From: Hyphomicrobiales bacterium
GTDB taxonomy: Bacteria; Pseudomonadota; Alphaproteobacteria; Rhizobiales; Beijerinckiaceae
Length of the DNA stretch: 64,000 bases
Reading direction: 5' to 3'
Assembly: GCA_027484605.1 (NCBI GenBank)
Contig: JAIXSR010000041.1
Coordinates: forward strand, 1 to 64,000
The translations under genes and the position numbers were made by a program. Numbering within the stretch: the first letter of the stretch is position 1; each line of letters opens with the position of its first letter. Shown one piece after another: positions 1 through 64,000 of this stretch. The notes under the pieces were generated by a model that was given only the letters and a program-made list of their open reading frames with translations, searched no databases and was not told the DNA's origin.

Positions 1-1821
1 CGTGGGGCTGAGATCGTCATGGGTGCACCCAAGGCCGTGCAGCACATCGATCGTCTGGCCGAGCGTCGAGATGATCCCGGCAGCCCGGGCTGGATTGTGG
101 ATCGTACTTTCGCCGAGCGGCACACCGGCAGCCCGGCGATAGACAACGAAGGGGCCGACGGACGAGAGGCCGGCGGCCTCGAAATGGGGCAAGCCGTCTT
201 GCGGCTTGAGCCGCAGCCGCGCGATGCCCTCGAACATGGCGAGCATCGCGAGGTCGAGGGCCTGCGATTGGCCGCGCCGCATACCGGTCCAAACCTTGAC
301 CATGCAGTCACGGTCACCAATGCGCGTCGGATAGGTAGCGCAGCGCTCATTCTGTTGGACCTTGCCAGCTTTGGGCCACTGCACGAACGGAATGTCCGTG
401 ACTTCATGGGCGTCGAGCCGGGAATGATCGAGTGCTGGTTCGGTGGGGGACAGTATGTCTCCAACCGCATCGGCAAAGAGCTGGGCATTTCCATAGCGCT
501 CCGCCGGCATCTGTGCGCCGGCCTTGGCCAGGACCGCGTCGAGGCCATCTGGGAGCGCGAAGGACATTGACGGGTCGTCTGGTGCGACGATCTCCCGGAC
601 GATTTGCGCAAGCTGATAGACGTCGCGTTCGCTCGCCGTGCCGGCGAGCGTTTTGTCCAGATCTTCCGGCAAGTGCGCCGAATAGCCGCGAAGGAGGTCC
701 AGCCAGTCGCCAACGGATTCGTCGGCCGTGATTTTGGCCGACATGAAGCCGGTGAGCGCGAGCCGGGTCGGCGAGGTCATCCAGACGCAGGCCGGAGCGA
801 GGTCGCGATGGGCGACGCCCTGGCGGTGCAACTCGGCGGCGATGCCCAGAAGCGTGCTTACCGTGTCGAGGCGCTGGTCCAGAGCGAAGGACGAACGGTT
901 TTTCTCGATATAGCGGCGCAGGGTCGTCCAGTTGGGCGGCAGCCCGAGCACCTCATAATGGTCGGTGAGAATCTCGTCAGGCGGAGCGACGGAGGATTGA
1001 AGGATGGCAGCATCGGCAATGACCGAACTATCCGCCTCGCGCAGCAGGCCGACGACGCGAGCCTCGCGTTCGGCCACGATGCGCCGGGTTTCCGGGCTGT
1101 TGAGATCGTGGGGTAGCTTGTCGAGTCGCCATTGACGAAGGAGCGCTTTGATGCGCGGGTCGCGACACTGCTGGGCGCCATGCTCAGCAAAGAGGCCTCG
1201 GGGATGGACGAACAGCTCGCTCTCGCTGATGCCATAGCCATCCCAGTTCATCTGGCTGGCGCGAAACAGGGTGGGATTGCGCAGGACCGTGTCGAACTCG
1301 CTCACGAACGAGCAGGGCTTCACGCTGAGCATGGTCGTCTCTTCCAGCAGACTGGCGTGCTCAGTTGGGTCGCCGAGACGGCGCGCGTCGGCCAGCGACC
1401 AAGTATAGCGCTGGTCGTCGGGATGCAGTTTGAAAGAGGTGCAAGTGCCAGTCAGGATAACGCGCAGGTCGACATAGACTTTGGCGAGCGCAGGAATGCG
1501 CTGGGAAATGATCCCTTTGACCTTGCGCGCCTTCTCGCTGAGGAGCGCGACCGGCGAGCGGCCGCGCGGGCGTTCGTTGACGACCCAGCGGTCGCCCCGC
1601 GCTTCAAGATCGCCATTCCAGTCTTTGAGTTCGAGCAGGATGACACGATCGTCGGTGACTAGTAGGGCGTCGATCTCGATCGGCGAGGAACTTTTCGGAT
1701 AACAAGTCAGCGAAGCATAGAGCAGCCAGTGCGCGGGCAAACCGTCAGCAAGCGCATTTATGCCCTTGATTTCGCGCAGATGAATGCCGGCGCTATTGAG
1801 ATAATGAACCTTGCAGCTCAA
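1..1821 (-). CDS. NERD-domain / tandem kinase-like protein, C-terminal part missing (runs off left edge)
   Basis: One minus-strand frame stays open for 607 codons and leaves the window without a stop. I take the start as TTG at 1821, behind a G-rich stretch; an in-frame TAG lies a little upstream. Residues about 20-130 form a NERD domain: EID at 49-51 and ELK at 64-66 give the D...E-x-K pattern of restriction-type nucleases. A first kinase-like domain (about 220-480) has HRDL at 338-341, but the DFG position reads TGF (357-359), the metal-binding Asn is absent, and the VAIK-lysine position appears to be Arg/Gln (LLRQW). A second kinase-like domain begins near 490 with VKVW (508-511) and reaches HDDLSPT (601-607) at the cut, so it looks catalytically competent. 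NERD plus kinase recalls PglW of BREX type 2, but no full PglW match can be claimed. It is cargo of the tRNA-Leu element. Confidence 0.8.
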   Translation of the reverse strand, partial: MSCKVHYLNSAGIHLREIKGINALADGLPAHWLLYASLTCYPKSSSPIEIDALLVTDDRVILLELKDWNGDLEARGDRWVVNERPRGRSPVALLSEKARKVKGIISQRIPALAKVYVDLRVILTGTCTSFKLHPDDQRYTWSLADARRLGDPTEHASLLEETTMLSVKPCSFVSEFDTVLRNPTLFRASQMNWDGYGISESELFVHPRGLFAEHGAQQCRDPRIKALLRQWRLDKLPHDLNSPETRRIVAEREARVVGLLREADSSVIADAAILQSSVAPPDEILTDHYEVLGLPPNWTTLRRYIEKNRSSFALDQRLDTVSTLLGIAAELHRQGVAHRDLAPACVWMTSPTRLALTGFMSAKITADESVGDWLDLLRGYSAHLPEDLDKTLAGTASERDVYQLAQIVREIVAPDDPSMSFALPDGLDAVLAKAGAQMPAERYGNAQLFADAVGDILSPTEPALDHSRLDAHEVTDIPFVQWPKAGKVQQNERCATYPTRIGDRDCMVKVWTGMRRGQSQALDLAMLAMFEGIARLRLKPQDGLPHFEAAGLSSVGPFVVYRRAAGVPLGESTIHNPARAAGIISTLGQTIDVLHGLGCTHDDLSPT

Positions 1822-2322
1822 GCCCTGTTTCCCCCCCGCTCTCAGTATAGCGAGGGCGCGGGCACTTGGCGAGCAGCCTTGATGAGGCCGGCGAGCCTAG
1901 ATGCGTGACGGCAGATAGCTGATGCAGAATGACATGCGAAAACCGTTCGATTACCACGACTGGTATCTTGCCTTCCGAGCTGTCTGCTTTCTGCGGAGGG
2001 TTGGAGGGGAGACGCGTTGCTGGCGTGGATCTGCTGCTTTCGCATTCTGCGTTTCCAAAAGGGACGTTCCGGAACGTCCGACATTGCTGCCGCTCTGCGG
2101 TGATCAATTCGCAGTCTGCTTTCGGGAGCATGCTCGGAGTGGTGAAATGACCGGAAAGGGGGCGCAAACCTGCCATCCCAAACCAAACCGGTCATCGGCT
2201 GCCCATAACATTTGGACATGGAGCCAGCACGTGTCCCGTCCGGCTGGCTACTTGCCGTCGAAAAAAGAGTGGATTTGCTCGAGATTAGAGCCCGCCTGTC
2301 CTCAAGGCACTGCGGCGCCCCC

Positions 2323-2340
2323 ACACCCGAAAACGGGTGT
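2323..2340 (-). repeat. Iteron-like repeat copy, inverted orientation
   Basis: ACACCCGAAAACGGGTGT, a near-palindrome built on CCCG-N4-CGGG with A4 at the centre. Read on the minus strand it matches the CACCCGTTTTCGGG core of the copies at 2683, 2779 and 2801. It lies outside any supported gene. Confidence 0.5.
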
Positions 2341-2682
2341 AGGGCTACAAACGTCCACCGCGAGTTCAAGGCCGCGGTCTGCAGCGGTGCACAGTGCGCT
2401 TGGCGTTGCATGTCAGCCCCAAATCGCGCTGCGACGCCAGACTAACCTAGGTATGGGCTTGATCGGACTGTCAGCTGAGTAGACCCGTGAGAGCGAGAGC
2501 CACCCGCGCTCAGCCCGGCTTGCAACCCTGACCAGCCCGCCGGGCTGAGCGCTGATCCTGAGAGCGCGCGAACCTGGCCACTGGCATCAGCGTGCCGGAT
2601 CGAATCCAAGAACGTCGCACTGCATGGAGGTTGATCATTCTCCTCACCTGAAGCACCAACTCCCCCAAGATATATAAAGGTA

Positions 2683-2696
2683 CCCCGTTTTCGGGG
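2683..2696 (+). repeat. Iteron-like repeat copy
   Basis: CCCCGTTTTCGGGG, followed by GCGGGG. It sits just downstream of the replication-like gene and beside a short AT-rich stretch (tatataaagg), the arrangement expected of an iteron origin, though similarity of four short repeats is the only evidence. Confidence 0.45.
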
Positions 2697-2755
2697 GCGG
2701 GGAATTTCATTCTCGGCGAAACTCGGCAACCGGCAGGTTGCAAACTGCAGCGTTT

Positions 2756-3277
2756 TCAGGGACCGGCCTCCGTCCCTGCACCCGTTTTCGGGGGCAGGGC
2801 GCACCCGTTTTCGAGTGCGGGGATTTTCTGTTCCGAACGCTTCCATTCGTTTGTCGGTGCCGCGCCTTCCGCCGTTGGAAGCCATGTCAGGCGAAATCGA
2901 GAGGGGCGTTTTGCACACCCATAGCTCCGCCCTCCCTGCACAGTCGTTAGCAGGAAACCTGCATTTTCCAATTCGCGCAGAGCGTCAGGGATCGAACTCT
3001 CCCTGACGCCAAATGTCTTGAAGTCCGAGTATGTGACTGCAAGGAATCCATTCTGACGACCGGCGTGAGCCATGTGCTCGACAATCAGTCGAAAAAGACA
3101 AAGGAGTGCTGCGCGCGACAGTGAGCGAAACCCCCAACTATTGATCATCTCGGCAGTAAGCCAGAACCAGGCTTGGCCTTCCGGCGGTCCCAGCATTTTT
3201 CTCAGCTTCTGGTCCGCCGGTATCGAAGTCGATCTTCCCTTGCCATCATGCCTGCGTCCGGTATGGCGCACCGTCAT
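2756..3277 (-). CDS. Winged-helix replication-initiator-like protein
   Basis: A 174-residue protein starting at ATG 3277, chosen over an upstream in-frame ATG because AAGGAGGG lies 7 bp before it. Residues about 55-135 look like a winged-helix fold: a helix-rich stretch (SLSRAALLCLFRLI), a turn region with VRESSIPDALRELENAG as recognition helix, then a beta wing and SRFRLTWLP. Such proteins occur on alphaproteobacterial plasmids and integrative elements as replication or regulatory proteins; this is family-level memory and not a demonstrated match. The last 35 residues are low-complexity and are encoded by iteron-like DNA repeats. It lies between the AlpA-like gene and the NERD/kinase gene, on the same strand. 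Confidence 0.6.
   Translation of the reverse strand: MTVRHTGRRHDGKGRSTSIPADQKLRKMLGPPEGQAWFWLTAEMINSWGFRSLSRAALLCLFRLIVEHMAHAGRQNGFLAVTYSDFKTFGVRESSIPDALRELENAGFLLTTVQGGRSYGCAKRPSRFRLTWLPTAEGAAPTNEWKRSEQKIPALENGCALPPKTGAGTEAGP
2779..2818 (+). repeat. Pair of iteron-like repeats, 22 bp apart
   Basis: Two direct copies, GCACCCGTTTTCGGGGGC (2779-2796) and GCACCCGTTTTCGAGTGC (2801-2818), start 22 bp apart, close to two helical turns. Both lie inside the 3' end of the winged-helix gene, where they encode PPKTGA and ALENGC in different frame registers. That the DNA is conserved across frames suggests it is the DNA and not the peptide that matters. They may be binding sites of the overlapping gene's own product. 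Confidence 0.55.
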
Positions 3278-3446
3278 TGCGGGGCCCTCCTTTGCAGGCG
3301 AGTGAGATTGTGTTCGGCCATGATCCGCACCAGCGCAGAATCCGGCTTGCTCGGGCAATATGTGCGCGCAGTGCCGGAAAATCCTGTCGACGGGAATTCA
3401 AATGAAGACCCGGCCAGGCGCTGGAACGCCTGCCGGGCCACTTCGC

Positions 3447-3656
3447 TTAGACCGCCACGGGGCGCGTGCGAGGCGGAGCCGCCTTCTCCAGTTGGCTAAT
3501 ATATCGCTCGATTTCGCTGGCTTTGATGAAGCTGCGGCGTCCGTTCCTGACCACGGCAAGGCGGCCAGCCTTGACCTCCTCATAGGCGCGGGTTGTCTTC
3601 ATCCCCGCAAGGCCGATCGCCTCCTTGAACGGGATCAATCTGTCGATGCTGGTCAT
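3447..3656 (-). CDS. AlpA/Xis-like helix-turn-helix protein
   Basis: A 69-residue protein with the features of the AlpA/MerR-like excisionase family: an N-terminal helix-turn-helix (IPFKEAIGLAGMKTTRAYEEVKAG) followed by a wing (RLAVVRNGRRSFIKASEIERYI) typical of DNA-binding domain HTH_17. AGGAG and AAGGA precede the ATG. In P4-type elements AlpA-like proteins activate the integrase gene or act as excisionase, and here it lies 0.8 kb from the integrase on the same strand. The short length is normal for the family. Confidence 0.75.
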   Translation of the reverse strand: MTSIDRLIPFKEAIGLAGMKTTRAYEEVKAGRLAVVRNGRRSFIKASEIERYISQLEKAAPPRTRPVAV

Positions 3657-3726
3657 CGTTCCTTACTCCTGTGGCTTCGCACGAATCCGTGCGGCCTAGG
3701 GCGGAAGGGAGCATCCGGAACTTGGT

Positions 3727-4416
3727 TCAATAAATGGGGGGTTTTGACTTTTTTAGCTTCGAGGGTCCGTGAAGGTTTCCGAGGGCTACTTCGAGTGCCT
3801 CTAGTGCGGACATCTCAACGCCGAGCTCGCTTGCATCCTTGATCAGCTTGCGCAGCAAATTCTCGGCATGCTTGATGGCACGCGCATCCTCGGGAGAGTC
3901 GTTGCGTCTTTCCTCACTTCGACTAATGAAGTTCTCTAGAGACTGAGCATCGAACGCGTTCGGATAATGTTTGACAGTCTGAACAACCAGTCGAATAGCC
4001 GCTTTGCGCTTCTTGAAATGTTCCATCAATATCTGCAGGCAAGCAGCACCATGTATCAATGTTTGCATAGAAAGCGGATCATACCTTGGTCGGCCACCAG
4101 ACCTCATTGATTCAAAGAATTTGATGGCAGGATGAACCTTCCCGGACATAAGGGAAAAAATCAGGGATTCACCTTCCTTGAGCGCGTTTTGGAATACGTC
4201 ATTTTTATTATCTATGCTTTCTCTTGCAAATTGAATTGCATCCATAATTCCAATGATCGACCTATATATCCTAATTTCGGACTCAGTTAGACCTAGATCG
4301 TTCTTGATTTCGCGCCCGCTTTGAAAATAGTCTGAGAGGTATTCCCTGATCTTCCCGTAGTCGGGATCGTCATCGTCATTGTTCAGAAATCGTCGACCGC
4401 TAATTTTTTGAATCAT
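3727..4416 (-). CDS. Unrecognised protein downstream of the integrase
   Basis: A 229-residue protein whose family I do not recognise. It is largely helical and charged, with an acidic NDDDDPD cluster near the N terminus, a central segment ending in KFFESMRSGGRPRYDP, and a lysine-rich C terminus (PSKLKKSKPPIY). Start 4416 has an AGAGAG 8 bp upstream; an in-frame ATG at 4437 follows the integrase stop by 8 bases but lacks a ribosome-binding site. The DNA is clearly more AT-rich and uses more AAA, AAT and TTG-type codons than the chromosomal genes to the right, consistent with recent transfer. Likely co-transcribed with the integrase. Confidence 0.6.
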   Translation of the reverse strand: MIQKISGRRFLNNDDDDPDYGKIREYLSDYFQSGREIKNDLGLTESEIRIYRSIIGIMDAIQFARESIDNKNDVFQNALKEGESLIFSLMSGKVHPAIKFFESMRSGGRPRYDPLSMQTLIHGAACLQILMEHFKKRKAAIRLVVQTVKHYPNAFDAQSLENFISRSEERRNDSPEDARAIKHAENLLRKLIKDASELGVEMSALEALEVALGNLHGPSKLKKSKPPIY

Positions 4417-4445
4417 CGTCAGCGCTCTCTTTTGCATTCACGCGT

Positions 4446-5648
4446 TTACTGGGTACGCAACCCATCGAGATAATCCGCCCACCATTGCGTCATCCGCACC
4501 CGCTCATCCCAATGGTCACCACGCGCATAGGCCCGACGAACGGCATCCACCTCCTGATGGGCCAGCGCCCGCTCGATGGCATCCGCTGAGAAAAGGCCAG
4601 ACTGATTCAAGAGCGTCGACGCCGTTCCCCTAAAGCCATGCGCGGTCATTTCATCAGCGCCAAAGCCCATTCGGCGCAGTGCAAGGTTGAGAGTGTTCTC
4701 GGAAATCGGTCTCTTGGAGCTGACGATGCCGGGAAAGAGTAAGGCTTGGTGCCCGGCGATTGGACGAAGCGCTTCCAGGATCTGCACCGCCTGCCTCGGC
4801 AATGGGACACGGTGCTCGCGGCGCAACTTCATGCGCGACGCGGGGATGACCCAGATCGCGCGGTCCAGATCGAATTCCGTCCATTCTGCAAGTCGCAACT
4901 CGCCAGGGCGTGGAAAAAGGAGCGCCAAGAGCTTCAATGCTGCGACGGTCGTCGGTTGCCCCTTGAACTCATCGATAGCCTTCAGAAGAAGGCCGAGATC
5001 ATTGGACTTCAGGATAGCAGCCCGATGCTTGACCTGCGGCTTTGCGAGGGCTCCACGAAGCGCAAATGTCGGGTCCTGCTCTGCCCGCCCGGTGGCGATG
5101 GCAAACCGGAAAACCTCACCGATGCTCGAGCGCATGCGCCGCGCCGTCTCGAGATGGCCCCTGGCTTCCACCTTCTGCAAGACGCGGAGAATTTCCGGCG
5201 CCGAGATCTCGGCAATCGGTCTTTTCCCGAAAGCCTCGCCAGCCAGCCCATAAAGCCATTCACGCTTGCCGATGGTGTTGGAGGCATTGCCTTCGCGCTT
5301 TTTCTTGGCCAGCAATTCGCTCGCCAGCGCATCGAAAGTGTTGGCCTTGGCGATGGCCTCAGCAATGGCTTTGTTGGCCTTCTCTTGGTTCGCATGTTGG
5401 CGCGGATCAATTCCCAAGGCCAGCAGCCGCCTGGCCTCGCTTCGCTTGGCGCGGGCATCTACCAACGACATGTCGGGATAGGGTCCAAAGGAAAGCTTCT
5501 GTTGCTTGCCAGCTTGGTCACGATAGGCGAGGCACCACAGCTTTGAGCCGGACGGCATGATCCAAAGCTGCAAACCGCCGCCATCCGATAGTTTTTTGAT
5601 GGTTTGGCCGGCCTTGGCATTCTTCGCGGCAGTATCGGTCAAAGGCAT
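4446..5648 (-). CDS. P4-type tyrosine integrase
   Basis: A 400-residue site-specific recombinase that would integrate the element at the adjacent tRNA-Leu. The N terminus is a DUF4102-type arm-binding domain (starts MPLTDTAAKNAKAG; LSDGGGLQLWI; LSFGPYPDMSLVDAR), followed by a SAM-like core-binding domain and a C-terminal catalytic domain. Catalytic residues are visible: Arg in FPRPGELRLAEW, His and Arg in HGFRGTAS, the second His in LAHQEVDAV and the Tyr nucleophile in RRAYARG. I prefer ATG 5648 over an ORF start 99 bases upstream, since MPLTD is the usual family start. The gene appears intact, so the element could still be mobile. Confidence 0.93.
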   Translation of the reverse strand: MPLTDTAAKNAKAGQTIKKLSDGGGLQLWIMPSGSKLWCLAYRDQAGKQQKLSFGPYPDMSLVDARAKRSEARRLLALGIDPRQHANQEKANKAIAEAIAKANTFDALASELLAKKKREGNASNTIGKREWLYGLAGEAFGKRPIAEISAPEILRVLQKVEARGHLETARRMRSSIGEVFRFAIATGRAEQDPTFALRGALAKPQVKHRAAILKSNDLGLLLKAIDEFKGQPTTVAALKLLALLFPRPGELRLAEWTEFDLDRAIWVIPASRMKLRREHRVPLPRQAVQILEALRPIAGHQALLFPGIVSSKRPISENTLNLALRRMGFGADEMTAHGFRGTASTLLNQSGLFSADAIERALAHQEVDAVRRAYARGDHWDERVRMTQWWADYLDGLRTQ

Positions 5649-5752
5649 CTGTTGGCCTCGCGTTTTTGGCTTCGGGCCAAGGCCAACAAAAAAGCCAACA
5701 AATCGCGCGACTGTCAACGGAAGCAGGCGGACGCCAGCGAACCCCAAACAGC

Positions 5753-5780
5753 AAAAAACCGGCCTTTCGGGCCGGTTTTT
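5753..5780 (-). terminator. Bidirectional hairpin terminator downstream of tRNA-Leu
   Basis: AAAAACCGGCC-tttcg-GGCCGGTTTTT is a near-perfect 11-bp stem with A and T runs on the two sides, so it can work in both directions. It lies 31 bp beyond the tRNA 3' end and upstream of the integrase start, and would end the tRNA transcript. Confidence 0.8.
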
Positions 5781-5792
5781 GGGTACTTACGG

Positions 5793-5818
5793 TTGGTGCC
5801 GAAAGTCAATTTGGTGCC
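5793..5818. repeat. Short direct repeat at the tRNA 3' end, possible attachment-site trace
   Basis: TTGGTGCC occurs at 5793-5800 and again at 5811-5818, the second copy covering the CCA end of the tRNA gene (TGGTGCCCA on the plus strand). A partial copy of the tRNA 3' end next to an integrase can be a relic of earlier integration. Eight bases can recur by chance, and the diagnostic repeat at the far end of the element is outside the window. Confidence 0.3.
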
Positions 5819-5896
5819 CAGGAGAGGACTCGAACCTCCACGGCTTTCACCACTGGTACCTGAAACCAGCGCGTCTACCAATTCCGCCACCTGGGC
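5812..5896 (-). tRNA. tRNA-Leu (anticodon CAG)
   Basis: 85 bases with encoded CCA. The 5' GCCCAGG pairs with the 3' CCTGGGC of the acceptor stem. The anticodon arm is CTGGT-TTCAGGT-ACCAG, giving anticodon CAG, and the T arm contains GGTTCGAGTCC. A long variable arm marks it as a class II tRNA (Leu). Its 3' end faces the integrase, making it the probable integration site. Confidence 0.95.
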
Positions 5897-6014
5897 AACG
5901 GCGCCTCAATGCCGGCCCGCGCGGCGATTGTCAACCGGCTCTGTTCTTCTTGATAAGGTCGTTGTGATTGATCGGCGGCGATGAAAGGACTAGAGCAACG
6001 GAGCACCCGAGAGA

Positions 6015-7001
6015 ATGAGGTTGGCATCCATGACGCACGGTTCGCGGCTCGTCACGATTTTCGGTGGTTCCGGCTTTGTCGGCCGCCACCTGGTCCGGGC
6101 TCTGGCCCGCGAGGGCTGGAGAATCCGCGTGGCGGTGCGGCGGCCGGACCTTGCCGGCCATCTCCAGCCGCTGGGTGCGGTGGGGCAGATCCATGCCGTG
6201 CAGGCCAATCTGCGCTACCGTGATTCGGTGACGCGCGCCGTGCAGGGTGCGGATGCGGTGGTGAACCTTGTCGGCATCCTCGCCGAATCCGGCCGGCAGA
6301 GCTTCGGCGCGGTGCAGGCGCAGGGCGCCAGGGCCGTCGCCGAGGAAGCCGCGAAAGCCGGCATCACGCGATTTGTCCAGCTCTCGGCGATCGGAGCGGA
6401 TGCCGCTTCGGCGGCGGCCTATGCGCGCTCGAAAGCGCAGGGCGAGGCCTTCGTCATGGCCGCCATTCCCGAGGCGGTGATCCTGCGGCCGTCGATCGTG
6501 TTCGGCCCGGAAGACCAGTTCTTCAACCGGTTCGCGCGGATGGCGCAGTTCCTGCCCTTCCTGCCGCTGATCGGCGGCGGGGAAACGCGGTTCCAGCCGG
6601 TCTATGTGGCCGATGTGGCGGCGGCGGCGGCGAAGGCTCTCGACGGCGGCGCCCGGGCCGGCACCACCTACGAGCTGGGCGGGCCGGATATCCGGAGCTT
6701 CCGCGCCCTGCTCGAATACATCCTCGCGGTCACGCATCGCCGCCGGCTGCTGGTGCCGCTGCCCTTCCCGCTGGCGCGGCTGCAGGCCAGCGTTCTCGAG
6801 GTCCTGCCGGGGAAGATGCTCACCGTCGACCAGGTGACGATGCTGGAGACGGACAATGTCGTCAGCGCCGCAGCCGAAGCCGAGGGACGGACGCTGGCGG
6901 GGCTCGGCATCACGCCGTCCTCCTTCGAGGCGATCGTCCCGACCTATCTCTATTCATTCCGGCCGCATGGCCAGTTCGACCGGCCCGAATCGGCCGGCTG
7001 A
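6015..7001 (+). CDS. NDUFA9-like atypical SDR (NAD(P)H-binding) protein
   Basis: A 328-residue extended/atypical short-chain dehydrogenase of the complex I NDUFA9-like group. A nucleotide-binding motif GGSGFVGRH appears near residue 17, followed by the conserved YARSKAQGE and LRPSIVFGPEDQFFNRFA segments seen in this family. Bacterial members are found in alphaproteobacteria, where the mitochondrial subunit originated; they may bind NADPH structurally. ATG 6030 (MTHGSR) is an alternative start with TGAGG 9 bases upstream. It is the first gene on the chromosomal side of the tRNA and is convergent with the next gene, whose stop codon abuts its own. Confidence 0.88.
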   Translation: MRLASMTHGSRLVTIFGGSGFVGRHLVRALAREGWRIRVAVRRPDLAGHLQPLGAVGQIHAVQANLRYRDSVTRAVQGADAVVNLVGILAESGRQSFGAVQAQGARAVAEEAAKAGITRFVQLSAIGADAASAAAYARSKAQGEAFVMAAIPEAVILRPSIVFGPEDQFFNRFARMAQFLPFLPLIGGGETRFQPVYVADVAAAAAKALDGGARAGTTYELGGPDIRSFRALLEYILAVTHRRRLLVPLPFPLARLQASVLEVLPGKMLTVDQVTMLETDNVVSAAAEAEGRTLAGLGITPSSFEAIVPTYLYSFRPHGQFDRPESAG

Positions 7002-7997
7002 TCAGCCGGGCAGGACCAGCACACGGTCCGGCGGCATGTGGCCGTCAATGAAGGTCTTGATGTTGATGATGACCTTCTCGCCCATCTCGTTCCGGCTCTC
7101 GACCGTGGACGAGCCCATATGCGGCATCAGCGCGACCTTGCCGAGCTCGGCCAGCCGGATCAGCCGGGTCGAGACGGCGGGCTCGTGCTCGTAGACATCG
7201 AGAGCGGCGCCGGCGATCAGATCCTGCTCGAGCATGTCCGTCAGGGCCGCGGTATCCACGATCTCGCCACGCGCCGTGTTCACGAGGATCGCATCCGGCT
7301 TGAGCAGCCGCAGGCGGCGTCCGGAGAGCAGATGGAAACTCGCCGGCGTGTGCGGGCAATGCACGGTGACGATGTCCATCCGCGCCAGCATCCGGTCGAG
7401 TGAATCCCAGTAGGTGGCCTGGAGCTCTTCCTCGACGCGTTTCGCGGCGGGGCGGCGGTTATGATAATGGACCTGCAGCCCGAAGGCCCGGGCGCGCCGG
7501 GCCACGGCGAGGCCGATCCGGCCCATGCCGATGATCCCGAGGCGCTTGCCATGGATGCGGTGCCCGAGCATCCAGCCCGGCGACCAGCCATGCCATTGCC
7601 CGCCGGGAATGACGCGCACGCCTTCGACGAAACGGCGCGCGACGGCCACGATCAGGGCCATGGTGAAATCAGCCATGTCCTCGGTGAGGACACCCGGCGT
7701 GTTGGTGACGGTGATGTGCCGCTTCATCGCGGCAGCGACGTCGATATTGTCGGTGCCGTTGCCGAAATTCGCGATCAGCTTCAGCTGGGGGCCGGCCTCG
7801 GCGAGCAGCTCGGCATCGATCCGGTCGGTGATCGTGGGAACCAGCACCTTTGCGCGCTTCATCGCGGCAACCAGCGCCTCGCGCGACATCGGCTCGTCGG
7901 TTTCGTTCCGGACGAGATCAAACAGCTCGGCCATCCGCGTTTCGATGCCCTCGGGCAATCGGCGGGTCAGGATGACAAGCGGTTTCTCCCGATTCAT
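7002..7997 (-). CDS. D-2-hydroxyacid dehydrogenase (glyoxylate/hydroxypyruvate reductase type)
   Basis: A 331-residue NAD(P)-dependent D-isomer 2-hydroxyacid dehydrogenase. The Rossmann motif GMGRIGLAVARRA is in the middle of the chain. The catalytic Arg (NTARGEIVD), Glu (DVYEHEPAV) and His (MPHMGSST) are all present. Start ATG 7997 is preceded by GGGAG; an upstream ORF extension is not conserved-looking. The likely role is reducing glyoxylate or hydroxypyruvate, but the substrate cannot be read from the sequence. It converges on the SDR gene and diverges from the SH3 gene. Confidence 0.9.
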   Translation of the reverse strand: MNREKPLVILTRRLPEGIETRMAELFDLVRNETDEPMSREALVAAMKRAKVLVPTITDRIDAELLAEAGPQLKLIANFGNGTDNIDVAAAMKRHITVTNTPGVLTEDMADFTMALIVAVARRFVEGVRVIPGGQWHGWSPGWMLGHRIHGKRLGIIGMGRIGLAVARRARAFGLQVHYHNRRPAAKRVEEELQATYWDSLDRMLARMDIVTVHCPHTPASFHLLSGRRLRLLKPDAILVNTARGEIVDTAALTDMLEQDLIAGAALDVYEHEPAVSTRLIRLAELGKVALMPHMGSSTVESRNEMGEKVIINIKTFIDGHMPPDRVLVLPG

Positions 7998-8165
7998 GAG
8001 CGCTCCCGTCCGGTGGCGGCCCGGCAAAGCCGGTGCCGTTTCGATCTCATTAGCGTGCAATAAACGGGACGTTAACGCGCGTCGACAAAAAACGAAGGGA
8101 GGCACATGCGCATGCCCCGGACTTGCCGCAATGGCGGGCGAAGCAGGCGCAGGAAGAGGGACGGG

Positions 8166-8708
8166 ATGATGCGTCTGATGGGGTCAATGTCGAACAGGCT
8201 TGCCTTTGGCCTCGGGGTTCTCGGGCTCGCCTTCTGCGGGATGCCGGCGGCAGCCGAGGATCCGTCCACGACGGGCTCGGTCACGAAGCTGCCCATTCCG
8301 CGCTTCGTGAGCCTGAAGCCCTCCGATACGCCGATGCGCGAGGGGCCGAGCAAGGACCACCGGATCAAGTGGGTGTTCAAGCGCGAGGGGCTGCCGGTCG
8401 AGGTGATCGGCGAGCACGATCACTGGCGGCGCGTGCGCGATTCCGAGAGCACGGATGGTTGGGTCTATTTCGGGCGGCTCTCCAACCGCCGCACAGTGGT
8501 CATCCGCGCCGGCAAGACCTCGGCCGAGCAGAATCTCTATCGGGACGATCGCGAGACCAGCGCGGTGGTGGCGCGCCTGCAGCCGGGCGTGATCGCGAAT
8601 GTGCAGAACTGCTCGCGCGACTGGTGCAAGGTCAGCATCGAGAGCTATGCGGGCTATGTGCGGAAGGATGCCGTCTGGGGGGTCTATCCCGACGAGACGA
8701 TCAAGTAG
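8166..8708 (+). CDS. Exported SH3-domain protein
   Basis: A 180-residue protein with an N-terminal signal peptide ending near CGMPAAAED, followed by two bacterial SH3-like repeats: one around MREGPSKDHRIKWVFKREGLPVEV...GWVYFGRLS and one around NLYRDDRETSAVVARLQPGV...GYVRKDAVWGV. The family (SH3-like, YgiM/DUF1058 type) is associated with the cell envelope. ATG 8166 follows AGGGACGGG; the frame is open upstream to 8106, but that stretch is arginine-rich and lacks a signal sequence. It ends 3 bases before the irr stop, convergent. Confidence 0.82.
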   Translation: MMRLMGSMSNRLAFGLGVLGLAFCGMPAAAEDPSTTGSVTKLPIPRFVSLKPSDTPMREGPSKDHRIKWVFKREGLPVEVIGEHDHWRRVRDSESTDGWVYFGRLSNRRTVVIRAGKTSAEQNLYRDDRETSAVVARLQPGVIANVQNCSRDWCKVSIESYAGYVRKDAVWGVYPDETIK

Positions 8709-8711
8709 TGC

Positions 8712-9221
8712 TCAGGACGCCTTGCGCCTCAGCCGGACGACCACTTCAACCCGCGCGATCTCCATGCCTTCCGGCGGTTCCGGCAGGTTGGTGACGGCGA
8801 GGTCGTGCCCGGGAATATCGACCAGCGTATCCCCGCCCTCGACGAAGAAATGGTGGTGATCCGAGGTGTTCGTGTCGAAATAGGTGCGGCCGCCATCAAC
8901 CGCGATCTCGCGCAGGAGACCGGCCTGGGTGAACTGGTTCAGCGTGTTGTAGACCGTGGCAAGCGAGACCGGCACGCGGGCGCGCTGGGCCTCCTCGAAC
9001 AACGTTTCCGCCGCGAGGTGCCGATCGCCGCGGCCGAAGAGCAGCCAGCCCAGCGCCACGCGCTGGCGCGTCGGCCGCAGGCCGGCATCGCGGAGGCGTT
9101 CCTTGAGGTCATGGACGGGGCATCCGGCAAGGCTTGCCGGCAGGCGCGCCGCTTCGGACGCCGCCCTTGCGCCTTCCAGCCCCCGGATCACATTGACCAT
9201 CCGCGCCACGGATCGCTCCAT
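8712..9221 (-). CDS. irr: Irr-like iron response regulator (Fur family)
   Basis: A 169-residue Fur-superfamily repressor/activator that in Rhizobiales senses haem and controls iron and haem genes. Features supporting Irr over Fur: a CP haem-regulatory motif at GCP 33-35, an HHH cluster at 122-124 (DHHHFF) corresponding to the second haem site, and no CxxC zinc pairs. The winged helix spans about 45-100 (PTRQRVALGWLLF; VSLATVYNTL). It lies directly upstream of and divergent from fabA, the order known from several rhizobia. Start ATG 9221 has no strong ribosome-binding site. Confidence 0.9.
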   Translation of the reverse strand: MERSVARMVNVIRGLEGARAASEAARLPASLAGCPVHDLKERLRDAGLRPTRQRVALGWLLFGRGDRHLAAETLFEEAQRARVPVSLATVYNTLNQFTQAGLLREIAVDGGRTYFDTNTSDHHHFFVEGGDTLVDIPGHDLAVTNLPEPPEGMEIARVEVVVRLRRKAS

Positions 9222-9452
9222 CTGCTTACCCTTTCCTACCTATCCCTTTCACCCCGCCGAAACAAGGTCGAACCGGGCCATCCTCCGGCACAAGGCTTAC
9301 GAAGCCGTATTCCCGTGCGGATTCCGGAGCAAAAATGCAGAGGAAACCAAAAATCAATTCAGCGCGGCACGGATTTGGACTAGACGGGAACAGGTTTGAC
9401 AGATTTATGGCGTCGTGGGCCAAGGATGGCCGGGACGCAGCGAAGGACGACA

Positions 9453-9974
9453 ATGAGCAACGGGACGGGCGAGCGGCAATCCAGCTTCTCCTACGAGGAG
9501 CTTCTGGCATGCGGGCGAGGCGAGTTGTTCGGCATGGGCAACGCCCAGCTTCCCGCGCCGCCGATGCTGATGTTCGACCGGATCGCCCTGATCTCCGAGA
9601 CCGGCGGCGCCTATGGCAAGGGCGAGATCCGCGCCGAACTCGATGTCCGGCCCGATCTCTGGTTCTTTCCGTGCCATTTCAAGGGCGATCCCGTGATGCC
9701 GGGCTGCCTGGGTCTCGACGCGCTCTGGCAGTTGACGGGCTTCTTCCTCGGATGGCTCGGCCTGCCGGGCCGCGGGCGGGCTCTGGGCGTGGGCGAGGTG
9801 AAATTCGCCGATCAGGTCCTGCCCAGTGTCCGGAAGGTGGTATACGGGGTTGATGTGAAGCGTGTCTTCAAGGGCAAGCTGGTGCTCGGCATCGCCGATG
9901 GCTGGCTTGAAGCGGATGGCAAGCGCATCTACACGACAACCGACATGCGGGTCGGGCTGTTCCAGCCGACCTGA
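9453..9974 (+). CDS. fabA: 3-hydroxydecanoyl-ACP dehydratase/isomerase
   Basis: A 173-residue FabA that dehydrates 3-hydroxydecanoyl-ACP and isomerises trans-2 to cis-3-decenoyl-ACP, the branch point to unsaturated fatty acids. The catalytic His is at about 75 (FPCHFKGDP) and the Asp at about 89 ([10 protein letters not shown]). Start 9453 is set by AAGGA 7 bases upstream; the frame is open further up. It heads a fabA-fabB-(DUF3303)-fabI block. Confidence 0.96.
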
Positions 9975-10066
9975 CGCCACCCCTTGCGGAACGGCGGCAG
10001 ACAGGCCACTTGAACCGGGTCAGCGCGCGGATCGCGGCCCTCATGGCGAAAGACGGAGTGAGCAGA

Positions 10067-11287
10067 ATGAGACGCGTTGTCGTCACGGGCATGGGCATCG
10101 TTTCGTCCATCGGCAACAATACGCAGGAAGTCCTGGCCTCGCTGCACGAGGCGAAATCGGGCATCACGCCGGCCGCCGAATTCACCGAACACGGCTTCCG
10201 CAGCCAGGTCTATGGCAAGCCGACACTCGACCCCTCGACGATTCTCGACCGCCGCGCGATGCGCTTCCATGGTGGTGGCACTGCCTGGAACCAGGTGGCG
10301 ATGGAACAGGCGATCCGCGATGCCGGGCTCGAGGAGAGCGAGATTTCGAACGAGCGCACCGGAATCATCATGGGTTCCGGCGGCCCCTCGACGCGGACCC
10401 TGATCGAGGCGATCGACAAGGCGCGCGAAAGCGGCAATTCGAAACGCGTCGGACCCTTCGCCGTACCGAAGGCGATGTCTTCCACCGCCTCGGCCACGCT
10501 GGCGACCTGGTTCAAGATCAAGGGCGTGAATTATTCGATCTCCTCGGCCTGCGCGACTTCGAACCATTGCATCGGCAATGCCTACGAGATGATCCAGTGG
10601 GGCAAGCAGGACCGCGTCTTTGCCGGCGGCTGCGAGGAACTCGACTGGTCGCTGTCGGTCCTGTTCGACGCGATGGGCGCGATGTCGTCGAGCTACAACG
10701 ATTCCACCGCCTCCCGCGCCTATGACAAGAACCGCGACGGTTTCGTCATTGCCGGCGGTGCCGGCGTGATGGTGCTCGAGGCCTACGAGGTTGCCAAGGC
10801 ACGCGGCGCGCGGATCCTGGCCGAGATCGTTGGCTATGGCGCAACCTCCGACGGCTATGACATGGTGGCCCCTTCGGGCGAGGGCGCGGTGCGCTGCATG
10901 AAGCTGGCCCTCGGCGACCTGACGGCGCCGATCGACTACATCAATCCGCACGGGACCTCGACTCCGGTCGGCGACATCAAGGAAATCGAGGCAGTCCGCA
11001 CGGTTTTCGGCGCGAAGGCACAGTCGGTGCCCATTTCCTCGACCAAGTCGCTGACCGGGCACAGCCTGGGCGCGACCGGCGTGCAGGAGGCGATCTATTC
11101 CGTGCTGATGATGCAGAACGGCTTTGTCTGCGAGAGCGCGCATATCACCGAACTTGACCCGGACATGGCCGACATGAACATCGTCCGCAAGCGGATCGAC
11201 AATGCCCGGCTCGGGCATGTGATGTCGAATTCCTTCGGTTTCGGCGGCACGAACGCGACCATCATCCTGAAACATCCGGAGGCGTGA
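10067..11287 (+). CDS. fabB: 3-oxoacyl-ACP synthase I
   Basis: A 406-residue condensing enzyme that elongates cis-unsaturated acyl-ACPs. The active-site Cys is at about 162 (SSACATSNH), with His in [11 protein letters not shown], Lys in STKSLTGH and the second His in TGHSLGATG, plus the C-terminal GFGGTN loop. Start 10067 follows GGAG at 9 bases; an in-frame ATG-like extension from 10010 is rejected because MRRVVVTG is the family start. It lies 92 bases after fabA, the two forming the classic unsaturated fatty-acid pair. Confidence 0.96.
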
Positions 11288-11321
11288 GGCCCGTCGGCCT
11301 CGGCCAGCAGGGGAGACGCCG

Positions 11322-11594
11322 ATGCTGTTCATGGTCATCGAACATTTCGACCAGGCCCGGGTGAAGGAAATCTATGCCCGCTTCCACGAGAAGGGCCGGA
11401 TGATCCCGGACGGGCTTTCCTATGTCAGCAGCTGGATCTCGGCGGATTTCTCGCGCTGCTTCCAGGTGATGGAAACGGACGACGTCACCACGCTGCAGGA
11501 ATGGGTGCTCGCCTGGGGCGATCTCGCGCGGTTCGAAATCGTGCCGCTGGCCGGGTCGAAAGAGACCTATGCCGCGGTGCAGAAGCATCTCTGA
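11322..11594 (+). CDS. DUF3303-family protein
   Basis: A 90-residue protein matching the small DUF3303 family by its opening MLFMVIEHF, the central PDGLSYVSSW and the RCFQVMETDD...LQEW segment. The function is not known. It is inserted between fabB and fabI (34 and 30 bases away), so it is probably translated from the fatty-acid mRNA. A GGGGAG motif precedes the ATG. Confidence 0.8.
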   Translation: MLFMVIEHFDQARVKEIYARFHEKGRMIPDGLSYVSSWISADFSRCFQVMETDDVTTLQEWVLAWGDLARFEIVPLAGSKETYAAVQKHL

Positions 11595-11624
11595 ATTCAG
11601 ACAGGAACAAGGAGCCTGGCGCGC

Positions 11625-12434
11625 ATGACGTCGCTGATGGCAGGAAAGCGCGGCCTTATCATGGGGGTCGCCAACCAGAACTCGATTGCCTGGGGCATTG
11701 CCCGCACGCTGGCCGAACAGGGTGCGAAGCTCGCCTTCACCTATCAGGGTGAGGCGCTCGGCAAGCGCGTGAAGCCGCTGGCCGAGAGCGTGGGCTCGGA
11801 TCTTGTCCTGCCCTGCGATGTCGAGGACATCGCCTCGGTCGATGCCGTGTTCGACACGCTGAAGGCCGAATGGGGTGGCCTCGATTTCGTTGTGCATGCG
11901 ATCGGCTTCTCGGACAAGAACGAGCTCAGGGGCCGCTATGCCGACACCACGCGCGAGAATTTCGTGCGGACCATGGTGATCTCGTGCTTCTCCTTCACCG
12001 AGATTGCCCGGCGCGCCGCCGCGCTGATGCCGCCGGAAGGCGGAACGCTGCTGACGCTGACCTATGGCGGCGCGAACCGCGTCTCGCCCAATTACAACGT
12101 GATGGGCGTGGCCAAGGCCGCGCTCGAAAGCTCGGTCCGCTATCTCGCCGCCGATCTCGGCCGCGACAATATCCGGGTAAACGCCATTTCGGCCGGCCCT
12201 GTCCGGACGCTCGCCGGAGCGGGCATCACCGATGCGCGCTTCACCTTTTCCTACCAGACGAAGCATTCGCCGCTGCGCCGGCCGATCACGCTGGAAGAGC
12301 TGGGCGGTTCGGCACTTTACCTGCTCTCGTCGCTTTCGGGCGGGGTGACGGGCGAGATCCACTATGTCGATTCGGGCTATTCGATCATGAAGATGCCGCG
12401 GGCCGAGGACATGAAGGCCGAGGCCGAGGGCTGA
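11625..12434 (+). CDS. fabI: Enoyl-ACP reductase (NADH)
   Basis: A 269-residue SDR-type enoyl-ACP reductase completing each elongation cycle. The FabI-specific cofactor segment GVANQNSIAWGIA is at about 15-27, and the active-site pattern Tyr-x6-Lys is in PNYNVMGVAKAALE. The conserved GPVRTLAGAGI substrate-loop segment is present. FabI proteins are the target of triclosan and isoniazid-type inhibitors in the wider family. Third enzyme gene in the fab block. Confidence 0.95.
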   Translation: MTSLMAGKRGLIMGVANQNSIAWGIARTLAEQGAKLAFTYQGEALGKRVKPLAESVGSDLVLPCDVEDIASVDAVFDTLKAEWGGLDFVVHAIGFSDKNELRGRYADTTRENFVRTMVISCFSFTEIARRAAALMPPEGGTLLTLTYGGANRVSPNYNVMGVAKAALESSVRYLAADLGRDNIRVNAISAGPVRTLAGAGITDARFTFSYQTKHSPLRRPITLEELGGSALYLLSSLSGGVTGEIHYVDSGYSIMKMPRAEDMKAEAEG

Positions 12435-12457
12435 GCCCGGCCGGAAGGAGGCAGAGC

Positions 12458-13096
12458 ATGATCTCCCGACGACTCGTCGTGGCCGGCCTTGCCGGCCTGC
12501 CCGCGCTGGCGATGGCGCAGGCGAATGAACCGGAATTCTATCCCGTCCCGGTCGAGCTGATCGCCAATCTCGAGCGGTTGCAGGGGGCGGTGACGCTCGG
12601 CCCGCGCAACGCGGATGTCCGGCTCTATGAATTCTTCGATTACAATTGCGGCTGGTGCCGGCGGACGTCGGTCGATTCCCGTGCGCTGATCAAGGCAAAC
12701 AAGGACCTTGCGGTGGTGCTGGTCAATTATGCCGTGCTGGGCATCCCCTCGATCAGCGCCACGCGGGTGGCCCTGGCCTTTTCCCGCCAGAAGGCCGACC
12801 GCTATCTCGATTTCCACGAAGCCCTGTTCAAGCGCCGCGGCACGATCGATGGCCGGATTGCCATGGATGTCGCCGGGACCTTCGGGATTGACCGGAAGCG
12901 CCTGCTCGAGGAGGCTGATTCCGACGCGGTGACCGCCGCGATGCGGGCGGCCTCGCAGCTCGGCTCGACACTGGGCTTCCAGGCCACGCCGTCCTATCTC
13001 GTCGGCAAGGAAGGCTTCACCGGCTTTCTCGATCGCGCCGCCAAGCAGAAGGCCGTCGAGGCCTGGCGCCGCTGCGAGAAGACGCGCTGCGCCTGA
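12458..13096 (+). CDS. DsbA-like periplasmic thiol-disulfide oxidoreductase
   Basis: A 212-residue protein with a cleavable export signal (MISRRLVVAGLAG...AMAQA), a thioredoxin-fold active site CGWC in FFDYNCGWCRRT, and a cis-Pro segment (ATPSYLVG). This fits the Com1/DsbA-like disulfide oxidoreductases of alphaproteobacteria. AAGGAGG precedes ATG 12458, 24 bases after fabI. A much longer in-frame ORF reaching back to 11870 only runs through fabI in another frame. It ends one base before the TauE stop on the other strand. Confidence 0.88.
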   Translation: MISRRLVVAGLAGLPALAMAQANEPEFYPVPVELIANLERLQGAVTLGPRNADVRLYEFFDYNCGWCRRTSVDSRALIKANKDLAVVLVNYAVLGIPSISATRVALAFSRQKADRYLDFHEALFKRRGTIDGRIAMDVAGTFGIDRKRLLEEADSDAVTAAMRAASQLGSTLGFQATPSYLVGKEGFTGFLDRAAKQKAVEAWRRCEKTRCA

Positions 13097-13858
13097 TCAG
13101 AAACCCGGGAAGCGGATGCCGGCAGCGCGCCGGAGCAGGTCGAGCGCGATCAGGGTCAGCACGATTTTCAGGATGGTCTGGAACAGCCGCTCCGGCATTT
13201 TCTCGAGCAGCCTTGTGCCCATCACCGTGCCGATGAACCCGCTGACGATCATCGCGGCGATCAGGGGCAGCCAGGGCACCAGCGCCACACCGATCAGGCT
13301 GAAGGCCAGCACCTTCAGCAGGTGCTGCGCCGTCATCATCACGGCATGGGTGGCGATCAGGCCCTTGCGATCCAGCTTCAGCGGGAAGAGCAGGGCCTGC
13401 ACGAAGGAGCCGGTCGCCCCGACGAACATGGTCAGGACCGAGGCGAAGGCCCCGCCGAGCACCAGGCCGGCGGAGGAAAGGCCCGGAATCCGAGGCTTCG
13501 GGACCCAGACCATCACGAGGATGAAGAGCCCGAGCATGCCGAGAAGAAAGCGCTCGGGCAGGCTCACGAACAGCCAGGCGCCGAGGCCGATGCCGACCAG
13601 CGCGCCGACGAGGAACCGCACGACCGCCGGCCAATGCGCGTGCTTGCGCTGCAGGATGGCCCGGCCGAGATTCGAGCCGACCTGCACCACGCCATGGACA
13701 GCGATCACCACATTCGGCGCAACCGTGCCGGCGAGGGCGCCGAGCATCGCGACGCCGCCGCCGATGCCGAAGGCGGCGGTGAGGGCGGAGGTGAAAAACG
13801 AGACACCGATCAGCAGAAGCGCCGTGGCGATGTCGATTCCCGGCGGCAGGAAAATCAT
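13097..13858 (-). CDS. TauE/SafE-family membrane permease
   Basis: A 253-residue protein with about eight hydrophobic segments and the repeated glycine-rich motifs of the TauE/SafE (TSUP) family (AAFGIGGGVAMLGAL near 28-42; VHGVVQVGSNLGRAI). Members move sulfite, sulfoacetate or other organic anions across the inner membrane. Its ATG overlaps the stop of the upstream oxidoreductase by four bases (ATGA), so the pair is translationally coupled and the permease probably handles that enzyme's substrate or product. Confidence 0.88.
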   Translation of the reverse strand: MIFLPPGIDIATALLLIGVSFFTSALTAAFGIGGGVAMLGALAGTVAPNVVIAVHGVVQVGSNLGRAILQRKHAHWPAVVRFLVGALVGIGLGAWLFVSLPERFLLGMLGLFILVMVWVPKPRIPGLSSAGLVLGGAFASVLTMFVGATGSFVQALLFPLKLDRKGLIATHAVMMTAQHLLKVLAFSLIGVALVPWLPLIAAMIVSGFIGTVMGTRLLEKMPERLFQTILKIVLTLIALDLLRRAAGIRFPGF

Positions 13859-15192
13859 GCCGCGCCCCAGATCATCGCCTCCATCTCCATCCGCATCCGG
13901 AGGAGGACGGAATCAGCGGGCAGGCTGACCTTGTCGCGCGTGATGAGCTCGCCCTTGGCGATCGGCGCGAGCACCGTGCCGCCATGCAGCATGCCGACGG
14001 GCCAGGCACGGGCCGCGCGGGCATCGGCAACGGTGAGCGTGAAGGAGCGATAGCAGGTCTCGCCGATGGCATCGAGCCGCTCGCCCGGGGCCAAAGCCCG
14101 CTTGGCCCGGGCACAGACCTCGGCGCTCGGCGTGGGAAGGGGGAACATCTCGGCCTGGCCATAGAGAACGGCCCGGGCAGCCGAGAGCGGTACTTCCAGG
14201 CTGGTCAGGTGATGCGGGCGATAGAAGGTGTAATAGGGACCCTCGCCGCCCATCCTGAGATCATGCATCCGCTCGCAGAGGCGGGGATGGTCCATCTCGA
14301 CCACGATGAAGACCCCGGGCGCGACGCCCTTGCCCACCGTGTAGTCGACCACGCCCTTGCGGGTGAGGATGCCACCATCGGCCTTGGGTACGAGCACCTT
14401 CTCCAGCATGGAGAGGGTGGCTTCCGGCCCGTGCATGCCCGGCACGTCGACGGTGAGGCCGGTGGCATTGGCGATGGCCGCCATTTCCACCATGGTCTTC
14501 GAGCCGTCGACAAACTCGACCAGCATGCGCGGATTCATGTTCCGCCGCTCGGCCTCCGCCCGGTAATCATCGGGCACGGCATCCGGGTTGAACGGATTGT
14601 TCTTGCCCTTGCCCGCCGCGATGACGGGATAGCCGAGGGCGGTGGCGAAATTGATCAGCTCCATCGTCGCGGTCGGCTCGTCGCCGGCGCCGATCGTATA
14701 GACGATGCCGGCCTGATCGGCCTCGCGCTTGAGCAGGGGGCCGATCGTGACATCGGCCTCGACGTTCATCATGACGAGATGCTTGCCCTGGCGGATCGTG
14801 GCCCGGCCCAGTTCAGCCCCGGCCGCGGGCCTGCCGGTCGCATCGATGACGACATCGATCAGGCCGCTGCGCAGCATCGTATGGGCATCGTCGATGATCG
14901 CGATCCGGCCGGCCTCGATGGCGCGGTCAAGCGCGGGCAGGCCATCCACGGGGGCGCCCAGCGACTCGGGCAGCCGCGCGATGCGGATCGCCTCCTGTGC
15001 GTTGCGGCCGGAACGGTCGACGATCGCGCCGATCCGCATGCCCTGCATCCGGGCGATCTGGGTCACCAGATCGGTTCCCATCTCGCCGCAGCCGATCACC
15101 CCGACGCGGATCGGCTGGCCAGATTGCTCCCGTGCCGCGAGATCCGCCGCCAGACCGCGCGCCGCGATGCCCGGCGCCTGTCGCATCGTCAT
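13855..15192 (-). CDS. SAF-domain NAD(P)-dependent oxidoreductase (homoserine-dehydrogenase-like)
   Basis: A 445-residue protein with an N-terminal Rossmann fold (VGVIGCGEMGTDLV at about 30-43; VVIDATGRPAAGAE), a central catalytic region with KGKNNPFNPDAVPDDY, and a C-terminal SAF domain (GMLHGGTVLAPIAKGELITRDKV). It resembles the homoserine-dehydrogenase-like DRL group, whose substrates are mostly unassigned, with several linked to short sugar-acid catabolism. The coupling to a TauE-type permease suggests a small organic acid substrate. No HTH or pathway neighbour narrows this down. Confidence 0.75.
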   Translation of the reverse strand: MTMRQAPGIAARGLAADLAAREQSGQPIRVGVIGCGEMGTDLVTQIARMQGMRIGAIVDRSGRNAQEAIRIARLPESLGAPVDGLPALDRAIEAGRIAIIDDAHTMLRSGLIDVVIDATGRPAAGAELGRATIRQGKHLVMMNVEADVTIGPLLKREADQAGIVYTIGAGDEPTATMELINFATALGYPVIAAGKGKNNPFNPDAVPDDYRAEAERRNMNPRMLVEFVDGSKTMVEMAAIANATGLTVDVPGMHGPEATLSMLEKVLVPKADGGILTRKGVVDYTVGKGVAPGVFIVVEMDHPRLCERMHDLRMGGEGPYYTFYRPHHLTSLEVPLSAARAVLYGQAEMFPLPTPSAEVCARAKRALAPGERLDAIGETCYRSFTLTVADARAARAWPVGMLHGGTVLAPIAKGELITRDKVSLPADSVLLRMRMEMEAMIWGAA

Positions 15193-15278
15193 GATTTCCC
15201 CAAGCTTCTTCGGGCAATGGTTTCGCCCTTTCCTGCCGAGGGACGGTTTTTTGGCAGCGCTGTCAATCGCAAAAAGGT

Positions 15279-18200
15279 TCAGGCCATCACAATCAGGAGG
15301 TCCTTCGCATCCACCTGGCCATGCGGCTTGACGAGCAGTTCGGCGATCTTGCCGTCGCTCGCCGCATGGATGGCCGTCTCCATCTTCATGGCCTCCAGTG
15401 TCAGCAGGATATCGCCTGCCTTGACCGTCTGGCCGGCCTCGACCGCCACGGAAGAGACCGAGCCCGGCATCGGTGCCGAGACATGCCTTGCATTCCCGTC
15501 TTCCGCCTTGCGGCGGGCCATGACCTTCGCGGCGGCCGAGCGGTTCGGCACCTTGATGATGCGTGGCTGGCCATTGAGCTCGAAGAAGACCTTGACCTGA
15601 CCCTCCTCGTCCGTGGCGCCGATCGTCTGAAGGCGGACCACGAGGGTCTTGCCCCGCTCGATCTCGATCGTGGCATCGTCATCCGGCTTCATGCCGTAGA
15701 AATAGGTCCTTGTCGGCAGCACGGAGACGGGGCCGTAACGCTCCTGCAGGGTGGCGAAATCGACGAAAACCTTGGGATACATGAGGTAGGAGGCCAGTTC
15801 GTCGTCATTGACCGGACGGCCGATCTTCGCCTCGACCTCGGCCTTGGCGGCATCAAGATCCTTGGGCTCGAGCAGGGAGCCGGGCCGGACGGTAATCGGC
15901 TTTTCCGCCTTCAGCGCCTTTTTCTGCAGCGCCGGTGGCCAGCCTCCGGGCGGCTGGCCGAGATCGCCACGCAGCATCTCGATCACGGAGGCGGGGAAGG
16001 CGACTTCACGGGCGGGATCGAGGATATCGGCCGGTGTGAGGCCCTGGCTGACCATCATCAGCGCGAGATCGCCGACCACTTTCGACGAGGGCGTGACCTT
16101 CACGATATCGCCGAAGAGATCGTTCGCGGCGCGATAGGCCTTGGCCACCTCGTGCCAGCGCGTCTCGAGGCCGAGCGAACGCGCCTGTTCCTTCAGGTTG
16201 GTGAACTGGCCACCCGGCATCTCGTGGAGATAGACCTCCGAGGCGCCGCATTTCAGATCGCTCTCGAAGGCCGCATACTGGGTACGGACCGCCTCCCAGT
16301 AGAAGCTGATCTGGCGGATTGCCTCCGGGTCCAGCCCGGTGCCCCGTGTCGTCATGGCGAGCGCCTCGACGATGGAGCCGAGGCAGGGCTGCGAGGTGGT
16401 TCCGCTCATGGCGTCCATCGCACAATCGACGATGTCGACACCGGCATCGACCGCCGCGAGGATAGAAGCCGCCGCGATGCCCGATGTGTCATGCGTGTGA
16501 AAATGGATCGGGAGGCCGATTTCTTCCTTCAGCGCCTTGATGAGAATGCGTGCTGCAGCCGGCTTGAGCAGCCCCGCCATGTCCTTCAGGCCGAGAATAT
16601 GGCAACCCGCCTTCTCGAGCTGCCTGGCCAGATCGACATAATACTTGATCGGATATTTGGCGCGGGCTGGATCGAGGATATCGCCGGTATAGCAGATCGC
16701 CCCCTCGGCCAGCTTGCCCGAGCGCAAGACCGCATCGATCGAGACGCGCATGTTCTCGACCCAGTTGAGGCAATCGAAGATGCGGAACACATCCATTCCG
16801 GCTTCCGCCGCACGGTCGACGAAATCACGGACCACGTTGTCCGGGTAGTTCGTGTAGCCGACGCCGTTGGCGCCGCGCAGCAGCATCTGCGTCAGGATGT
16901 TCGGCACGCGTTCGCGCACCAGCCGCAGCCGCTCCCACGGGTCTTCCTGGAGGAAGCGCATTGCCACATCGAAGGTGGCGCCACCCCAGCATTCCAGGCT
17001 GAAGAGCTGCGGCAACGCCTGGGCGTAGGCGGGCGCGACGGCCGCGATGTCGAATGTGCGCATCCGCGTCGCCAGCAGCGACTGGTGGCCGTCACGCATC
17101 GTCGTGTCGGTGATCAGGACACGCCGTTCGCCGCGGATCCATTCGGCAAAGCCGCGCGGGCCAAGCTGGTCGAGCTTCTGGCGGGTGCCGAACACCACCT
17201 CGCCGGGGAAGACGGGCGGCACGGGCACGCGGGCATCGGCCGGCGGGCGGGGGCGGTCACGCGTTTCGGGATGCCCGTTGACCGAGACATCGGCGATATA
17301 GGTCAGCAGCTTGGTGGCGCGGTCCTTGCGCCGCTCCTGCCGGAATAGCTCCGGCGTCTCGTCGATGAAGCGGGTCGTGTACTCGTTGGCGAGGAATTTG
17401 GGATGCGCCAGCACCGCCTCGAGGAAGGTGAGGTTGGTGGCGACGCCGCGGATCCGGTATTCGCGCAGGGCACGGTTCATCCGCATCACCGCCTCGCGCG
17501 GCGTCGCGGCCCAGGCCGTGACCTTCTCGAGCATCGGATCGTAATAGCGTGTCACGATCGCCCCCGAATAGGCGGTGCCGCCATCGATGCGGATGCCGAA
17601 GCCCATCGCCCCGCGATAGGCGGTGATCCGGCCGTAATCCGGGATGAAATTGTTCTCCGGGTTCTCGGTGGTGATCCGGCATTGCAGGGCATGGCCCTCG
17701 AGGCGGATGCCGGGCTGTTCGGGAATGCCGGTCTTCAGCGTGCCCTCGGCATCGCGGGCGCCGATGGCATGCCCTTCGAGGATGCGGATCTGCGCCTTCA
17801 CGATATCGAGCCCGGTCACGACCTCGGTGACGGTATGCTCGACCTGGATGCGCGGATTGACCTCGATGAAGTAGAACTTGCCCGTTTCGGCATCGAGCAG
17901 GAATTCCACGGTGCCCGCCGCGACATATTCGGTGGCCCGGCCGATCCGAAGCGCGGCAGCGCAGAGGGCCTGCCGCGTGGCCTCGTCGAGATAGGGCGCC
18001 GGCGCGCGCTCGATGACCTTCTGGTTGCGGCGCTGGATCGAACAGTCGCGCTCGAAGAGATGGACGAGATTGCCATGGCGATCGCCGAGGATCTGGACCT
18101 CGACATGGCGGGCACGGCGCACGAGCTTCTCGAGATAGACCTCATCCTTGCCGAAAGCCGCGCGCGCCTCGCGCGTGGCGGTAAAGACGGCATCGAGCAG

Positions 18201-18752
18201 GCCGTCATCGCTCTCGATCGGGCGCATGCCGCGGCCACCGCCACCCCAGCTGGCCTTGAGCATGACCGGATACCCGATCTCGGCTGCAAGCCGCCTGATC
18301 TCGGCCGGATCGTCCGGCAGCGGCGGTGTTGCCGGCATGACCGGCACTTCGACGGATTGCGCCAGATTGCGCGCATCGACCTTGTTGCCGAGCTGGCGCA
18401 AGGTTTCGGGCGACGGCCCGATGAAGATGATGCCGGCCTCGGCACAGGCCTCGGCGAATTCGGGGCTTTCCGACAGGAAGCCGTAGCCGGGATGGATCGC
18501 GTCGGCGCCGGCTTCCCGCGCCACGCGGATCACCTCGGCAATGGAGAGATAGGCTTCAAGCGGCCCGAGCGGCTTCGCCAGATGCGGACCACGGCCGACG
18601 AGATAGGCCTCGTCCGCCTTGAAGCGGTGGAGGGCGAGTTTGTCCTCCTCGGCATAGATGGCGATGGTCCGGATGCCGAGTTCGGTGGCGGCCCGGAAAA
18701 CCCGGATCGCAATTTCGCTGCGGTTGGCGACGAGAAGACGACGGATCGGCAT
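15279..18752 (-). CDS. pyc: Pyruvate carboxylase
   Basis: A 1157-residue single-chain pyruvate carboxylase making oxaloacetate from pyruvate and bicarbonate. Domains in order: biotin carboxylase/ATP-grasp (MPIRRLLVANRSEIAIRV; ASWGGGGRGMRP; FIEVNPRIQVEHTVTE), a carboxyltransferase TIM barrel from about 540 (ITDTTMRDGHQS; GLKDMAGLLKP; HFHTHDTSG), and a C-terminal biotinyl domain (LTLEAMKMETAI, biotin on the Lys of AMKM). Length equals the family norm. Start 18752 has GGGGAG 6 bases upstream. It is the anaplerotic step for growth on sugars and three-carbon acids. Confidence 0.97.
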   Translation of the reverse strand: MPIRRLLVANRSEIAIRVFRAATELGIRTIAIYAEEDKLALHRFKADEAYLVGRGPHLAKPLGPLEAYLSIAEVIRVAREAGADAIHPGYGFLSESPEFAEACAEAGIIFIGPSPETLRQLGNKVDARNLAQSVEVPVMPATPPLPDDPAEIRRLAAEIGYPVMLKASWGGGGRGMRPIESDDGLLDAVFTATREARAAFGKDEVYLEKLVRRARHVEVQILGDRHGNLVHLFERDCSIQRRNQKVIERAPAPYLDEATRQALCAAALRIGRATEYVAAGTVEFLLDAETGKFYFIEVNPRIQVEHTVTEVVTGLDIVKAQIRILEGHAIGARDAEGTLKTGIPEQPGIRLEGHALQCRITTENPENNFIPDYGRITAYRGAMGFGIRIDGGTAYSGAIVTRYYDPMLEKVTAWAATPREAVMRMNRALREYRIRGVATNLTFLEAVLAHPKFLANEYTTRFIDETPELFRQERRKDRATKLLTYIADVSVNGHPETRDRPRPPADARVPVPPVFPGEVVFGTRQKLDQLGPRGFAEWIRGERRVLITDTTMRDGHQSLLATRMRTFDIAAVAPAYAQALPQLFSLECWGGATFDVAMRFLQEDPWERLRLVRERVPNILTQMLLRGANGVGYTNYPDNVVRDFVDRAAEAGMDVFRIFDCLNWVENMRVSIDAVLRSGKLAEGAICYTGDILDPARAKYPIKYYVDLARQLEKAGCHILGLKDMAGLLKPAAARILIKALKEEIGLPIHFHTHDTSGIAAASILAAVDAGVDIVDCAMDAMSGTTSQPCLGSIVEALAMTTRGTGLDPEAIRQISFYWEAVRTQYAAFESDLKCGASEVYLHEMPGGQFTNLKEQARSLGLETRWHEVAKAYRAANDLFGDIVKVTPSSKVVGDLALMMVSQGLTPADILDPAREVAFPASVIEMLRGDLGQPPGGWPPALQKKALKAEKPITVRPGSLLEPKDLDAAKAEVEAKIGRPVNDDELASYLMYPKVFVDFATLQERYGPVSVLPTRTYFYGMKPDDDATIEIERGKTLVVRLQTIGATDEEGQVKVFFELNGQPRIIKVPNRSAAAKVMARRKAEDGNARHVSAPMPGSVSSVAVEAGQTVKAGDILLTLEAMKMETAIHAASDGKIAELLVKPHGQVDAKDLLIVMA

Positions 18753-18907
18753 GAGCAACTCCCCGGGGACGCGCAGCATGATTGCGCGTTTTTTGCAGCG
18801 CGTCATGCCTCTTCACCAAGGAAAGGGGCGGAGTCGACCCGGTCAGCCTTGCGGATTCCGCATGTGATGCATGCTGAAATCCGATAACGGGCCCGGAAAA
18901 TCCGGGG

Positions 18908-20092
18908 TCAGATCACGTTCCGCTCCAGCAGCGGGCGGTTCTCGACCAGCCGCGCGAAGCCGAGATCGGCGAGATCCAGGCTGCGATAGGCCCCCTCGAC
19001 AATCAGTTCCGCCAGCCCGCGCCCGACCGCCGGGGATTGCTGCAGGCCATGGCCGGAAAAGCCGCAGGCGAGATAGCCATTCGCAAGATCGCCCAGACGT
19101 CCGACCACGGCATTGTGGTCGAGCAGGTTCATGTCGTAATGGCCGGCCCAGGCCCGCCCCGGGCGGATGGCCTCGAAGGCGGGGATGCGCGTCGCCAGGG
19201 CGGGCCAGATCACCTCCTCGAAAATCGGCCAGTCCACGTCGAAATCATGGGCGAAATCGACCGGCTCGGGCTCATCCGGGGAATAGCCGGTGATGAACCC
19301 GGTACCTTCCGGCCGCCACCAGACGCCGGTCGTATCGATGATCAGCGGATGAGCCGGGAATTCGCCCTTGGCCGCGAAAGAGAAGACCGAGCGCTTCTTG
19401 GCATAGACGGGCACCGGGAAGCCGGCCTTCTCGCAGAGCCCGCGCGCGCCGGAGGCGCCGGCTGCATTGACGAAGGCACCGCAGGCGAGGGTCTCGCCGG
19501 AATCGAGCGTCACCGCATCGATCCGGCCCGCCTTCCCCTGCAGGTCAACAACCCGGGCCTGCCGGTATTCCACACCGGCGGCGCGGGCGGCCTTGCGGAA
19601 AGCCTGCATCAGGCCGTAGCCATCGAACCAGCCCTCGCCGGCAAGGCCGAGCGAGCCAAGGGCGACATCCTCGGTCGAGAGATAGGGGAATCCGGCCTGC
19701 AATTCCGCCGGATCGAGCAGGGCAATCCGGGCGCCGAGCCGGGTCTGGTCGGCATTGTTGGCCCCGAAGACGTCGCGGGCCGATTCAGCGCCGAGATAGA
19801 GATAGCCACCTTCATGCAGGCCGATTTCCGGCTTTTCGCCCGCAACGGCCAGCCTGTCGCCGATCTCGCGCAGGAAGCCGATGCCATAGAGCGAGATGGC
19901 GATGTTCACGGGCTGCGAGAATTGCTGGCGGATCGACCCGGCCGAGAGTGCGGAAGCCGAGAACTGGTAGCTGGGATCAGGCTCGATCACCACGATCCGG
20001 CCACGGAAGCCGGGATGGGTGGCAAGGTGCCAGGCGATGGAGGAGCCGATCACGGCGCCTCCGGCAATCACGATATCGGCTGTGTCCGTCAT
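18908..20092 (-). CDS. FAD-dependent oxidoreductase, DAO family (FOXRED1-like)
   Basis: A 394-residue flavoprotein of the D-amino-acid oxidase fold with the FAD-binding motif IVIAGGAVIGSSIAWHL at about 8-24 and the SIRQQFSQPVNI segment that resembles mitochondrial FOXRED1. The C terminus contains HNAVVGRLGDLANGYLACGFSGHG, the usual family end motif. The substrate (an amine or N-methyl amino acid is likely) is unknown. Start ATG 20092 is used since MTDTADIVIAGG begins the fold. It is divergent from an ALDH7-type aldehyde dehydrogenase 214 bases away, suggesting a joint oxidation route. Confidence 0.85.
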   Translation of the reverse strand: MTDTADIVIAGGAVIGSSIAWHLATHPGFRGRIVVIEPDPSYQFSASALSAGSIRQQFSQPVNIAISLYGIGFLREIGDRLAVAGEKPEIGLHEGGYLYLGAESARDVFGANNADQTRLGARIALLDPAELQAGFPYLSTEDVALGSLGLAGEGWFDGYGLMQAFRKAARAAGVEYRQARVVDLQGKAGRIDAVTLDSGETLACGAFVNAAGASGARGLCEKAGFPVPVYAKKRSVFSFAAKGEFPAHPLIIDTTGVWWRPEGTGFITGYSPDEPEPVDFAHDFDVDWPIFEEVIWPALATRIPAFEAIRPGRAWAGHYDMNLLDHNAVVGRLGDLANGYLACGFSGHGLQQSPAVGRGLAELIVEGAYRSLDLADLGFARLVENRPLLERNVI

Positions 20093-20306
20093 GGAATTTC
20101 CACCCGGTTGGCCCGGGCCGATCAGGATGGCAGGAGATTTCCCGCTTCTTCGCGTGTTTCGCGGCGGTTTCAAAGCGAATTCTCCCTGAGTGCTGCGAAA
20201 AACCGCGAAAGAGGGCATTCCCCTGTCTCGGGGCTTGGTCTAGCGTCGGGCCAAATCGAGGTCTGCCGGCATTGCGGCATCGCGCCGGCCATTCAAGGAA
20301 ATCCGT

Positions 20307-21872
20307 ATGTCCAATTTTCTGGCCCAGGAATTCGCGTCCATGGTCTCCGCCCCGAAGCAGGAAGCGGAGATCCTGCTCGAGGGTTTCGGGCTTCCGGCCG
20401 CGAAGCTCCATGGCGGCACGCTGAAGGTCCGCTCGCCGATCAATGGCGATATGCTGGCCGAGATCGCCGAAAACAGCGCCGAGGATGTCCGGGCCGCGAT
20501 CGGCCGGGCCAGCCAGGCCTTCCTCGCCTGGCGGCAGGTTCCGGCGCCCAGGCGTGGTGAGTTCGTGCGGCTGATCGGCGAGGAACTGCGCAAGGCGAAA
20601 ACCCAGCTTGGCCTCCTCGTCACGCTCGAGGCCGGCAAGATCACCTCGGAAGGCCTCGGCGAAGTCCAGGAGATGATCGATATCTGCGATTTCGCGGTCG
20701 GCCTCTCGCGCCAGCTCTACGGGCTGACCATCGCCACCGAGCGGCCCAACCACCGGATGATGGAAACCTGGCACCCGCTGGGACCGGTCGGGGTGATCAC
20801 GGCCTTCAACTTCCCGGTCGCGGTCTGGGCCTGGAATGCCGCCCTGGCCTTTGTCTGCGGTGACCCGGTGATCTGGAAGCCCTCGGAAAAGACCCCTCTG
20901 ACAGCGTTGGCCGTCGGCGAGATCGTCGCCCGGGCCGCGCGCCGCTTCGAGGAAGAGGGCAACGGCACCATCCCGGCCGGGCTTTCGGAAATCGTGATCG
21001 GTGCCGCCCCTGTGGGCGAGGCCCTCGTGGGCGATGCGCGGGTGCCGCTGGTCTCGGCAACCGGCTCGACGGCGATGGGGCGGAAAGTCGGTCCGAAACT
21101 GGCCGAGCGCTTCGCGCGGGCCCTGCTGGAACTGGGCGGCAACAATGCCGCCATTGTCACGCCGAGCGCCGATCTCGACCTCGCGTTGCGCGGCATTGCC
21201 TTCGCGGCCATGGGCACGGCCGGGCAGCGCTGCACCACTTTGCGGCGCCTGTTCCTGCATCGCTCGATCGCCGATGCGCTGCTTCCCCGGCTGATCAAGG
21301 TCTGGGCTTCGGCGAAGATCGGCGATCCCCGGGTTGCCGGCACGCTGATCGGCCCGCTGATCGACGAGGCCGCCTTCCAGGGCATGGAGCGGGCGCTGGC
21401 CGAGGCAAGGGCCCTGGGCGCCACCGTCCATGGCGGCGGCCGGGCCGAAGGCGTGGCCGGCGGTGTCTATGTGAAGCCCGCGTTGGTGGAAATGGCCGGC
21501 CAGGCCGGACCGATGTTGCACGAGACCTTCGCGCCGATCCTTTATGTCACGCGCTACGACACGATCGAGGAAGCGATCGGGCTGAACAATGCCGTGGGCG
21601 CGGGGCTCTCCTCGTCGATCTTCACCCGCGACATGCGCGAAGCAGAGCTTTTCATGTCAGCGGCTGGCTCGGATTGCGGGATCGCCAATGTGAATATCGG
21701 GCCTTCCGGCGCCGAGATCGGTGGCGCTTTTGGCGGCGAGAAGGAAACCGGCGGCGGGCGCGAGGCAGGCTCCGATTCGTGGAAGGCCTATATGCGCAGG
21801 GCCACGAACACGATCAATTACGGCAACGCCCTGCCTTTGGCACAGGGCGTCAAGTTCGACGTGGAGGGCTGA
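20307..21872 (+). CDS. ALDH7-type aldehyde dehydrogenase (aminoadipate-semialdehyde DH-like)
   Basis: A 521-residue aldehyde dehydrogenase. The catalytic Cys is in GTAGQRCTTLRRL and the Glu in LLELGGNNA; the NAD loop is SATGSTAMGRKV. The C-terminal sequence IGGAFGGEKETGGGREAGSDSWK...RRATNTINY is characteristic of the antiquitin/ALDH7 family, whose bacterial members (AmaB) oxidise L-2-aminoadipate 6-semialdehyde in lysine breakdown. The assignment to that substrate rests on family similarity only. No other lysine-pathway gene is adjacent. Confidence 0.9.
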   Translation: MSNFLAQEFASMVSAPKQEAEILLEGFGLPAAKLHGGTLKVRSPINGDMLAEIAENSAEDVRAAIGRASQAFLAWRQVPAPRRGEFVRLIGEELRKAKTQLGLLVTLEAGKITSEGLGEVQEMIDICDFAVGLSRQLYGLTIATERPNHRMMETWHPLGPVGVITAFNFPVAVWAWNAALAFVCGDPVIWKPSEKTPLTALAVGEIVARAARRFEEEGNGTIPAGLSEIVIGAAPVGEALVGDARVPLVSATGSTAMGRKVGPKLAERFARALLELGGNNAAIVTPSADLDLALRGIAFAAMGTAGQRCTTLRRLFLHRSIADALLPRLIKVWASAKIGDPRVAGTLIGPLIDEAAFQGMERALAEARALGATVHGGGRAEGVAGGVYVKPALVEMAGQAGPMLHETFAPILYVTRYDTIEEAIGLNNAVGAGLSSSIFTRDMREAELFMSAAGSDCGIANVNIGPSGAEIGGAFGGEKETGGGREAGSDSWKAYMRRATNTINYGNALPLAQGVKFDVEG

Positions 21873-21886
21873 TCCGCCCTGCGCGC

Positions 21887-22525
21887 TCAGCTCCGGTTCT
21901 CGCGGGCCTCGAAGATCCAGGCCGCCACCGCGCCATAGATCACATGGCCCGCGAAGCTCATGAAGGACAATTCGCCGCCTTCACCGAGCAGGTAGAAGGA
22001 AAGGCCGCCGAGGGGCGCCATCAGGCCGAGGGCATTGAGCCAGGTGAAGGTGCCCCAGGCGATCGAGTCGCGAAGCCGCTCGTTGCGGTTGAAGAAGCGC
22101 GTTGCGATAAAGAGGCTGACAATGACCCAGAACGCGAAGTGCCAGAGCGTTCCGGCACCCTTGGCGAAGTAATAGGCCACGCCGAGGCTGAAAGTCAGGA
22201 ATACGATGCCATCGAGCGCGAGGCTCCAGTTCTTCAGATGACGCGAGATCACGAAATAGGCGATCGGATAGCCGATGATGCCGACGGCGTAATGCAGGAC
22301 CTCGCGGAGGTAGTAATTCACGGACAGCCCGAAATTGTGCTGGAAGATCGCGTCGATCAGACCGGCCGGCTCGAGTGGATAGCCCAGAACAGCCTTGGTC
22401 AGCACGCGGGCCCAGATTTCCCAGATCAGGAGGCCGACAAGGCCGCCAAGGGCCAGATTCACGATGGTGCGGGTTCCCGGGATGGTGATGGCCCGCGTGG
22501 TGGCTGGCATGGTCGAAGCGTTCAT
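21887..22525 (-). CDS. Multi-pass inner membrane protein, function unknown
   Basis: A 212-residue protein with about five or six hydrophobic segments (starting NLALGGLVGLLIWEIW; later HYAVGIIGYPIAYFVI, FAFWVIVSLFIATRFF, MSFAGHVIYGAVAAWIF). The layout vaguely recalls YagU/DUF1440 proteins, but I cannot confirm the family. ATG 22525 follows GGGGGGA; the frame extends upstream to 22720 as arginine- and proline-rich sequence that looks untranslated. It is convergent with the aldehyde dehydrogenase gene and divergent from the CoA-transferase gene. Confidence 0.7.
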   Translation of the reverse strand: MNASTMPATTRAITIPGTRTIVNLALGGLVGLLIWEIWARVLTKAVLGYPLEPAGLIDAIFQHNFGLSVNYYLREVLHYAVGIIGYPIAYFVISRHLKNWSLALDGIVFLTFSLGVAYYFAKGAGTLWHFAFWVIVSLFIATRFFNRNERLRDSIAWGTFTWLNALGLMAPLGGLSFYLLGEGGELSFMSFAGHVIYGAVAAWIFEARENRS

Positions 22526-22713
22526 GAGTTCCCCCCGTTCCGAGCCCCGATGGCCCGTGCAATCCGTTGTGGTCTTATGCCCGTCCCGGGGCGGAAAGGG
22601 AAAACACGCTTGTTCACGCCTTGGCGAGGCCTGCGTGACATCCCGCTTTCGCAGCCAGCCCCGAGCGTGTTCAAGGCTTGCGGGGGCGCGCGGAGTATGA
22701 TCCTCCTTCAGCC

Positions 22714-23901
22714 ATGACACATGTTTCTTCTTCCCGTCCCCTCGAGGGGCTGCGCGTCCTCGAACTGGCCCGGATCCTGGCCGGGCCGTGGATCGGCCAG
22801 TTGCTGGCTGATCTCGGCGCCGATGTCGTGAAGGTCGAACGCAAGGGCGCCGGCGACGATACGCGCAGCTGGGGCCCGCCTTTCGTCGCGGCGAAAGAAG
22901 GCTTCGATCTCGGCGCGGCCTATTTCCATTCCTGCAATCGCGGCAAGCGCTCGATCGAGGCGGATTTCGAAAATCCCGAGGATATCGCGATGATCCGCCG
23001 GCTGGCGGGGGCCGCCGATGTGGTGGTGGAGAATTTCAAGGTCGGCGGGCTGAAGAAATACGGGCTCGACGCGGATGCGCTGCGGGCGATGAAGCCCGCG
23101 CTGATCTATTGCTCGATCACGGGTTTCGGGCAGGACGGGCCCTATGCGCCCCGCGCCGGCTATGATTTCCTGATCCAGGGCATGGCCGGGGCGATGGACA
23201 TTACCGGCCAGCCGGACGGACAGCCAACCAAGGCCGGCTATGCCACGGCCGATATCTTCACGGGGATGTATGCCACTGTGGCGATCCTCTCGGCCCTGCG
23301 GCGGCGCGATGCCGGCGGCGACGGCGCGCATATCGATTGCGCGCTGCTCGACAGCCAGATCGCGGTTCTCGGCAACCAGGCGATGAATTATCTCGTCGGC
23401 GGCAAGGCGCCCACGCGGCTGGGGAATGCCCATCCGAACATCGTGCCCTACGAGGTTTTCCCGGTGGCCGATGGCTATATCATCATCGCCAGCGGCAATG
23501 ACGGGCAGTATCGCAAGCTCTGCGAGGCGCTCGGCGCCCATGATCTCGCCGGCAACCCCGATTTCGCCACCAATCGTGGTCGTGTCGCGCATCGCGCCAC
23601 GCTGGTCCCCGCCCTTTCCGCCCATACCGCGCGGTTCGGCAAGGCCGAATTGCTGGCAGCGCTGGAGCGCGCCGGCGTGCCGGCCGGGCCGATCAACCGG
23701 CTGGACGAGGTATTCGACGATCCGCAGGTGCTGGCCCGCGGCATGCGAATCGACCTGGCCCGCGCGGAGGCCGAGGCCGGCCATGTTCCCACCGTGCGCA
23801 CGCCGATCCTGATCGATGGCGTGCCGCAGGTCTCGCGCCGTCCCTCCCCGATCCTGGGCGAACATACCCGGGAAGTTCTCGAAGACCCGAACTGGAAATG
23901 A
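22714..23901 (+). CDS. CaiB/BaiF family (class III) CoA-transferase
   Basis: A 395-residue family III CoA-transferase that moves CoA between carboxylic acids. The hallmark N-terminal GLRVLELARILAGPWIGQLLADLGADVVKVE and the catalytic Asp region (HIDCALLDSQIAVLGNQ) are present, together with NAHPNIVPYEVF and GVPAGPINRLDE. The acid substrate cannot be read from sequence. There is no clear ribosome-binding site before ATG 22714. Its stop overlaps the start of the next gene (ATGA), so it is coupled to a thiamine-diphosphate enzyme. Confidence 0.92.
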   Translation: MTHVSSSRPLEGLRVLELARILAGPWIGQLLADLGADVVKVERKGAGDDTRSWGPPFVAAKEGFDLGAAYFHSCNRGKRSIEADFENPEDIAMIRRLAGAADVVVENFKVGGLKKYGLDADALRAMKPALIYCSITGFGQDGPYAPRAGYDFLIQGMAGAMDITGQPDGQPTKAGYATADIFTGMYATVAILSALRRRDAGGDGAHIDCALLDSQIAVLGNQAMNYLVGGKAPTRLGNAHPNIVPYEVFPVADGYIIIASGNDGQYRKLCEALGAHDLAGNPDFATNRGRVAHRATLVPALSAHTARFGKAELLAALERAGVPAGPINRLDEVFDDPQVLARGMRIDLARAEAEAGHVPTVRTPILIDGVPQVSRRPSPILGEHTREVLEDPNWK

Positions 23902-25565
23902 TGACCATGCCGCGTACCGGAGCCCAAATCCTTGTCGATCAACTGGCCAGGCAGCAGGTCACCGACATTTTCTGTGTCCCCGGCGAGAGCTACCTCGCCG
24001 TGCTCGATTCGCTGCATGATGCGGCGATCCGCGTGACTGTCTGCCGGCAGGAAGGTTCGGCCGCGATGATGGCGGATACGGTCGGGCGGCTGACCGGGCG
24101 GCCCGGCATCTGCTTCGTCACGCGCGGGCCAGGTGCGACCAATGCCAGCCCGGGCGTGCATATCGCCCATCAGGATTCCGTGCCGATGATCCTTTTCGTC
24201 GGCCAGATCGAACGCTCGGCCCGGGAGCGCGGCGCGTTCCAGGAACTCGATTACCGCGCTGTCTTCGGCAGCATGACCAAATGGACGACCGAGATCGACG
24301 ATGCCGCGCGCATTCCCGAGATCCTCTCACGTGCCTTCCACGTGGCGATGTCCGGCCGGCCGGGCCCGGTCGTGATCGCGCTGCCGGAGGACATGCTGGT
24401 CGACATGGCCGAGGTGGCCGATGCGCCTTATGTGACACCGGCCGAGACCGCACCGTCGCTCTCCGCCATGGCCGAGCTGCAGAAGCGGCTCTGGGCGGCG
24501 CAATCGCCGGTCATGCTGCTCGGCGGCACGCGCTGGAACGAGGCCGCGATCCGTTCGGTCGTGCGATTCGCCGAGCGTTTCGACATGCCGGTGGCCGTGA
24601 GCTTCCGGCGGCAGATGCTGTTCCCGGCGGATCACCCGAATTTCGGCGGCGATCTCGGCATCGGGCCCAATCCGGCGCTGCTGAAGCGGATCCGCGAGTC
24701 CGACCTGGTGCTGGCGGTGGGGGCGCGGATCGGCGAGATGCCCAGCCAGGGCTATACCCTGTTCGATATTCCGGGCGATGGTGGCCGGCTGGTCCATGTC
24801 CATCCCGGCGCAGAGGAACTCGGCCGCGTCTACGCGCCGGCACAGGCGATCCATGCCGATCCCGCAAGCTTCGCCGCCGCTCTGGAAGGCGTCCATCCGC
24901 CCAGGGATATCGCATGGAAGGGGCAAGCGGCCGAAGCCCATGGCAGCTTCCTCGCCTGGACCACGCCCAAGCCGATTCCCGGCAGGCTCCAGATGGGCGA
25001 GATCATGCTCCATCTGCGGGAGGCCCTGCCGAAAGATGCGATCCTGTGCAACGGCGCCGGCAATTACGCCACCTGGCTGCATCGCTACTACCGGTTCAAC
25101 CAGTACCAGACGCAATCGGCTCCGACTTCCGGCTCGATGGGCTATGGCGTGCCGGCCGCGGTCGGCGCGAAGCGCATCTTCCCGGAACGGACCGTCGTGG
25201 CCTTTGCCGGCGATGGCTGCTTCCTGATGAACGGACAGGATTTCGCCACGGCCGTCCAATATGACCTGCCTGTCATCGTGCTGGTCATCGACAATGGCAT
25301 GTACGGGACAATCCGCATGCATCAGGAGCGGGAATATCCGGGTCGCGTCTCGGCCACCGCGCTCCGGAACCCGGATTTCGCAGCCTATGCGCGGGCTTTC
25401 GGCGGGCATGGCGAACGCGTCGAGACCACGGCGGAATTCGCGCCGGCCTTCGAACGAGCGCGGGCTTCGGGCAAGCCGGCCATCCTGCATTGCCTGATCG
25501 ATCCGGAAGCCATCACGCCAACCACGACGATTGCCGCCTTGCGTGCGCAGTCAGCCAAACGCTGA
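23898..25565 (+). CDS. Thiamine-diphosphate-dependent enzyme, acetolactate-synthase-like
   Basis: A 555-residue ThDP enzyme with the three-domain acetolactate synthase/oxalyl-CoA decarboxylase layout. The catalytic Glu is in VCRQEGSAAMMAD near residue 54; the ThDP/Mg motif is GDGCFLMNGQDFATAVQYDLPVIVLVIDNGMYG, split here by wording, near 440-470 (GDG followed by NN-equivalent DN). It lacks the partner regulatory subunit gene of true acetolactate synthase, and the preceding coupled gene is a CoA-transferase, as in frc-oxc oxalate operons. The central sequence is not clearly oxalyl-CoA decarboxylase, so the substrate is open. Confidence 0.85.
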   Translation: MMTMPRTGAQILVDQLARQQVTDIFCVPGESYLAVLDSLHDAAIRVTVCRQEGSAAMMADTVGRLTGRPGICFVTRGPGATNASPGVHIAHQDSVPMILFVGQIERSARERGAFQELDYRAVFGSMTKWTTEIDDAARIPEILSRAFHVAMSGRPGPVVIALPEDMLVDMAEVADAPYVTPAETAPSLSAMAELQKRLWAAQSPVMLLGGTRWNEAAIRSVVRFAERFDMPVAVSFRRQMLFPADHPNFGGDLGIGPNPALLKRIRESDLVLAVGARIGEMPSQGYTLFDIPGDGGRLVHVHPGAEELGRVYAPAQAIHADPASFAAALEGVHPPRDIAWKGQAAEAHGSFLAWTTPKPIPGRLQMGEIMLHLREALPKDAILCNGAGNYATWLHRYYRFNQYQTQSAPTSGSMGYGVPAAVGAKRIFPERTVVAFAGDGCFLMNGQDFATAVQYDLPVIVLVIDNGMYGTIRMHQEREYPGRVSATALRNPDFAAYARAFGGHGERVETTAEFAPAFERARASGKPAILHCLIDPEAITPTTTIAALRAQSAKR

Positions 25566-25708
25566 CCGGCCGTTTCCGCCCTGCTTCTGCCGGAATCTGC
25601 GCGCATCCCCCCGCATGGCGGGGCCAATAACCTCGCCTTAAGGGCGTGCAGGCAGGATGACGCGCGGGAAGGCCGGCTTTCGGGCCGGCAAGGGAGATCC
25701 GGGACGGG

Positions 25709-27796
25709 ATGGGACGGGCAGGCGGCCCCAGGGAGCGGCGCGAGCCACGCTTCGATGACGGCGATTTCGGCAGCGAAGGCGGATTGCGCCTTTCCGCCGG
25801 GGATCGGCCCGTGAAGCGGGGGCGCGGCAAGGGCCCGGCGCCGAAGCGGAGCCGGCGCCGCGGACGCGGCTTTTTCGGCACCCTGTTCTACTGGAGCTTC
25901 GTGATGGGCCTCTGGGCCCTGCTCACCGTGGGCGGGGTCGTGGCCTATTTCGCGATGAAGCTGCCACCCATCGACCAGCTGAGCGTGCCGAAGCGGCCGC
26001 CGAACATCGCCATCCTCGCCAGCGACGGCACCCTGATCGCCAACCGGGGCGAGACCGGCGGCTCGACGGTGCCGATCTCGGAACTGCCGCCCCATGTGGG
26101 GCGGGCTTTCGTGGCCATCGAGGATCGCCGATTCTATCAGCATTTCGGCATCGACCTTGCCGGGCTCGGCCGGGCCGTTGTCAGGAACATCGCCGCCCGT
26201 CGCGCCGAGCAGGGCGGATCGACCCTGACGCAGCAGCTCGCCAAGAACATCTTCCTGACGCAGGAACGGACTCTCTCCCGCAAGGTACAGGAGGCGCTGC
26301 TCGCGCTCTGGCTCGAGCGGAACTACACGAAGGACCAGATCCTCGAGCTCTACATGAACCGCGTCTATTTCGGGGCCGGCGCCTACGGGATCGAGGCCGC
26401 GAGCCAGAAATTCTTCGGCAAGAGCGCCCGCGCGGTCACCCTCGGCGAGGCCGCAGTGCTGGCCGGGCTGGTGCAATCACCCTCGCGCCTAGCCCCGAAC
26501 AAGAACCCGGAAGGGGCGGCGGATCGCGCTGCCATCGTGATGGCGAAGATGGTCGAGGCCGGCTACGCAACGCCGGAACAGGCGAAGGGCTCGAAGTTCA
26601 ACACGGCCGATGCGCGCAAACGCGCCAAGCCGGGCCAGGGCAATTACGCCGCCGACTGGATCATGGACATCCTGGATGACCATATCGGGGCGATCGAGAC
26701 CGATATCATCGTCCGCACCACGATCGATCCGAAGCTGCAGGCCATGGGCGAGCGCGCCTTTGCCGGCACGTTCGAGCCCCGGCGCGGCAAGCTGAATGTC
26801 GAGCAGGCCGCCCTTGTTGCCATGGCGCCGGATGGCGCTGTCCGGGCCATGCTGGGCGGGCGGGACTATGCCGAGAGCCAGTTCAACCGGGCCGTTGCGG
26901 CCAAGAGGCAGCCGGGTTCGTCCTTCAAGCCCTTCGTCTATCTCGCGGCTCTCGAGAAGGGGATGACGCCGGACACCGTGCGCGAGGATGCGCCGGTCAA
27001 TATCCGCGGCTGGAAGCCCGAGAACTACACGCAGGAATATTTCGGGCAGGTCAGCCTGACGCAGGCCCTCGCCATGTCGCTCAACACGATTGCGGTGAAG
27101 CTCAATGTCGAGGTCGGGCCGCGGCAGGTGGTCCGCACGGCGCAGAGGCTCGGCATCAATTCGGCGCTCAAGGCCAATGAATCGCTTGCGCTCGGCACTT
27201 CGGAAGTCACGCCGCTGGAGATTACGGGCGCCTATGCCGTTCTGGCCAATGGCGGCACGGGCGTCATTCCCCATGTGATCCTCGAGGTGAAGACCACCGC
27301 CGGGCAGGTGATCTATCGCCGGCCGCCGCCTTCGCTCGGGCAGGTGGTCGATCCCGCCCATATCAGCATGATGAACCGCATGATGCGGGAAACGCTTGTC
27401 AGCGGCACGGCGCGCAAATCCGACATTCCCGGCCATCCCGCCGCCGGCAAGACCGGCACCACGCAGGATCACCGCGATGCCTGGTTCGTGGGGTATACCG
27501 GGCAGCTGGTTGCCGCTGTCTGGGTGGGCAATGACGATGGCCAGCCGATGAAGAAGGTGACCGGTTCCGGGCTTCCGGCCGAGATCTGGGCCGAGTTCAT
27601 GCGGCAGGCTCATCGCGGGCTGCCGTCGCAGCCGCTGCCGGGCGCGCGCGATTTCGACCCGCTGGGCAGCCTGCTCCAGTCGAATGCCGGTCCGGCCGCG
27701 CCGCCGGCACCGGTCCAGGAAAATCCCGGAGCCTGGCAGCACCAGGGCCCGACGGCGAAGGAACGCAGCTTGCTCAGCCGGCTTTTCGGGCCGTAA
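25709..27796 (+). CDS. Class A penicillin-binding protein (PBP1-type)
   Basis: A 695-residue bifunctional peptidoglycan synthase. A basic cytoplasmic tail is followed by one membrane anchor (FVMGLWALLTVGGVVAYF, about 64-81). The glycosyltransferase 51 domain has the catalytic Glu in AIEDRRFYQHFGID and the second motif GGSTLTQQLAKN. The transpeptidase domain has Ser-x-x-Lys (SSFK), SLN and KTGTT. The proline-rich C-terminal tail is variable. Length is on the short side of the family, as in many alphaproteobacterial PBP1 paralogues. Its stop abuts that of the convergent transporter gene. Confidence 0.93.
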   Translation: MGRAGGPRERREPRFDDGDFGSEGGLRLSAGDRPVKRGRGKGPAPKRSRRRGRGFFGTLFYWSFVMGLWALLTVGGVVAYFAMKLPPIDQLSVPKRPPNIAILASDGTLIANRGETGGSTVPISELPPHVGRAFVAIEDRRFYQHFGIDLAGLGRAVVRNIAARRAEQGGSTLTQQLAKNIFLTQERTLSRKVQEALLALWLERNYTKDQILELYMNRVYFGAGAYGIEAASQKFFGKSARAVTLGEAAVLAGLVQSPSRLAPNKNPEGAADRAAIVMAKMVEAGYATPEQAKGSKFNTADARKRAKPGQGNYAADWIMDILDDHIGAIETDIIVRTTIDPKLQAMGERAFAGTFEPRRGKLNVEQAALVAMAPDGAVRAMLGGRDYAESQFNRAVAAKRQPGSSFKPFVYLAALEKGMTPDTVREDAPVNIRGWKPENYTQEYFGQVSLTQALAMSLNTIAVKLNVEVGPRQVVRTAQRLGINSALKANESLALGTSEVTPLEITGAYAVLANGGTGVIPHVILEVKTTAGQVIYRRPPPSLGQVVDPAHISMMNRMMRETLVSGTARKSDIPGHPAAGKTGTTQDHRDAWFVGYTGQLVAAVWVGNDDGQPMKKVTGSGLPAEIWAEFMRQAHRGLPSQPLPGARDFDPLGSLLQSNAGPAAPPAPVQENPGAWQHQGPTAKERSLLSRLFGP

Positions 27797-28978
27797 TCAG
27801 CCGCGCCGGACGAGGGGCAGCAGCGCGACGGAAGCCAGGCCGAGAATGGCCACGGAAGCGGCCAGGACCATCGGCCCCTGATCGATCCAGGCCCCGACCT
27901 TGGCCCCGACAAAAGCCGCTACCCCCATCTGGATGACGCCGAGCAACGAGGAAGCAGCACCGGCCTTTTCCGGGAAATGCATCATGGCGCCGGCATGGCT
28001 CTGCGGCAGCGAGAAACCGACACCGGCAGCATAGGCGACCATGGGGAAGGTGATCGCGTTGGGGCCGAGATCCAGCAGCATGCCCGCGACCATGGCAAGG
28101 CCGCCACCGGCCTGGAGCAGGGCGCCGGTCAACAGCATGCGGCGCTGGTCATGGCGGAGGGCCAGCTTCTGTGCGAGGAAGGCCCCGCCCATATAGCCCA
28201 GCACCATGATCACGAAGGAGACGGCGAAGAGGAAGGGCGTCAGCCGGAAATGCTGCTGGTAGACGAAGCTGGAGCCGGAAATGAAGGCAAAAAGGCCGGA
28301 ATAGCAGGTCGCGGCGAGCAGGGCGAAGGGCAGGAAGCGCCGGTCACGCAGCAACTGGCCAAACCCGCCGACCATGGTGACGAGCGTCAGCGGGGTGGCG
28401 GCGCGCTGGCGCAGGGTTTCCGGCAGGGATGAGACGACCATCGCCGCGAGGCCCGCAGCCAGAAGCGCGGTGGCGAGGAAATTCGATCGCCATCCGAAGC
28501 CGAGTTCGAGGCCGACGCCGAGAATCGGGGCAATGGCGGGAACCACACCCATGATTGTCCCCATCCGGGCGAGTTCCTGGGCAGCGCGCCGGCCTTCATG
28601 CAGGTCGCGGACCATGGCGCGCGCCACGACCAGCGGCGCCGCCGCACCGAGGCCCTGCAGCCCGCGCGAGGCGATGAGCACATCGAGCGAGGGGGCCATC
28701 GCGGAGATCAGGTTGGCGATGCCGTAGAGCCCAAGGCCGAAAAGCACGACCTTCTTGCGGCCGATCCGGTCGGAAACCGGGCCATAGACCGGCAGGCCCA
28801 TCGCGAAGCCGATGAGATAGGCGGAAAGCGTCAGCTGGGCCTGGCCGCTGGCGACACCGAAATGCCGGGCGATCGAGGGCAGCGAGGGCAGGTAGAGGTC
28901 GGTCGAGAGCGGGCCCAGCGCCGTGAGGAAGCCAAGCAGGATCGTCAGCGCGAAACGGTCGGTGGAAAGGGTGGCCAC
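27797..28978 (-). CDS. MFS drug exporter of the Bcr/CflA type
   Basis: A 393-residue major facilitator with 12 predicted membrane segments. Segment 1 (FLTALGPLSTDLYLPSLPSI) carries the DxYLPxxP signature of the Bcr/CflA drug:H+ antiporters. The loop 2-3 motif GPVSDRIGRKKVVLFG and the motif-C-like GVVPAIAPILGVGL in segment 5 fit an exporter. Bcr/CflA members export bicyclomycin, sulfonamides or chloramphenicol; the substrate here is not known. It is convergent with the PBP gene. Confidence 0.9.
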   Translation of the reverse strand: MATLSTDRFALTILLGFLTALGPLSTDLYLPSLPSIARHFGVASGQAQLTLSAYLIGFAMGLPVYGPVSDRIGRKKVVLFGLGLYGIANLISAMAPSLDVLIASRGLQGLGAAAPLVVARAMVRDLHEGRRAAQELARMGTIMGVVPAIAPILGVGLELGFGWRSNFLATALLAAGLAAMVVSSLPETLRQRAATPLTLVTMVGGFGQLLRDRRFLPFALLAATCYSGLFAFISGSSFVYQQHFRLTPFLFAVSFVIMVLGYMGGAFLAQKLALRHDQRRMLLTGALLQAGGGLAMVAGMLLDLGPNAITFPMVAYAAGVGFSLPQSHAGAMMHFPEKAGAASSLLGVIQMGVAAFVGAKVGAWIDQGPMVLAASVAILGLASVALLPLVRRG

Positions 28979-28999
28979 GGCGGATCCGGATAGGCGCGC

Positions 29000-29764
29000 T
29001 CAGGCGCCGTAGAGATGAAGCTGGGCGCCATGCCGGTTGAGCCAGGCTTCGGCGCGTCGGAATTCGGGATAGAGGAAAGCGACATGTCGCCAGTAGCGGA
29101 TGGAATGGTTCATTTCCAGCCGATGCGCAACCTCATGCGCCGCGAGATAGTCGAGAATGTCCGGAGGCGCGAAGATCAGCCGCCAGGAAAACGAGAGGTC
29201 CCCCCGCGACGAGCACGATCCCCAGCGCGACCGCGTATCCTTGATCGTGATGCGCCCGATCGAGACCTCGAGGCGCGCGGCGTGGCGCTGGACGGCGGCG
29301 CGGAGATCCGCCTCGGCCAGACCGCGCAGGAACCGCTCGGTCCGGGTGGCAAGATGCGCCGGATCGCCATGGACCAGAAGGCGGGGCTCCGGGCCGGACA
29401 TATCCAGCCGCGTCTCGCCGCGAAAGGGCAGGCTGTGCTCGAGGCGGTGCGGCACGCCACGGACGGGCAGGCTGGCCCCGGCCATGAAGGGAATCCGGGC
29501 CGGCTGGCTGCGCAGCCGGGCCTCGAGCCAGCCGCGATGATCCTGCAGGAACTGCTCGGCACGGCCCTTGCCCACCGAATAGGGGAGAGTGAGCGCGGGC
29601 GCCCCGGTCCGACGGTCGATCTTCAGGATCATCCGACGGGCATCCGGCCGATAGCGAACCGGGACGGCCACGAGGGCGTCACCGATCCGGACCTGCAGAT
29701 CCGGCAGGGTCTTGGCGCGCCGGGCGGGGCGCAGACCGAAGAAATCCTTGAGAGAGGGGGGCAT
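29000..29764 (-). CDS. YgjP/SprT-like zinc metallopeptidase (DUF45)
   Basis: A 254-residue M48-like (YgjP, DUF45) hydrolase. The zinc-binding helix HEVAHRLEMNHS is near residue 210, with a third ligand expected in the following segment, and the family marker TRSRWGSCSSRGDLSFSWRLIFAP precedes it. Cellular role unknown. Start 29764 (GGAG 5 bases upstream) is preferred over an in-frame ATG at 29812. It lies 59 bases downstream of phaZ in sequence but on the same strand as it. Confidence 0.87.
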   Translation of the reverse strand: MPPSLKDFFGLRPARRAKTLPDLQVRIGDALVAVPVRYRPDARRMILKIDRRTGAPALTLPYSVGKGRAEQFLQDHRGWLEARLRSQPARIPFMAGASLPVRGVPHRLEHSLPFRGETRLDMSGPEPRLLVHGDPAHLATRTERFLRGLAEADLRAAVQRHAARLEVSIGRITIKDTRSRWGSCSSRGDLSFSWRLIFAPPDILDYLAAHEVAHRLEMNHSIRYWRHVAFLYPEFRRAEAWLNRHGAQLHLYGA

Positions 29765-29823
29765 GAGCACTCCGAACCGGCCGAAGCTGGCCGATTCGGA
29801 CGATCCCTTCAATGCCCGCTTCC

Positions 29824-31101
29824 TCAGCGGGCGTTGACCACACGCCTCAGCGGCTTGACCTGGGCCGAGCCGTGCTCGCGGGTGAATTCCACGATGCGCG
29901 GCGCGATGAACTTGCGGAAACGCGAGCCGTTGAACACCCCGTAATGCCCCACATCCTTCTGGAGGTGGTAGAGGTGCTTTTCCTTCGGGAGGTTCACGCA
30001 GAGATCATGCGTGGCGCGGGTCTGGCCGACACCGGAAATGTCGTCCTTCTCGCCCTCGACGGTCATCACCGCGCAGTTGCGGATGGCGCCGAGATCGATC
30101 CGCTCCTCGCGATGGTACATCTCGCCCTTCGGCAAGGCATGCCGGACGAAAACGGTATCGACAGTCTGGAGGTAGAATTCCGCGGTGAGATCCATGACGG
30201 CCATGTACTCGTCGTAGAAATCACGGTGCTTCTCGGCGGAATCACCGTCGCCCTCGACGAGGTGGTTGAACATGTCCCAATGCGCGCTGAGATGGCGGTC
30301 GAAATTCATCGCCATGAAGCCGGAGAGCTGCAGGTAGCCGGGATAGACCTCGCGCATCACGCCGGGATGCGGGAAAGGCACGCGGGAGATGCAATTGTCG
30401 CGGAACCATTGCATGCCCCGCCGCTGGGCCAGCTTGTTGACCTCGGTCGGGCTCTGCCGGGTATCGATCGGGCCGCCCATCAGGATCATGGAACGGGGCG
30501 AATGCGGATCCTGCTCGGCTTCAAGGCGGGCAATCGCCGCCACGACCGGGACGGAAGGCTGGCACACGGCGAGGACATGCACATCCGGGCCGAGGAAGCG
30601 GATCATCGCCTTCACATAATCGATGTAATCATCGAGATCGAAGTTCCCGGCGGCAAGCGGCACGAGGCGGGCATCGATCCAGTCGGTGATGTAGACCTCG
30701 AAATTCGGCAGGAAGGCCTCCACCGTGCCCCGCAGGAGCGTGGCGAAATGGCCCGACATCGGGGCAACGATCAGCAATTTCGGTTGCCGGCCGGCATTCG
30801 CGGGCAGGGCGCGGTCGAAATGGATCAGGTTGCAGAAGGTGTTGCGCCAGACCGCGCGCTCGATCACCTCGACCGTCTGGCCCTCGAACTGGGTCGTCGG
30901 CAGGTCAAAGGCCGGCTTGCCATAGCGGCGTGTCGTCCGCTCGAACAGCTCGCACGCCGCCGCCACGGAGCGACCATAGGGCGTGTGGGAGAGCGGATTG
31001 ATCGGATTGCGATAGAAGAGGCGGATCGCGTCGCTGGCGGCGCGCGCGGGGCCGAGAACCGCATGTGCAGCCTCGTAGAAGAAATATCCGCTTTTTTTCA
31101 T
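29824..31101 (-). CDS. phaZ: Intracellular polyhydroxyalkanoate depolymerase
   Basis: A 425-residue intracellular PHB depolymerase that mobilises the storage polymer. It has the alpha/beta-hydrolase core with Cys as nucleophile (LAVCQPSVP, where other hydrolases have GxSxG), an acid in EGEKDDISG and the catalytic His in VGHYGVFNG, all characteristic of Ralstonia PhaZa1-type enzymes. The N terminus is YFFYEAAHAVLGPARAASDA, the family opening. The presence indicates that the organism makes PHB; synthase genes are not in the window. Upstream of it is a 215-bp spacer before tag. Confidence 0.93.
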   Translation of the reverse strand: MKKSGYFFYEAAHAVLGPARAASDAIRLFYRNPINPLSHTPYGRSVAAACELFERTTRRYGKPAFDLPTTQFEGQTVEVIERAVWRNTFCNLIHFDRALPANAGRQPKLLIVAPMSGHFATLLRGTVEAFLPNFEVYITDWIDARLVPLAAGNFDLDDYIDYVKAMIRFLGPDVHVLAVCQPSVPVVAAIARLEAEQDPHSPRSMILMGGPIDTRQSPTEVNKLAQRRGMQWFRDNCISRVPFPHPGVMREVYPGYLQLSGFMAMNFDRHLSAHWDMFNHLVEGDGDSAEKHRDFYDEYMAVMDLTAEFYLQTVDTVFVRHALPKGEMYHREERIDLGAIRNCAVMTVEGEKDDISGVGQTRATHDLCVNLPKEKHLYHLQKDVGHYGVFNGSRFRKFIAPRIVEFTREHGSAQVKPLRRVVNAR

Positions 31102-31316
31102 AAGCCTGCACCCCTCAGGAGTTGGCCATGCCGGGCATGACCTGGAGAGAATGTCGCATTTGCCGGTAAAGGTTCCAATGCGACTTTGGGAAGGACCGCC
31201 TCTCCGGGCGTTTCTTTTGTTCTATTGTGAACATTCCGTCACGGCAACCCGCTTCCGCGCGACCCTGCCCTGCGAAAAAGCGGGGACTGCACCGGCACGA
31301 GCCGACATTTCCGGCC

Positions 31317-31940
31317 TCAGGACGGGCGGATGAAGGGGCGCCGGGCCTTTTCCGCCAACCCGCGGATCACACAACCCTCGGCGTGATCGTTGATCAGGCC
31401 GGCAGCCTGCATGAAGGCAAAGACCGTCGTCGGGCCGACAAAGGCCCAGCCGCGGCGTTTCAGGTCCTTCGACAAGGCGATCGAGGCCGGCGAGACCGAC
31501 GCGGTCTGGGGCGGGGCCGTCTCCTCCGGCTTCGGCTCGAAGCGCCAGAAATAGGCCGCCAGCGAGCCGCAATCGGCGACGAGATCGACAGCGCGGCGAG
31601 CATTGTTGATGACCGCCTCGATCTTGCCGCGGTGGCGGACAATTCCCGGATCGGCGAGAAGGCGCGCGACATCCGCCTCGCCATAGCCCGCGACACGGCG
31701 GAAATCGAAACCGTCGAAAGCCGCACGGAAATTCTCGCGCTTGGCCAGAATGGTCCGCCAGCTCAGACCGGACTGGAAGGCCTCGAGGCTGAGTTTCTCG
31801 AACAACCGGATGTCATCTCCGACCGGGAAGCCCCATTCGGCATCGTGATAGGCGAAGAATTCCGGCGCGGCGGCGCACCAGCGGCAGCGTGGCCGGCCAT
31901 CGGGACCGGGCACCGTCCTTGAGACGGGAGAATCGGACAT
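31317..31940 (-). CDS. tag: DNA-3-methyladenine glycosylase I
   Basis: A 207-residue Tag enzyme excising 3-methyladenine from alkylated DNA. The zinc-ligand set is visible: Cys in RCRWC near the N terminus, His in YHDAEWG, and His/Cys near the C terminus in NDHAEGC. Conserved LSLEAFQSGLSWRTILAKRE carries the catalytic Glu. Length is standard. It is divergent from the Nudix gene, with 136 bases between start codons. Confidence 0.94.
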   Translation of the reverse strand: MSDSPVSRTVPGPDGRPRCRWCAAAPEFFAYHDAEWGFPVGDDIRLFEKLSLEAFQSGLSWRTILAKRENFRAAFDGFDFRRVAGYGEADVARLLADPGIVRHRGKIEAVINNARRAVDLVADCGSLAAYFWRFEPKPEETAPPQTASVSPASIALSKDLKRRGWAFVGPTTVFAFMQAAGLINDHAEGCVIRGLAEKARRPFIRPS

Positions 31941-32076
31941 CGGAACCTCGCTTCCCGAAAAAGCCGGAACGGCAAGCCGGCATCCATGTTATCAGGCGGG
32001 GGATTGCGGCGTTGCAAGGCTTGAAACGTCGCCGGCAAAGGGATACCCAGCGCGCTGTGACAATTGTGACGCTGAC

Positions 32077-32652
32077 ATGACAGCGGATTCGGAGGCGGCT
32101 GGCCGAAAGACCGGCTCCCTGCCGCTGACCGGAACGGGGCTGATGGGGCCGAAACGCGATCCGCATTCCCAGGAACCGCCTTCGCCCGGTTCGCTGCCCG
32201 AACTCGCCATGCCGGAGATCGAAACAGGTCCGCCCAGGCTGCGCCACCAGTTCGCCGCCCTGCCCTACCGGATCCGCAAGGATGGCCAGGTCGAGCTTCT
32301 GCTCATCACCTCGATCAGCACTCGGCGATGGATCATCCCGAAGGGCTGGCCCATGGGCAAGCGGCCGCCCCACAAGGTTGCCGCGCAGGAAGCGGCCGAG
32401 GAGGCTGGCGTCGAGGGCCGGATCGGCAAGAAGGCGATCGGCCGTTACCATTACGAGAAGCTGCTCTCGAACGGTGTCCTGGTCCCCTGTCGGGTCGATG
32501 TTTTCGCACTCGAGGTCCAGAAGCAGAAATCGACCTGGCCCGAACGCAAGCGCCGGGAACGCCAATGGCTCCTGCCCGAGGCGGCGGCGGCGCTGGTCGG
32601 TGATGCCGAACTCGCGCCGATTCTCCGCGCCTTCGTGCCAGCCCCCTGCTGA
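32077..32652 (+). CDS. Nudix hydrolase (DIPP/Aps1-like)
   Basis: A 191-residue Nudix protein. The core is QFAALPYRIRKDGQVELLLITS...RRWIIPKGWPMG followed by a variant Nudix box ending QEAAEEAGVEG, where Arg of the usual REUxEE is Gln and the first Glu is replaced. This pattern occurs in the diadenosine/diphosphoinositol polyphosphate group. About the first 50 residues are proline-rich and variable, so translation could also start at the internal Met at MPEIETG. Substrate unknown. Confidence 0.85.
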   Translation: MTADSEAAGRKTGSLPLTGTGLMGPKRDPHSQEPPSPGSLPELAMPEIETGPPRLRHQFAALPYRIRKDGQVELLLITSISTRRWIIPKGWPMGKRPPHKVAAQEAAEEAGVEGRIGKKAIGRYHYEKLLSNGVLVPCRVDVFALEVQKQKSTWPERKRRERQWLLPEAAAALVGDAELAPILRAFVPAPC

Positions 32653-32752
32653 GGGAGGCCCCTAGACGCCGGGGCCCGGGCGGCCCTAACCTGATCTCCC
32701 CGCCCCGTACCGGGTGCGCCAGAACCGGCCGAAGACCGGAAGGAAGCCTGAA

Positions 32753-33478
32753 GTGAGCGTCAGCGAATTCACCCAACGCATTCTTGCCGCGCGGCAGTCG
32801 GGCACCCTGCTCGAAACCGGCATCGAACCGACCTCGCTCGAGGAGGCCTATGCCGTCCAGAAACTGACGGCGGAAGGCCTGCGGGAAAGCCTGGCGGGCT
32901 GGAAGGTGGCGGATCATCCGCGGCTCGGCCCGATCGCGGCACCGATCTTTGCCGGCCTGTCGAAGGCCGAAGGCGCGCCATGGCCGGTCGAACCGGGGCT
33001 CGGGGTCGAGATCGAGATCGCGCTGTGGCTGAAGCGGGATCTGCCGCCCGGCACCTATTCGCGGACGGCGATCGCAGAGGCGGTCGAAGGCTATTCCCTC
33101 GGCGTCGAACTGGTCGGCTCCCGGTTGGCGCAGCCCGACCGCAACCTTTTCGCCTTCCTCGGCGACCTGATGGCCAATCGTGGCTATGTGATGGGCGCCG
33201 AACGCAAACCCTGGCAGGACCTGGCGGTGCCCGGCCGCGCCTGCCGCTTCCGGATCGACGGGCAGCTGGTCCATGACGCCCCCGCCGCCCCGCCGGCGCT
33301 GGATCCGCTCGGGGCGGCGGCTGCCTGGCTCTCGCGCGGGAATGACGCGCTGGGAGGCCTGAAAGCCGGCCAGTTCGTCACGACCGGGTCGGTCTGCGGC
33401 ATCGTGCCGGTGCCGGGCCGGGGCGCGGCCATTGCCGAGATCGAGGGAATCGGCGCCACGCGGCTGAACCTCGTCTGA
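32753..33478 (+). CDS. 2-keto-4-pentenoate hydratase-like protein
   Basis: A 241-residue FAH-superfamily protein of the MhpD/hydratase branch, which hydrates 2-hydroxypent-2,4-dienoate in aromatic meta-cleavage. The family core appears as SLEEAYAVQKLTAE, GWKVADHP, EIEIALWLKRDL (metal-binding Glu pair) and GLKAGQFVTTGSVCG. Start GTG 32753 follows AAGGAAG at a good distance. No other meta-pathway gene is adjacent, so it may act on another keto acid. It is convergent with lrp, with abutting stops. Confidence 0.85.
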   Translation: MSVSEFTQRILAARQSGTLLETGIEPTSLEEAYAVQKLTAEGLRESLAGWKVADHPRLGPIAAPIFAGLSKAEGAPWPVEPGLGVEIEIALWLKRDLPPGTYSRTAIAEAVEGYSLGVELVGSRLAQPDRNLFAFLGDLMANRGYVMGAERKPWQDLAVPGRACRFRIDGQLVHDAPAAPPALDPLGAAAAWLSRGNDALGGLKAGQFVTTGSVCGIVPVPGRGAAIAEIEGIGATRLNLV

Positions 33479-33934
33479 TCACGCCTCCCGGGGCGTGGCC
33501 AGGCCCGCCTGGCTGCTCCGCGGCGTCGCCAGCAGGAGATGCGTCTCCGATGCCGCGATTCCGGGCGTCATCCGCATTCGGTTGAGCACCTCGTCCAGCG
33601 CGGTCAGGCTTTCGGTGCTGATCTCGGCCACGAGATCCCATTTGCCGCTGGTCGTGTGGATGGCCGTCACTTCCGCGAGGCCGGTCAGCGCCGCCACGAC
33701 CCGATCCTTGGCCCGTCCCTCGACCTCGATCAGCGTGATGCCCCGGACCGGGGCGGAATGGACATCGGCCCGCAGGATGACCGTATAGCCCACGATGTCG
33801 CCGAGTTGCTCCAGCCGTTCGATCCGCGCGCGCACCGTCGCCCGCGAGACATCGAGTTCAAGGGCGAGATCGGAAATGCCGCGCCGGCCATTCTGGCGCA
33901 GCAGGGTGATGAGGCGGCGGTCCAGCACGTCCAT
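33479..33934 (-). CDS. Lrp/AsnC family transcriptional regulator
   Basis: A 151-residue Lrp/AsnC protein: N-terminal helix-turn-helix (MDVLDRRLITLLRQNGRRGISDLALELDVSRATVRARIERL, here cited only as a segment of residues 1-41) and a C-terminal RAM effector-binding domain (SGKWDLVAEIS; LNRMRMTPGIAASETHLLL). It is divergent from the ornithine cyclodeaminase gene, so the predicted role is arginine/ornithine-dependent control of that gene and of itself. A candidate operator lies in the gap. Confidence 0.9.
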   Translation of the reverse strand: MDVLDRRLITLLRQNGRRGISDLALELDVSRATVRARIERLEQLGDIVGYTVILRADVHSAPVRGITLIEVEGRAKDRVVAALTGLAEVTAIHTTSGKWDLVAEISTESLTALDEVLNRMRMTPGIAASETHLLLATPRSSQAGLATPREA

Positions 33935-33948
33935 GTGAGCCTCGCTTG

Positions 33949-33982
33949 ATCAATACGATCAATCAGATTGCTCATTCTGATA
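33949..33982. promoter_or_regulatory. Candidate Lrp operator between lrp and ocd
   Basis: GATCAAT is directly repeated (33949-33955 and 33958-33964, 9 bp apart), and ATCAGA (33963-33968) forms an inverted repeat with TCTGAT (33977-33982). The stretch is unusually AT-rich for this genome and lies just upstream of lrp. Lrp-family sites are degenerate, so this is a suggestion only. Confidence 0.4.
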
Positions 33983-34068
33983 AATTACTTTGGCATGATT
34001 GCCAATCTGGCCTGTTCATTCCGCCTTCCGATGCCGCTAGGCTCCACTGCATCTCGGGAGGCCCGGCC

Positions 34069-35112
34069 ATGGATCGCAAGCTCAATCTCGTTCGTTTTGT
34101 CAGTGTCGACCGGATGATGCGCATCATCCTCTCGCGTGGCATCGAGGCGGTGCTGCGTGAACTCGCCACCTGCATCGAGGATGATTTCCGGCGCTGGGAG
34201 CATTTCGACAAGACCGCCCGCGTGGCCTCGCATAGCCGCGAGGGCGTGATCGAGCTGATGCCGACCAGCGATGGCGGCCAATATGCGTTCAAATACGTCA
34301 ATGGCCATCCGCGCAACATGCGGGACGGGCTGCAGACCGTGACCGCCTTCGGCATGCTGGCCGATGTCGCCACCGGATACCCGGTCCTGCTCAGTGAAAT
34401 GACCATCCTGACGGCTTTGCGCACCGCGGCGACCTCGGCCATGGCGGCCCGCCATCTCGCCCCTGAAGGCGCCCGGGTCATGGCGCTGATCGGCAATGGC
34501 GCGCAATCCGAATTCCAGGCGCTGGCCTTCAAGGCCCTGATCGGCATCGACCGGCTGAGCCTGCACGATATCGACCCTGCCGCCAGCCGGCGCTGCGCCG
34601 CCAATCTCTCACGCTACGGTTTCACGATCGAGATCTGCGAGACGGCCGAGAGCGCGGTGCTCGGGGCCGATATCATCACCACAGCCACGGCAGACAAGGC
34701 CAATGCGACGATCCTAACCGACAACATGATTGGGGCGGGCGTGCATATCAACGCTGTGGGCGGTGATTGCCCCGGCAAGACCGAGCTTCACGCCGATATC
34801 CTGCGCCGCTCGTCTATCTTCGTGGAATACCCGCCGCAGACCCGGATCGAGGGCGAGATCCAGCAATTGCCCGGGGATCATCCCGTCACCGAACTCTGGC
34901 GCGTTGTGGCCGGGCTGGAACCGGGCCGGCACCATGCGCGGCAGATCACGCTTTTCGATTCGGTCGGCTTCGCGATCGAGGATTTCTCGGCCCTGCGCTG
35001 GCTGGCCCGGGCGGCCGGCGAGAGCGGGCAGTACGAGGAACTCGATCTCCTCGCCGATCCGGACGAGCCGCGCGATCTCTTCGGCATGCTGCTGCGGGCC
35101 GAAGCCGCCTGA
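34069..35112 (+). CDS. Ornithine cyclodeaminase
   Basis: A 347-residue member of the ornithine cyclodeaminase/mu-crystallin family, converting L-ornithine to L-proline and ammonia. Seen: substrate-binding FKYVNGHPRNMRDGLQTV, the NAD site ALIGNGAQSEFQALAF with Asp in LHDIDPAA, and VGGDCPGKTELHADIL with the catalytic Asp region. The length and C-terminal extension fit the ArcB-type enzymes of rhizobia and Agrobacterium. GGGAGG precedes ATG 34069. The divergent Lrp-type regulator matches known arrangement for this gene. Confidence 0.9.
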   Translation: MDRKLNLVRFVSVDRMMRIILSRGIEAVLRELATCIEDDFRRWEHFDKTARVASHSREGVIELMPTSDGGQYAFKYVNGHPRNMRDGLQTVTAFGMLADVATGYPVLLSEMTILTALRTAATSAMAARHLAPEGARVMALIGNGAQSEFQALAFKALIGIDRLSLHDIDPAASRRCAANLSRYGFTIEICETAESAVLGADIITTATADKANATILTDNMIGAGVHINAVGGDCPGKTELHADILRRSSIFVEYPPQTRIEGEIQQLPGDHPVTELWRVVAGLEPGRHHARQITLFDSVGFAIEDFSALRWLARAAGESGQYEELDLLADPDEPRDLFGMLLRAEAA

Positions 35113-35124
35113 GCGGGCTTCCGG

Positions 35125-36048
35125 CTAGCGGCTTCTGGGCGGCTGCGACACCAGATAAGCCGAGATGGCATCGGTCAGCCGCGTTGCCTTGGCAAGGTTA
35201 TCGGCATTCGAGACCATCAGCGCCGCGACCAGCGCCTCGATCACCAGGAGCGCGGCGACATTGCTCGAGGACAGGACGGGATGCGTGGCCTGGGCCACGA
35301 GCGTCTCGCTGGCCAGGGGCACGAGCGGCGAAGCGGCCGAATCCGTGATGGCGAAGATGGTCGCCCCCTGATCTGCGGCATAGCGCGTGAGATGCACGGC
35401 ATCCGTCGCGTAGCGGGGGAACGAGATCGCGATCAGCACGTCTTCCGGGCCGAGATTCATCAGGCGGCCGGCCGCATTCTCGGTGCCGCCATATTCGACC
35501 ACGTTGACGATGTGGTGGCAGAACGGCTGGAGCCCCAGCGCGAGGAAGCCGGCGAGATGGGCGGAGAGGCCAAAGCCCATCACATAGACGCAGCGCGCCT
35601 CTGTGAGGCGGCCGACGATCCGCGCGATCATGTCCGGCGCAAGCCCTTCGGCCGTACCGCGCAGATTGGCCAGCGTATCCTCGAGCCCTTCCCGCATCGG
35701 AGCAGCGCCCTCGGCGCGGACCAGCGCACCGCGCAGCTTCTCCACCGGGCGGAGGACGGATTGCAGCGTATCGGCAAGGGCCGCCCGGAGTTCGGGAAAA
35801 CCGCCATAGCCGAGATGCCGCGCAAAACGCGACAGGGTCGCCGTGGAAACGCCGCTGGCGGCGGCAAGGTCCTCGATCGAGAGCGCGGCACCGCGTACGG
35901 GGTTCCGGAGGAGATGCTCGGCAATCGCGCGGTTCGAGGCCGAACCCGAGGCCTGGAGCCTGACCAGTTGCTGTCCGAGCGGCGAGGCGGCGAAGGCCAT
36001 GTCGCTGACACCCTGGGCGTCGATCGATGTATGAAGAGATTTTTTCAT
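35125..36048 (-). CDS. MurR/RpiR family transcriptional regulator
   Basis: A 307-residue regulator with an N-terminal HTH_6 domain (LSIEDLAAASGVSTATLSRFARHLGYGGFPELRAAL within about 55-95) and a C-terminal SIS sugar-isomerase domain (about 130-285: VYVMGFGLSAHLAGF, AISFPRYATDAV, AITDSAASPLV). The SIS domain normally binds a phosphosugar or similar ligand. It is divergent from an amino-acid ABC operon and a near-perfect palindrome overlaps its start codon, so it probably regulates that operon and itself. Confidence 0.9.
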   Translation of the reverse strand: MKKSLHTSIDAQGVSDMAFAASPLGQQLVRLQASGSASNRAIAEHLLRNPVRGAALSIEDLAAASGVSTATLSRFARHLGYGGFPELRAALADTLQSVLRPVEKLRGALVRAEGAAPMREGLEDTLANLRGTAEGLAPDMIARIVGRLTEARCVYVMGFGLSAHLAGFLALGLQPFCHHIVNVVEYGGTENAAGRLMNLGPEDVLIAISFPRYATDAVHLTRYAADQGATIFAITDSAASPLVPLASETLVAQATHPVLSSSNVAALLVIEALVAALMVSNADNLAKATRLTDAISAYLVSQPPRSR

Positions 36049-36066
36049 ATGTTGACTGTATGAAAA
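36042..36066. promoter_or_regulatory. Palindromic operator candidate at the rpiR start
   Basis: TTTTCATA (36042-36049) and TATGAAAA (36059-36066) form a perfect 8-bp inverted repeat with a 9-bp spacer. It covers the rpiR start codon (36046-36048) and lies 64 bases upstream of the transporter ATG. Size and position suit autorepression plus control of the divergent operon by the SIS-domain regulator. Confidence 0.6.
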
Positions 36067-36129
36067 TTACTCGCCACAGTGAAGCCGGATCGGACAAGCA
36101 ATCCACTGCAATCCAACGGGAGATCCTGC

Positions 36130-36906
36130 ATGCTGAAGCGTACCTTCCTGTCGGCCGCCGGCGCGGCCGCTCTCGCCCTCATCCTGGCCCCGTCGGCCAT
36201 CGCCCAGGCGCCGAAGCTGCGCATCGGCGTCGAGGGCAATTACCCGCCCTTTTCGATGATCGCGCCGGACGGCAAGCTCGGCGGCTTCGACATCGACATC
36301 GCCAACGCGATCTGCAACGAATTGAAGGCGGAATGCGTGTTTGTCCAGCAGGAGTTCGACGGGATGATCCCGGCACTCAATGCGAGGAAGTTCGACATGA
36401 TCGTCGCGTCGATGACGATCACCGAAGCACGCAAGAAATCCGTCGATTTCTCCGACCCCTATTATGACGTCCCCTCGCGTTTCGTGGCCAAGGCCGGCGC
36501 CTTCGCCGATCATTCCCCGGCCGCGCTGAAGGGCAAGAAGATCGTGGTGCTGCGCAACTCGCCGCGCGCCGCCTATCTCGCCGAGAACTACAAGGACAGC
36601 GAGGTCGTTCTCGCCGGCAAGGAAACCGAGGTCTACATGGAGCTCGCCGTCGGCCGGGCCGATGTGGCCTTCGGATCGTCGGTGGTGTCGGCCGAGGCCT
36701 TCCTGAAGAAGCCGGAAGGCAAGGGCTTCGCCCAGCTGGGCCCGGCGATCCGGATCGGGGCCGGCTCGGGCGTCGGGATTGCCGTCCGCAAGGATGACGA
36801 GGCCCTGCGCACCCGCATCAACGCGGCCCTCGCGGCGCTGAAATCGAGCGGGCGCTACAAGGCGATGGCCGACAAGTATTTCGATTTCGACATTTCGGGC
36901 TCCTGA
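36130..36906 (+). CDS. ABC transporter substrate-binding protein, polar amino acid family
   Basis: A 258-residue periplasmic binding protein (SBP_bac_3). A Sec signal (MLKRTFLSAAGAAALALILAP, ending at AIAQA) is followed by LRIGVEGNYPPFSMIAPDGKLGGFDIDIANAIC, the N-lobe motif of lysine/arginine/ornithine/histidine binders (cited as a region of residues about 29-60). ATG 36130 follows GGGAG. It is the first gene of the permease-deacylase-ATPase operon. Confidence 0.92.
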   Translation: MLKRTFLSAAGAAALALILAPSAIAQAPKLRIGVEGNYPPFSMIAPDGKLGGFDIDIANAICNELKAECVFVQQEFDGMIPALNARKFDMIVASMTITEARKKSVDFSDPYYDVPSRFVAKAGAFADHSPAALKGKKIVVLRNSPRAAYLAENYKDSEVVLAGKETEVYMELAVGRADVAFGSSVVSAEAFLKKPEGKGFAQLGPAIRIGAGSGVGIAVRKDDEALRTRINAALAALKSSGRYKAMADKYFDFDISGS

Positions 36907-36948
36907 TCCCGGATCCGGGCGACCCTCGCGAGAAGGCGGGACGATCTC

Positions 36949-37638
36949 ATGTTCCTCCATGGCTATTTTCCCGCCATCCTCGAGGGTCTCCGCTCGACCC
37001 TGCTGATCTCGGCCACCTCGCTGTCGATTGCCTGCCTGTTCGGGCTGATCGGCGCGGGGGCCAAGCTGTCCGGCTCGCGCCTTGCCGGGCTGGCGGCGGA
37101 TATCTACACGACGCTGATCCGCGGCCTGCCGGAACTCGTCCTGCTGCTGCTGATCTTCTATGGCGGGCAGATCATGGTCAACGCGCTCGCCGACCGGGCG
37201 GGGCTCGGCTATTTCGACATCAATCCCTTCCTGGCCGGCACGCTGACCCTCGGCTTCATCTTCGGGGCCTATCTGACCGAGACCTTCCGCGGCGCCATTC
37301 TCGCCATTCCGCGGGGGCAGATGGAAGCCGGCAAGGCCTATGGCATGACGCAGGGACAGATCCTGCGCCGGATCATCCTGCCGCAGATGGTGCGCCACGC
37401 CATTCCCGGCTTCACGAATAACTGGCTGGTGATGATCAAGGCGACGGCCCTGCTCTCGATCATCGGGCTCGATGACATGGTCCACCGTGCCAATCTCGCC
37501 TCCGCCGCCACGCGGGCGCCCTTCACCTTCTATGCCACGATTGCTGGGCTCTATCTCGCCGTCACCACAATTTCCATCCTGCTGCTCGGCTGGGTGGAGC
37601 GGCGCTTCTCGCTCGGCGTGAGAAAGGTCGAGTTCTGA
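36949..37638 (+). CDS. Amino acid ABC permease, HisQ/GlnP type
   Basis: A 229-residue inner-membrane permease with five hydrophobic segments and the EAA loop (GQMEAGKAYGMTQGQILRRIILPQ) that contacts the ATPase. The family N-terminal GLRSTLLISATSLSIACLFGLIGA is seen. It overlaps the next permease by one base (TGATG), so the two form a heterodimeric channel. Confidence 0.92.
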   Translation: MFLHGYFPAILEGLRSTLLISATSLSIACLFGLIGAGAKLSGSRLAGLAADIYTTLIRGLPELVLLLLIFYGGQIMVNALADRAGLGYFDINPFLAGTLTLGFIFGAYLTETFRGAILAIPRGQMEAGKAYGMTQGQILRRIILPQMVRHAIPGFTNNWLVMIKATALLSIIGLDDMVHRANLASAATRAPFTFYATIAGLYLAVTTISILLLGWVERRFSLGVRKVEF

Positions 37639-38348
37639 TGATCGACTGGGCCCTCATTGCGGAATCCTGGCCGCTCTATCTCAACGGGCTGAAAATCAGC
37701 CTGATCCTGATGGCGATCTCGGTCTCGGCCTCGTTCCTGCTGTCGGTGCCGCTGGCCATTGCCCGCGTCTCGCCCAATCCCTGGCTGTCGAAGCCGGTCT
37801 TCCTCTACACCTATGTGATCCGGGGAACGCCGCTGCTGGTCCAGCTCTACATGATCTATTTCGGGCTGGCGCAGTTCGAATGGCTGCGCGAGAGCATCGC
37901 CTGGCCGCTCTTCCGCAATGCCTGGTTCTGCGCATGGCTGGCCTTCGCGCTCAACAGCACGGCCTACACGACCGAGATCCTGGCCGGAGCGCTTCGCCAG
38001 ACGCCGAGCGGCGAACTCGAGGCTGCCCGCAGCCTCGGCATGTCCACGGCCACGATCTATGGCCGGATCCTGCTGCCGAGCGCGATCCGCCGGGCCCTGC
38101 CGCAATATGGCAACGAGCTGGTCATGGTGATGCATGCCACCTCGATCGCCAGCGCGGTGACCATCGTCGAACTCACCCGAACGGCGCGCGATGTCTACTA
38201 CAACCATCTGGCGCCGTTCGAGGCGTTCGGCCTCGTCGCCCTGTTCTATTTCGTCATCACCTTCGCGCTTGTCGGGCTGGTGAAGCTGCTCGAGGGGCGC
38301 TTCCTCCGGCATCTCCGCCCGATGTCCACTCCGTCGAAAGCAGCCTGA
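37638..38348 (+). CDS. Amino acid ABC permease, HisM/ArtM type
   Basis: A 236-residue second permease with about five hydrophobic segments, the start GLKISLILMAISVSASFLLSVPLAIA, and an EAA loop (GELEAARSLGMSTATIYGRILLPSA). YVIRGTPLLVQLYMIYFG is typical of the family. It sits between the first permease and a zinc deacylase, with a two-base gap before the latter. Confidence 0.92.
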   Translation: MIDWALIAESWPLYLNGLKISLILMAISVSASFLLSVPLAIARVSPNPWLSKPVFLYTYVIRGTPLLVQLYMIYFGLAQFEWLRESIAWPLFRNAWFCAWLAFALNSTAYTTEILAGALRQTPSGELEAARSLGMSTATIYGRILLPSAIRRALPQYGNELVMVMHATSIASAVTIVELTRTARDVYYNHLAPFEAFGLVALFYFVITFALVGLVKLLEGRFLRHLRPMSTPSKAA

Positions 38349-38350
38349 CC

Positions 38351-39466
38351 ATGCCGAGCGAAACCATCGCGATCCCCTCGGGAACGCCGGGCACCGAATA
38401 CAGCCTCACCGCGCACCGGTTCGGCCAGCGCGATGCCCGGCCGTATGTCTATATCCAGGCGGCGCTGCATGCCGACGAGATCCCAGGCATGATCTGCGCG
38501 CAGGTCCTCCGCCGGGAACTGGCGGCGCTCGACAAGGCCGGCGCACTGGCCGGACAGGTGACGCTTGTCCCGGTGGCCAATCCGATCGGCCTCGCCCAGC
38601 AGGTGCTCGGCCAGCCGGTTGGGCGGTTTTCGCTGGCGGATGGCGGCAATTTCAACCGGGACTTCCCGGATCTCGGCGCGGTGCTCGTGGCCCGATTGGG
38701 CGACCAGCTCACGATGGATGAAGGCCGGAATGCCGCGCTGGTCCGGGAAGCCTTCGCCGAGGCGCTCTGGCAACAGGTGCCGGGCACCGCTTCGCAGCAT
38801 CTCAAGGCCAACCTGCTCCGGCTGGCGCTCGAGGCGGATCTCGTTCTCGACCTGCATTGCGATGCCGATGCCGCGCTGCATCTCTACACGCAGCCGCGCT
38901 CGCTGGCGGCCTTCACGCCGCTGGCCGCCCTGCTCGGTGCCAAGGCGATCCTGCTGGCCGAGGTATCCGGCGGCGACCCGTTCGACGAGGCCCTCAGCCG
39001 CCCATGGGCGGACCTGGCCAAGGCGCGGCCTGACCGGCCGCTGCCGGCCGGCTGCCATGCCGTGACCGTGGAACTGCGCGGGCAGGCCGATGTCCGCCAG
39101 GATCTCGCCGAGGCCGATGCCCGGGCGATCCTCGGCTTCCTTCGCCATGCCGGCGTAATCCCCGGGGACAGGCCGGACCTGCCGGACCTGCTCTGCCGGC
39201 CCACCCTGCTCGAAGCCTCCGAGCCGATCATCGCCCCGACCGGCGGCATCCTGACCTACCGCAAGATGGCCGGTGAAGTGGTCACGGCCGGCGAGATCCT
39301 CGCCGATATCACCGACCCGCTGACGGGCGACCGGATCCCGGTCAAGGCCCTTTCGGCGGGCATGTTCTACGCGCGCTCGGCCGAGACCTTCGTCACGCCG
39401 GGCAAGCGCCTCGGCAAGGTCGCCGGCGATGCCCTGCGGCGCAGCGGCCGCCTCCTGAGCCCATGA
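38351..39466 (+). CDS. Succinylglutamate desuccinylase/aspartoacylase-family deacylase
   Basis: A 371-residue M14-type zinc enzyme. The zinc ligands are in [10 protein letters not shown] (His and Glu) and [10 protein letters not shown] (His), and NFNRDFPD is a family signature; a C-terminal beta domain follows after about residue 290. Related enzymes remove acyl groups from N-acyl amino acids (AstE, aspartoacylase, DoeB of ectoine breakdown). Its position between permease and ATPase genes suggests that the transported solute is an N-acylated amino acid, cut after uptake. Substrate unknown. Confidence 0.85.
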
Positions 39467-39477
39467 AGGAGTTTCCC

Positions 39478-40269
39478 ATGTCGATGGCGATGGCCGCATC
39501 CCCGGTCGAAAAACTGCGTGCCGAAGGGCTCCGGAAGAGCTTCGGCACCGTCGAGGTCTTGAAGGGCGTGACCCTGGCCGCCAATTCCGGCGACGTCATC
39601 GCGATGATCGGCTCGTCCGGATCGGGCAAGAGCACGGTGCTGCGCTGCCTGAACCTGCTCGAGAAGCCGAATGCCGGGCGGATCATCGTCAGCGGCGAGG
39701 AATTGCGCCTCGCCCCCGATCGCCGGGGGGAGCTCGACGCCGAGGATCCGCAGCAGCTCCAGCGCATGCGGGCGCGCCTCGCCATGGTGTTCCAGCAATT
39801 CAACCTCTGGGGCCATATGACGGCGCTCGAGAATGTCATCGAGGCCCCGATCCGCGTGCTCGGCCTTTCGCGCGCGGAGGCCGTGGCCCGGGCGGAACGC
39901 TATCTTGCCCGGGTCGGCGTCAGCCATCGCAAGGATGCCTATCCCTCGCATATGTCCGGCGGCGAGCAGCAGCGCGTGGCCATTGCCCGCGCGCTGGCCA
40001 TGGAGCCGGAAGTGATGCTGTTCGACGAGCCGACCTCGGCGCTCGATCCCGAACTGGTGGGCGAGGTGCTCCGCGTGATGCGCTCGCTGGCCGAGGAAGG
40101 CCGGACCATGCTGGTCGTGACCCACGAGATGGGTTTTGCCCGCGAAGTGGCCAGCCGGGTGATCTTCCTCCATCGCGGCGTGATCGAGGAAGAGGGCCCG
40201 CCCGGGCAGGTCCTCTCGAATCCGAGCAGCGAAAGGCTGCAGAGCTTCCTCGCCAACAGCCTGAAATAG
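39478..40269 (+). CDS. Amino acid ABC transporter ATP-binding protein
   Basis: A 263-residue ATPase of the HisP/GlnQ type: Walker [10 protein letters not shown], signature MSGGEQQRV, Walker [10 protein letters not shown] and switch-His region VVTHEMGF are all present. Start 39478 is chosen because AAGGAG lies 6 bases before it. An ATG at 39463 overlaps the deacylase stop (ATGA) but places the ribosome-binding site inside the coding region, so it is less likely. Last gene of the operon. Confidence 0.94.
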
Positions 40270-40281
40270 GCCGTCCGGGCC

Positions 40282-40995
40282 TCAGGCCGGGAGAACGATC
40301 ACCTTCGTCTTGACCGGCGTCCGGTCATAGAGGTCGATCATGTCCTGCGTCAGCAGGCCCGTGCACCCGCTCGTCACGCCGCTGCCGATCGATTCCGGAT
40401 CGCTGGTGCTGTAGAGCGTGTAGAGCGTGTAGACGCCGTTCTGGTACAGGTAGAGCGTGCGGGCCCCGAGCGGATTTTCCGGCCCGCCGGGCATGCCGCG
40501 GGCATATTTGGCGACTTCCGGCTGGCGCTTGATCATTTCCTTCGGCGGCGTCCAGGTCGGCCATTCGGCCTTGCGGCCGATATAGGCCTCGCCGCTCCAG
40601 AGGAAGCCCTCGCGGCCGACATTGGCGCCGTAGCGGGTGGCATTGCCCTCCCCCTCGATCCGGTAGACGTAGAAATTCGAGGGATCGACGATGATCGTGC
40701 CAGGCGCCTCGTTGGTCTCGTAGCGCACGGTCCGGCGGAAATATTTCGGATCGACCTGGCTGATATCAACGGCGGGAATGGGAAACCGCTTGTCCGGCAC
40801 GGCACCATAGAGCTTCTCCGCTTCGGCGAGGCTCATGCCGTCATTGGTGACGCAGCCGCCCAGAGCCAGCGCGCCGATCCCGGCCGTGGCGCCGAGGAGG
40901 AACGAACGGCGATGGAGAATGCCCGGCTCCCGCGCGGCACGGACAGCCCCGTCCAGCGCTTCGGCATCCCTGATTTCCTTGCCCGTGACGATCAT
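40282..40995 (-). CDS. YkuD-fold L,D-transpeptidase-like lipoprotein with non-standard motif
   Basis: A 237-residue exported protein. The N terminus ([20 protein letters not shown]) combines a twin-arginine signal and a lipobox ending in Cys at residue about 48. The YkuD domain follows (about 85-237). In standard enzymes the core reads HGTN...SSGCIRM, with catalytic His and Cys; here it reads [20 protein letters not shown]. The Cys is kept, the His is replaced by Tyr, and the Arg by Gly. No histidine exists anywhere after the signal. It may be a non-catalytic or differently working member. A gene on its own; no operon partners. Confidence 0.85.
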
Positions 40996-41139
40996 CGTGG
41001 GTTTTCCCTTGTCTCGCTACTCGACCAGAGGAAACTCCGGTACGCACGGTTTCACCAACATTTCCGGTCAATTTTGCCGCCAGATGACGCGATTGGCAAG
41101 ACCGGGGGTTTTGGGGTCTCACGGCGGCGCTGATAGGTC

Positions 41140-41229
41140 TGGCGGACAGGGAGGGATTCGAACCCTCGATAGAGTTGCCCCTATACACGCGTTCCAGGCG
41201 TGCGCCTTCAACCACTCGGCCACCTGTCC
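41140..41229 (-). tRNA. tRNA-Ser (anticodon GGA)
   Basis: 90 bases with encoded CCA. Acceptor stem GGACAGG/CCTGTCC; anticodon arm CACGC-CTGGAAC-GCGTG with anticodon GGA; a long variable arm, as in serine tRNAs; T arm GGTTCGAATCC. No integrase or repeat lies next to it. Confidence 0.95.
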
Positions 41230-41417
41230 GTGCGCGCGCCGGGAAGGCGCGGGTCTTGCGCCGCATGACAGCGCAAGCCCGGCCTTATGACGGGGCGCGG
41301 CGGAAAATGCAAGGCTCGCGAGGCGCCTGCTCGCGATGGTTTCACGTTTGGTTGACAGGGGTTGCGCCTAACGCACGGGAGCCCCAGCTTGGGACGACCA
41401 ATCGAGAGGGGAATCCG

Positions 41418-42074
41418 ATGTTTTTCCGCAAGAAGTCCGAAATGCCGACGGCCGCCACCGCCCTGCCGGGCCGTGAGGTGCCGATTCCCGCGGCCAGCCG
41501 GCACCATGTGCTCGGCCAGCCCCTGCAGGGGCCCTATCCCGAGGGGCTCGAGGTGGCGGTTTTCGGGCTGGGCTGCTTCTGGGGTGCGGAACGCAAGTTC
41601 TGGCAGCTCGGGCAGGGGATCTGGACCACGGCGGTCGGCTATGCGGCCGGCTACACGCCCAACCCGACCTATGAGGAGGTCTGCTCCGGGCTGACCGGCC
41701 ATAACGAAGTCGTGCTGGTTGTGCATGACCCGGCCCAGATCAGCTACGACATGCTGCTGAAGACCTTCTGGGAGAGCCATGATCCCACCCAGGGCATGCG
41801 GCAAGGCAATGATACCGGCACGCAATACCGCTCCGGCATCTATGTCACCTCGCCGGCGCAGCGCCAGGCGGCGGAAGCCTCGCTGGCCGCCTTCCAGGCT
41901 GCGCTGGAAACGCGCGGCTACGGGCGGATCACCACCGAGATCCGCGATGCGGGACCGTTCTACTTCGCCGAGGCCTATCACCAGCAATATCTCGCCAAGA
42001 ATCCGGGCGGCTATTGCGGGCTCGGCGGCACCGGCGTGTCCTGCCCGATCGGGCTGGCCAGGGTCTCGGGCTGA
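41418..42074 (+). CDS. msrA: Peptide methionine sulfoxide reductase A
   Basis: A 218-residue MsrA, repairing methionine-S-sulfoxide. The catalytic Cys is in [12 protein letters not shown] at about 55, and two more Cys near the C terminus ([14 protein letters not shown]) fit resolving and recycling cysteines. The extended N terminus and C terminus are the usual longer bacterial form. ATG 41418 has GAGAGGGG upstream. The frame is open farther up to 41175, but that includes the tRNA region and is not translated. Confidence 0.94.
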
Positions 42075-42154
42075 AGCGCCAAAGGCGCGTCCCGCTTCTC
42101 AACGGCCGCGCCCGATGCTATGGGCTCCCGGTCCGTCCTGGACCGGGGGTCATC

Positions 42155-42658
42155 ATGATCGAACGCGTGCTCGAACAATTCCTCTTCCGGAGCCGGTGGC
42201 TGCTGGCCCCGTTCTACGTGATGCTGGTGGTCGCGCTCTGCGTGCTGCTGCTCAAGGCCGGGCAGGAAACGGTCCATTTCGTCGTCCATGCGCTGAAGGC
42301 CACGGAATCAGATGTGATCCTCGGCGTCCTCGCCCTGGTCGACCTGACGCTGACAGGCTCGCTCATCATCATCGTGATCTTCTCGGGCTACGAGAATTTC
42401 GTCTCGAAGATCGAGGTCGAGGATGCGAAGGACTGGCCGGAATGGATGGGCAAGATCGATTTCTCGGGGCTCAAGCTCAAGCTCCTGTCCTCGATCGTCG
42501 CGATTTCCGGCATCCAGGTTCTCAAGGCCTTCATGAATGTGAAGAATACCAGCGACCGGGACCTGATCTGGCTCGTGGTGATCCATATGGTCTTCGTCGG
42601 TTCGGGCCTTCTTATGGCCCTGACGGACCGGATTACCGGCGACGCCAAGAATCATTGA
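42155..42658 (+). CDS. YqhA/UPF0114 family inner-membrane protein
   Basis: A 167-residue protein with about four hydrophobic segments. The family opening (IERVLEQFLFRSRWLLAPFY) and the conserved IIIVIFSGYENFVSK are present. The cellular role is unknown. ATG 42155 follows GGGGGT. The stop codon lies inside the first unit of a tandem 16-bp repeat, so the last residues (DAKNH) correspond to repeat unit one. Confidence 0.85.
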   Translation: MIERVLEQFLFRSRWLLAPFYVMLVVALCVLLLKAGQETVHFVVHALKATESDVILGVLALVDLTLTGSLIIIVIFSGYENFVSKIEVEDAKDWPEWMGKIDFSGLKLKLLSSIVAISGIQVLKAFMNVKNTSDRDLIWLVVIHMVFVGSGLLMALTDRITGDAKNH

Positions 42659-42691
42659 AGCCAAGAATCATTGAAGCCAAGAATCATTGAA
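42644..42691 (+). repeat. Three exact 16-bp tandem repeats over the yqhA stop codon
   Basis: GCCAAGAATCATTGAA is repeated without change at 42644-42659, 42660-42675 and 42676-42691. The first copy includes the yqhA stop codon TGA, the other two lie in the spacer. A degenerate echo (ATCAGGAAC...ATACCAGGAAC) follows. It looks like a recent slippage duplication of the gene's end. Confidence 0.9.
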
Positions 42692-42716
42692 ATCAGGAAC
42701 CCTTGATACCAGGAAC

Positions 42717-42758
42717 GGCGACAGCCCCTGAACCGGGGCTGCGCGGGGCGCTGTCGCC
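42717..42758. terminator. Hairpin between convergent yqhA and ptsN
   Basis: GGCGACAGC (42717-42725) pairs perfectly with GCTGTCGCC (42750-42758), with an inner CCCC/GGGG stem. It lies in the gap between two convergent genes and could end both transcripts; there is no clear T run, so it may need help from Rho. Confidence 0.55.
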
Positions 42759-42759
42759 T

Positions 42760-43224
42760 TCAGGCTGCGCGCGAGGTGGTCTCCGAGGTCAGGATCGCAT
42801 AGATCGCCCCGGCATCGTCTGTCTGGCGTAGTTTCTGCGGCACGCCAGGCGCCCGGAAAAGCCGCGCGATGCGCGCCAGCGCCTGGAGATGATCGGCCCC
42901 GGCTTCCTCGGGTGCGAGCAGCACGAAGACCAGATCGACCGGCTCGCCATCCAGCGCCTCGAAATCGACCGGCCGGGCCAACTGGGCGAAGAAGCCGACC
43001 AGCCGGTCGAGGCCGGCCATGCGGCCATGCGGGATGGCAATGCCCTGCCCGATCGCCGTCGTGCCCAACCGCTCACGCTGGAGCAGGGTTTCGAAGACCA
43101 GACGCTCGTTCAGCCCGGCTACCCGCGCGATATGGCCAGCGAGATCCTGGAGGATCTGCTTCTTGCCATTCCCCTTGAGGCCGGCCAGCACCGATTCGGG
43201 CGTGATCAGAGAGGTGATCGTCAT
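42760..43224 (-). CDS. ptsN: Nitrogen PTS enzyme IIA
   Basis: A 154-residue EIIA-Ntr, receiving phosphate from NPr and controlling potassium and nitrogen-linked processes. The phosphorylated His is in IAIPHGRM at about 65. Start ATG 43224 has GAGGGT nearby; the frame also allows GTG 43230, where the ribosome-binding site would be too close. The rpoN-hpf-ptsN order is standard in Proteobacteria; other PTS genes are not here. Confidence 0.93.
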   Translation of the reverse strand: MTITSLITPESVLAGLKGNGKKQILQDLAGHIARVAGLNERLVFETLLQRERLGTTAIGQGIAIPHGRMAGLDRLVGFFAQLARPVDFEALDGEPVDLVFVLLAPEEAGADHLQALARIARLFRAPGVPQKLRQTDDAGAIYAILTSETTSRAA

Positions 43225-43294
43225 GGGCACCCTCTAAGCAGAATGCGTGCCGGAAGGCCAGAGCCAAGTCGGCCCTGACCCCGGCGGGGGGAAC

Positions 43295-43867
43295 TCATCC
43301 GATATCAACCCAGCCATAGTGCCCGTCCTCGCGCCGGTAGAGCACGTTGATGCGCTCGGTACCGGCATTGCGGAAGACGAGTACGGGCGCCGTGCCCTTC
43401 TCGAAGGCGGCCACCGCGCCGGTGATGGAGAGGCGGGAGGCGCCGGCCAGAGGCTCGGCAATGATGGCCGCGCCGGCACCCGTCACCTCGATCACGTCAT
43501 CATCGGCATCGTCATGGCCATTGACCATCGGGGCCGACATCCCGGCGAAATCCGTGGCAATGAGGCGATCCGCGCCATGCCGGTCACGCTTGCGCTTGAA
43601 GCGGCGGAGCTGCTTGGCGATCCGCTCGATGGCGATGCCGACGCTCTGGTAGGCATCGGTCGCCTCGCCCGTGACATGCATAACCGGACCGTGATCGAAA
43701 TGGACAGCGCATTCGGTCTTGAAGCCGATCCCGTCCTTCGCGACGGTGACATGACCCGAATAGCCGGCATCGACATATTTGCGCACCGCATCGTTGAGCC
43801 GATATTCGGCCTGTGCCCTGAGCACATCGCCGAGATCGATATTCTTGCCGGAAACACGTATCGCCAT
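43295..43867 (-). CDS. hpf: Long-form ribosome hibernation-promoting factor
   Basis: A 190-residue long HPF that dimerises 70S ribosomes in stationary phase. The N-terminal S30AE domain (MAIRVSGKNIDLGDVLRAQAEYRL within residues 1-24; GHVTVAKDGIGFKTECAVH) is followed by a linker and the C-terminal dimerisation domain (about 130-190: APVLVFRNAGTERINVLYRREDGHYGWVDIG, residue range 157-188). Lies between rpoN and ptsN, as in other Proteobacteria. Confidence 0.93.
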   Translation of the reverse strand: MAIRVSGKNIDLGDVLRAQAEYRLNDAVRKYVDAGYSGHVTVAKDGIGFKTECAVHFDHGPVMHVTGEATDAYQSVGIAIERIAKQLRRFKRKRDRHGADRLIATDFAGMSAPMVNGHDDADDDVIEVTGAGAAIIAEPLAGASRLSITGAVAAFEKGTAPVLVFRNAGTERINVLYRREDGHYGWVDIG

Positions 43868-44080
43868 GGATTGAACCTCTGAAAGGGACTGGCCTCCCGC
43901 GCGGGGGGCCGATTCGGGTGCGATGTGGCCATTCCGGCCACAGGGTTCCGTGAGGGATGCTGCGCCTGATTCCTCCTCTGGTTCTGGAAGGAGAGGCTAC
44001 GACCGGGCTTCCCGCAAAGTCAACGACAGGCCGTGCTGCCCTGCAACAGGGCGCTGCCCGCAAACCGGGCGTCGTGACGG

Positions 44081-44103
44081 AAAAACCGGCAAAAAGGCCG
44101 GCT
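44081..44103 (-). terminator. Terminator downstream of rpoN
   Basis: On the minus strand AGCCGGC-ctttt-GCCGG is followed by TTTTT, a compact Rho-independent terminator 19 bases after the rpoN stop. Further hairpins (GCCCG...CGGGC at 44056-44070) follow in the 0.25-kb gap before hpf. Confidence 0.75.
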
Positions 44104-44121
44104 GAAAGGGAGCCGCACGCC

Positions 44122-45660
44122 TCAGCTGGCGCGGGTGCGCGGCAGGGCGGCCATCTTTTCGCGGCGGCGCACCGAGGACGAGGCAATGCCGAGGCCTTCC
44201 CGATACTTGGCGACTGTCCGGCGGGCAATGTCGATCCCCATGCCGCGCAGCTTGTCGACGATGGCATCGTCGGAGAGCACCGCCTGGGCCTCCTCCTGGT
44301 CGATCAGCTGCTTGATCCGGAACCGGACCGCCTCGGAAGAGACCGAAGCCCCGCCATCGGACGAGGCGATCGCCGTGGTGAAGAAATACTTCATCTCGAA
44401 CAGGCCGCGCGGCGTCGACATGAACTTGTTGGCGGTGACGCGGCTGATGGTGGATTCATGCAGGGATACCGCATCCGCGATCATCTTCAGGTTGAGCGGT
44501 CGCAAATGGGCGACGCCATAGGTGAAGAAGGCATCCTGCTGGCGGACGATCTCGCTGGCCACCTTGAGGATGGTCCGGGCGCGCTGCTCGAGGCTGCGGA
44601 CGATCCAGTTGGCATTGGTCCAGGCCTCGTCGATGAAGGCCCGCACTTCCTTCTCGGCGCCCTTGCCCGAGACGCGGGCATAGAAGGTCTTGTTGGCGAC
44701 AACCCGGGGCAGGGCATCGGAATTGAGATCGACCTGCCAGCCGCCATCGGGCGTCGCGCGGACGAAGACATCCGGCGTGACGGGATCGACCGGATTGGCG
44801 CCGAAGATCAGGCCCGGCTTCGGATCGAGGCGGCGGATCTCGGCGATCATGTCGGCAAGGTCTTCCTCGTCGACGCCGCAGATGCGCCGGAGCTGGCCGA
44901 ATTCGCGCTTGGCCAGCAGGTCGAGATGGTCGACCAAAGCCGCCATGGCCGGGTCCAGCCGGTTCTTCTCACGAAGCTGGATCCGGAGGCATTCGGCGAG
45001 ATTGCGCGCGCCGATCCCGACGGGATCGAAGCCCTGGACGATCTCCAGGGCCAGCTGGCAGCGGGATTCCGGAATGCCGAGGCGCTGGCTCATGTCGGCG
45101 AGCGATTCGAGCAGGTAGCCGGTCTGGTCGACCTGGTCGATCATCTGGGCCGCGATCATGCGGGTGAGATCGTCGGTATCGGTACAGCCGAGCTGGTTCT
45201 CGAGATGCTGGTGCAGCGTCGTGGCGCTGGCACAGAAGGCCTCGAGATTGTGGTCGTCATCATCGAGCGAGGCGCCCTTGCCGCTGCCGCCGGAAAGGTT
45301 CCAGAATGGCGAATCAGGCTGGGGCAGCGCCTGGTCGGGCACGGCCTCGTCGGGGAAGGCATTCTCGAAATCGGTGCCGGTCTCGCGTTCAAGCGTGGCC
45401 CGGTCGGCGGGAAGGTCCTCGCGCGCCCAGTCTCCCGGTTCGGCCGTCGTGGCGGTCGTATCCGGCCGCTCCTCCTGCATCAGGGGCGTGTCATCGGCCC
45501 GGGCATCGCGCTCGAGAAGCGGGTTCTTCTCGAGTTCGGCCTCGACATAATCCTGCAGTTCGTTGGTCGAGAATTGCAGGAGCTTGATCGCCTGCAGGAG
45601 CTGCGGCGTCATGACCAGAGACTGGCTCTGGCGCATCATCAGTTTTTGACTGATCGACAT
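44122..45660 (-). CDS. rpoN: RNA polymerase sigma-54 factor
   Basis: A 512-residue sigma-54 recognising -24/-12 promoters for nitrogen and related regulons. Region I is the Gln/Leu-rich start (MSISQKLMMRQSQSLVMTPQ and QAIKLLQFSTNEL), followed by an acidic region II, the core-binding domain and the DNA-binding domain with the RpoN box ARRTVAKYREGLGI near the C terminus. Standard length. It lies downstream of lptB in the usual order, with an apparent terminator before hpf, so it is probably its own unit or co-transcribed with lpt. Confidence 0.96.
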   Translation of the reverse strand: MSISQKLMMRQSQSLVMTPQLLQAIKLLQFSTNELQDYVEAELEKNPLLERDARADDTPLMQEERPDTTATTAEPGDWAREDLPADRATLERETGTDFENAFPDEAVPDQALPQPDSPFWNLSGGSGKGASLDDDDHNLEAFCASATTLHQHLENQLGCTDTDDLTRMIAAQMIDQVDQTGYLLESLADMSQRLGIPESRCQLALEIVQGFDPVGIGARNLAECLRIQLREKNRLDPAMAALVDHLDLLAKREFGQLRRICGVDEEDLADMIAEIRRLDPKPGLIFGANPVDPVTPDVFVRATPDGGWQVDLNSDALPRVVANKTFYARVSGKGAEKEVRAFIDEAWTNANWIVRSLEQRARTILKVASEIVRQQDAFFTYGVAHLRPLNLKMIADAVSLHESTISRVTANKFMSTPRGLFEMKYFFTTAIASSDGGASVSSEAVRFRIKQLIDQEEAQAVLSDDAIVDKLRGMGIDIARRTVAKYREGLGIASSSVRRREKMAALPRTRAS

Positions 45661-45821
45661 CCCGCTTTACCGCCTGCCTGTCCCTGCCGTGCGGCGCATC
45701 GAATCGGCCCGCCTTCGTGTTCGGCACAGATATTGCACACTTTGCTTGCGCAAACGTGAAGTGCAAGCGTGAAGTTGGGTTAATGCTGCGCTGCGTCAAG
45801 ACTCCGCAGCCGGGGCCCATC

Positions 45822-46538
45822 CTAGAGGCGGAAATCCTCGCCGAGATAGAGGCGCCGCACATCCGGCGAAGCGATAATCTCGTCCGGCGTGCCTTCCATC
45901 AGCACCTGGCCGGAATGGATGATATAGGCCCGGTCGATGAGGCTGAGCGTTTCCCGGACATTGTGGTCGGTGATCAGCACGCCGATACCCCGCGCCTTGA
46001 GGTGGAGCACGAGATCCTGGATATCGCCGACAGCGATGGGATCGATCCCGGCAAAAGGCTCGTCCAGCAGCATGAAATTGGGCCGGCCGGCAAGGGCACG
46101 GGCAATCTCGCAGCGCCGCCTCTCGCCACCCGACAGGGCGATGGAGGGGGATTTCCGCAGGCGGGTGATCGAAAACTCGTCGAGCAACGCATCGAGCTGG
46201 TCCTCGCGCTTGCGGCGATCGGGCTCGACCACCTCGAGCACCGCGCGGATATTCTCCTCGACGGTCAGGCCGCGGAAGATGGAGGCTTCCTGCGGCAGAT
46301 AGCCGATGCCCAGCCGCGCCCGGCGGTACATGGGCAGGCGGGTTATGTCGTACCCGTCGAGCTGGATCTGGCCCTGATCGGCCGGCACCAGGCCGGTGAT
46401 CATATAGAAGACAGTCGTCTTGCCCGCGCCATTGGGGCCGAGCAGGCCAACGGCCTCGCCCCGGCGGACATTGAGGCTGACATCCCGGACGACCTGCCGC
46501 TTGCCATAGCTCTTGCCGAGGGAATAGGCGGCCAGCAT
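45822..46538 (-). CDS. lptB: LPS export ABC transporter ATP-binding protein
   Basis: A 238-residue ATPase of the LptBFG complex, powering LPS transfer from the inner membrane. Walker [10 protein letters not shown], signature [16 protein letters not shown], Walker [13 protein letters not shown] and [11 protein letters not shown] are present. The start is uncertain: ATG 46538 lies next to the family start MLAAYSLGK, but the same frame is open to 46904, adding up to 122 residues that begin inside lptA. A GTG at about 46676 is another option. Rhizobial LptB proteins often carry an N-terminal extension. Confidence 0.92.
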
Positions 46539-46752
46539 GGCGTCGCCGGAATCACGCCCGGCCTCGTCCGCGCGCTGCGGCAGCCGGGCACCGCGTATGG
46601 CCGGCGTGACGGAGGCCGCCGGACGCGTCGCGTCCTCGGCCTTGCCTCGCCCTCGTCTCAGCCACCTGCCCAGCACGCCCAGCCCCTGTCGCCCCCGCCA
46701 CCCGATCCCCCGCTTATGCAGGTCTTCGAGGGAAAGAGGCAATGCCCCTGTC

Positions 46753-47358
46753 TCAGTTCGTCCTGAGGCCGCATTCGCCCGCGGCCTTCTTCTTGTCGTC
46801 GCTGCCGGGCGTGAAGACCCCCTGCACGCGGCCCTTCGCGCCGGCATCGACCGTGGCGCGGCCGGTCTTGACGTCATAGACCGCGCGCTCGCCGCGCTGG
46901 ACATTGTCGCAATCGGAAATGATCACATTGCCGGTCAGCGTCACGGTTTCCGCCTGGGCATCGTAGGTCATGGACTTGCCCGTGGCGGCCTGCGTGCCGG
47001 AACTGACGCTGACCGGACCCTCGAAATCGATCTTGCGGATCGAGTTCTGCCCGGCGCCGGGCGTGCTGTTCCCGCCGCCGGTCTTGTTGGTGATGTAATG
47101 GACAATCATCTGCGACGAGCGGACCGTGGTCTGCCCCTGCACGACCACGACATCGCCGGAATAGACGGCGCGGTTCTCCTTGTCGAAGACCTCGAGCCGG
47201 TTCGAGTCGATCCTGATCGGTTCCTTCGAGCTGGAGCCGAACCCGGCAAAAGGCGCACCGGTGCCGCTCTTGGCCTTCTGGGCCAGACCGGGGACGGTCG
47301 CGGCGATCAGCATCACGGCCAGCCCGAGGGTGGCGCTTCGGAAGACATGGGTCATCAT
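46753..47358 (-). CDS. lptA: LPS transport periplasmic protein LptA
   Basis: A 201-residue periplasmic bridge protein. The signal peptide ([28 protein letters not shown], residues 1-28) is followed by the OstA/LptA beta-jellyroll (about 45-165: [39 protein letters not shown]) with the conserved repeats of the fold. It is translationally coupled to lptC by ATGATGA at 47355-47358. Confidence 0.93.
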
Positions 47359-48110
47359 GGGTCCTTGCCGGGCGCCGGGGCGCCGGTCTCCTGCTTCTCC
47401 GGCCCGGACTGGCTGCCGGGATTGACAAAAACGCTGCGTACCCGGCCCTCGAAGACGAGCTTGCGCCCGTTCTCATGCACCTGCAGGCGGTCGGCGGCGA
47501 CATCGCCCTGATTGGTCTTCACCTCGACGGGCTTGTCGGTCACGATCATCCCCGAGCGGAAATCGATCTGCGCGTCCTTCAGGCGGGCATCCATGCCCGT
47601 CTCCGTGCGGACGGAAACCCCGCCATCGACATCGAGCTTCTCGCCCTTGCTGTCATAGACACCGCGCGCGCCGGCCAGATCGGCCCAGCCCTCGTTGCCG
47701 GTCTGCATCCGGGCCTTGAGGCCATCGAGCTCGACCATGTTCGGCGTCTTGATGTCCTGCGTGGCAGTCGCAGCGTTGAGCTCGTAGGAGCGGCCATCCC
47801 GCTTGAAGCCGGAAAGGCGTGGCTTTTCCATGACGATCTTGCGGCCCTGGATGCCCACCGTATCGGTGGCCACGTCCGGCACGGCCAGGAACCCGGCCAC
47901 CGTGCGGACCACGAGGAAAGCGATGGTCGCCACGGCAAGGACCGGGATCGTGCGCCGCCAGAACCTCACGCGCCGGGAATGGCGCGCCGCGGCCCGGAAA
48001 GCGGGGTGATCATGCAGATGCGGCGGCAGATCGGCATCGGGGCGCGCCGCGAAAAGCCGGCCGAACCAGCCTGGCTCCCGTCCTGTCGCTATGTCGCCCG
48101 TGATGGCCAT
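47355..48110 (-). CDS. lptC: LPS export system protein LptC
   Basis: A 251-residue bitopic membrane protein with a cytoplasmic N-terminal tail, one membrane segment (TIPVLAVATIAFLVVRTVAGFL near 54-75) and the periplasmic LptC beta domain (from about 85: DTVGIQGRKIVMEKPRLSGF; VEVKTNQGDVAADRLQVHENG). It hands LPS from LptFG to LptA. The order lptC-lptA-lptB-rpoN is standard. Upstream is rnd, 78 bases away, on the same strand. Confidence 0.92.
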   Translation of the reverse strand: MAITGDIATGREPGWFGRLFAARPDADLPPHLHDHPAFRAAARHSRRVRFWRRTIPVLAVATIAFLVVRTVAGFLAVPDVATDTVGIQGRKIVMEKPRLSGFKRDGRSYELNAATATQDIKTPNMVELDGLKARMQTGNEGWADLAGARGVYDSKGEKLDVDGGVSVRTETGMDARLKDAQIDFRSGMIVTDKPVEVKTNQGDVAADRLQVHENGRKLVFEGRVRSVFVNPGSQSGPEKQETGAPAPGKDP

Positions 48111-48188
48111 CGCCTGGTTCCGTCCTTCATGCGCTTCCGGTGCCGGAGGATATGGGGAACAAACACGCCAATTTCTTGTCGGTCCGCC

Positions 48189-48803
48189 TCAGCTATGCGC
48201 GAAGATATCCGTTTCCGGCCAGCCATCCAGATCCAGCTGGGCGCGGGCCGGCAGAAACTCGAAGCAGGACTGGGCCAAGGCCGTGCGGTTCTCGCGCGCC
48301 AGCATGGCATCGAACTTCGCCTTGAGGCCGTGGAGATAGAGCACATCCGAGGCAGCATAGGCCAATTGGGCTTCCGTGAGCGTTTCCGCGGCCCAGTCGG
48401 AGGATTGCTGCTGCTTCGACAATTCGACGCCCAGCAATTCGCGGGTAATGTCCTTCAGGCCATGCCGGTCCGTGTAGGTCCGCGTCAGCCGCGAGGCGAC
48501 CTTGGTGCAATAGACCGGCGAGGGCATCACGCCGAAGGTCAGGCGCAGGACCGCCAGATCGAACCGCGCGAAATGAAACAGCTTCAGCGTGCGCGGATCC
48601 GACAGCATCGCCACCAGGTTGGGCGCCGATTTCTGGCCGGGCGCGATCTGGATCACGTCGGCGGTGCCATCGCCAGTGGAGAGCTGGACCACGCAGAGGC
48701 GGTCCCGATGGGGCACGAGACCGAGCGTCTCGGTGTCGATCGCCACGACGGCGCCGGAGGGAATGGGCTTGGCGAGGTCGCCGCGATGCACGCGAATGGT
48801 CAT
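48189..48803 (-). CDS. rnd: Ribonuclease D-like 3'-5' exonuclease
   Basis: A 204-residue DEDDy exonuclease. The metal-binding residues are visible: Asp/Glu in VVAIDTETLGL, Asp in FHFARFDLAVL, and Tyr/Asp in YAASDVLYLHG. It lacks the HRDC domains of full-length E. coli RNase D and so is the short alphaproteobacterial form often called Rnd. Role in tRNA or stable RNA 3' processing is inferred. Start 48803 is used; the frame continues upstream without a clear signal. Confidence 0.88.
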   Translation of the reverse strand: MTIRVHRGDLAKPIPSGAVVAIDTETLGLVPHRDRLCVVQLSTGDGTADVIQIAPGQKSAPNLVAMLSDPRTLKLFHFARFDLAVLRLTFGVMPSPVYCTKVASRLTRTYTDRHGLKDITRELLGVELSKQQQSSDWAAETLTEAQLAYAASDVLYLHGLKAKFDAMLARENRTALAQSCFEFLPARAQLDLDGWPETDIFAHS

Positions 48804-48904
48804 CTGTGGTTTTCCAATGGGATGCGGAGAAGAGATAGCTGTCCTTAGTTGAAATTCCCTTCCTTGCCAAATTGCAGCGGCAAGCCGGCAAACCTCAAAC
48901 TCAA

Positions 48905-48920
48905 ATTGCACACATGCAAT
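48905..48920. promoter_or_regulatory. Palindrome upstream of the VOC dioxygenase gene
   Basis: ATTGCA-CACA-TGCAAT, a perfect 6-bp inverted repeat with a 4-bp spacer, in the AT-rich gap between divergent rnd and the dioxygenase gene. The size fits a MarR/TetR-type operator, as expected for phenol or quinone-responsive genes, but no regulator gene lies nearby. Confidence 0.4.
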
Positions 48921-48992
48921 GGATTATCGGCGCGATCGGATTATATATGCGTCAACGCAATGAATGCGGGGCCATGCCCCAGGAGGTTTCCG

Positions 48993-49937
48993 ATGCAGCT
49001 GCACGGTATCCATCATCTCACGGCCATCACCGCCGATGCCAAGGCCAATCATCGCTTCTACACCGAGATTCTCGGGCTGCGGCTGGTGAAGAAGACCGTG
49101 AACCAGGACGATGTCTCGGCCTATCACCTGTTCTATGCCGATGGCGAAGCCACGCCCGGCACCGACCTGACCTTCTTCGAATGGCCCGTTCCGCCGGAGC
49201 GGCGCGGCACGCATTCGATCACACGGACAGGGTTCCGCGTCGCGGATGAGGCGAGCCTCGCCTATTGGCTGGCCCGGCTCGATGCCCAGCAGGTCCGGCA
49301 TGGCGCGATCCATGTACTGGACGGGCGCGCCTCGCTCGATTTCGAGGATCACGAGGGCCAGCGCTTCCGCCTGGTGGCGGATGGCGGCGCCGGCGAGGCC
49401 TTCCCGTGGTCGAGGAGCCCGGTTCCGGCCGAGCACCAGATCCGGGGCCTCGGTCCGATCGAGATCAGCGTTCCGGACGTGACGCCCACCGAACGTTTCC
49501 TGACGCTGCTCTACGAGATGCGGCGGGAGCGGAGCTACAGACGGCCCGATGGCGCCGAGGTCGTGGTCTTCGCCATGGGCGAGGGCGGGCCGGGTGCGGA
49601 ATTCCATGTGGCGATCGAGCCGGACGCGCCGACGGCGCGCCAGGGCGCCGGCGGGGTGCATCACGTGGCCTTCCGGGCGCGCGACGAGCAGGAATACGGC
49701 TATTGGGTCGACCGCTACAAGCAGCTCGGCCTGCCCTCCTCGGGCCCGGTGGACCGGTTCTATTTCCGCTCGCTCTATGTGCGGGAGCCGAACGGGATCC
49801 TGATCGAGATCGCGACGGACGGGCCGGGCTTCGCCACCGACGAGCCGAAGGAAAGCATGGGTGAAGCACTGTCCCTGCCGCCCTTCCTCGAGAAGCGGCG
49901 CGCGGAAATCGAGCGGAACCTGAAGCCGATCGCCTGA
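48993..49937 (+). CDS. VOC-family ring-cleaving dioxygenase (hydroquinone-type)
   Basis: A 314-residue vicinal-oxygen-chelate enzyme with two VOC modules, resembling PcpA/MhqO-type ring-cleaving dioxygenases. The Fe ligands are likely His in GIHHLTAI, His in VHHVAFRAR and Glu in LIEIATDGPG. AGGAGG precedes ATG 48993 by 6 bases. It may cleave hydroquinones or detoxify quinones. It is convergent with pcaB; the latter encodes intradiol-pathway enzymes, so the window holds two aromatic routes. Confidence 0.85.
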   Translation: MQLHGIHHLTAITADAKANHRFYTEILGLRLVKKTVNQDDVSAYHLFYADGEATPGTDLTFFEWPVPPERRGTHSITRTGFRVADEASLAYWLARLDAQQVRHGAIHVLDGRASLDFEDHEGQRFRLVADGGAGEAFPWSRSPVPAEHQIRGLGPIEISVPDVTPTERFLTLLYEMRRERSYRRPDGAEVVVFAMGEGGPGAEFHVAIEPDAPTARQGAGGVHHVAFRARDEQEYGYWVDRYKQLGLPSSGPVDRFYFRSLYVREPNGILIEIATDGPGFATDEPKESMGEALSLPPFLEKRRAEIERNLKPIA

Positions 49938-49940
49938 CGG

Positions 49941-51263
49941 TCAGGGTTCGAGGCCGGCCAGGATCCGGTCGATGAGCATCCTGGCCGGTTCGAGATGGTC
50001 CAGCGGGTCGCGCAGGCGGCCCCAGTCGATGGCGACGGGGGAGCGCGCCTCCAGCACGTCGAGAAGGGGCCGGGGATCCTGCGCCATCGCCTGGATCCCC
50101 TCCCTGACAATGGCGGCAGCCTGGTTGCGGTCGGAAGCGGCGGCCAGCGCGAAGGTCGCGGCCTCGGCCATGACAAGCTCGCGCGTCGCGGCGAGATTGG
50201 CCGCCATGCGGCCGGTATCGACGCGGAGCCGCGCCACGGCCTCAAGCGCAAGGCGAAGGGCGGCACCGGTTGTCGCGATGAGGGGCGGCAGGGTCAGCCA
50301 TTCCAGCGTCCATGCCGCGCCATCACGCTCCGTGCCATGGATCGCCGCCTGCGGCAGGCCAGCCCCCTGCCCGGCCGCAGCCCGGCCGAGCGAGACCAGC
50401 ATTTCGGCAATGACCGGGTTCTGCTTCTGAGGCAGCGTCGATGAGCCGCCGGCGCCCTCGAATCCGAGTTCGCCCACTTCTGACTGGGCCAGGCTGACGA
50501 GATCGGCCCCGATGCGGCCGATGGAAGTGGCAACGAGCACCAGCAGGAGCCCGAATTCGACGATCCGGTCGCGCCCGCCATGCCAGGGCTCTGCCCGGGC
50601 GAGGCCGAGATCATCGGCGAGCGCATCCATGATCTCCAGCCCGCGGGGACCGAAGGCGGAGAGATTGCCGGCCGCACCGCCGAGCTGGACGACCAGCAGC
50701 CGGGGCCGGATCTCGCTGAGGCGCTGGCGATGGCGCTGGAGGGGCTGAAGCCAGTTGGCCACGCGCAGGCCGAACAGCGTCGGCGCCGCGATCTGGGTCC
50801 GCGTCCGGGCGAGGCAAGGCGTCCCGCGATGCGCGCGGGCGAGTTCCGCGAGAGCGGCGACAAGGGTTTCAAGCCGGGAATCGAAGAGGTCGATCACCGC
50901 GCCGAGCCGCAGGACGAGCGCAAGATCGGCAATGTCCTGCGATGTGGCGCCCCAATGGAGCCAGGGTGCGAGTTCGGGCTCGATCTGCTTGCGCAGGGCC
51001 GCGACAAGGCCCGGCGCCACGACACCGTCGCGGGCGGTCGCGGCACGGAGGTCGCCCGGATCGATCATCACCCGGTCCAGCGCGGCCTCGAGCGCCGAAG
51101 CCGCCTCGGCGGGGATCATGCCCGCCTTGCCCTGCACGCGGGCCAAAGCCTTTTCAGCCGCGATCATCGCGCCGATCTCGGCGGCATCGCTCAGCAGCGG
51201 CTGCAACTCGGGATCATCGAAGAGATCGCCATACAACGCCGATTCAAGGGTATGGATGGCCAT
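49941..51263 (-). CDS. pcaB: 3-carboxy-cis,cis-muconate cycloisomerase
   Basis: A 440-residue fumarase/aspartase-superfamily enzyme, cyclising 3-carboxy-cis,cis-muconate to 4-carboxymuconolactone in the beta-ketoadipate pathway. The signature GSSTLPQKQNP is at about 270-280, and HWGATSQDIADLALVL near 103-118 provides conserved substrate contacts. Fourth gene of the pcaC-pcaH-pcaG-pcaB unit, 41 bases after pcaG. Confidence 0.94.
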   Translation of the reverse strand: MAIHTLESALYGDLFDDPELQPLLSDAAEIGAMIAAEKALARVQGKAGMIPAEAASALEAALDRVMIDPGDLRAATARDGVVAPGLVAALRKQIEPELAPWLHWGATSQDIADLALVLRLGAVIDLFDSRLETLVAALAELARAHRGTPCLARTRTQIAAPTLFGLRVANWLQPLQRHRQRLSEIRPRLLVVQLGGAAGNLSAFGPRGLEIMDALADDLGLARAEPWHGGRDRIVEFGLLLVLVATSIGRIGADLVSLAQSEVGELGFEGAGGSSTLPQKQNPVIAEMLVSLGRAAAGQGAGLPQAAIHGTERDGAAWTLEWLTLPPLIATTGAALRLALEAVARLRVDTGRMAANLAATRELVMAEAATFALAAASDRNQAAAIVREGIQAMAQDPRPLLDVLEARSPVAIDWGRLRDPLDHLEPARMLIDRILAGLEP

Positions 51264-51304
51264 CCGGATCCGTCCTCCGCCAGGGGTTCTTTCTGAAACC
51301 TCGG

Positions 51305-51874
51305 CTACATGTCGAAGAAGACGGTTTCATTCTCTCCCTGGAGCCGGATGTCAAAGCGATATTGCCCCGGGCCCTGCCTTGCTGCAACAAGCGTGGCCCG
51401 GCGCGCCGCCGAATCGACCCGCAGGAGGGCCGGATCGGTCGCATGGAGCGCTCCGTCTTCCGGGAAATACATCCGGGTATGCAGGTGGATGTTGATGCCG
51501 CGGGCGAAGATGAGCAGGCTGCAATGCGGCGCCTGGCTCTGGCCGTTGCGCCAGGGCAGCACCGGCGGGCGGATTGTCTCGAACCGGTAGAGGCCGGTCT
51601 CGTGATCGGCGCCGGCGCGGCCCCAGAGGCCCTTCGCCCCGAGCTCGCCGCGGGCATCGGGCTGCCATAATTCAATCAAGGCATCCTTCACCGGATTGCC
51701 GAGCCCGTCATGGACAATCCCCTCGATGACAATCCGCTCGCCCTCGGCCGCGATGACGTTCAGCGCCTCGTTATGCCGCATGGCCAGCCCGGCCTGAGCT
51801 GGCAGCAGCCCGATATGGACATAGGGGCCGGCGGTCTGGGACGGCGTTTCCTTGAGATAGTTGACCGGCATCAC
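51305..51874 (-). CDS. pcaG: Protocatechuate 3,4-dioxygenase alpha subunit
   Basis: A 189-residue intradiol dioxygenase subunit, opening the protocatechuate ring jointly with PcaH. The family start is seen as [16 protein letters not shown], with [15 protein letters not shown] in the core. It lacks the full set of Fe ligands, as alpha subunits do. Its start overlaps the pcaH stop (ATGA, 51871-51874), securing equal synthesis. Confidence 0.94.
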
Positions 51875-52599
51875 ATGCCCTCCGGACGGTTCTCGAAGAA
51901 GGTCTGCTGGCGCCCGCGCAGGACGATGTCGAAACGGTAGACGAGGCAGTCGAAGGACCGCATCTCGCCCATGTCGAGCCTTGCGACGAGCTGGTCGATC
52001 GCACGGTCGTCACGGATTGTCCGGACAATGGGACAAAGCGGAATCAGCGGGTCGCCCTCGAAATAGAGCTGGGTGATCAGCCTTTGCGCGAAAGCCTCGC
52101 CGAAGATCGAGACATGGATATGGGCCGGGCGCCAGTCCGAGCCGTGGTTCGGCCAGGGATAGGGGCCGGGCTTGATGGTGCGGAAGAAATAATGGCCTTC
52201 GTCATCGCTCATGAAGCGGCCGCAGCCGCCGAAATTCGGGTCGAGCGGCGCGAGATAGCGGTCATTGCGGTGGCGGTAGCGGCCACCGGCATTGGCCTGC
52301 CAGACCTCGAGCAGGGTGCGGGGCACGGGCCGGCCGGTCTCGTCCGTCACCCGGCCATGCACGATGATGCGCTCGCCGATGGCCTCGCCCTGCGATCCGG
52401 TTGCGGCGGCGTAGTTGCGGATCAGGTCATTGTCGAGCGGGTGCAGCATGTCGGCCTTGAAGACCGGACCCGATGTCTCGGCCGGGCCCTGATCCAGCGA
52501 GAGCAGCGCACATTTCGGCGACCGCAGCACCGAGGTCTTGTAGCCGGGCGTGTAGGCCGGCGGGTGCCAGCTCCTGTCACGGCGCATGTAATCCGTCAT
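51871..52599 (-). CDS. pcaH: Protocatechuate 3,4-dioxygenase beta subunit
   Basis: A 242-residue Fe(III)-binding subunit. The expected ligands are Tyr in [14 protein letters not shown], Tyr in PGPYPWPNH, and two His in [10 protein letters not shown], near residues 110-165. ATG 52599 has AGGA 8 bases upstream; the longer frame to 52731 is arginine/proline-rich and belongs to the spacer. Second gene of the pca unit, 34 bases after pcaC. Confidence 0.95.
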
Positions 52600-52633
52600 G
52601 TCGCGTTTCCTGTCGTTTCCTTCCGGCCGGTTC

Positions 52634-53020
52634 TCAGGCCGGCCTGGTTTCCGCCGCCATGGCGGCATAGGTCTGCTTGGCGATCTTGAAGGCGGTATTG
52701 GCGGCGGGAACGCCGGCATAGACCGCGACATGCATCAACGCCTCGCGGATATCCTCCATCGTCGCCCCGGTATTCGCCGTGGCCCGCACATGCATCGCCA
52801 CCTCGTCATGGTGGCCGAGGGCAGCCAGGAGGGCGATGGTGATCATGGAGCGTTCGCGCCGGGTCAGGTGATCGCCCGCCCAGACGGTGCCCCAGGCGCC
52901 TTCGGTGATGAAGTCCTGGAAAGGCGCGTCGAAAGGCGTGGTATTGGCATTGGCGCGGTCGACATGGGCATCGCCCAGCACGCCCCGGCGGGTTTTCGTC
53001 CCGGTTTCTTTTCGGCTCAT
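52634..53020 (-). CDS. pcaC: 4-carboxymuconolactone decarboxylase
   Basis: A 128-residue AhpD-fold decarboxylase that makes beta-ketoadipate enol-lactone from 4-carboxymuconolactone. [29 protein letters not shown] and [25 protein letters not shown] span the family core (about residues 48-118). GGAG lies 7 bases before ATG 53020. First gene of the pca unit and divergent from uraH; pcaD and a PcaQ-type regulator are not visible here. Confidence 0.93.
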
Positions 53021-53195
53021 GACGTTTCTCCGATCGGCGGGATCATGATCGGCGCCTCCTGGGTTTGCAAATCCGAAAGTCGGCGCCGGCTCTGCCAGCC
53101 GCACGAAGTTCGCATAGCGCATCGCCCATGCCCTCGCTTGCGATGCCCGACGGGGCTCTCTACCCTTCTCCCGTTCTGGGCAGGAGTGATTCACG

Positions 53196-53552
53196 ATGGG
53201 ACGCCTCTCGACGCATGTCCTTGATACAGCGCATGGTTGCCCCGCAGCGGGGATGCGGATCGAGGTTCTGGAAGCCCGTCCCGGCGGCGGCTGGGACAAG
53301 ATCGCCGATCTCATGACGAATGCCGATGGCCGCACCGATGCGCCCGTCCTGTCGGGCGAGTCCTTCCGGACCGGCAGCTTCCAACTGCGCTTCCATGTCG
53401 CCGATTACTTCCGGGGCCGCGGGGTTACCCTGCCGGATCCACCTTTCCTCGATATCGTGCCGCTGCATTTCGGCATGGCCGAGCCGGACGGGCATTATCA
53501 CGTGCCGCTGCTCTGCTCGCCCTATGCCTATTCCACCTATCGCGGGAGCTGA
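53196..53552 (+). CDS. uraH: 5-hydroxyisourate hydrolase (transthyretin-like)
   Basis: A 118-residue HIUase, hydrolysing 5-hydroxyisourate made from urate. The active-site His is in [10 protein letters not shown], with Arg in the central region and HYHVPLL near the end; the C terminus is the diagnostic YRGS. It is the first gene of the urate operon, 5 bases before the next gene. The urate-oxidising enzyme itself is not in the window. Confidence 0.94.
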
Positions 53553-53557
53553 GCATC

Positions 53558-55000
53558 ATGGCCGGGGAAGGAACCTATCCGCGCGACCTGATCGGCTATG
53601 GAAGGCGGCCACCGCATGCGCGCTGGCCGGGCGGGGCGCGGGTCGCCGTCCAGTTCGTGATCAATTACGAGGAAGGCGGAGAGAATTGCATCCTGCATGG
53701 CGATGCTGCTTCCGAGGCCTTCCTGTCCGAGATCGTCGGCGCGCAGGCCTGGCCCGGGCAGCGCCACATGAACATGGAATCGATCTACGAATACGGATCC
53801 CGTTCAGGGTTCTGGCGGCTGCACCGGATGTTCACCGAACGCGGCATGCCGGTCACGGTCTTCGGGGTGGCGAGCGCCATGGCCCGGCATCCCGAGGCGG
53901 TGCGCGCCATGGCGGAAGCGGGGTGGGAGATTGCCACCCACGGTCTCAAATGGATCGATTACCGCGATTTCACGCCCGAGGAGGAAGCCCGCCACATTGC
54001 CGAGGCGGTGCGGATCCAGCAGGAGATGACGGGCGAGCGGCCGCTCGGCATGTATCAGGGGCGCACTTCGGCGCAGACGCTCCGGCTGACCATGGCGGAA
54101 GGAGGCTTCCTCTATTCGGCCGACAGCTATGCCGACGAGCTGCCCTATTGGGTCAGCGGGCCGAACGGAACAGGCGGCGAAGGGCCGTTCCTGATGGTGC
54201 CCTATACGCTCGATGCGAATGACATGCGCTTCGCCACGCCGCAGGGCTTCAACAGCGGCGACCAGTTCTTCAGCTATCTCAAGGACAGTTTCGACCTGCT
54301 CCATGCCGAGGGCGAGACCGTGCCGAAGATGATGTCGATTGGCCTGCATTGCCGGCTTGTGGGCCGGCCCGGCCGGGCTGCGGCGCTCGCGCGGTTTCTC
54401 GACCATGTTCTCGCCCATGAGCAGGTCTGGGTGGCCACGCGCCTCGATATCGCGCGGCATTGGGTGATGACGCATCCCCCGGCCGGTGGCTGGCGGCCCT
54501 CGCAGCTCTCCCTGCCCCTGTTCCTGGCCCGTTTCGGCGGCGTGTTCGAGCATTCGCCCTGGGTCGCCGGGCAGGCCCATGCCGCGGGGCTCGATTCCCG
54601 TTGCGACATGCTGGACGGGCTGCATGCCGCCATGGTCCGGGCCATGCGGGCCGGCAGCCGCGCGCAGCAGGAAAGTCTCGTCCGGGCCCATCCCGATCTG
54701 GCCGGGCGGCTCGCGCTGGCAGGAGAACTCACCGTGGAATCGACGCAGGAGCAGGCCTCGGCCGGGCTCGACAGGCTTGCCCCGGAAGAACTCTCTGCCT
54801 TCACCGCGCTGAATTCGGCCTATCTCGCGCGGTTCGGTTTTCCCTTCATCATGGCCGTCAAGGGCCAGAACAAGGCGGCGATCCGCGCCGCCTTCGAGCG
54901 GCGGCTCGGCCATGATTCCACCACGGAATTCGCTACAGCGCTGGAGGAGATCGAGAAGATCGCCCGTTTCCGCCTCGCCGACATCCTGGAAAGCCGCTGA
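53558..55000 (+). CDS. Fused allantoinase (PuuE) and OHCU decarboxylase (UraD)
   Basis: A 480-residue fusion. Residues about 1-305 match the polysaccharide-deacetylase-type allantoinase PuuE ([34 protein letters not shown], cited as residues 9-42; [32 protein letters not shown]). Residues about 320-480 match UraD, 2-oxo-4-hydroxy-4-carboxy-5-ureidoimidazoline decarboxylase, with [13 protein letters not shown] (catalytic His), [11 protein letters not shown] and [17 protein letters not shown]. One chain therefore covers two successive steps from OHCU to allantoate. GGGAG precedes ATG 53558. Confidence 0.92.
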
Positions 55001-55002
55001 TC

Positions 55003-56589
55003 ATGACCGCCATTCCCGCCGACTGCTGGGCCGAACTGGACGCCCACAAGGCCCGCCTCGCACAGGACAGGACGATCGACCTCTTCGCCCGGGATGCGGA
55101 GCGCTTCGCCCGGCTGGCTGCGCCCTTCGAGGACATGTTGCTCGACCTGTCCAAATGCCGGGTCGACGAGACGGCGATGACGAGCCTCGTCGCCCTTGCC
55201 CATCATGCCGGCCTTGCCCAGGCCCGGCATGCCATGTTTTCCGGCGAGCCGGTCAACACGACGGAAGGGCGGGCCGTGCTGCATGTGGCCCTGCGCCAGC
55301 ATGACGGCACCCGGATGACCGGCGGCGCGGATGTCATGCCGGAGGTGCTGGCCACGCGGCAGGCCTGTTTCCGCTTCGCGGAGGGCATCCGGAACGGCAC
55401 GATCGCGTCGATCACCGGGGCGCCCTTCACCGATATCGTCAATATCGGGATCGGCGGCTCCGATCTCGGCCCGGCCATGGCGGTCGAGGCGCTCCGCCCC
55501 TGTCATGACGGACCGCGGGTGCATTTCGTGTCGAATGTCGACGGCGCCCATCTCGCCGATACCCTGCGCGGGCTCGAGCCGGCGCGGACGCTGGTCATCG
55601 TGGCCTCGAAGACCTTCACCACGATCGAGACCATGACCAATGCCCGCTCGGCACGCGAATGGATGGCCGCCGCCCTCGGCGAGTCGGCCATCGGGCAGCA
55701 TTTCGCGGCCGTCTCGACCGCGCTCGACAAGGTTTCCGCCTTCGGCATCCCGGCAGAGCGGGCCTTCGGCTTCTGGGACTGGGTCGGCGGGCGCTATTCG
55801 ATCTGGTCCTCGATCGGCCTGCCGGTGATGATCGCGATCGGAACGGCACGGTTCAGTGCCTTCCTGGCCGGAGCCGAGGCGATGGACCGGCATTTCGAAA
55901 CGGCGCCCCTGCGCCACAACCTGCCGGCCCTGCTGGGCCTGATCGGCGTCTGGCATCGCCGTGTCTGGGGCCATGCCAGCCGGGCCGTCATTCCCTATGA
56001 CCAGCGGCTGCACCGGTTTCCGGCCTATCTGCAGCAGCTCGACATGGAATCGAACGGAAAATCCGTCCGCAAGGATGGCAGCGCGGTCGATGGCACCACA
56101 GGCCCGGTCGTCTGGGGCGAGCCGGGCACGAATGGCCAGCATGCCTTCTTCCAGCTGCTGCATCAGGGCACGGATGTCATCCCGGTCGAGTTCCTTCTGG
56201 CCATCGAGGGGCATGAACCGGCTTATGCCCATCACCACCAGTTGCTGATGGCCAATTGCCTCGCCCAGTCGCAGGCGCTGATGGTCGGGCGAAGCCTGGA
56301 CGAGGCGAAGGGCAATCCCCACAGGGTCTTCCCGGGCAACCGGCCCTCGATCATGCTGCTCTATCGCAAGCTCGATCCCTATACGCTGGGGCGGCTGATC
56401 GCGCTCTACGAACACCGGGTCTTCGTCGAGGCGGCGATCTACGGCATCAATGCCTTCGACCAATGGGGCGTCGAACTGGGCAAGGAGCTGGCCACACGGC
56501 TGGCGGAGCCGCTGGCGAGCGGCCGTAACCTCGAGGCGCTTGACGCCTCGACGGCGGGGCTTATAGCGAGGATCAGAGGGGATCACTAG
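55003..56589 (+). CDS. pgi: Glucose-6-phosphate isomerase
   Basis: A 528-residue phosphoglucose isomerase linking glucose and fructose 6-phosphate. Family signatures: [16 protein letters not shown] near 146-161, [13 protein letters not shown], and the C-terminal [26 protein letters not shown], cited as a region (catalytic Glu/His/Lys set). Its ATG is two bases after the puuE-uraD stop, so it is likely to be co-transcribed with the urate genes, an unusual setting for a central-carbon gene. Confidence 0.95.
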
Positions 56590-56603
56590 AATCAGGAGGC
56601 CCG

Positions 56604-57170
56604 ATGCTGGCGCTCTCTCCCCGGACCGTTCTTCTCCCCATCGATTTCCAGGAAGGCTTCTTCAGCCCGCGCATGCCGCCCCTCGGGGGCCGCGCGTTCG
56701 AACAGCAGGGCCTGGCGCTGATCGCTGCATGGCGCGCGAAAGGCTGGCCGATCATCCATGTCCGGCATGATTCCGCCGAACCGGGCTCGTGTTTCCGGCC
56801 CGGGGATCCCGGCAATGCGCTCCGGCCCGGATTCTCCCCGACCGAGGGCGAGCCGCTCCTGACCAAATCGGTCAATTCCGCCTTCCTCAATACCGATCTC
56901 GACCTGCGCCTGAAGCGCATCGGGGCGGATGGCGTCGTCGCCTTCGGCATCTCCACCGATATGTGCGTCTCGACCACGGTGCGGACAGGGAACAATCTCG
57001 GCTGGCGGATGATCGTGGCCGCAGATGCCTGCGCGGCCTTCGAGCAGAAGGATCTCGACGGCACGGTCCTGCCGGCGGCAGAGATCCATCGGTTCCATCT
57101 GGCAACCCTGCGCAATGAATTCGCCACCGTGGCCAGCACGGCGGAGATCCTGCGGGCGATCCAGGGCTGA
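56604..57170 (+). CDS. Cysteine hydrolase of the isochorismatase family
   Basis: A 188-residue isochorismatase-like hydrolase. The catalytic Asp is in LLPIDFQEGFF, Lys in LTKSVNSAF and Cys in STDMCVSTTVR. The family includes N-carbamoyl and amide-hydrolysing enzymes (nicotinamidase, ureidoacrylate amidohydrolase, N-carbamoylsarcosine amidase). Its place at the end of the urate operon, 14 bases after pgi, hints at a ureide-type substrate; this is inference only. Confidence 0.85.
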   Translation: MLALSPRTVLLPIDFQEGFFSPRMPPLGGRAFEQQGLALIAAWRAKGWPIIHVRHDSAEPGSCFRPGDPGNALRPGFSPTEGEPLLTKSVNSAFLNTDLDLRLKRIGADGVVAFGISTDMCVSTTVRTGNNLGWRMIVAADACAAFEQKDLDGTVLPAAEIHRFHLATLRNEFATVASTAEILRAIQG

Positions 57171-57195
57171 GCCTGCACGATATCGCCAAACGAAA

Positions 57196-57220
57196 AGGGC
57201 CGCGCTTGCGGCGCGGCCCT
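57196..57220. terminator. Bidirectional terminator between the hydrolase gene and pnp
   Basis: AGGGCCGCGC (57196-57205) pairs perfectly with GCGCGGCCCT (57211-57220). Flanking AAAA on the left gives a T run when read on the minus strand (pnp direction), and CGTTTCC follows on the plus strand. It sits between two convergent genes. Confidence 0.8.
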
Positions 57221-57245
57221 CGTTTCCTGTCCCGGTCGGGCGCGC

Positions 57246-59408
57246 TTACTCGGCGTCGCCCTCGGCAGCGCGGGCGGCGTCGCGCTCGGCCTTCTGCTTG
57301 GCTTCAAGATCCTCGCCGGTTTCCTGGTCGACGATCTTCATCGAGAGCTTGGTCTTGCCACGCTCGTCGAAGCCAAGGAACTTGACCTTCACCTTGTCGC
57401 CTTCCTTGACGACATCAGTGGTCTTGGCGACCTTGCGCGGGGCGAGCTGGGAGATATGGACCAGCCCGTCGCGCGCGCCGAAGAAGTTCACGAAGGCGCC
57501 GAAATCGGTCGTCTTGACGACGGTGCCGTCATAGATCTGGCCGACTTCCGGATCCGAGGCGATCGACTTGATCCAGTTGATCGCGGCCTTGATCTTCTCG
57601 CCTTCCGACGAGGCGACCTTGATCGTGCCGTCATCCTGGATGTCGATCTTGGTGCCGGTCTTCTCGGTGATCTCGCGGATCACCTTGCCGCCGGAACCGA
57701 TGACTTCGCGGATCTTGTCCGGGTTGATCTTGATGGTCTCGATGCGCGGCGCATACTGGCCGAGCTGGCCACGCGGCTGGGTGAGGGCTTCCGCCATCCT
57801 GCCCAGGATATGCATGCGCCCGCCCTTGGCCTGCGACAGCGCGACCCTCATGATCTCCTCGGTGATCCCGGCGATCTTGATGTCCATCTGCAGCGCGGTG
57901 ATGCCGTTTTCCGTACCGGCCACCTTGAAGTCCATGTCGCCGAGATGATCCTCGTCGCCCAGGATGTCCGAGAGGACGGCGAAACGCTCGCCCTCGAGGA
58001 TAAGGCCCATGGCGATGCCGGCCACCGGCGCCTTCAGCGGCACGCCGGCATCCATCATCGCGAGGCTCGAACCGCAGACGGTCGCCATCGACGAGGAGCC
58101 GTTCGACTCGGTGATCTCCGAGACGATGCGCATCGTGTAGGGGAATTCATGCTGCGCGGGCAGCATCGGGTGCAGCGCGCGCCAGGCCAGCTTGCCATGG
58201 CCGATCTCGCGGCGGCCGGGCGAACCCATGCGGCCGGTTTCGCCGACCGAATAGGGCGGGAAGTTGTAATGCAGCAGGAAGCGTTCCTTGCGGGTGCCTT
58301 CCAGCTCGTCGATGAACTGCTCGTCATCGCCGGTGCCGAGCGTCGCGACCACGAGGGCCTGGGTCTCGCCGCGGGTGAAGAGCGCCGAACCATGCGTGCG
58401 CGGCAGCATGCCGACTTCCGAGACGATCTGGCGGACATCGGTCAGGCCACGGCCATCGATGCGGCTCTTGGTGTCGAGGATGTTCCAGCGCACGATCTTG
58501 GCCTGGACTTCCTTGAACACGGTCTTGAGCTGTTCCTTGTCAACCTTCGCCTCGCCACCTTCCGGCGCGAGCGCGGCGAAGACCTTCGCCTTGGCGGCAT
58601 CGACCGCCTTGTAGCGGCCCTGCTTGTCGACGATCTTGTAGGCTTCGCGGAGATCGCCCTCGGCGACCTCGAGCACGGCCTTCTCGATATGCGAGAGATC
58701 GGTCGGGGTGAAGTCACGCGGTTCCTTCGCGGCCTTCTCGGCGAGGCCGATAATCGCGTCGATCACCGGCTGGAAGCCGGCATGGCCGAACATCACGGCG
58801 CCGAGCATGATTTCCTCGGAGAGCTGCTGGGCTTCCGATTCGACCATCAGGACAGCATCGGCCGTACCGGCAACGACGAGATCGAGGACCGAGTCCTTCA
58901 TCAGGTCGAGGGACGGGTTCAGCACGTATTCGCCGTTGATGTAGCCGACGCGGGCGCCGCCCACCGGGCCCATGAAGGGCACGCCGGAAATGGTCAGCGC
59001 GGCCGAGGCGGCGACCATCGCGACGACATCCGGATCATTCTCGAGATCGTGGCTCAGCACGGTCACAATGACCTGGGTCTCGTTGCGGTAGCCTTCGACG
59101 AAGAGCGGGCGGATCGGGCGGTCGATGAGGCGGGAAACCAGCGTTTCCTTCTCGGTCGGACGGCCTTCGCGCTTGAAATAGCCGCCCGGGATGCGGCCGG
59201 CAGCAAAGGCCTTTTCCTGGTAATTCACGGTGAGCGGGAAGAAGTCGATGCCCGGCTTCGGATCCTTGGCCGAAACGACGGTGGCGAGGACGGTGGTCTC
59301 GCCATAGGTGGCGAGAACGGCGCCATCGGCCTGACGGGCAATGCGGCCCGATTCAAGCGTCAGCGCGCGGCCGCCCCACTGGATGGTCTTGCGTTGGATA
59401 TCAAACAT
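57246..59408 (-). CDS. pnp: Polyribonucleotide nucleotidyltransferase (PNPase)
   Basis: A 720-residue PNPase degrading RNA phosphorolytically. Two RNase-PH domains (about 10-230 and 310-540) flank a helical domain; the KH domain ([20 protein letters not shown]) begins near 553 and the S1 domain ([28 protein letters not shown]) near 622. Family start [13 protein letters not shown] is at ATG 59408. It lies 268 bases downstream of rpsO and its leader contains two strong hairpins. Confidence 0.97.
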
Positions 59409-59487
59409 GATCTGTCCTGTTCAGGCGCGCGACGGGTGCCGCTGCGCCGGGTAGCGCGCGCCGTCCGGCCTTCCGGCCGCGACGCGC

Positions 59488-59514
59488 GTGGTTTCAAAGA
59501 GGTTGGGAAACCAC
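59488..59514 (-). promoter_or_regulatory. Stem-loop in the pnp leader
   Basis: GTGGTTTC (59488-59495) and GAAACCAC (59507-59514) form a perfect 8-bp stem with an 11-bp loop about 80 bases upstream of pnp. In enterobacteria a leader stem of pnp is cut by RNase III and used in PNPase autoregulation; whether this stem acts likewise is inference. Confidence 0.5.
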
Positions 59515-59537
59515 CCGAATCCATGAGCAAGACGGCG

Positions 59538-59572
59538 GGACGCTTCCCCGGGCCCATGGCCCTGAAGCGTCC
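59538..59572 (-). promoter_or_regulatory. Strong stem-loop in the rpsO-pnp spacer
   Basis: GGACGCTTC (59538-59546) pairs perfectly with GAAGCGTCC (59564-59572), and the intervening sequence contains an inner GGGCC/GGCCC stem. No T run follows. It is the most stable structure visible in the spacer and may end part of the rpsO transcript or serve as a processing site. Confidence 0.5.
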
Positions 59573-59676
59573 GGCGATCCTGCCATGGCCTTCGCCTGTT
59601 TCCCGCGCCGGGCCGGCCCCCTGCCGGTCCGACGCGAGCAGAGGCGGCATGCGCCCCTGCCCGTTCTTTCGCCCGC

Positions 59677-59946
59677 TTAGCGGCGGATGCCGAGACGCTC
59701 GATCAGCGTCCTGTAGCGGGGCTCGTCCTTCTTCTTGAGATAGTCAAGAAGCGAACGACGCTGCGACACGAGCTTGAGCAGCCCGCGGCGCGAATGGTTG
59801 TCCTTCTTGTGCGTCTTGAAATGCTCGGTGAGCGTCGAGATACGGCTCGACAGGATGGCCACCTGCACTTCCGGCGAGCCGGTATCGCCCGCCTTGGTCG
59901 CATAGTCGGAAATCAGCGCAGACTTGCGCTCGGCTGTGATCGACAT
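59677..59946 (-). CDS. rpsO: 30S ribosomal protein S15
   Basis: An 89-residue S15, binding 16S rRNA helix 22 during 30S assembly. Highly conserved pieces [36 protein letters not shown] and [12 protein letters not shown] are intact. Located between truB and pnp as in most Proteobacteria. Confidence 0.98.
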
Positions 59947-60106
59947 CGGATGCCTCCATGAGGTTCGAGAAACGGCCCGGCCGGGATGTCGTCCAGCAGG
60001 GTCAGAACAGACGCGTCAGCGCGTCGTGGCGGGAGCCTTGCCCCTGCCATGGCCGCGTGCATAGCAGGAAATTCGTGAAAAGCCAGCGAAAAGACCGGCA
60101 ATCGGC

Positions 60107-61051
60107 CTATCCGAGATTGAACACGCGGTGCGGGCGCAACTCGCCCTTGTCGATTTCACCGATGGCGATCAGCTCATGGCCGGCATGGACGGCGACGTGG
60201 CCGAGTGCTGTCGGCGCATCGCGGCCCCGGAGGATGACGCCCTGGCCGCGCTTGAGGCGCGCGGCATCGTGGCGCGAGACCTGCAGTTCCGCGAGTTCGG
60301 CGAGGCCGCGATCGACCGGCGCCAGCAGGGCGGCGACATGGGCTTCCTGTTCGGCCGGGTCGGGCAGCGTCCGGGTCAGATCATCCACCGCGATGAATTG
60401 CTCCTCGAGGAAGGGGCCGACACGGGTGCGGCGCAAAGCCGTGACATGGCCGAAACAGCCAAGGGCGCGGCCGAGATCGCGCGCGATGGCGCGGACATAG
60501 GTGCCCTTGCCGCATTCGGCCTGAAGGGTTGTCGAGTTGTCGTCATGGGCGACGATGGACAGGCTGTCGATCAGGACCTCGCGGGCCTCGAGTTCGACCT
60601 CCTCGCCATCGCGGGCGAGATCATAGGCCCGCTCGCCATCGACCTTGATTGCCGAGAATTTCGGCGGGACCTGCAGGATCGCGCCGGTGAAGCGCGGCAG
60701 CATCGCCTCGACCTCGGCGCGCGAGGGGCGCTGGTCAGAGGTGCGGGCCGGCGTGCCTTCGGTATCGTCGGTCGTGGTCTCGATGCCCCAGGTCACGGTG
60801 AAGCGATAGGCCTTCTTGCCATCCATCACATAGGGGACGGTCTTCGTCGCCTCGCCGAGCGCGATCGGCAGGCAGCCGGAGGCGAGCGGATCCAGCGTAC
60901 CGGCATGGCCGGCCTTCTTGGCGCGGAAGACGCGCTTCACGACGGCGACGGCATGGGTCGAGGTCATGCCGACCGGCTTGTCGAGGATCAGCCAGCCATG
61001 GACATCGCGCTTCTTCGGGCGCTGGCCCGGGGGGGGAGGGGTTTCGGTCAT
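60107..61051 (-). CDS. truB: tRNA pseudouridine-55 synthase
   Basis: A 314-residue TruB that makes pseudouridine 55 in tRNA T loops. The catalytic Asp is in [19 protein letters not shown] near 56. [14 protein letters not shown] near 20 is the family start motif, and [20 protein letters not shown] [15 protein letters not shown] is present later. It overlaps rbfA by four bases (ATGA, 61048-61051). Confidence 0.96.
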
Positions 61052-61500
61052 TCCGTCTCGGTTTTCTGGTCGTCACCGGCGGCAAGGTCGCGGCGGACGC
61101 GGTCATCGTGGAAGATCTTCTCGATCCGGGCCGCCTCGTCATAGCGGTCATCAACGCGGAATCGCAGTTCGGGTGAAAATTTCAGCTCGCGCAGGCGACG
61201 GGACACTTCGAGGCGAAGCTCCTTCGCGTTGCGGTTGAGCGCTGCCACCGCCTCGGCCTCGCCGGCTTCACCAAGGACGGTCTTGCCGCCGAGCGGCATG
61301 ACGAGCACCGTGCCGTGGCGCAGATCCGGCGACATGCGCACTTCCAGCACGGAAATCAGCATGCCCGAGAGGTCCGGATCATGGATATCGCCGCGCGCCA
61401 GCACTTCCGAGAGGACATGCCGGACCTGCTCGCCGACACGAAGCTGGCGCTGCGAAGGCTGGCCGGGATTGGGATTGGGACGAACCATGTTCCGCTCCAA
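61048..61500 (-). CDS. rbfA: Ribosome-binding factor A
   Basis: A 150-residue RbfA, a 30S maturation factor with a KH-like fold: [24 protein letters not shown] at about 21-44, [24 protein letters not shown] in the middle and [24 protein letters not shown] near 110-133, cited as regions. Translationally coupled to truB and 53 bases after infB. Confidence 0.94.
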
Positions 61501-61553
61501 AAAGGAAAGGCCGGGTCAGCCCGGCCTCCCGCATGCTCAAGAGGCCCGGAGGG

Positions 61554-64000
61554 TCACAGCGTGCGCTGGATTTCCTCGACGCGGAAGCATTCGATGATGT
61601 CGCCCGCGCGCATGTCCTCGTAATTGGCGAAGGCCATGCCGCATTCCTGGCCGGACTGGACTTCCTTCACCTCGTCCTTGAAGCGCTTCAACGTCTTCAG
61701 CGTGCCTTCATGGACCACGACGCTGTCGCGGATCAGGCGCACCTTGGCACCGCGCTCGACCTTGCCGTCGGTGACGACGCAGCCTGCGATGTTGCCGACC
61801 TTGGTGATGTTGAAGACCTGCTTGATCTCGGCATTGCCGAGCATGGTCTCGCGCAGGGTCGGGGCCAGCAGGCCCGACATCGCCGCCTTCACGTCATCCA
61901 CGAGGTCGTAGATGATGTTGTAATAGCGGATCTCGACGCCGGCGCGTTCCGCGGATTCGCGGGCTTCCTTGTGCGCACGCACATTGAAGGCGAGCACCAC
62001 GGCGCCGGTCGCGTTGGCGAGGGTGATATCGGATTCGGTGATCCCGCCGACGCCGGTATGGAGGACGCGGGCGCGGACCTCGTCATTGCCGAGCTTCTCG
62101 ACCGAGGCCGCGATGGCTTCGACCGAGCCCTGAACATCGCCCTTGATGACCAGCGGGAATTCCTTGCGGCCCGCAGCATCCTTGGCCTGCTTCATGAGAT
62201 CGACCAGGCTGCGCGACTGGCCCGACCCGCGGGCGGCGGCCTGATCGCGCTTCTGGCGTTCGCGGTAATTCGTGATCTCGCGGGCACGGGCCTCGCTTTC
62301 GACCACGGCGACGCGATCGCCCGCTTCCGGGGCGCCCTGGAAGCCGAGGATCTCGACCGGCAGCGACGGGCCGGCTTCGGCCACGTTCTCGCCCTTGTCG
62401 TTGATGAGGGCACGGACGCGGCCCCATTGGGCGCCGGCCACGACGATATCGCCGGTGCGCAGCGTGCCGCGCTGGACCAGCACGGTGGCCACGGGACCAC
62501 GGCCGCGGTCGAGCTTGGCCTCGATGACGGAGCCTTCGGCGGCCCGTTCCGGGTTCGCCTTGAGTTCCAGCACTTCCGCCTGCAGCTGGATGATCTCGAG
62601 CAGCTTGTCGAGATTGAGCTTCTGCTTGGCCGAAACCTCGATTTCGAGCGTATCGCCGCCCATGCTCTCGACCTGCACATCGTGCTGGAGCAATTCGGTG
62701 CGCACGCGCTCGGGCTTGGCTTCCGGCTTGTCGATCTTGTTGATCGCCACGATCATCGGCACCTTGGCCGCCTTGGCGTGGTTGATGGCCTCGATCGTCT
62801 GCGGCATCACGCCATCATCCGCCGCCACGACCAGGATGACGATATCCGTCACCTTGGCGCCGCGGGCGCGCATGGCGGTAAAGGCCGCATGGCCCGGCGT
62901 ATCGATGAAGGTCACCTTGCCGCCGAGCGGCGTGGTCACCTGGTAGGCGCCGATATGCTGGGTGATGCCCCCGGCCTCGCCCGAGACGACATTGGTCTGG
63001 CGGATCGAGTCGAGAAGCGAGGTCTTGCCGTGGTCGACATGGCCCATGATCGTCACGACCGGGGCACGATAGACCATGGCGGAATCGCTGTCCGGCGTGT
63101 CGAACAGGCCTTCCTCGACATCCGCCTCGGCGACGCGCTTCACGGTATGGCCGAGATCCTCGGCGACGAGCTGGGCGGTATCCGCATCGATCACGTCGGT
63201 GATCTTGTGCATCTGGCCCTGCTTCATCAGGAAGCGGATCACATCGACCGCGCGTTCCGACATGCGGTTCGCGAGTTCCTGGATCGTGATCGTTTCCGGA
63301 ATGATCACCTCGCGGATGATCTTTTCCTTGGGCTCGTTATTGGCCATGCCCTTCATGCGCTGCACACGGCGCTTGAAGGCGGCCACCGAACGCTGGCGTT
63401 CATCCTCGTCCGAGGTGACGGAGGTGACGGTCAGCCGGCCGCGTGACTTCTCGGCCGCGCCCTTGGTGCGTTCCGGCTTGGCCGGGGCCGGCACCTTGAC
63501 GCCGCTGCCGCGGCGCACGCGGCCCTCTTCATCATCATCCGGACGCGGCGCGCGGGGCGGCACATTGCCGATCTCGCGCTTGGGCCGCATGTTCTCCAGT
63601 TCCTCGATCGGGGCAGCGCCACCGATCGGCGGACGGCTTCCCGGCGGGCGCGAACCCGGCGCCGGCGCCTGGCCGGGGCGGGGCGCGAAGCCGAGGCGGA
63701 CGGTGCCGGCAGGACGATCACCCTGGGGGCGGCCGCTGTCGAAACGCTGGCCTTCCGGGCGGGGGCCGTCACGGCGGATGCCATCCCGGGGCGGACCGCC
63801 CTCGCGGCGGAATCCACCTTCGCGCGGGGGAGCACCATCCTGCGGGCGACGATCACCGCCTTCGCCGGGACGGCCGAAGCGCGGGCCGTCGATCCGCGGC
63901 GGGCGCGCCCCGAAATCACGGGCGGGCCCAGCCGAACGCGGCTGGTCCGAGCGCATGCCGGGATTGGGGCGGGGTTCGTAGCGGCGGGTTTCCTGAGCCA
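61554..64000 (-). CDS. infB: Translation initiation factor IF-2, N-terminus beyond the window
   Basis: An open frame of 815 codons reaches the right edge without a stop in between, so the Met at 63956 is internal and not the start. The GTPase domain has [12 protein letters not shown] (G1), [10 protein letters not shown] (G2), DTPGHAAF (G3) and NKID (G4), then domains II-IV to RVEEIQRTL at the C terminus. The upstream, visible part is a long Arg/Gly/Pro-rich linker typical of alphaproteobacterial IF-2. Upstream neighbours (nusA, rimP) are expected beyond the edge. Confidence 0.95.

Follow-up and report, generated by a model that had tools for sequence, protein, structure and literature searches.

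The window, the 64,000-nucleotide stretch of DNA analysed here, begins inside a gene: on the minus strand a frame starts with TTG at position 1821 and runs without a stop through 607 codons to base 1. The locus raises the question of which gene this is and whether it is damaged. The preliminary description had noted the unclosed frame and three antisense frames overlapping it, and both observations were confirmed (antisense frames at 19-570, 604-1116 and 1132-1662). It had also called the product a truncated NERD protein. The frame is indeed cut at window base 1, which is also base 1 of contig C33 (66,094 bases) in a draft assembly of 171 contigs. The frame is unclosed because C33 ends there, and the truncation is therefore a property of the assembly and not of the gene. 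The predicted features of the frame are as follows.

1..1821, minus strand: N-terminal 607 codons of mkoA (PADLOC PDLC03921 MkoA, 4e-102; protein residues 4-606 match model positions 2-615 of 1607)
1468..1758, minus strand: NERD nuclease-related domain, residues 22-118 (Pfam PF08378, 3.6e-09, above cut-off; 5.7e-10 in the genome search)
442..1239, minus strand: pseudokinase, about residues 195-460, limits approximate (Pfam Pkinase below cut-off, and a nine-row alignment)
1..369, minus strand: first part of a second kinase, with Lys509 and HDD 601-603 retained, at approximately residues 485-607 (the remainder lies beyond the contig end)

The domains first proposed for this protein, NERD followed by a degenerate and a second kinase, were borne out by the Pfam NERD match and by the motifs HRD/TGF, VKVW and HDD. 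The D...[DE]xK residues of the NERD domain are D51, E64 and K66. In the first kinase, HRD occupies residues 338-340, Cys345 stands at the place of the catalytic-loop Asn and TGF (357-359) at that of DFG; based on the sequence pattern, Arg229 probably occupies the place of the VAIK lysine. Pfam Pkinase matched residues 301-415 weakly (E 0.0059, below cut-off), and matched the relative L005 at 4.2e-08, above cut-off, with its best stretch at 578-624. The second kinase has VKVW with Lys509, and H601-D-D-L-S-P at the end of the sequence. For the window protein, searches of the PDB by sequence returned weak kinase matches alone, PknI being the best at 7.7e-04, and its fold as predicted from a two-row alignment was low-scoring (mean pLDDT 31.4, pTM 0.20).

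We aligned the N-terminal part of nine MkoA proteins (the window protein, L005, L019, L010, L011, L020, L052, L051 and L050). The NERD D...[DE]xK residues were kept in 9/9 rows. In the first kinase, Arg was found at the expected VAIK Lys in all nine rows, HRD in eight and the loop Asn in two, and the DFG Asp was lost in all nine. In the second kinase, Lys and HxD were kept in 9/9 rows and the Asn and Asp in 8/8, as the window row stops before these two residues, which in this genome fall in the stretch missing between C33 and another contig, C60. From these kept and lost residues, the first kinase is read as a pseudokinase that has been conserved, and the second appears to be active; the first could keep some activity given its HRD (8/9) and Asn (2/9). 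The tandem kinase layout had been thought unusual, a view that does not hold, as it is present in every row of the alignment and is in print for two other proteins. The order of NERD, inactive kinase and active kinase is not new, since passages of PMC12839542 give it for the N-terminal half of PglW, as in the window MkoA, passages of PMC10853773 describe some exemplars of DndF in which NERD is fused to an inactive and an active copy of the kinase, and a table in PMC10952713 has both NERD and PLD-like domains for Mokosh type I.

The preliminary description could not match this combination of domains to a named family. Its best PADLOC match was MkoA of Mokosh type I (PDLC03921, 4e-102), with PglW next at 4.1e-18. 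A search of its own genome (G000) with the MkoA model found three places, on C33, C60 and C117, the last being a match of 149 positions to the kinase alone (1.2e-13). The model search found no second N- or C-terminal piece of mkoA in the genome. The C-terminal part, which the preliminary description had proposed to look for, was located by the MkoA model on C60, with an SF1 helicase and mkoB.

G000:C60:1-2754, plus strand: C-terminal part of mkoA (PDLC03921 model positions about 654-1600 of 1607, 817 bits)
C60:2751-4151, plus strand: mkoB, 466 codons, four-base overlap with mkoA (PADLOC PDLC03923, 1.3e-62)

The MkoA profile was covered in two pieces, 2-615 and about 654-1600 of 1607 positions, with the gap at the contig break, and the C60 piece matched the SF1 helicase families AAA_11 (8.2e-37) and AAA_12 (1.6e-40) of Pfam. 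Two relatives bear on whether the pieces belong together. L005, a 5,476-base Sphingomonadaceae MAG contig and the sole relative out of 49 pattern matches in a contig scan, has a single 1,188-codon frame that bridges the break, being 89% identical to C33 residues 1-606 and 93% identical to C60 from residue 647. Judged against L005, whose own frame stops inside the helicase at the contig end, about 40 codons are absent between C33 and C60. G017, of the same family (L019), has an intact mkoA of 1,589 codons and, in the same order and with a four-base overlap, an mkoB of 463 codons. Since L005 spans the break and G017 has an intact mkoA-mkoB pair, C33 and C60 are very likely halves of one mkoA, joined by homology and not by reads.

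The two pieces could instead derive from different partial copies, or mkoA could be broken within the roughly 40 missing residues; the break lies inside the second kinase, the ends of C33 and C60 share no overlap and the assembly is a many-contig draft. However, there is a single N-terminal and a single C-terminal piece, each at a contig edge, and a single unbroken frame matches both at about 90% identity, which makes this explanation improbable. A natural truncation of mkoA was rejected, based on the C33 edge, the complementary C60 piece and the unbroken frame of L005.

Read across both contigs, the predicted MkoA has the order NERD nuclease domain, pseudokinase, kinase and SF1 helicase, with mkoB as the next gene. 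The PADLOC Mokosh type I models PDLC03921 and PDLC03923 were the best match for both pieces, and the partner gene directly downstream and the domain order are the same as in that system. Identity to the window MkoA is 29% over the N-terminal part in the nearest plasmid relative, which makes the window protein distant from it, and 89% in the MAG relative L005. We are close to certain that the window frame encodes the beginning of MkoA from a Mokosh type I system (NERD variant) in a tRNA-Leu island, and have good, somewhat lesser, confidence in that identity when the domain roles are taken together with it. The window gene is thereby assigned, by its sequence, to a known defence system, and the novelty claimed for it was not upheld: an odd open frame turns into a named defence gene.

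The earlier suggestion for this gene was a PglW-like function in a BREX type 2 locus. A PglW of a BREX type 2 or Pgl locus would have the NERD and kinase pair in common with the window protein, and PglW models did match it (PADLOC 4.1e-18, NCBIfam 1.9e-15). Yet the N-terminal 607 residues scored 55.7 bits with NF033442 against a cut-off of 990, the PADLOC value compares with 4e-102 for MkoA, and both the C-terminal half and the neighbours differ: the C60 half, best matched by the MkoA model, is an SF1 helicase and is followed by mkoB, whereas PglW has winged-helix and STAND parts in the passages of PMC12839542. These scores, the helicase and mkoB rule out PglW unless C60 is not the continuation, and we regard it as extremely improbable. 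By eye, no pglX, pglZ, BrxC or similar gene was recognised among ORFs of window positions 1-12000 (at least 80 aa) or C60 positions 1-20000 (at least 150 aa). In a plasmid relative, Polaromonas sp. JS666 plasmid 1 (L052:1-13869), mkoA and mkoB lie between pglX and pglZ in a locus annotated as BREX type 1.

We also considered kinship with MAD6, of the methylation-associated defence system, or with DndF. The NCBIfam MAD6 model matched residues 17-420 at 5e-43, scoring above PglW, and the MAD6/PglW-like protein of G128 (L022) has the same N-terminal order. The likeness to MAD6 is one of the NERD/kinase N-terminus, but the N-terminal 607 residues reached 147.5 bits with NF047741 against a cut-off of 460, by which MAD6 was rejected, and the PADLOC mad6 model gave 0.00069 versus 4e-102 for MkoA. 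In addition, an MkoB gene directly follows the C-terminal half, DndF has its own core and accompanying Dnd genes, and DndF did not appear among the best 25 of 26 PADLOC matches. Neither protein is a credible identity for the window gene, for which we retain MkoA. The G128 protein (L022:2837-7075, G128:C28) has NERD and two kinases in 1412 codons, is closest to MAD6 (1.7e-139) and resembles PglW as well; immediately upstream of its gene are methyltransferase-like and specificity-like ORFs. Together, these comparisons illustrate how a contig edge can hide a known system, as the N-terminal half, taken by itself, comes out as PglW, MAD6 or a kinase in other libraries.

The preliminary description had regarded the frame as the cargo of an element at a tRNA integration site, typical of defence genes. 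The features between the frame and the tRNA agree with this, mkoA (predicted) being a defence gene that lies beside a tyrosine integrase and tRNA-Leu.

2756..3358, minus strand: ORF of 200 aa (up to E 1, nothing matched in Pfam, PADLOC or NCBIfam)
3727..4437, minus strand: ORF of 236 aa (no Pfam or NCBIfam match above the curated cut-off, and none in PADLOC)
4446..5747, minus strand: tyrosine recombinase (integrase; Phage_int_M 2.9e-26, Arm-DNA-bind_3 1.5e-25, Phage_integrase 6.2e-16)
5748..5829, minus strand: probable att site, the last 18 tRNA bases and 64 more (repeat at G000:C108:4118-4199, 95% identity)
5812..5896, minus strand: tRNA-Leu (cag), the integration target (ARAGORN)

The integrase gene is directly downstream of tRNA-Leu. 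A 14-mer scan of C60 found no right copy of the att site there, and the copy that was found is on C108. Past it, 7.7 kb of C108 was unmatched in the relatives compared. The island may run from C33 through C60 to C108. Beside the att copy (G000:C108:1205-3904) are ORFs that, by eye, resemble an IS3-type transposase and a STAND-like ATPase.

Relatives differ at this tRNA. In the same-genus genomes G137 and G166, the tRNA end meets sequence matching C108:11933 onward within about 50 bases, and we read these as empty sites. The distance from the tRNA to the next shared stretch is about 5 kb in G205 and about 16.6 kb in G179. Window positions 2455-3310 are 83% identical to part of the G179 island at the same tRNA site. 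As the G179 island (L044:2716-6928, G179:C15) carries Hachiman (HamA 2.4e-93, HamB 1490 bits), this tRNA-Leu is a site for defence cargo. In L005, a relaxase-like gene (L005:1-1593, DUF3363 7.1e-86) is just upstream of mkoA, and that copy of mkoA is therefore also on a mobile element.

Passages of PMC11672841 ascribe a separate PLD nuclease to Mokosh type I. The system described here is a member by the PADLOC profiles and not by that printed description, since Pfam searches up to E 1 detected no PLD in its MkoB, which also lacks the H.K.{4}D (HKD) motif. We therefore compared two panels of loci. The NERD panel (n=16) comprised this genome and L010, L011, L019, L020, L050, L051 and L052, selected on the N-terminus of MkoA, and L079-L086, selected on MkoB; the PLD panel (n=10) comprised L068, L071-L077, L087 and L088, all picked by MkoB. 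Each row was chosen by one gene, so that the state of the other gene was the test. Rows were hand-picked: seven from 52 plasmid records, five from 47 (L078 then being dropped) and five from 167. In the class sample, 37/385 genomes matched PDLC03922 at 1e-6, many of them only at model positions 290-600, the PLD part, which is common to other enzymes, and one was taken (G463, 9.3e-87). Dropped before counting were L078 (Magnetospirillum; its MkoA is a 539-codon helicase fragment), L021 (G059; masked stretches), L022 (G128; best PADLOC match MAD6), and G897 and G622 (matching the PLD part of the model only); the G041 hit (E 9.1e-4) was left out of the panels.

The HKD motif was absent from MkoB in 16/16 NERD-kind loci, and Pfam PLD had no match in the eight of the 16 that were scanned. 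NERD was in frame in 15/16 of these loci, the other, L084, having it upstream in another frame. Our own NERD profile was built from 11 of the sequences and is circular for those, with L082, L083, L085 and L086 outside it. In the PLD-kind loci, NERD was absent from MkoA in 10/10 by our own profile (best E 0.5) and in 8/8 by Pfam; a loose NERD-residue pattern hit L074 and L088, which we took as chance. Two HKD motifs were present in MkoB of 9/10 PLD-kind loci, and L087 had one, with HGKFLLWG replacing the second. Counted by the gene not used for selection, HKD was found in 0/7 MkoB of the MkoA-chosen rows, in-frame NERD in 7/8 of the MkoB-chosen rows and NERD in 0/10 of the PLD rows.

The PLD variant (PDLC03920/PDLC03922) resembles the NERD variant in the kinase-like N-terminus of MkoA, the SF1 helicase, the two overlapping or adjoining genes and a related N-terminal region of MkoB. 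It differs in that NERD is missing, MkoA has about 1150-1200 aa and MkoB, at 579-639 aa, bears HKD motifs. The relation of the MkoB N-terminal regions was apparent from PDLC03922 matching the C60 MkoB at 5.7e-18 (model positions 3-190) and from an hhalign probability of 86; between the C-terminal parts of the two kinds no relation was detectable. In a tree of the helicase part with 23 rows (13 NERD, 10 PLD; excluding L050, L051 and L084), the two kinds formed the two sides of one branch with support of 100/100, and the pattern is therefore one evolutionary event and not many independent ones. The separation was very long (1.32 plus 3.6 changes per column), with long end branches for L075 and L088, and by their sequences the two kinds may be distantly related at most.

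Based on these comparisons, Mokosh type I could represent two anciently separate systems that have a helicase-kinase core and the MkoB N-terminus in common and carry their nuclease in opposite subunits, with NERD heading MkoA beside a motif-less MkoB in one, versus a two-HKD PLD MkoB and no NERD in the other. In the NERD kind, a single polypeptide would then sense, regulate and act as effector, its pseudokinase-kinase pair switching NERD, as a module shared with PglW and DndF. We consider this whole reading to be just short of an even chance. The reciprocal nuclease placement is a side result that may be new; the titles and abstract openings of the Mokosh literature covered contain no description of it. 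If the pattern holds, the statement that every type I Mokosh has a PLD nuclease is wrong for a large share of copies. Millman et al. 2022 is reportedly the original Mokosh paper.

In the Pseudomonas sp. Leaf58 plasmid (L051:5977-10940), MkoA is encoded as a NERD-kinase gene of 1096 codons and a separate helicase gene with a four-base overlap, an arrangement that could be natural or the result of a break in the gene. The mkoA of L084 (L084:1534-6473) looks broken, with a frame change after NERD, as does that of L050 (L050:5872-12055), in which an IS3 transposase lies between two parts.

The mechanism of Mokosh is entered as unknown in the part of a 2026 review that deals with it (PMC12926258), and passages of PMC11291487 report degradation of viral transcripts by Mokosh and do not settle the responsible domain. 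In the scheme we favor for the NERD kind, the helicase would engage phage-derived RNA or DNA, and its ATP-driven movement would shift the conformation of MkoA. The kinase, until then restrained by the pseudokinase, would be let go and would phosphorylate MkoA, MkoB or another target. As the effector, the NERD domain would cut nucleic acid. The MkoB of this variant, with its conserved N-terminal region and no recognisable PLD motif, would be a nucleic-acid-binding or scaffold subunit. This chain, with the helicase as sensor, the kinase pair as switch and NERD as nuclease, is drawn from domain conservation and is tentative, being somewhat more prone to prove wrong than right.

The same system might instead use another effector, either MkoB as a divergent, unrecognised nuclease or the kinase, with NERD as a backup or a nucleic-acid-binding relic. 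The PLD nuclease described for Mokosh type I (PMC11672841) is in line with this, as are the passages of PMC12839542 and PMC10853773 that propose the NERD of PglW and DndF as a backup effector, and a few residues are invariant in the MkoB C-terminus (E398, P421 and G423). Against it are the missing HKD motifs and Pfam PLD matches of the NERD-kind MkoB proteins (16/16 and 8/16 scanned) and the NERD catalytic residues kept throughout the nine-row alignment. Absence of a motif in MkoB does not equal absence of nuclease activity, and an MkoB profile had no match up to E 1 in the PDB. We regard another effector as possible and rather doubtful, and NERD is the effector candidate that we retain.

N-terminal MkoA matches occurred in 6/199 genomes of the family, a count that includes G128 (MAD6-like) and G041 (weak). 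PDLC03923 matched 1/385 genomes in the class sample and 6/398 in the phylum sample, and no relatives of MkoB were found among viral contigs. DNA resembling the E. coli copy L082, which is of the NERD kind, was present in 350/5426 complete E. coli genomes, 309 of them with at least 80% of the query; the effector domain should therefore be directly testable in a laboratory strain. The record that holds L082 (NZ_OL790696.1) is a 4.8 Mb E. coli sequence filed as a plasmid, whose size suggests a chromosome.
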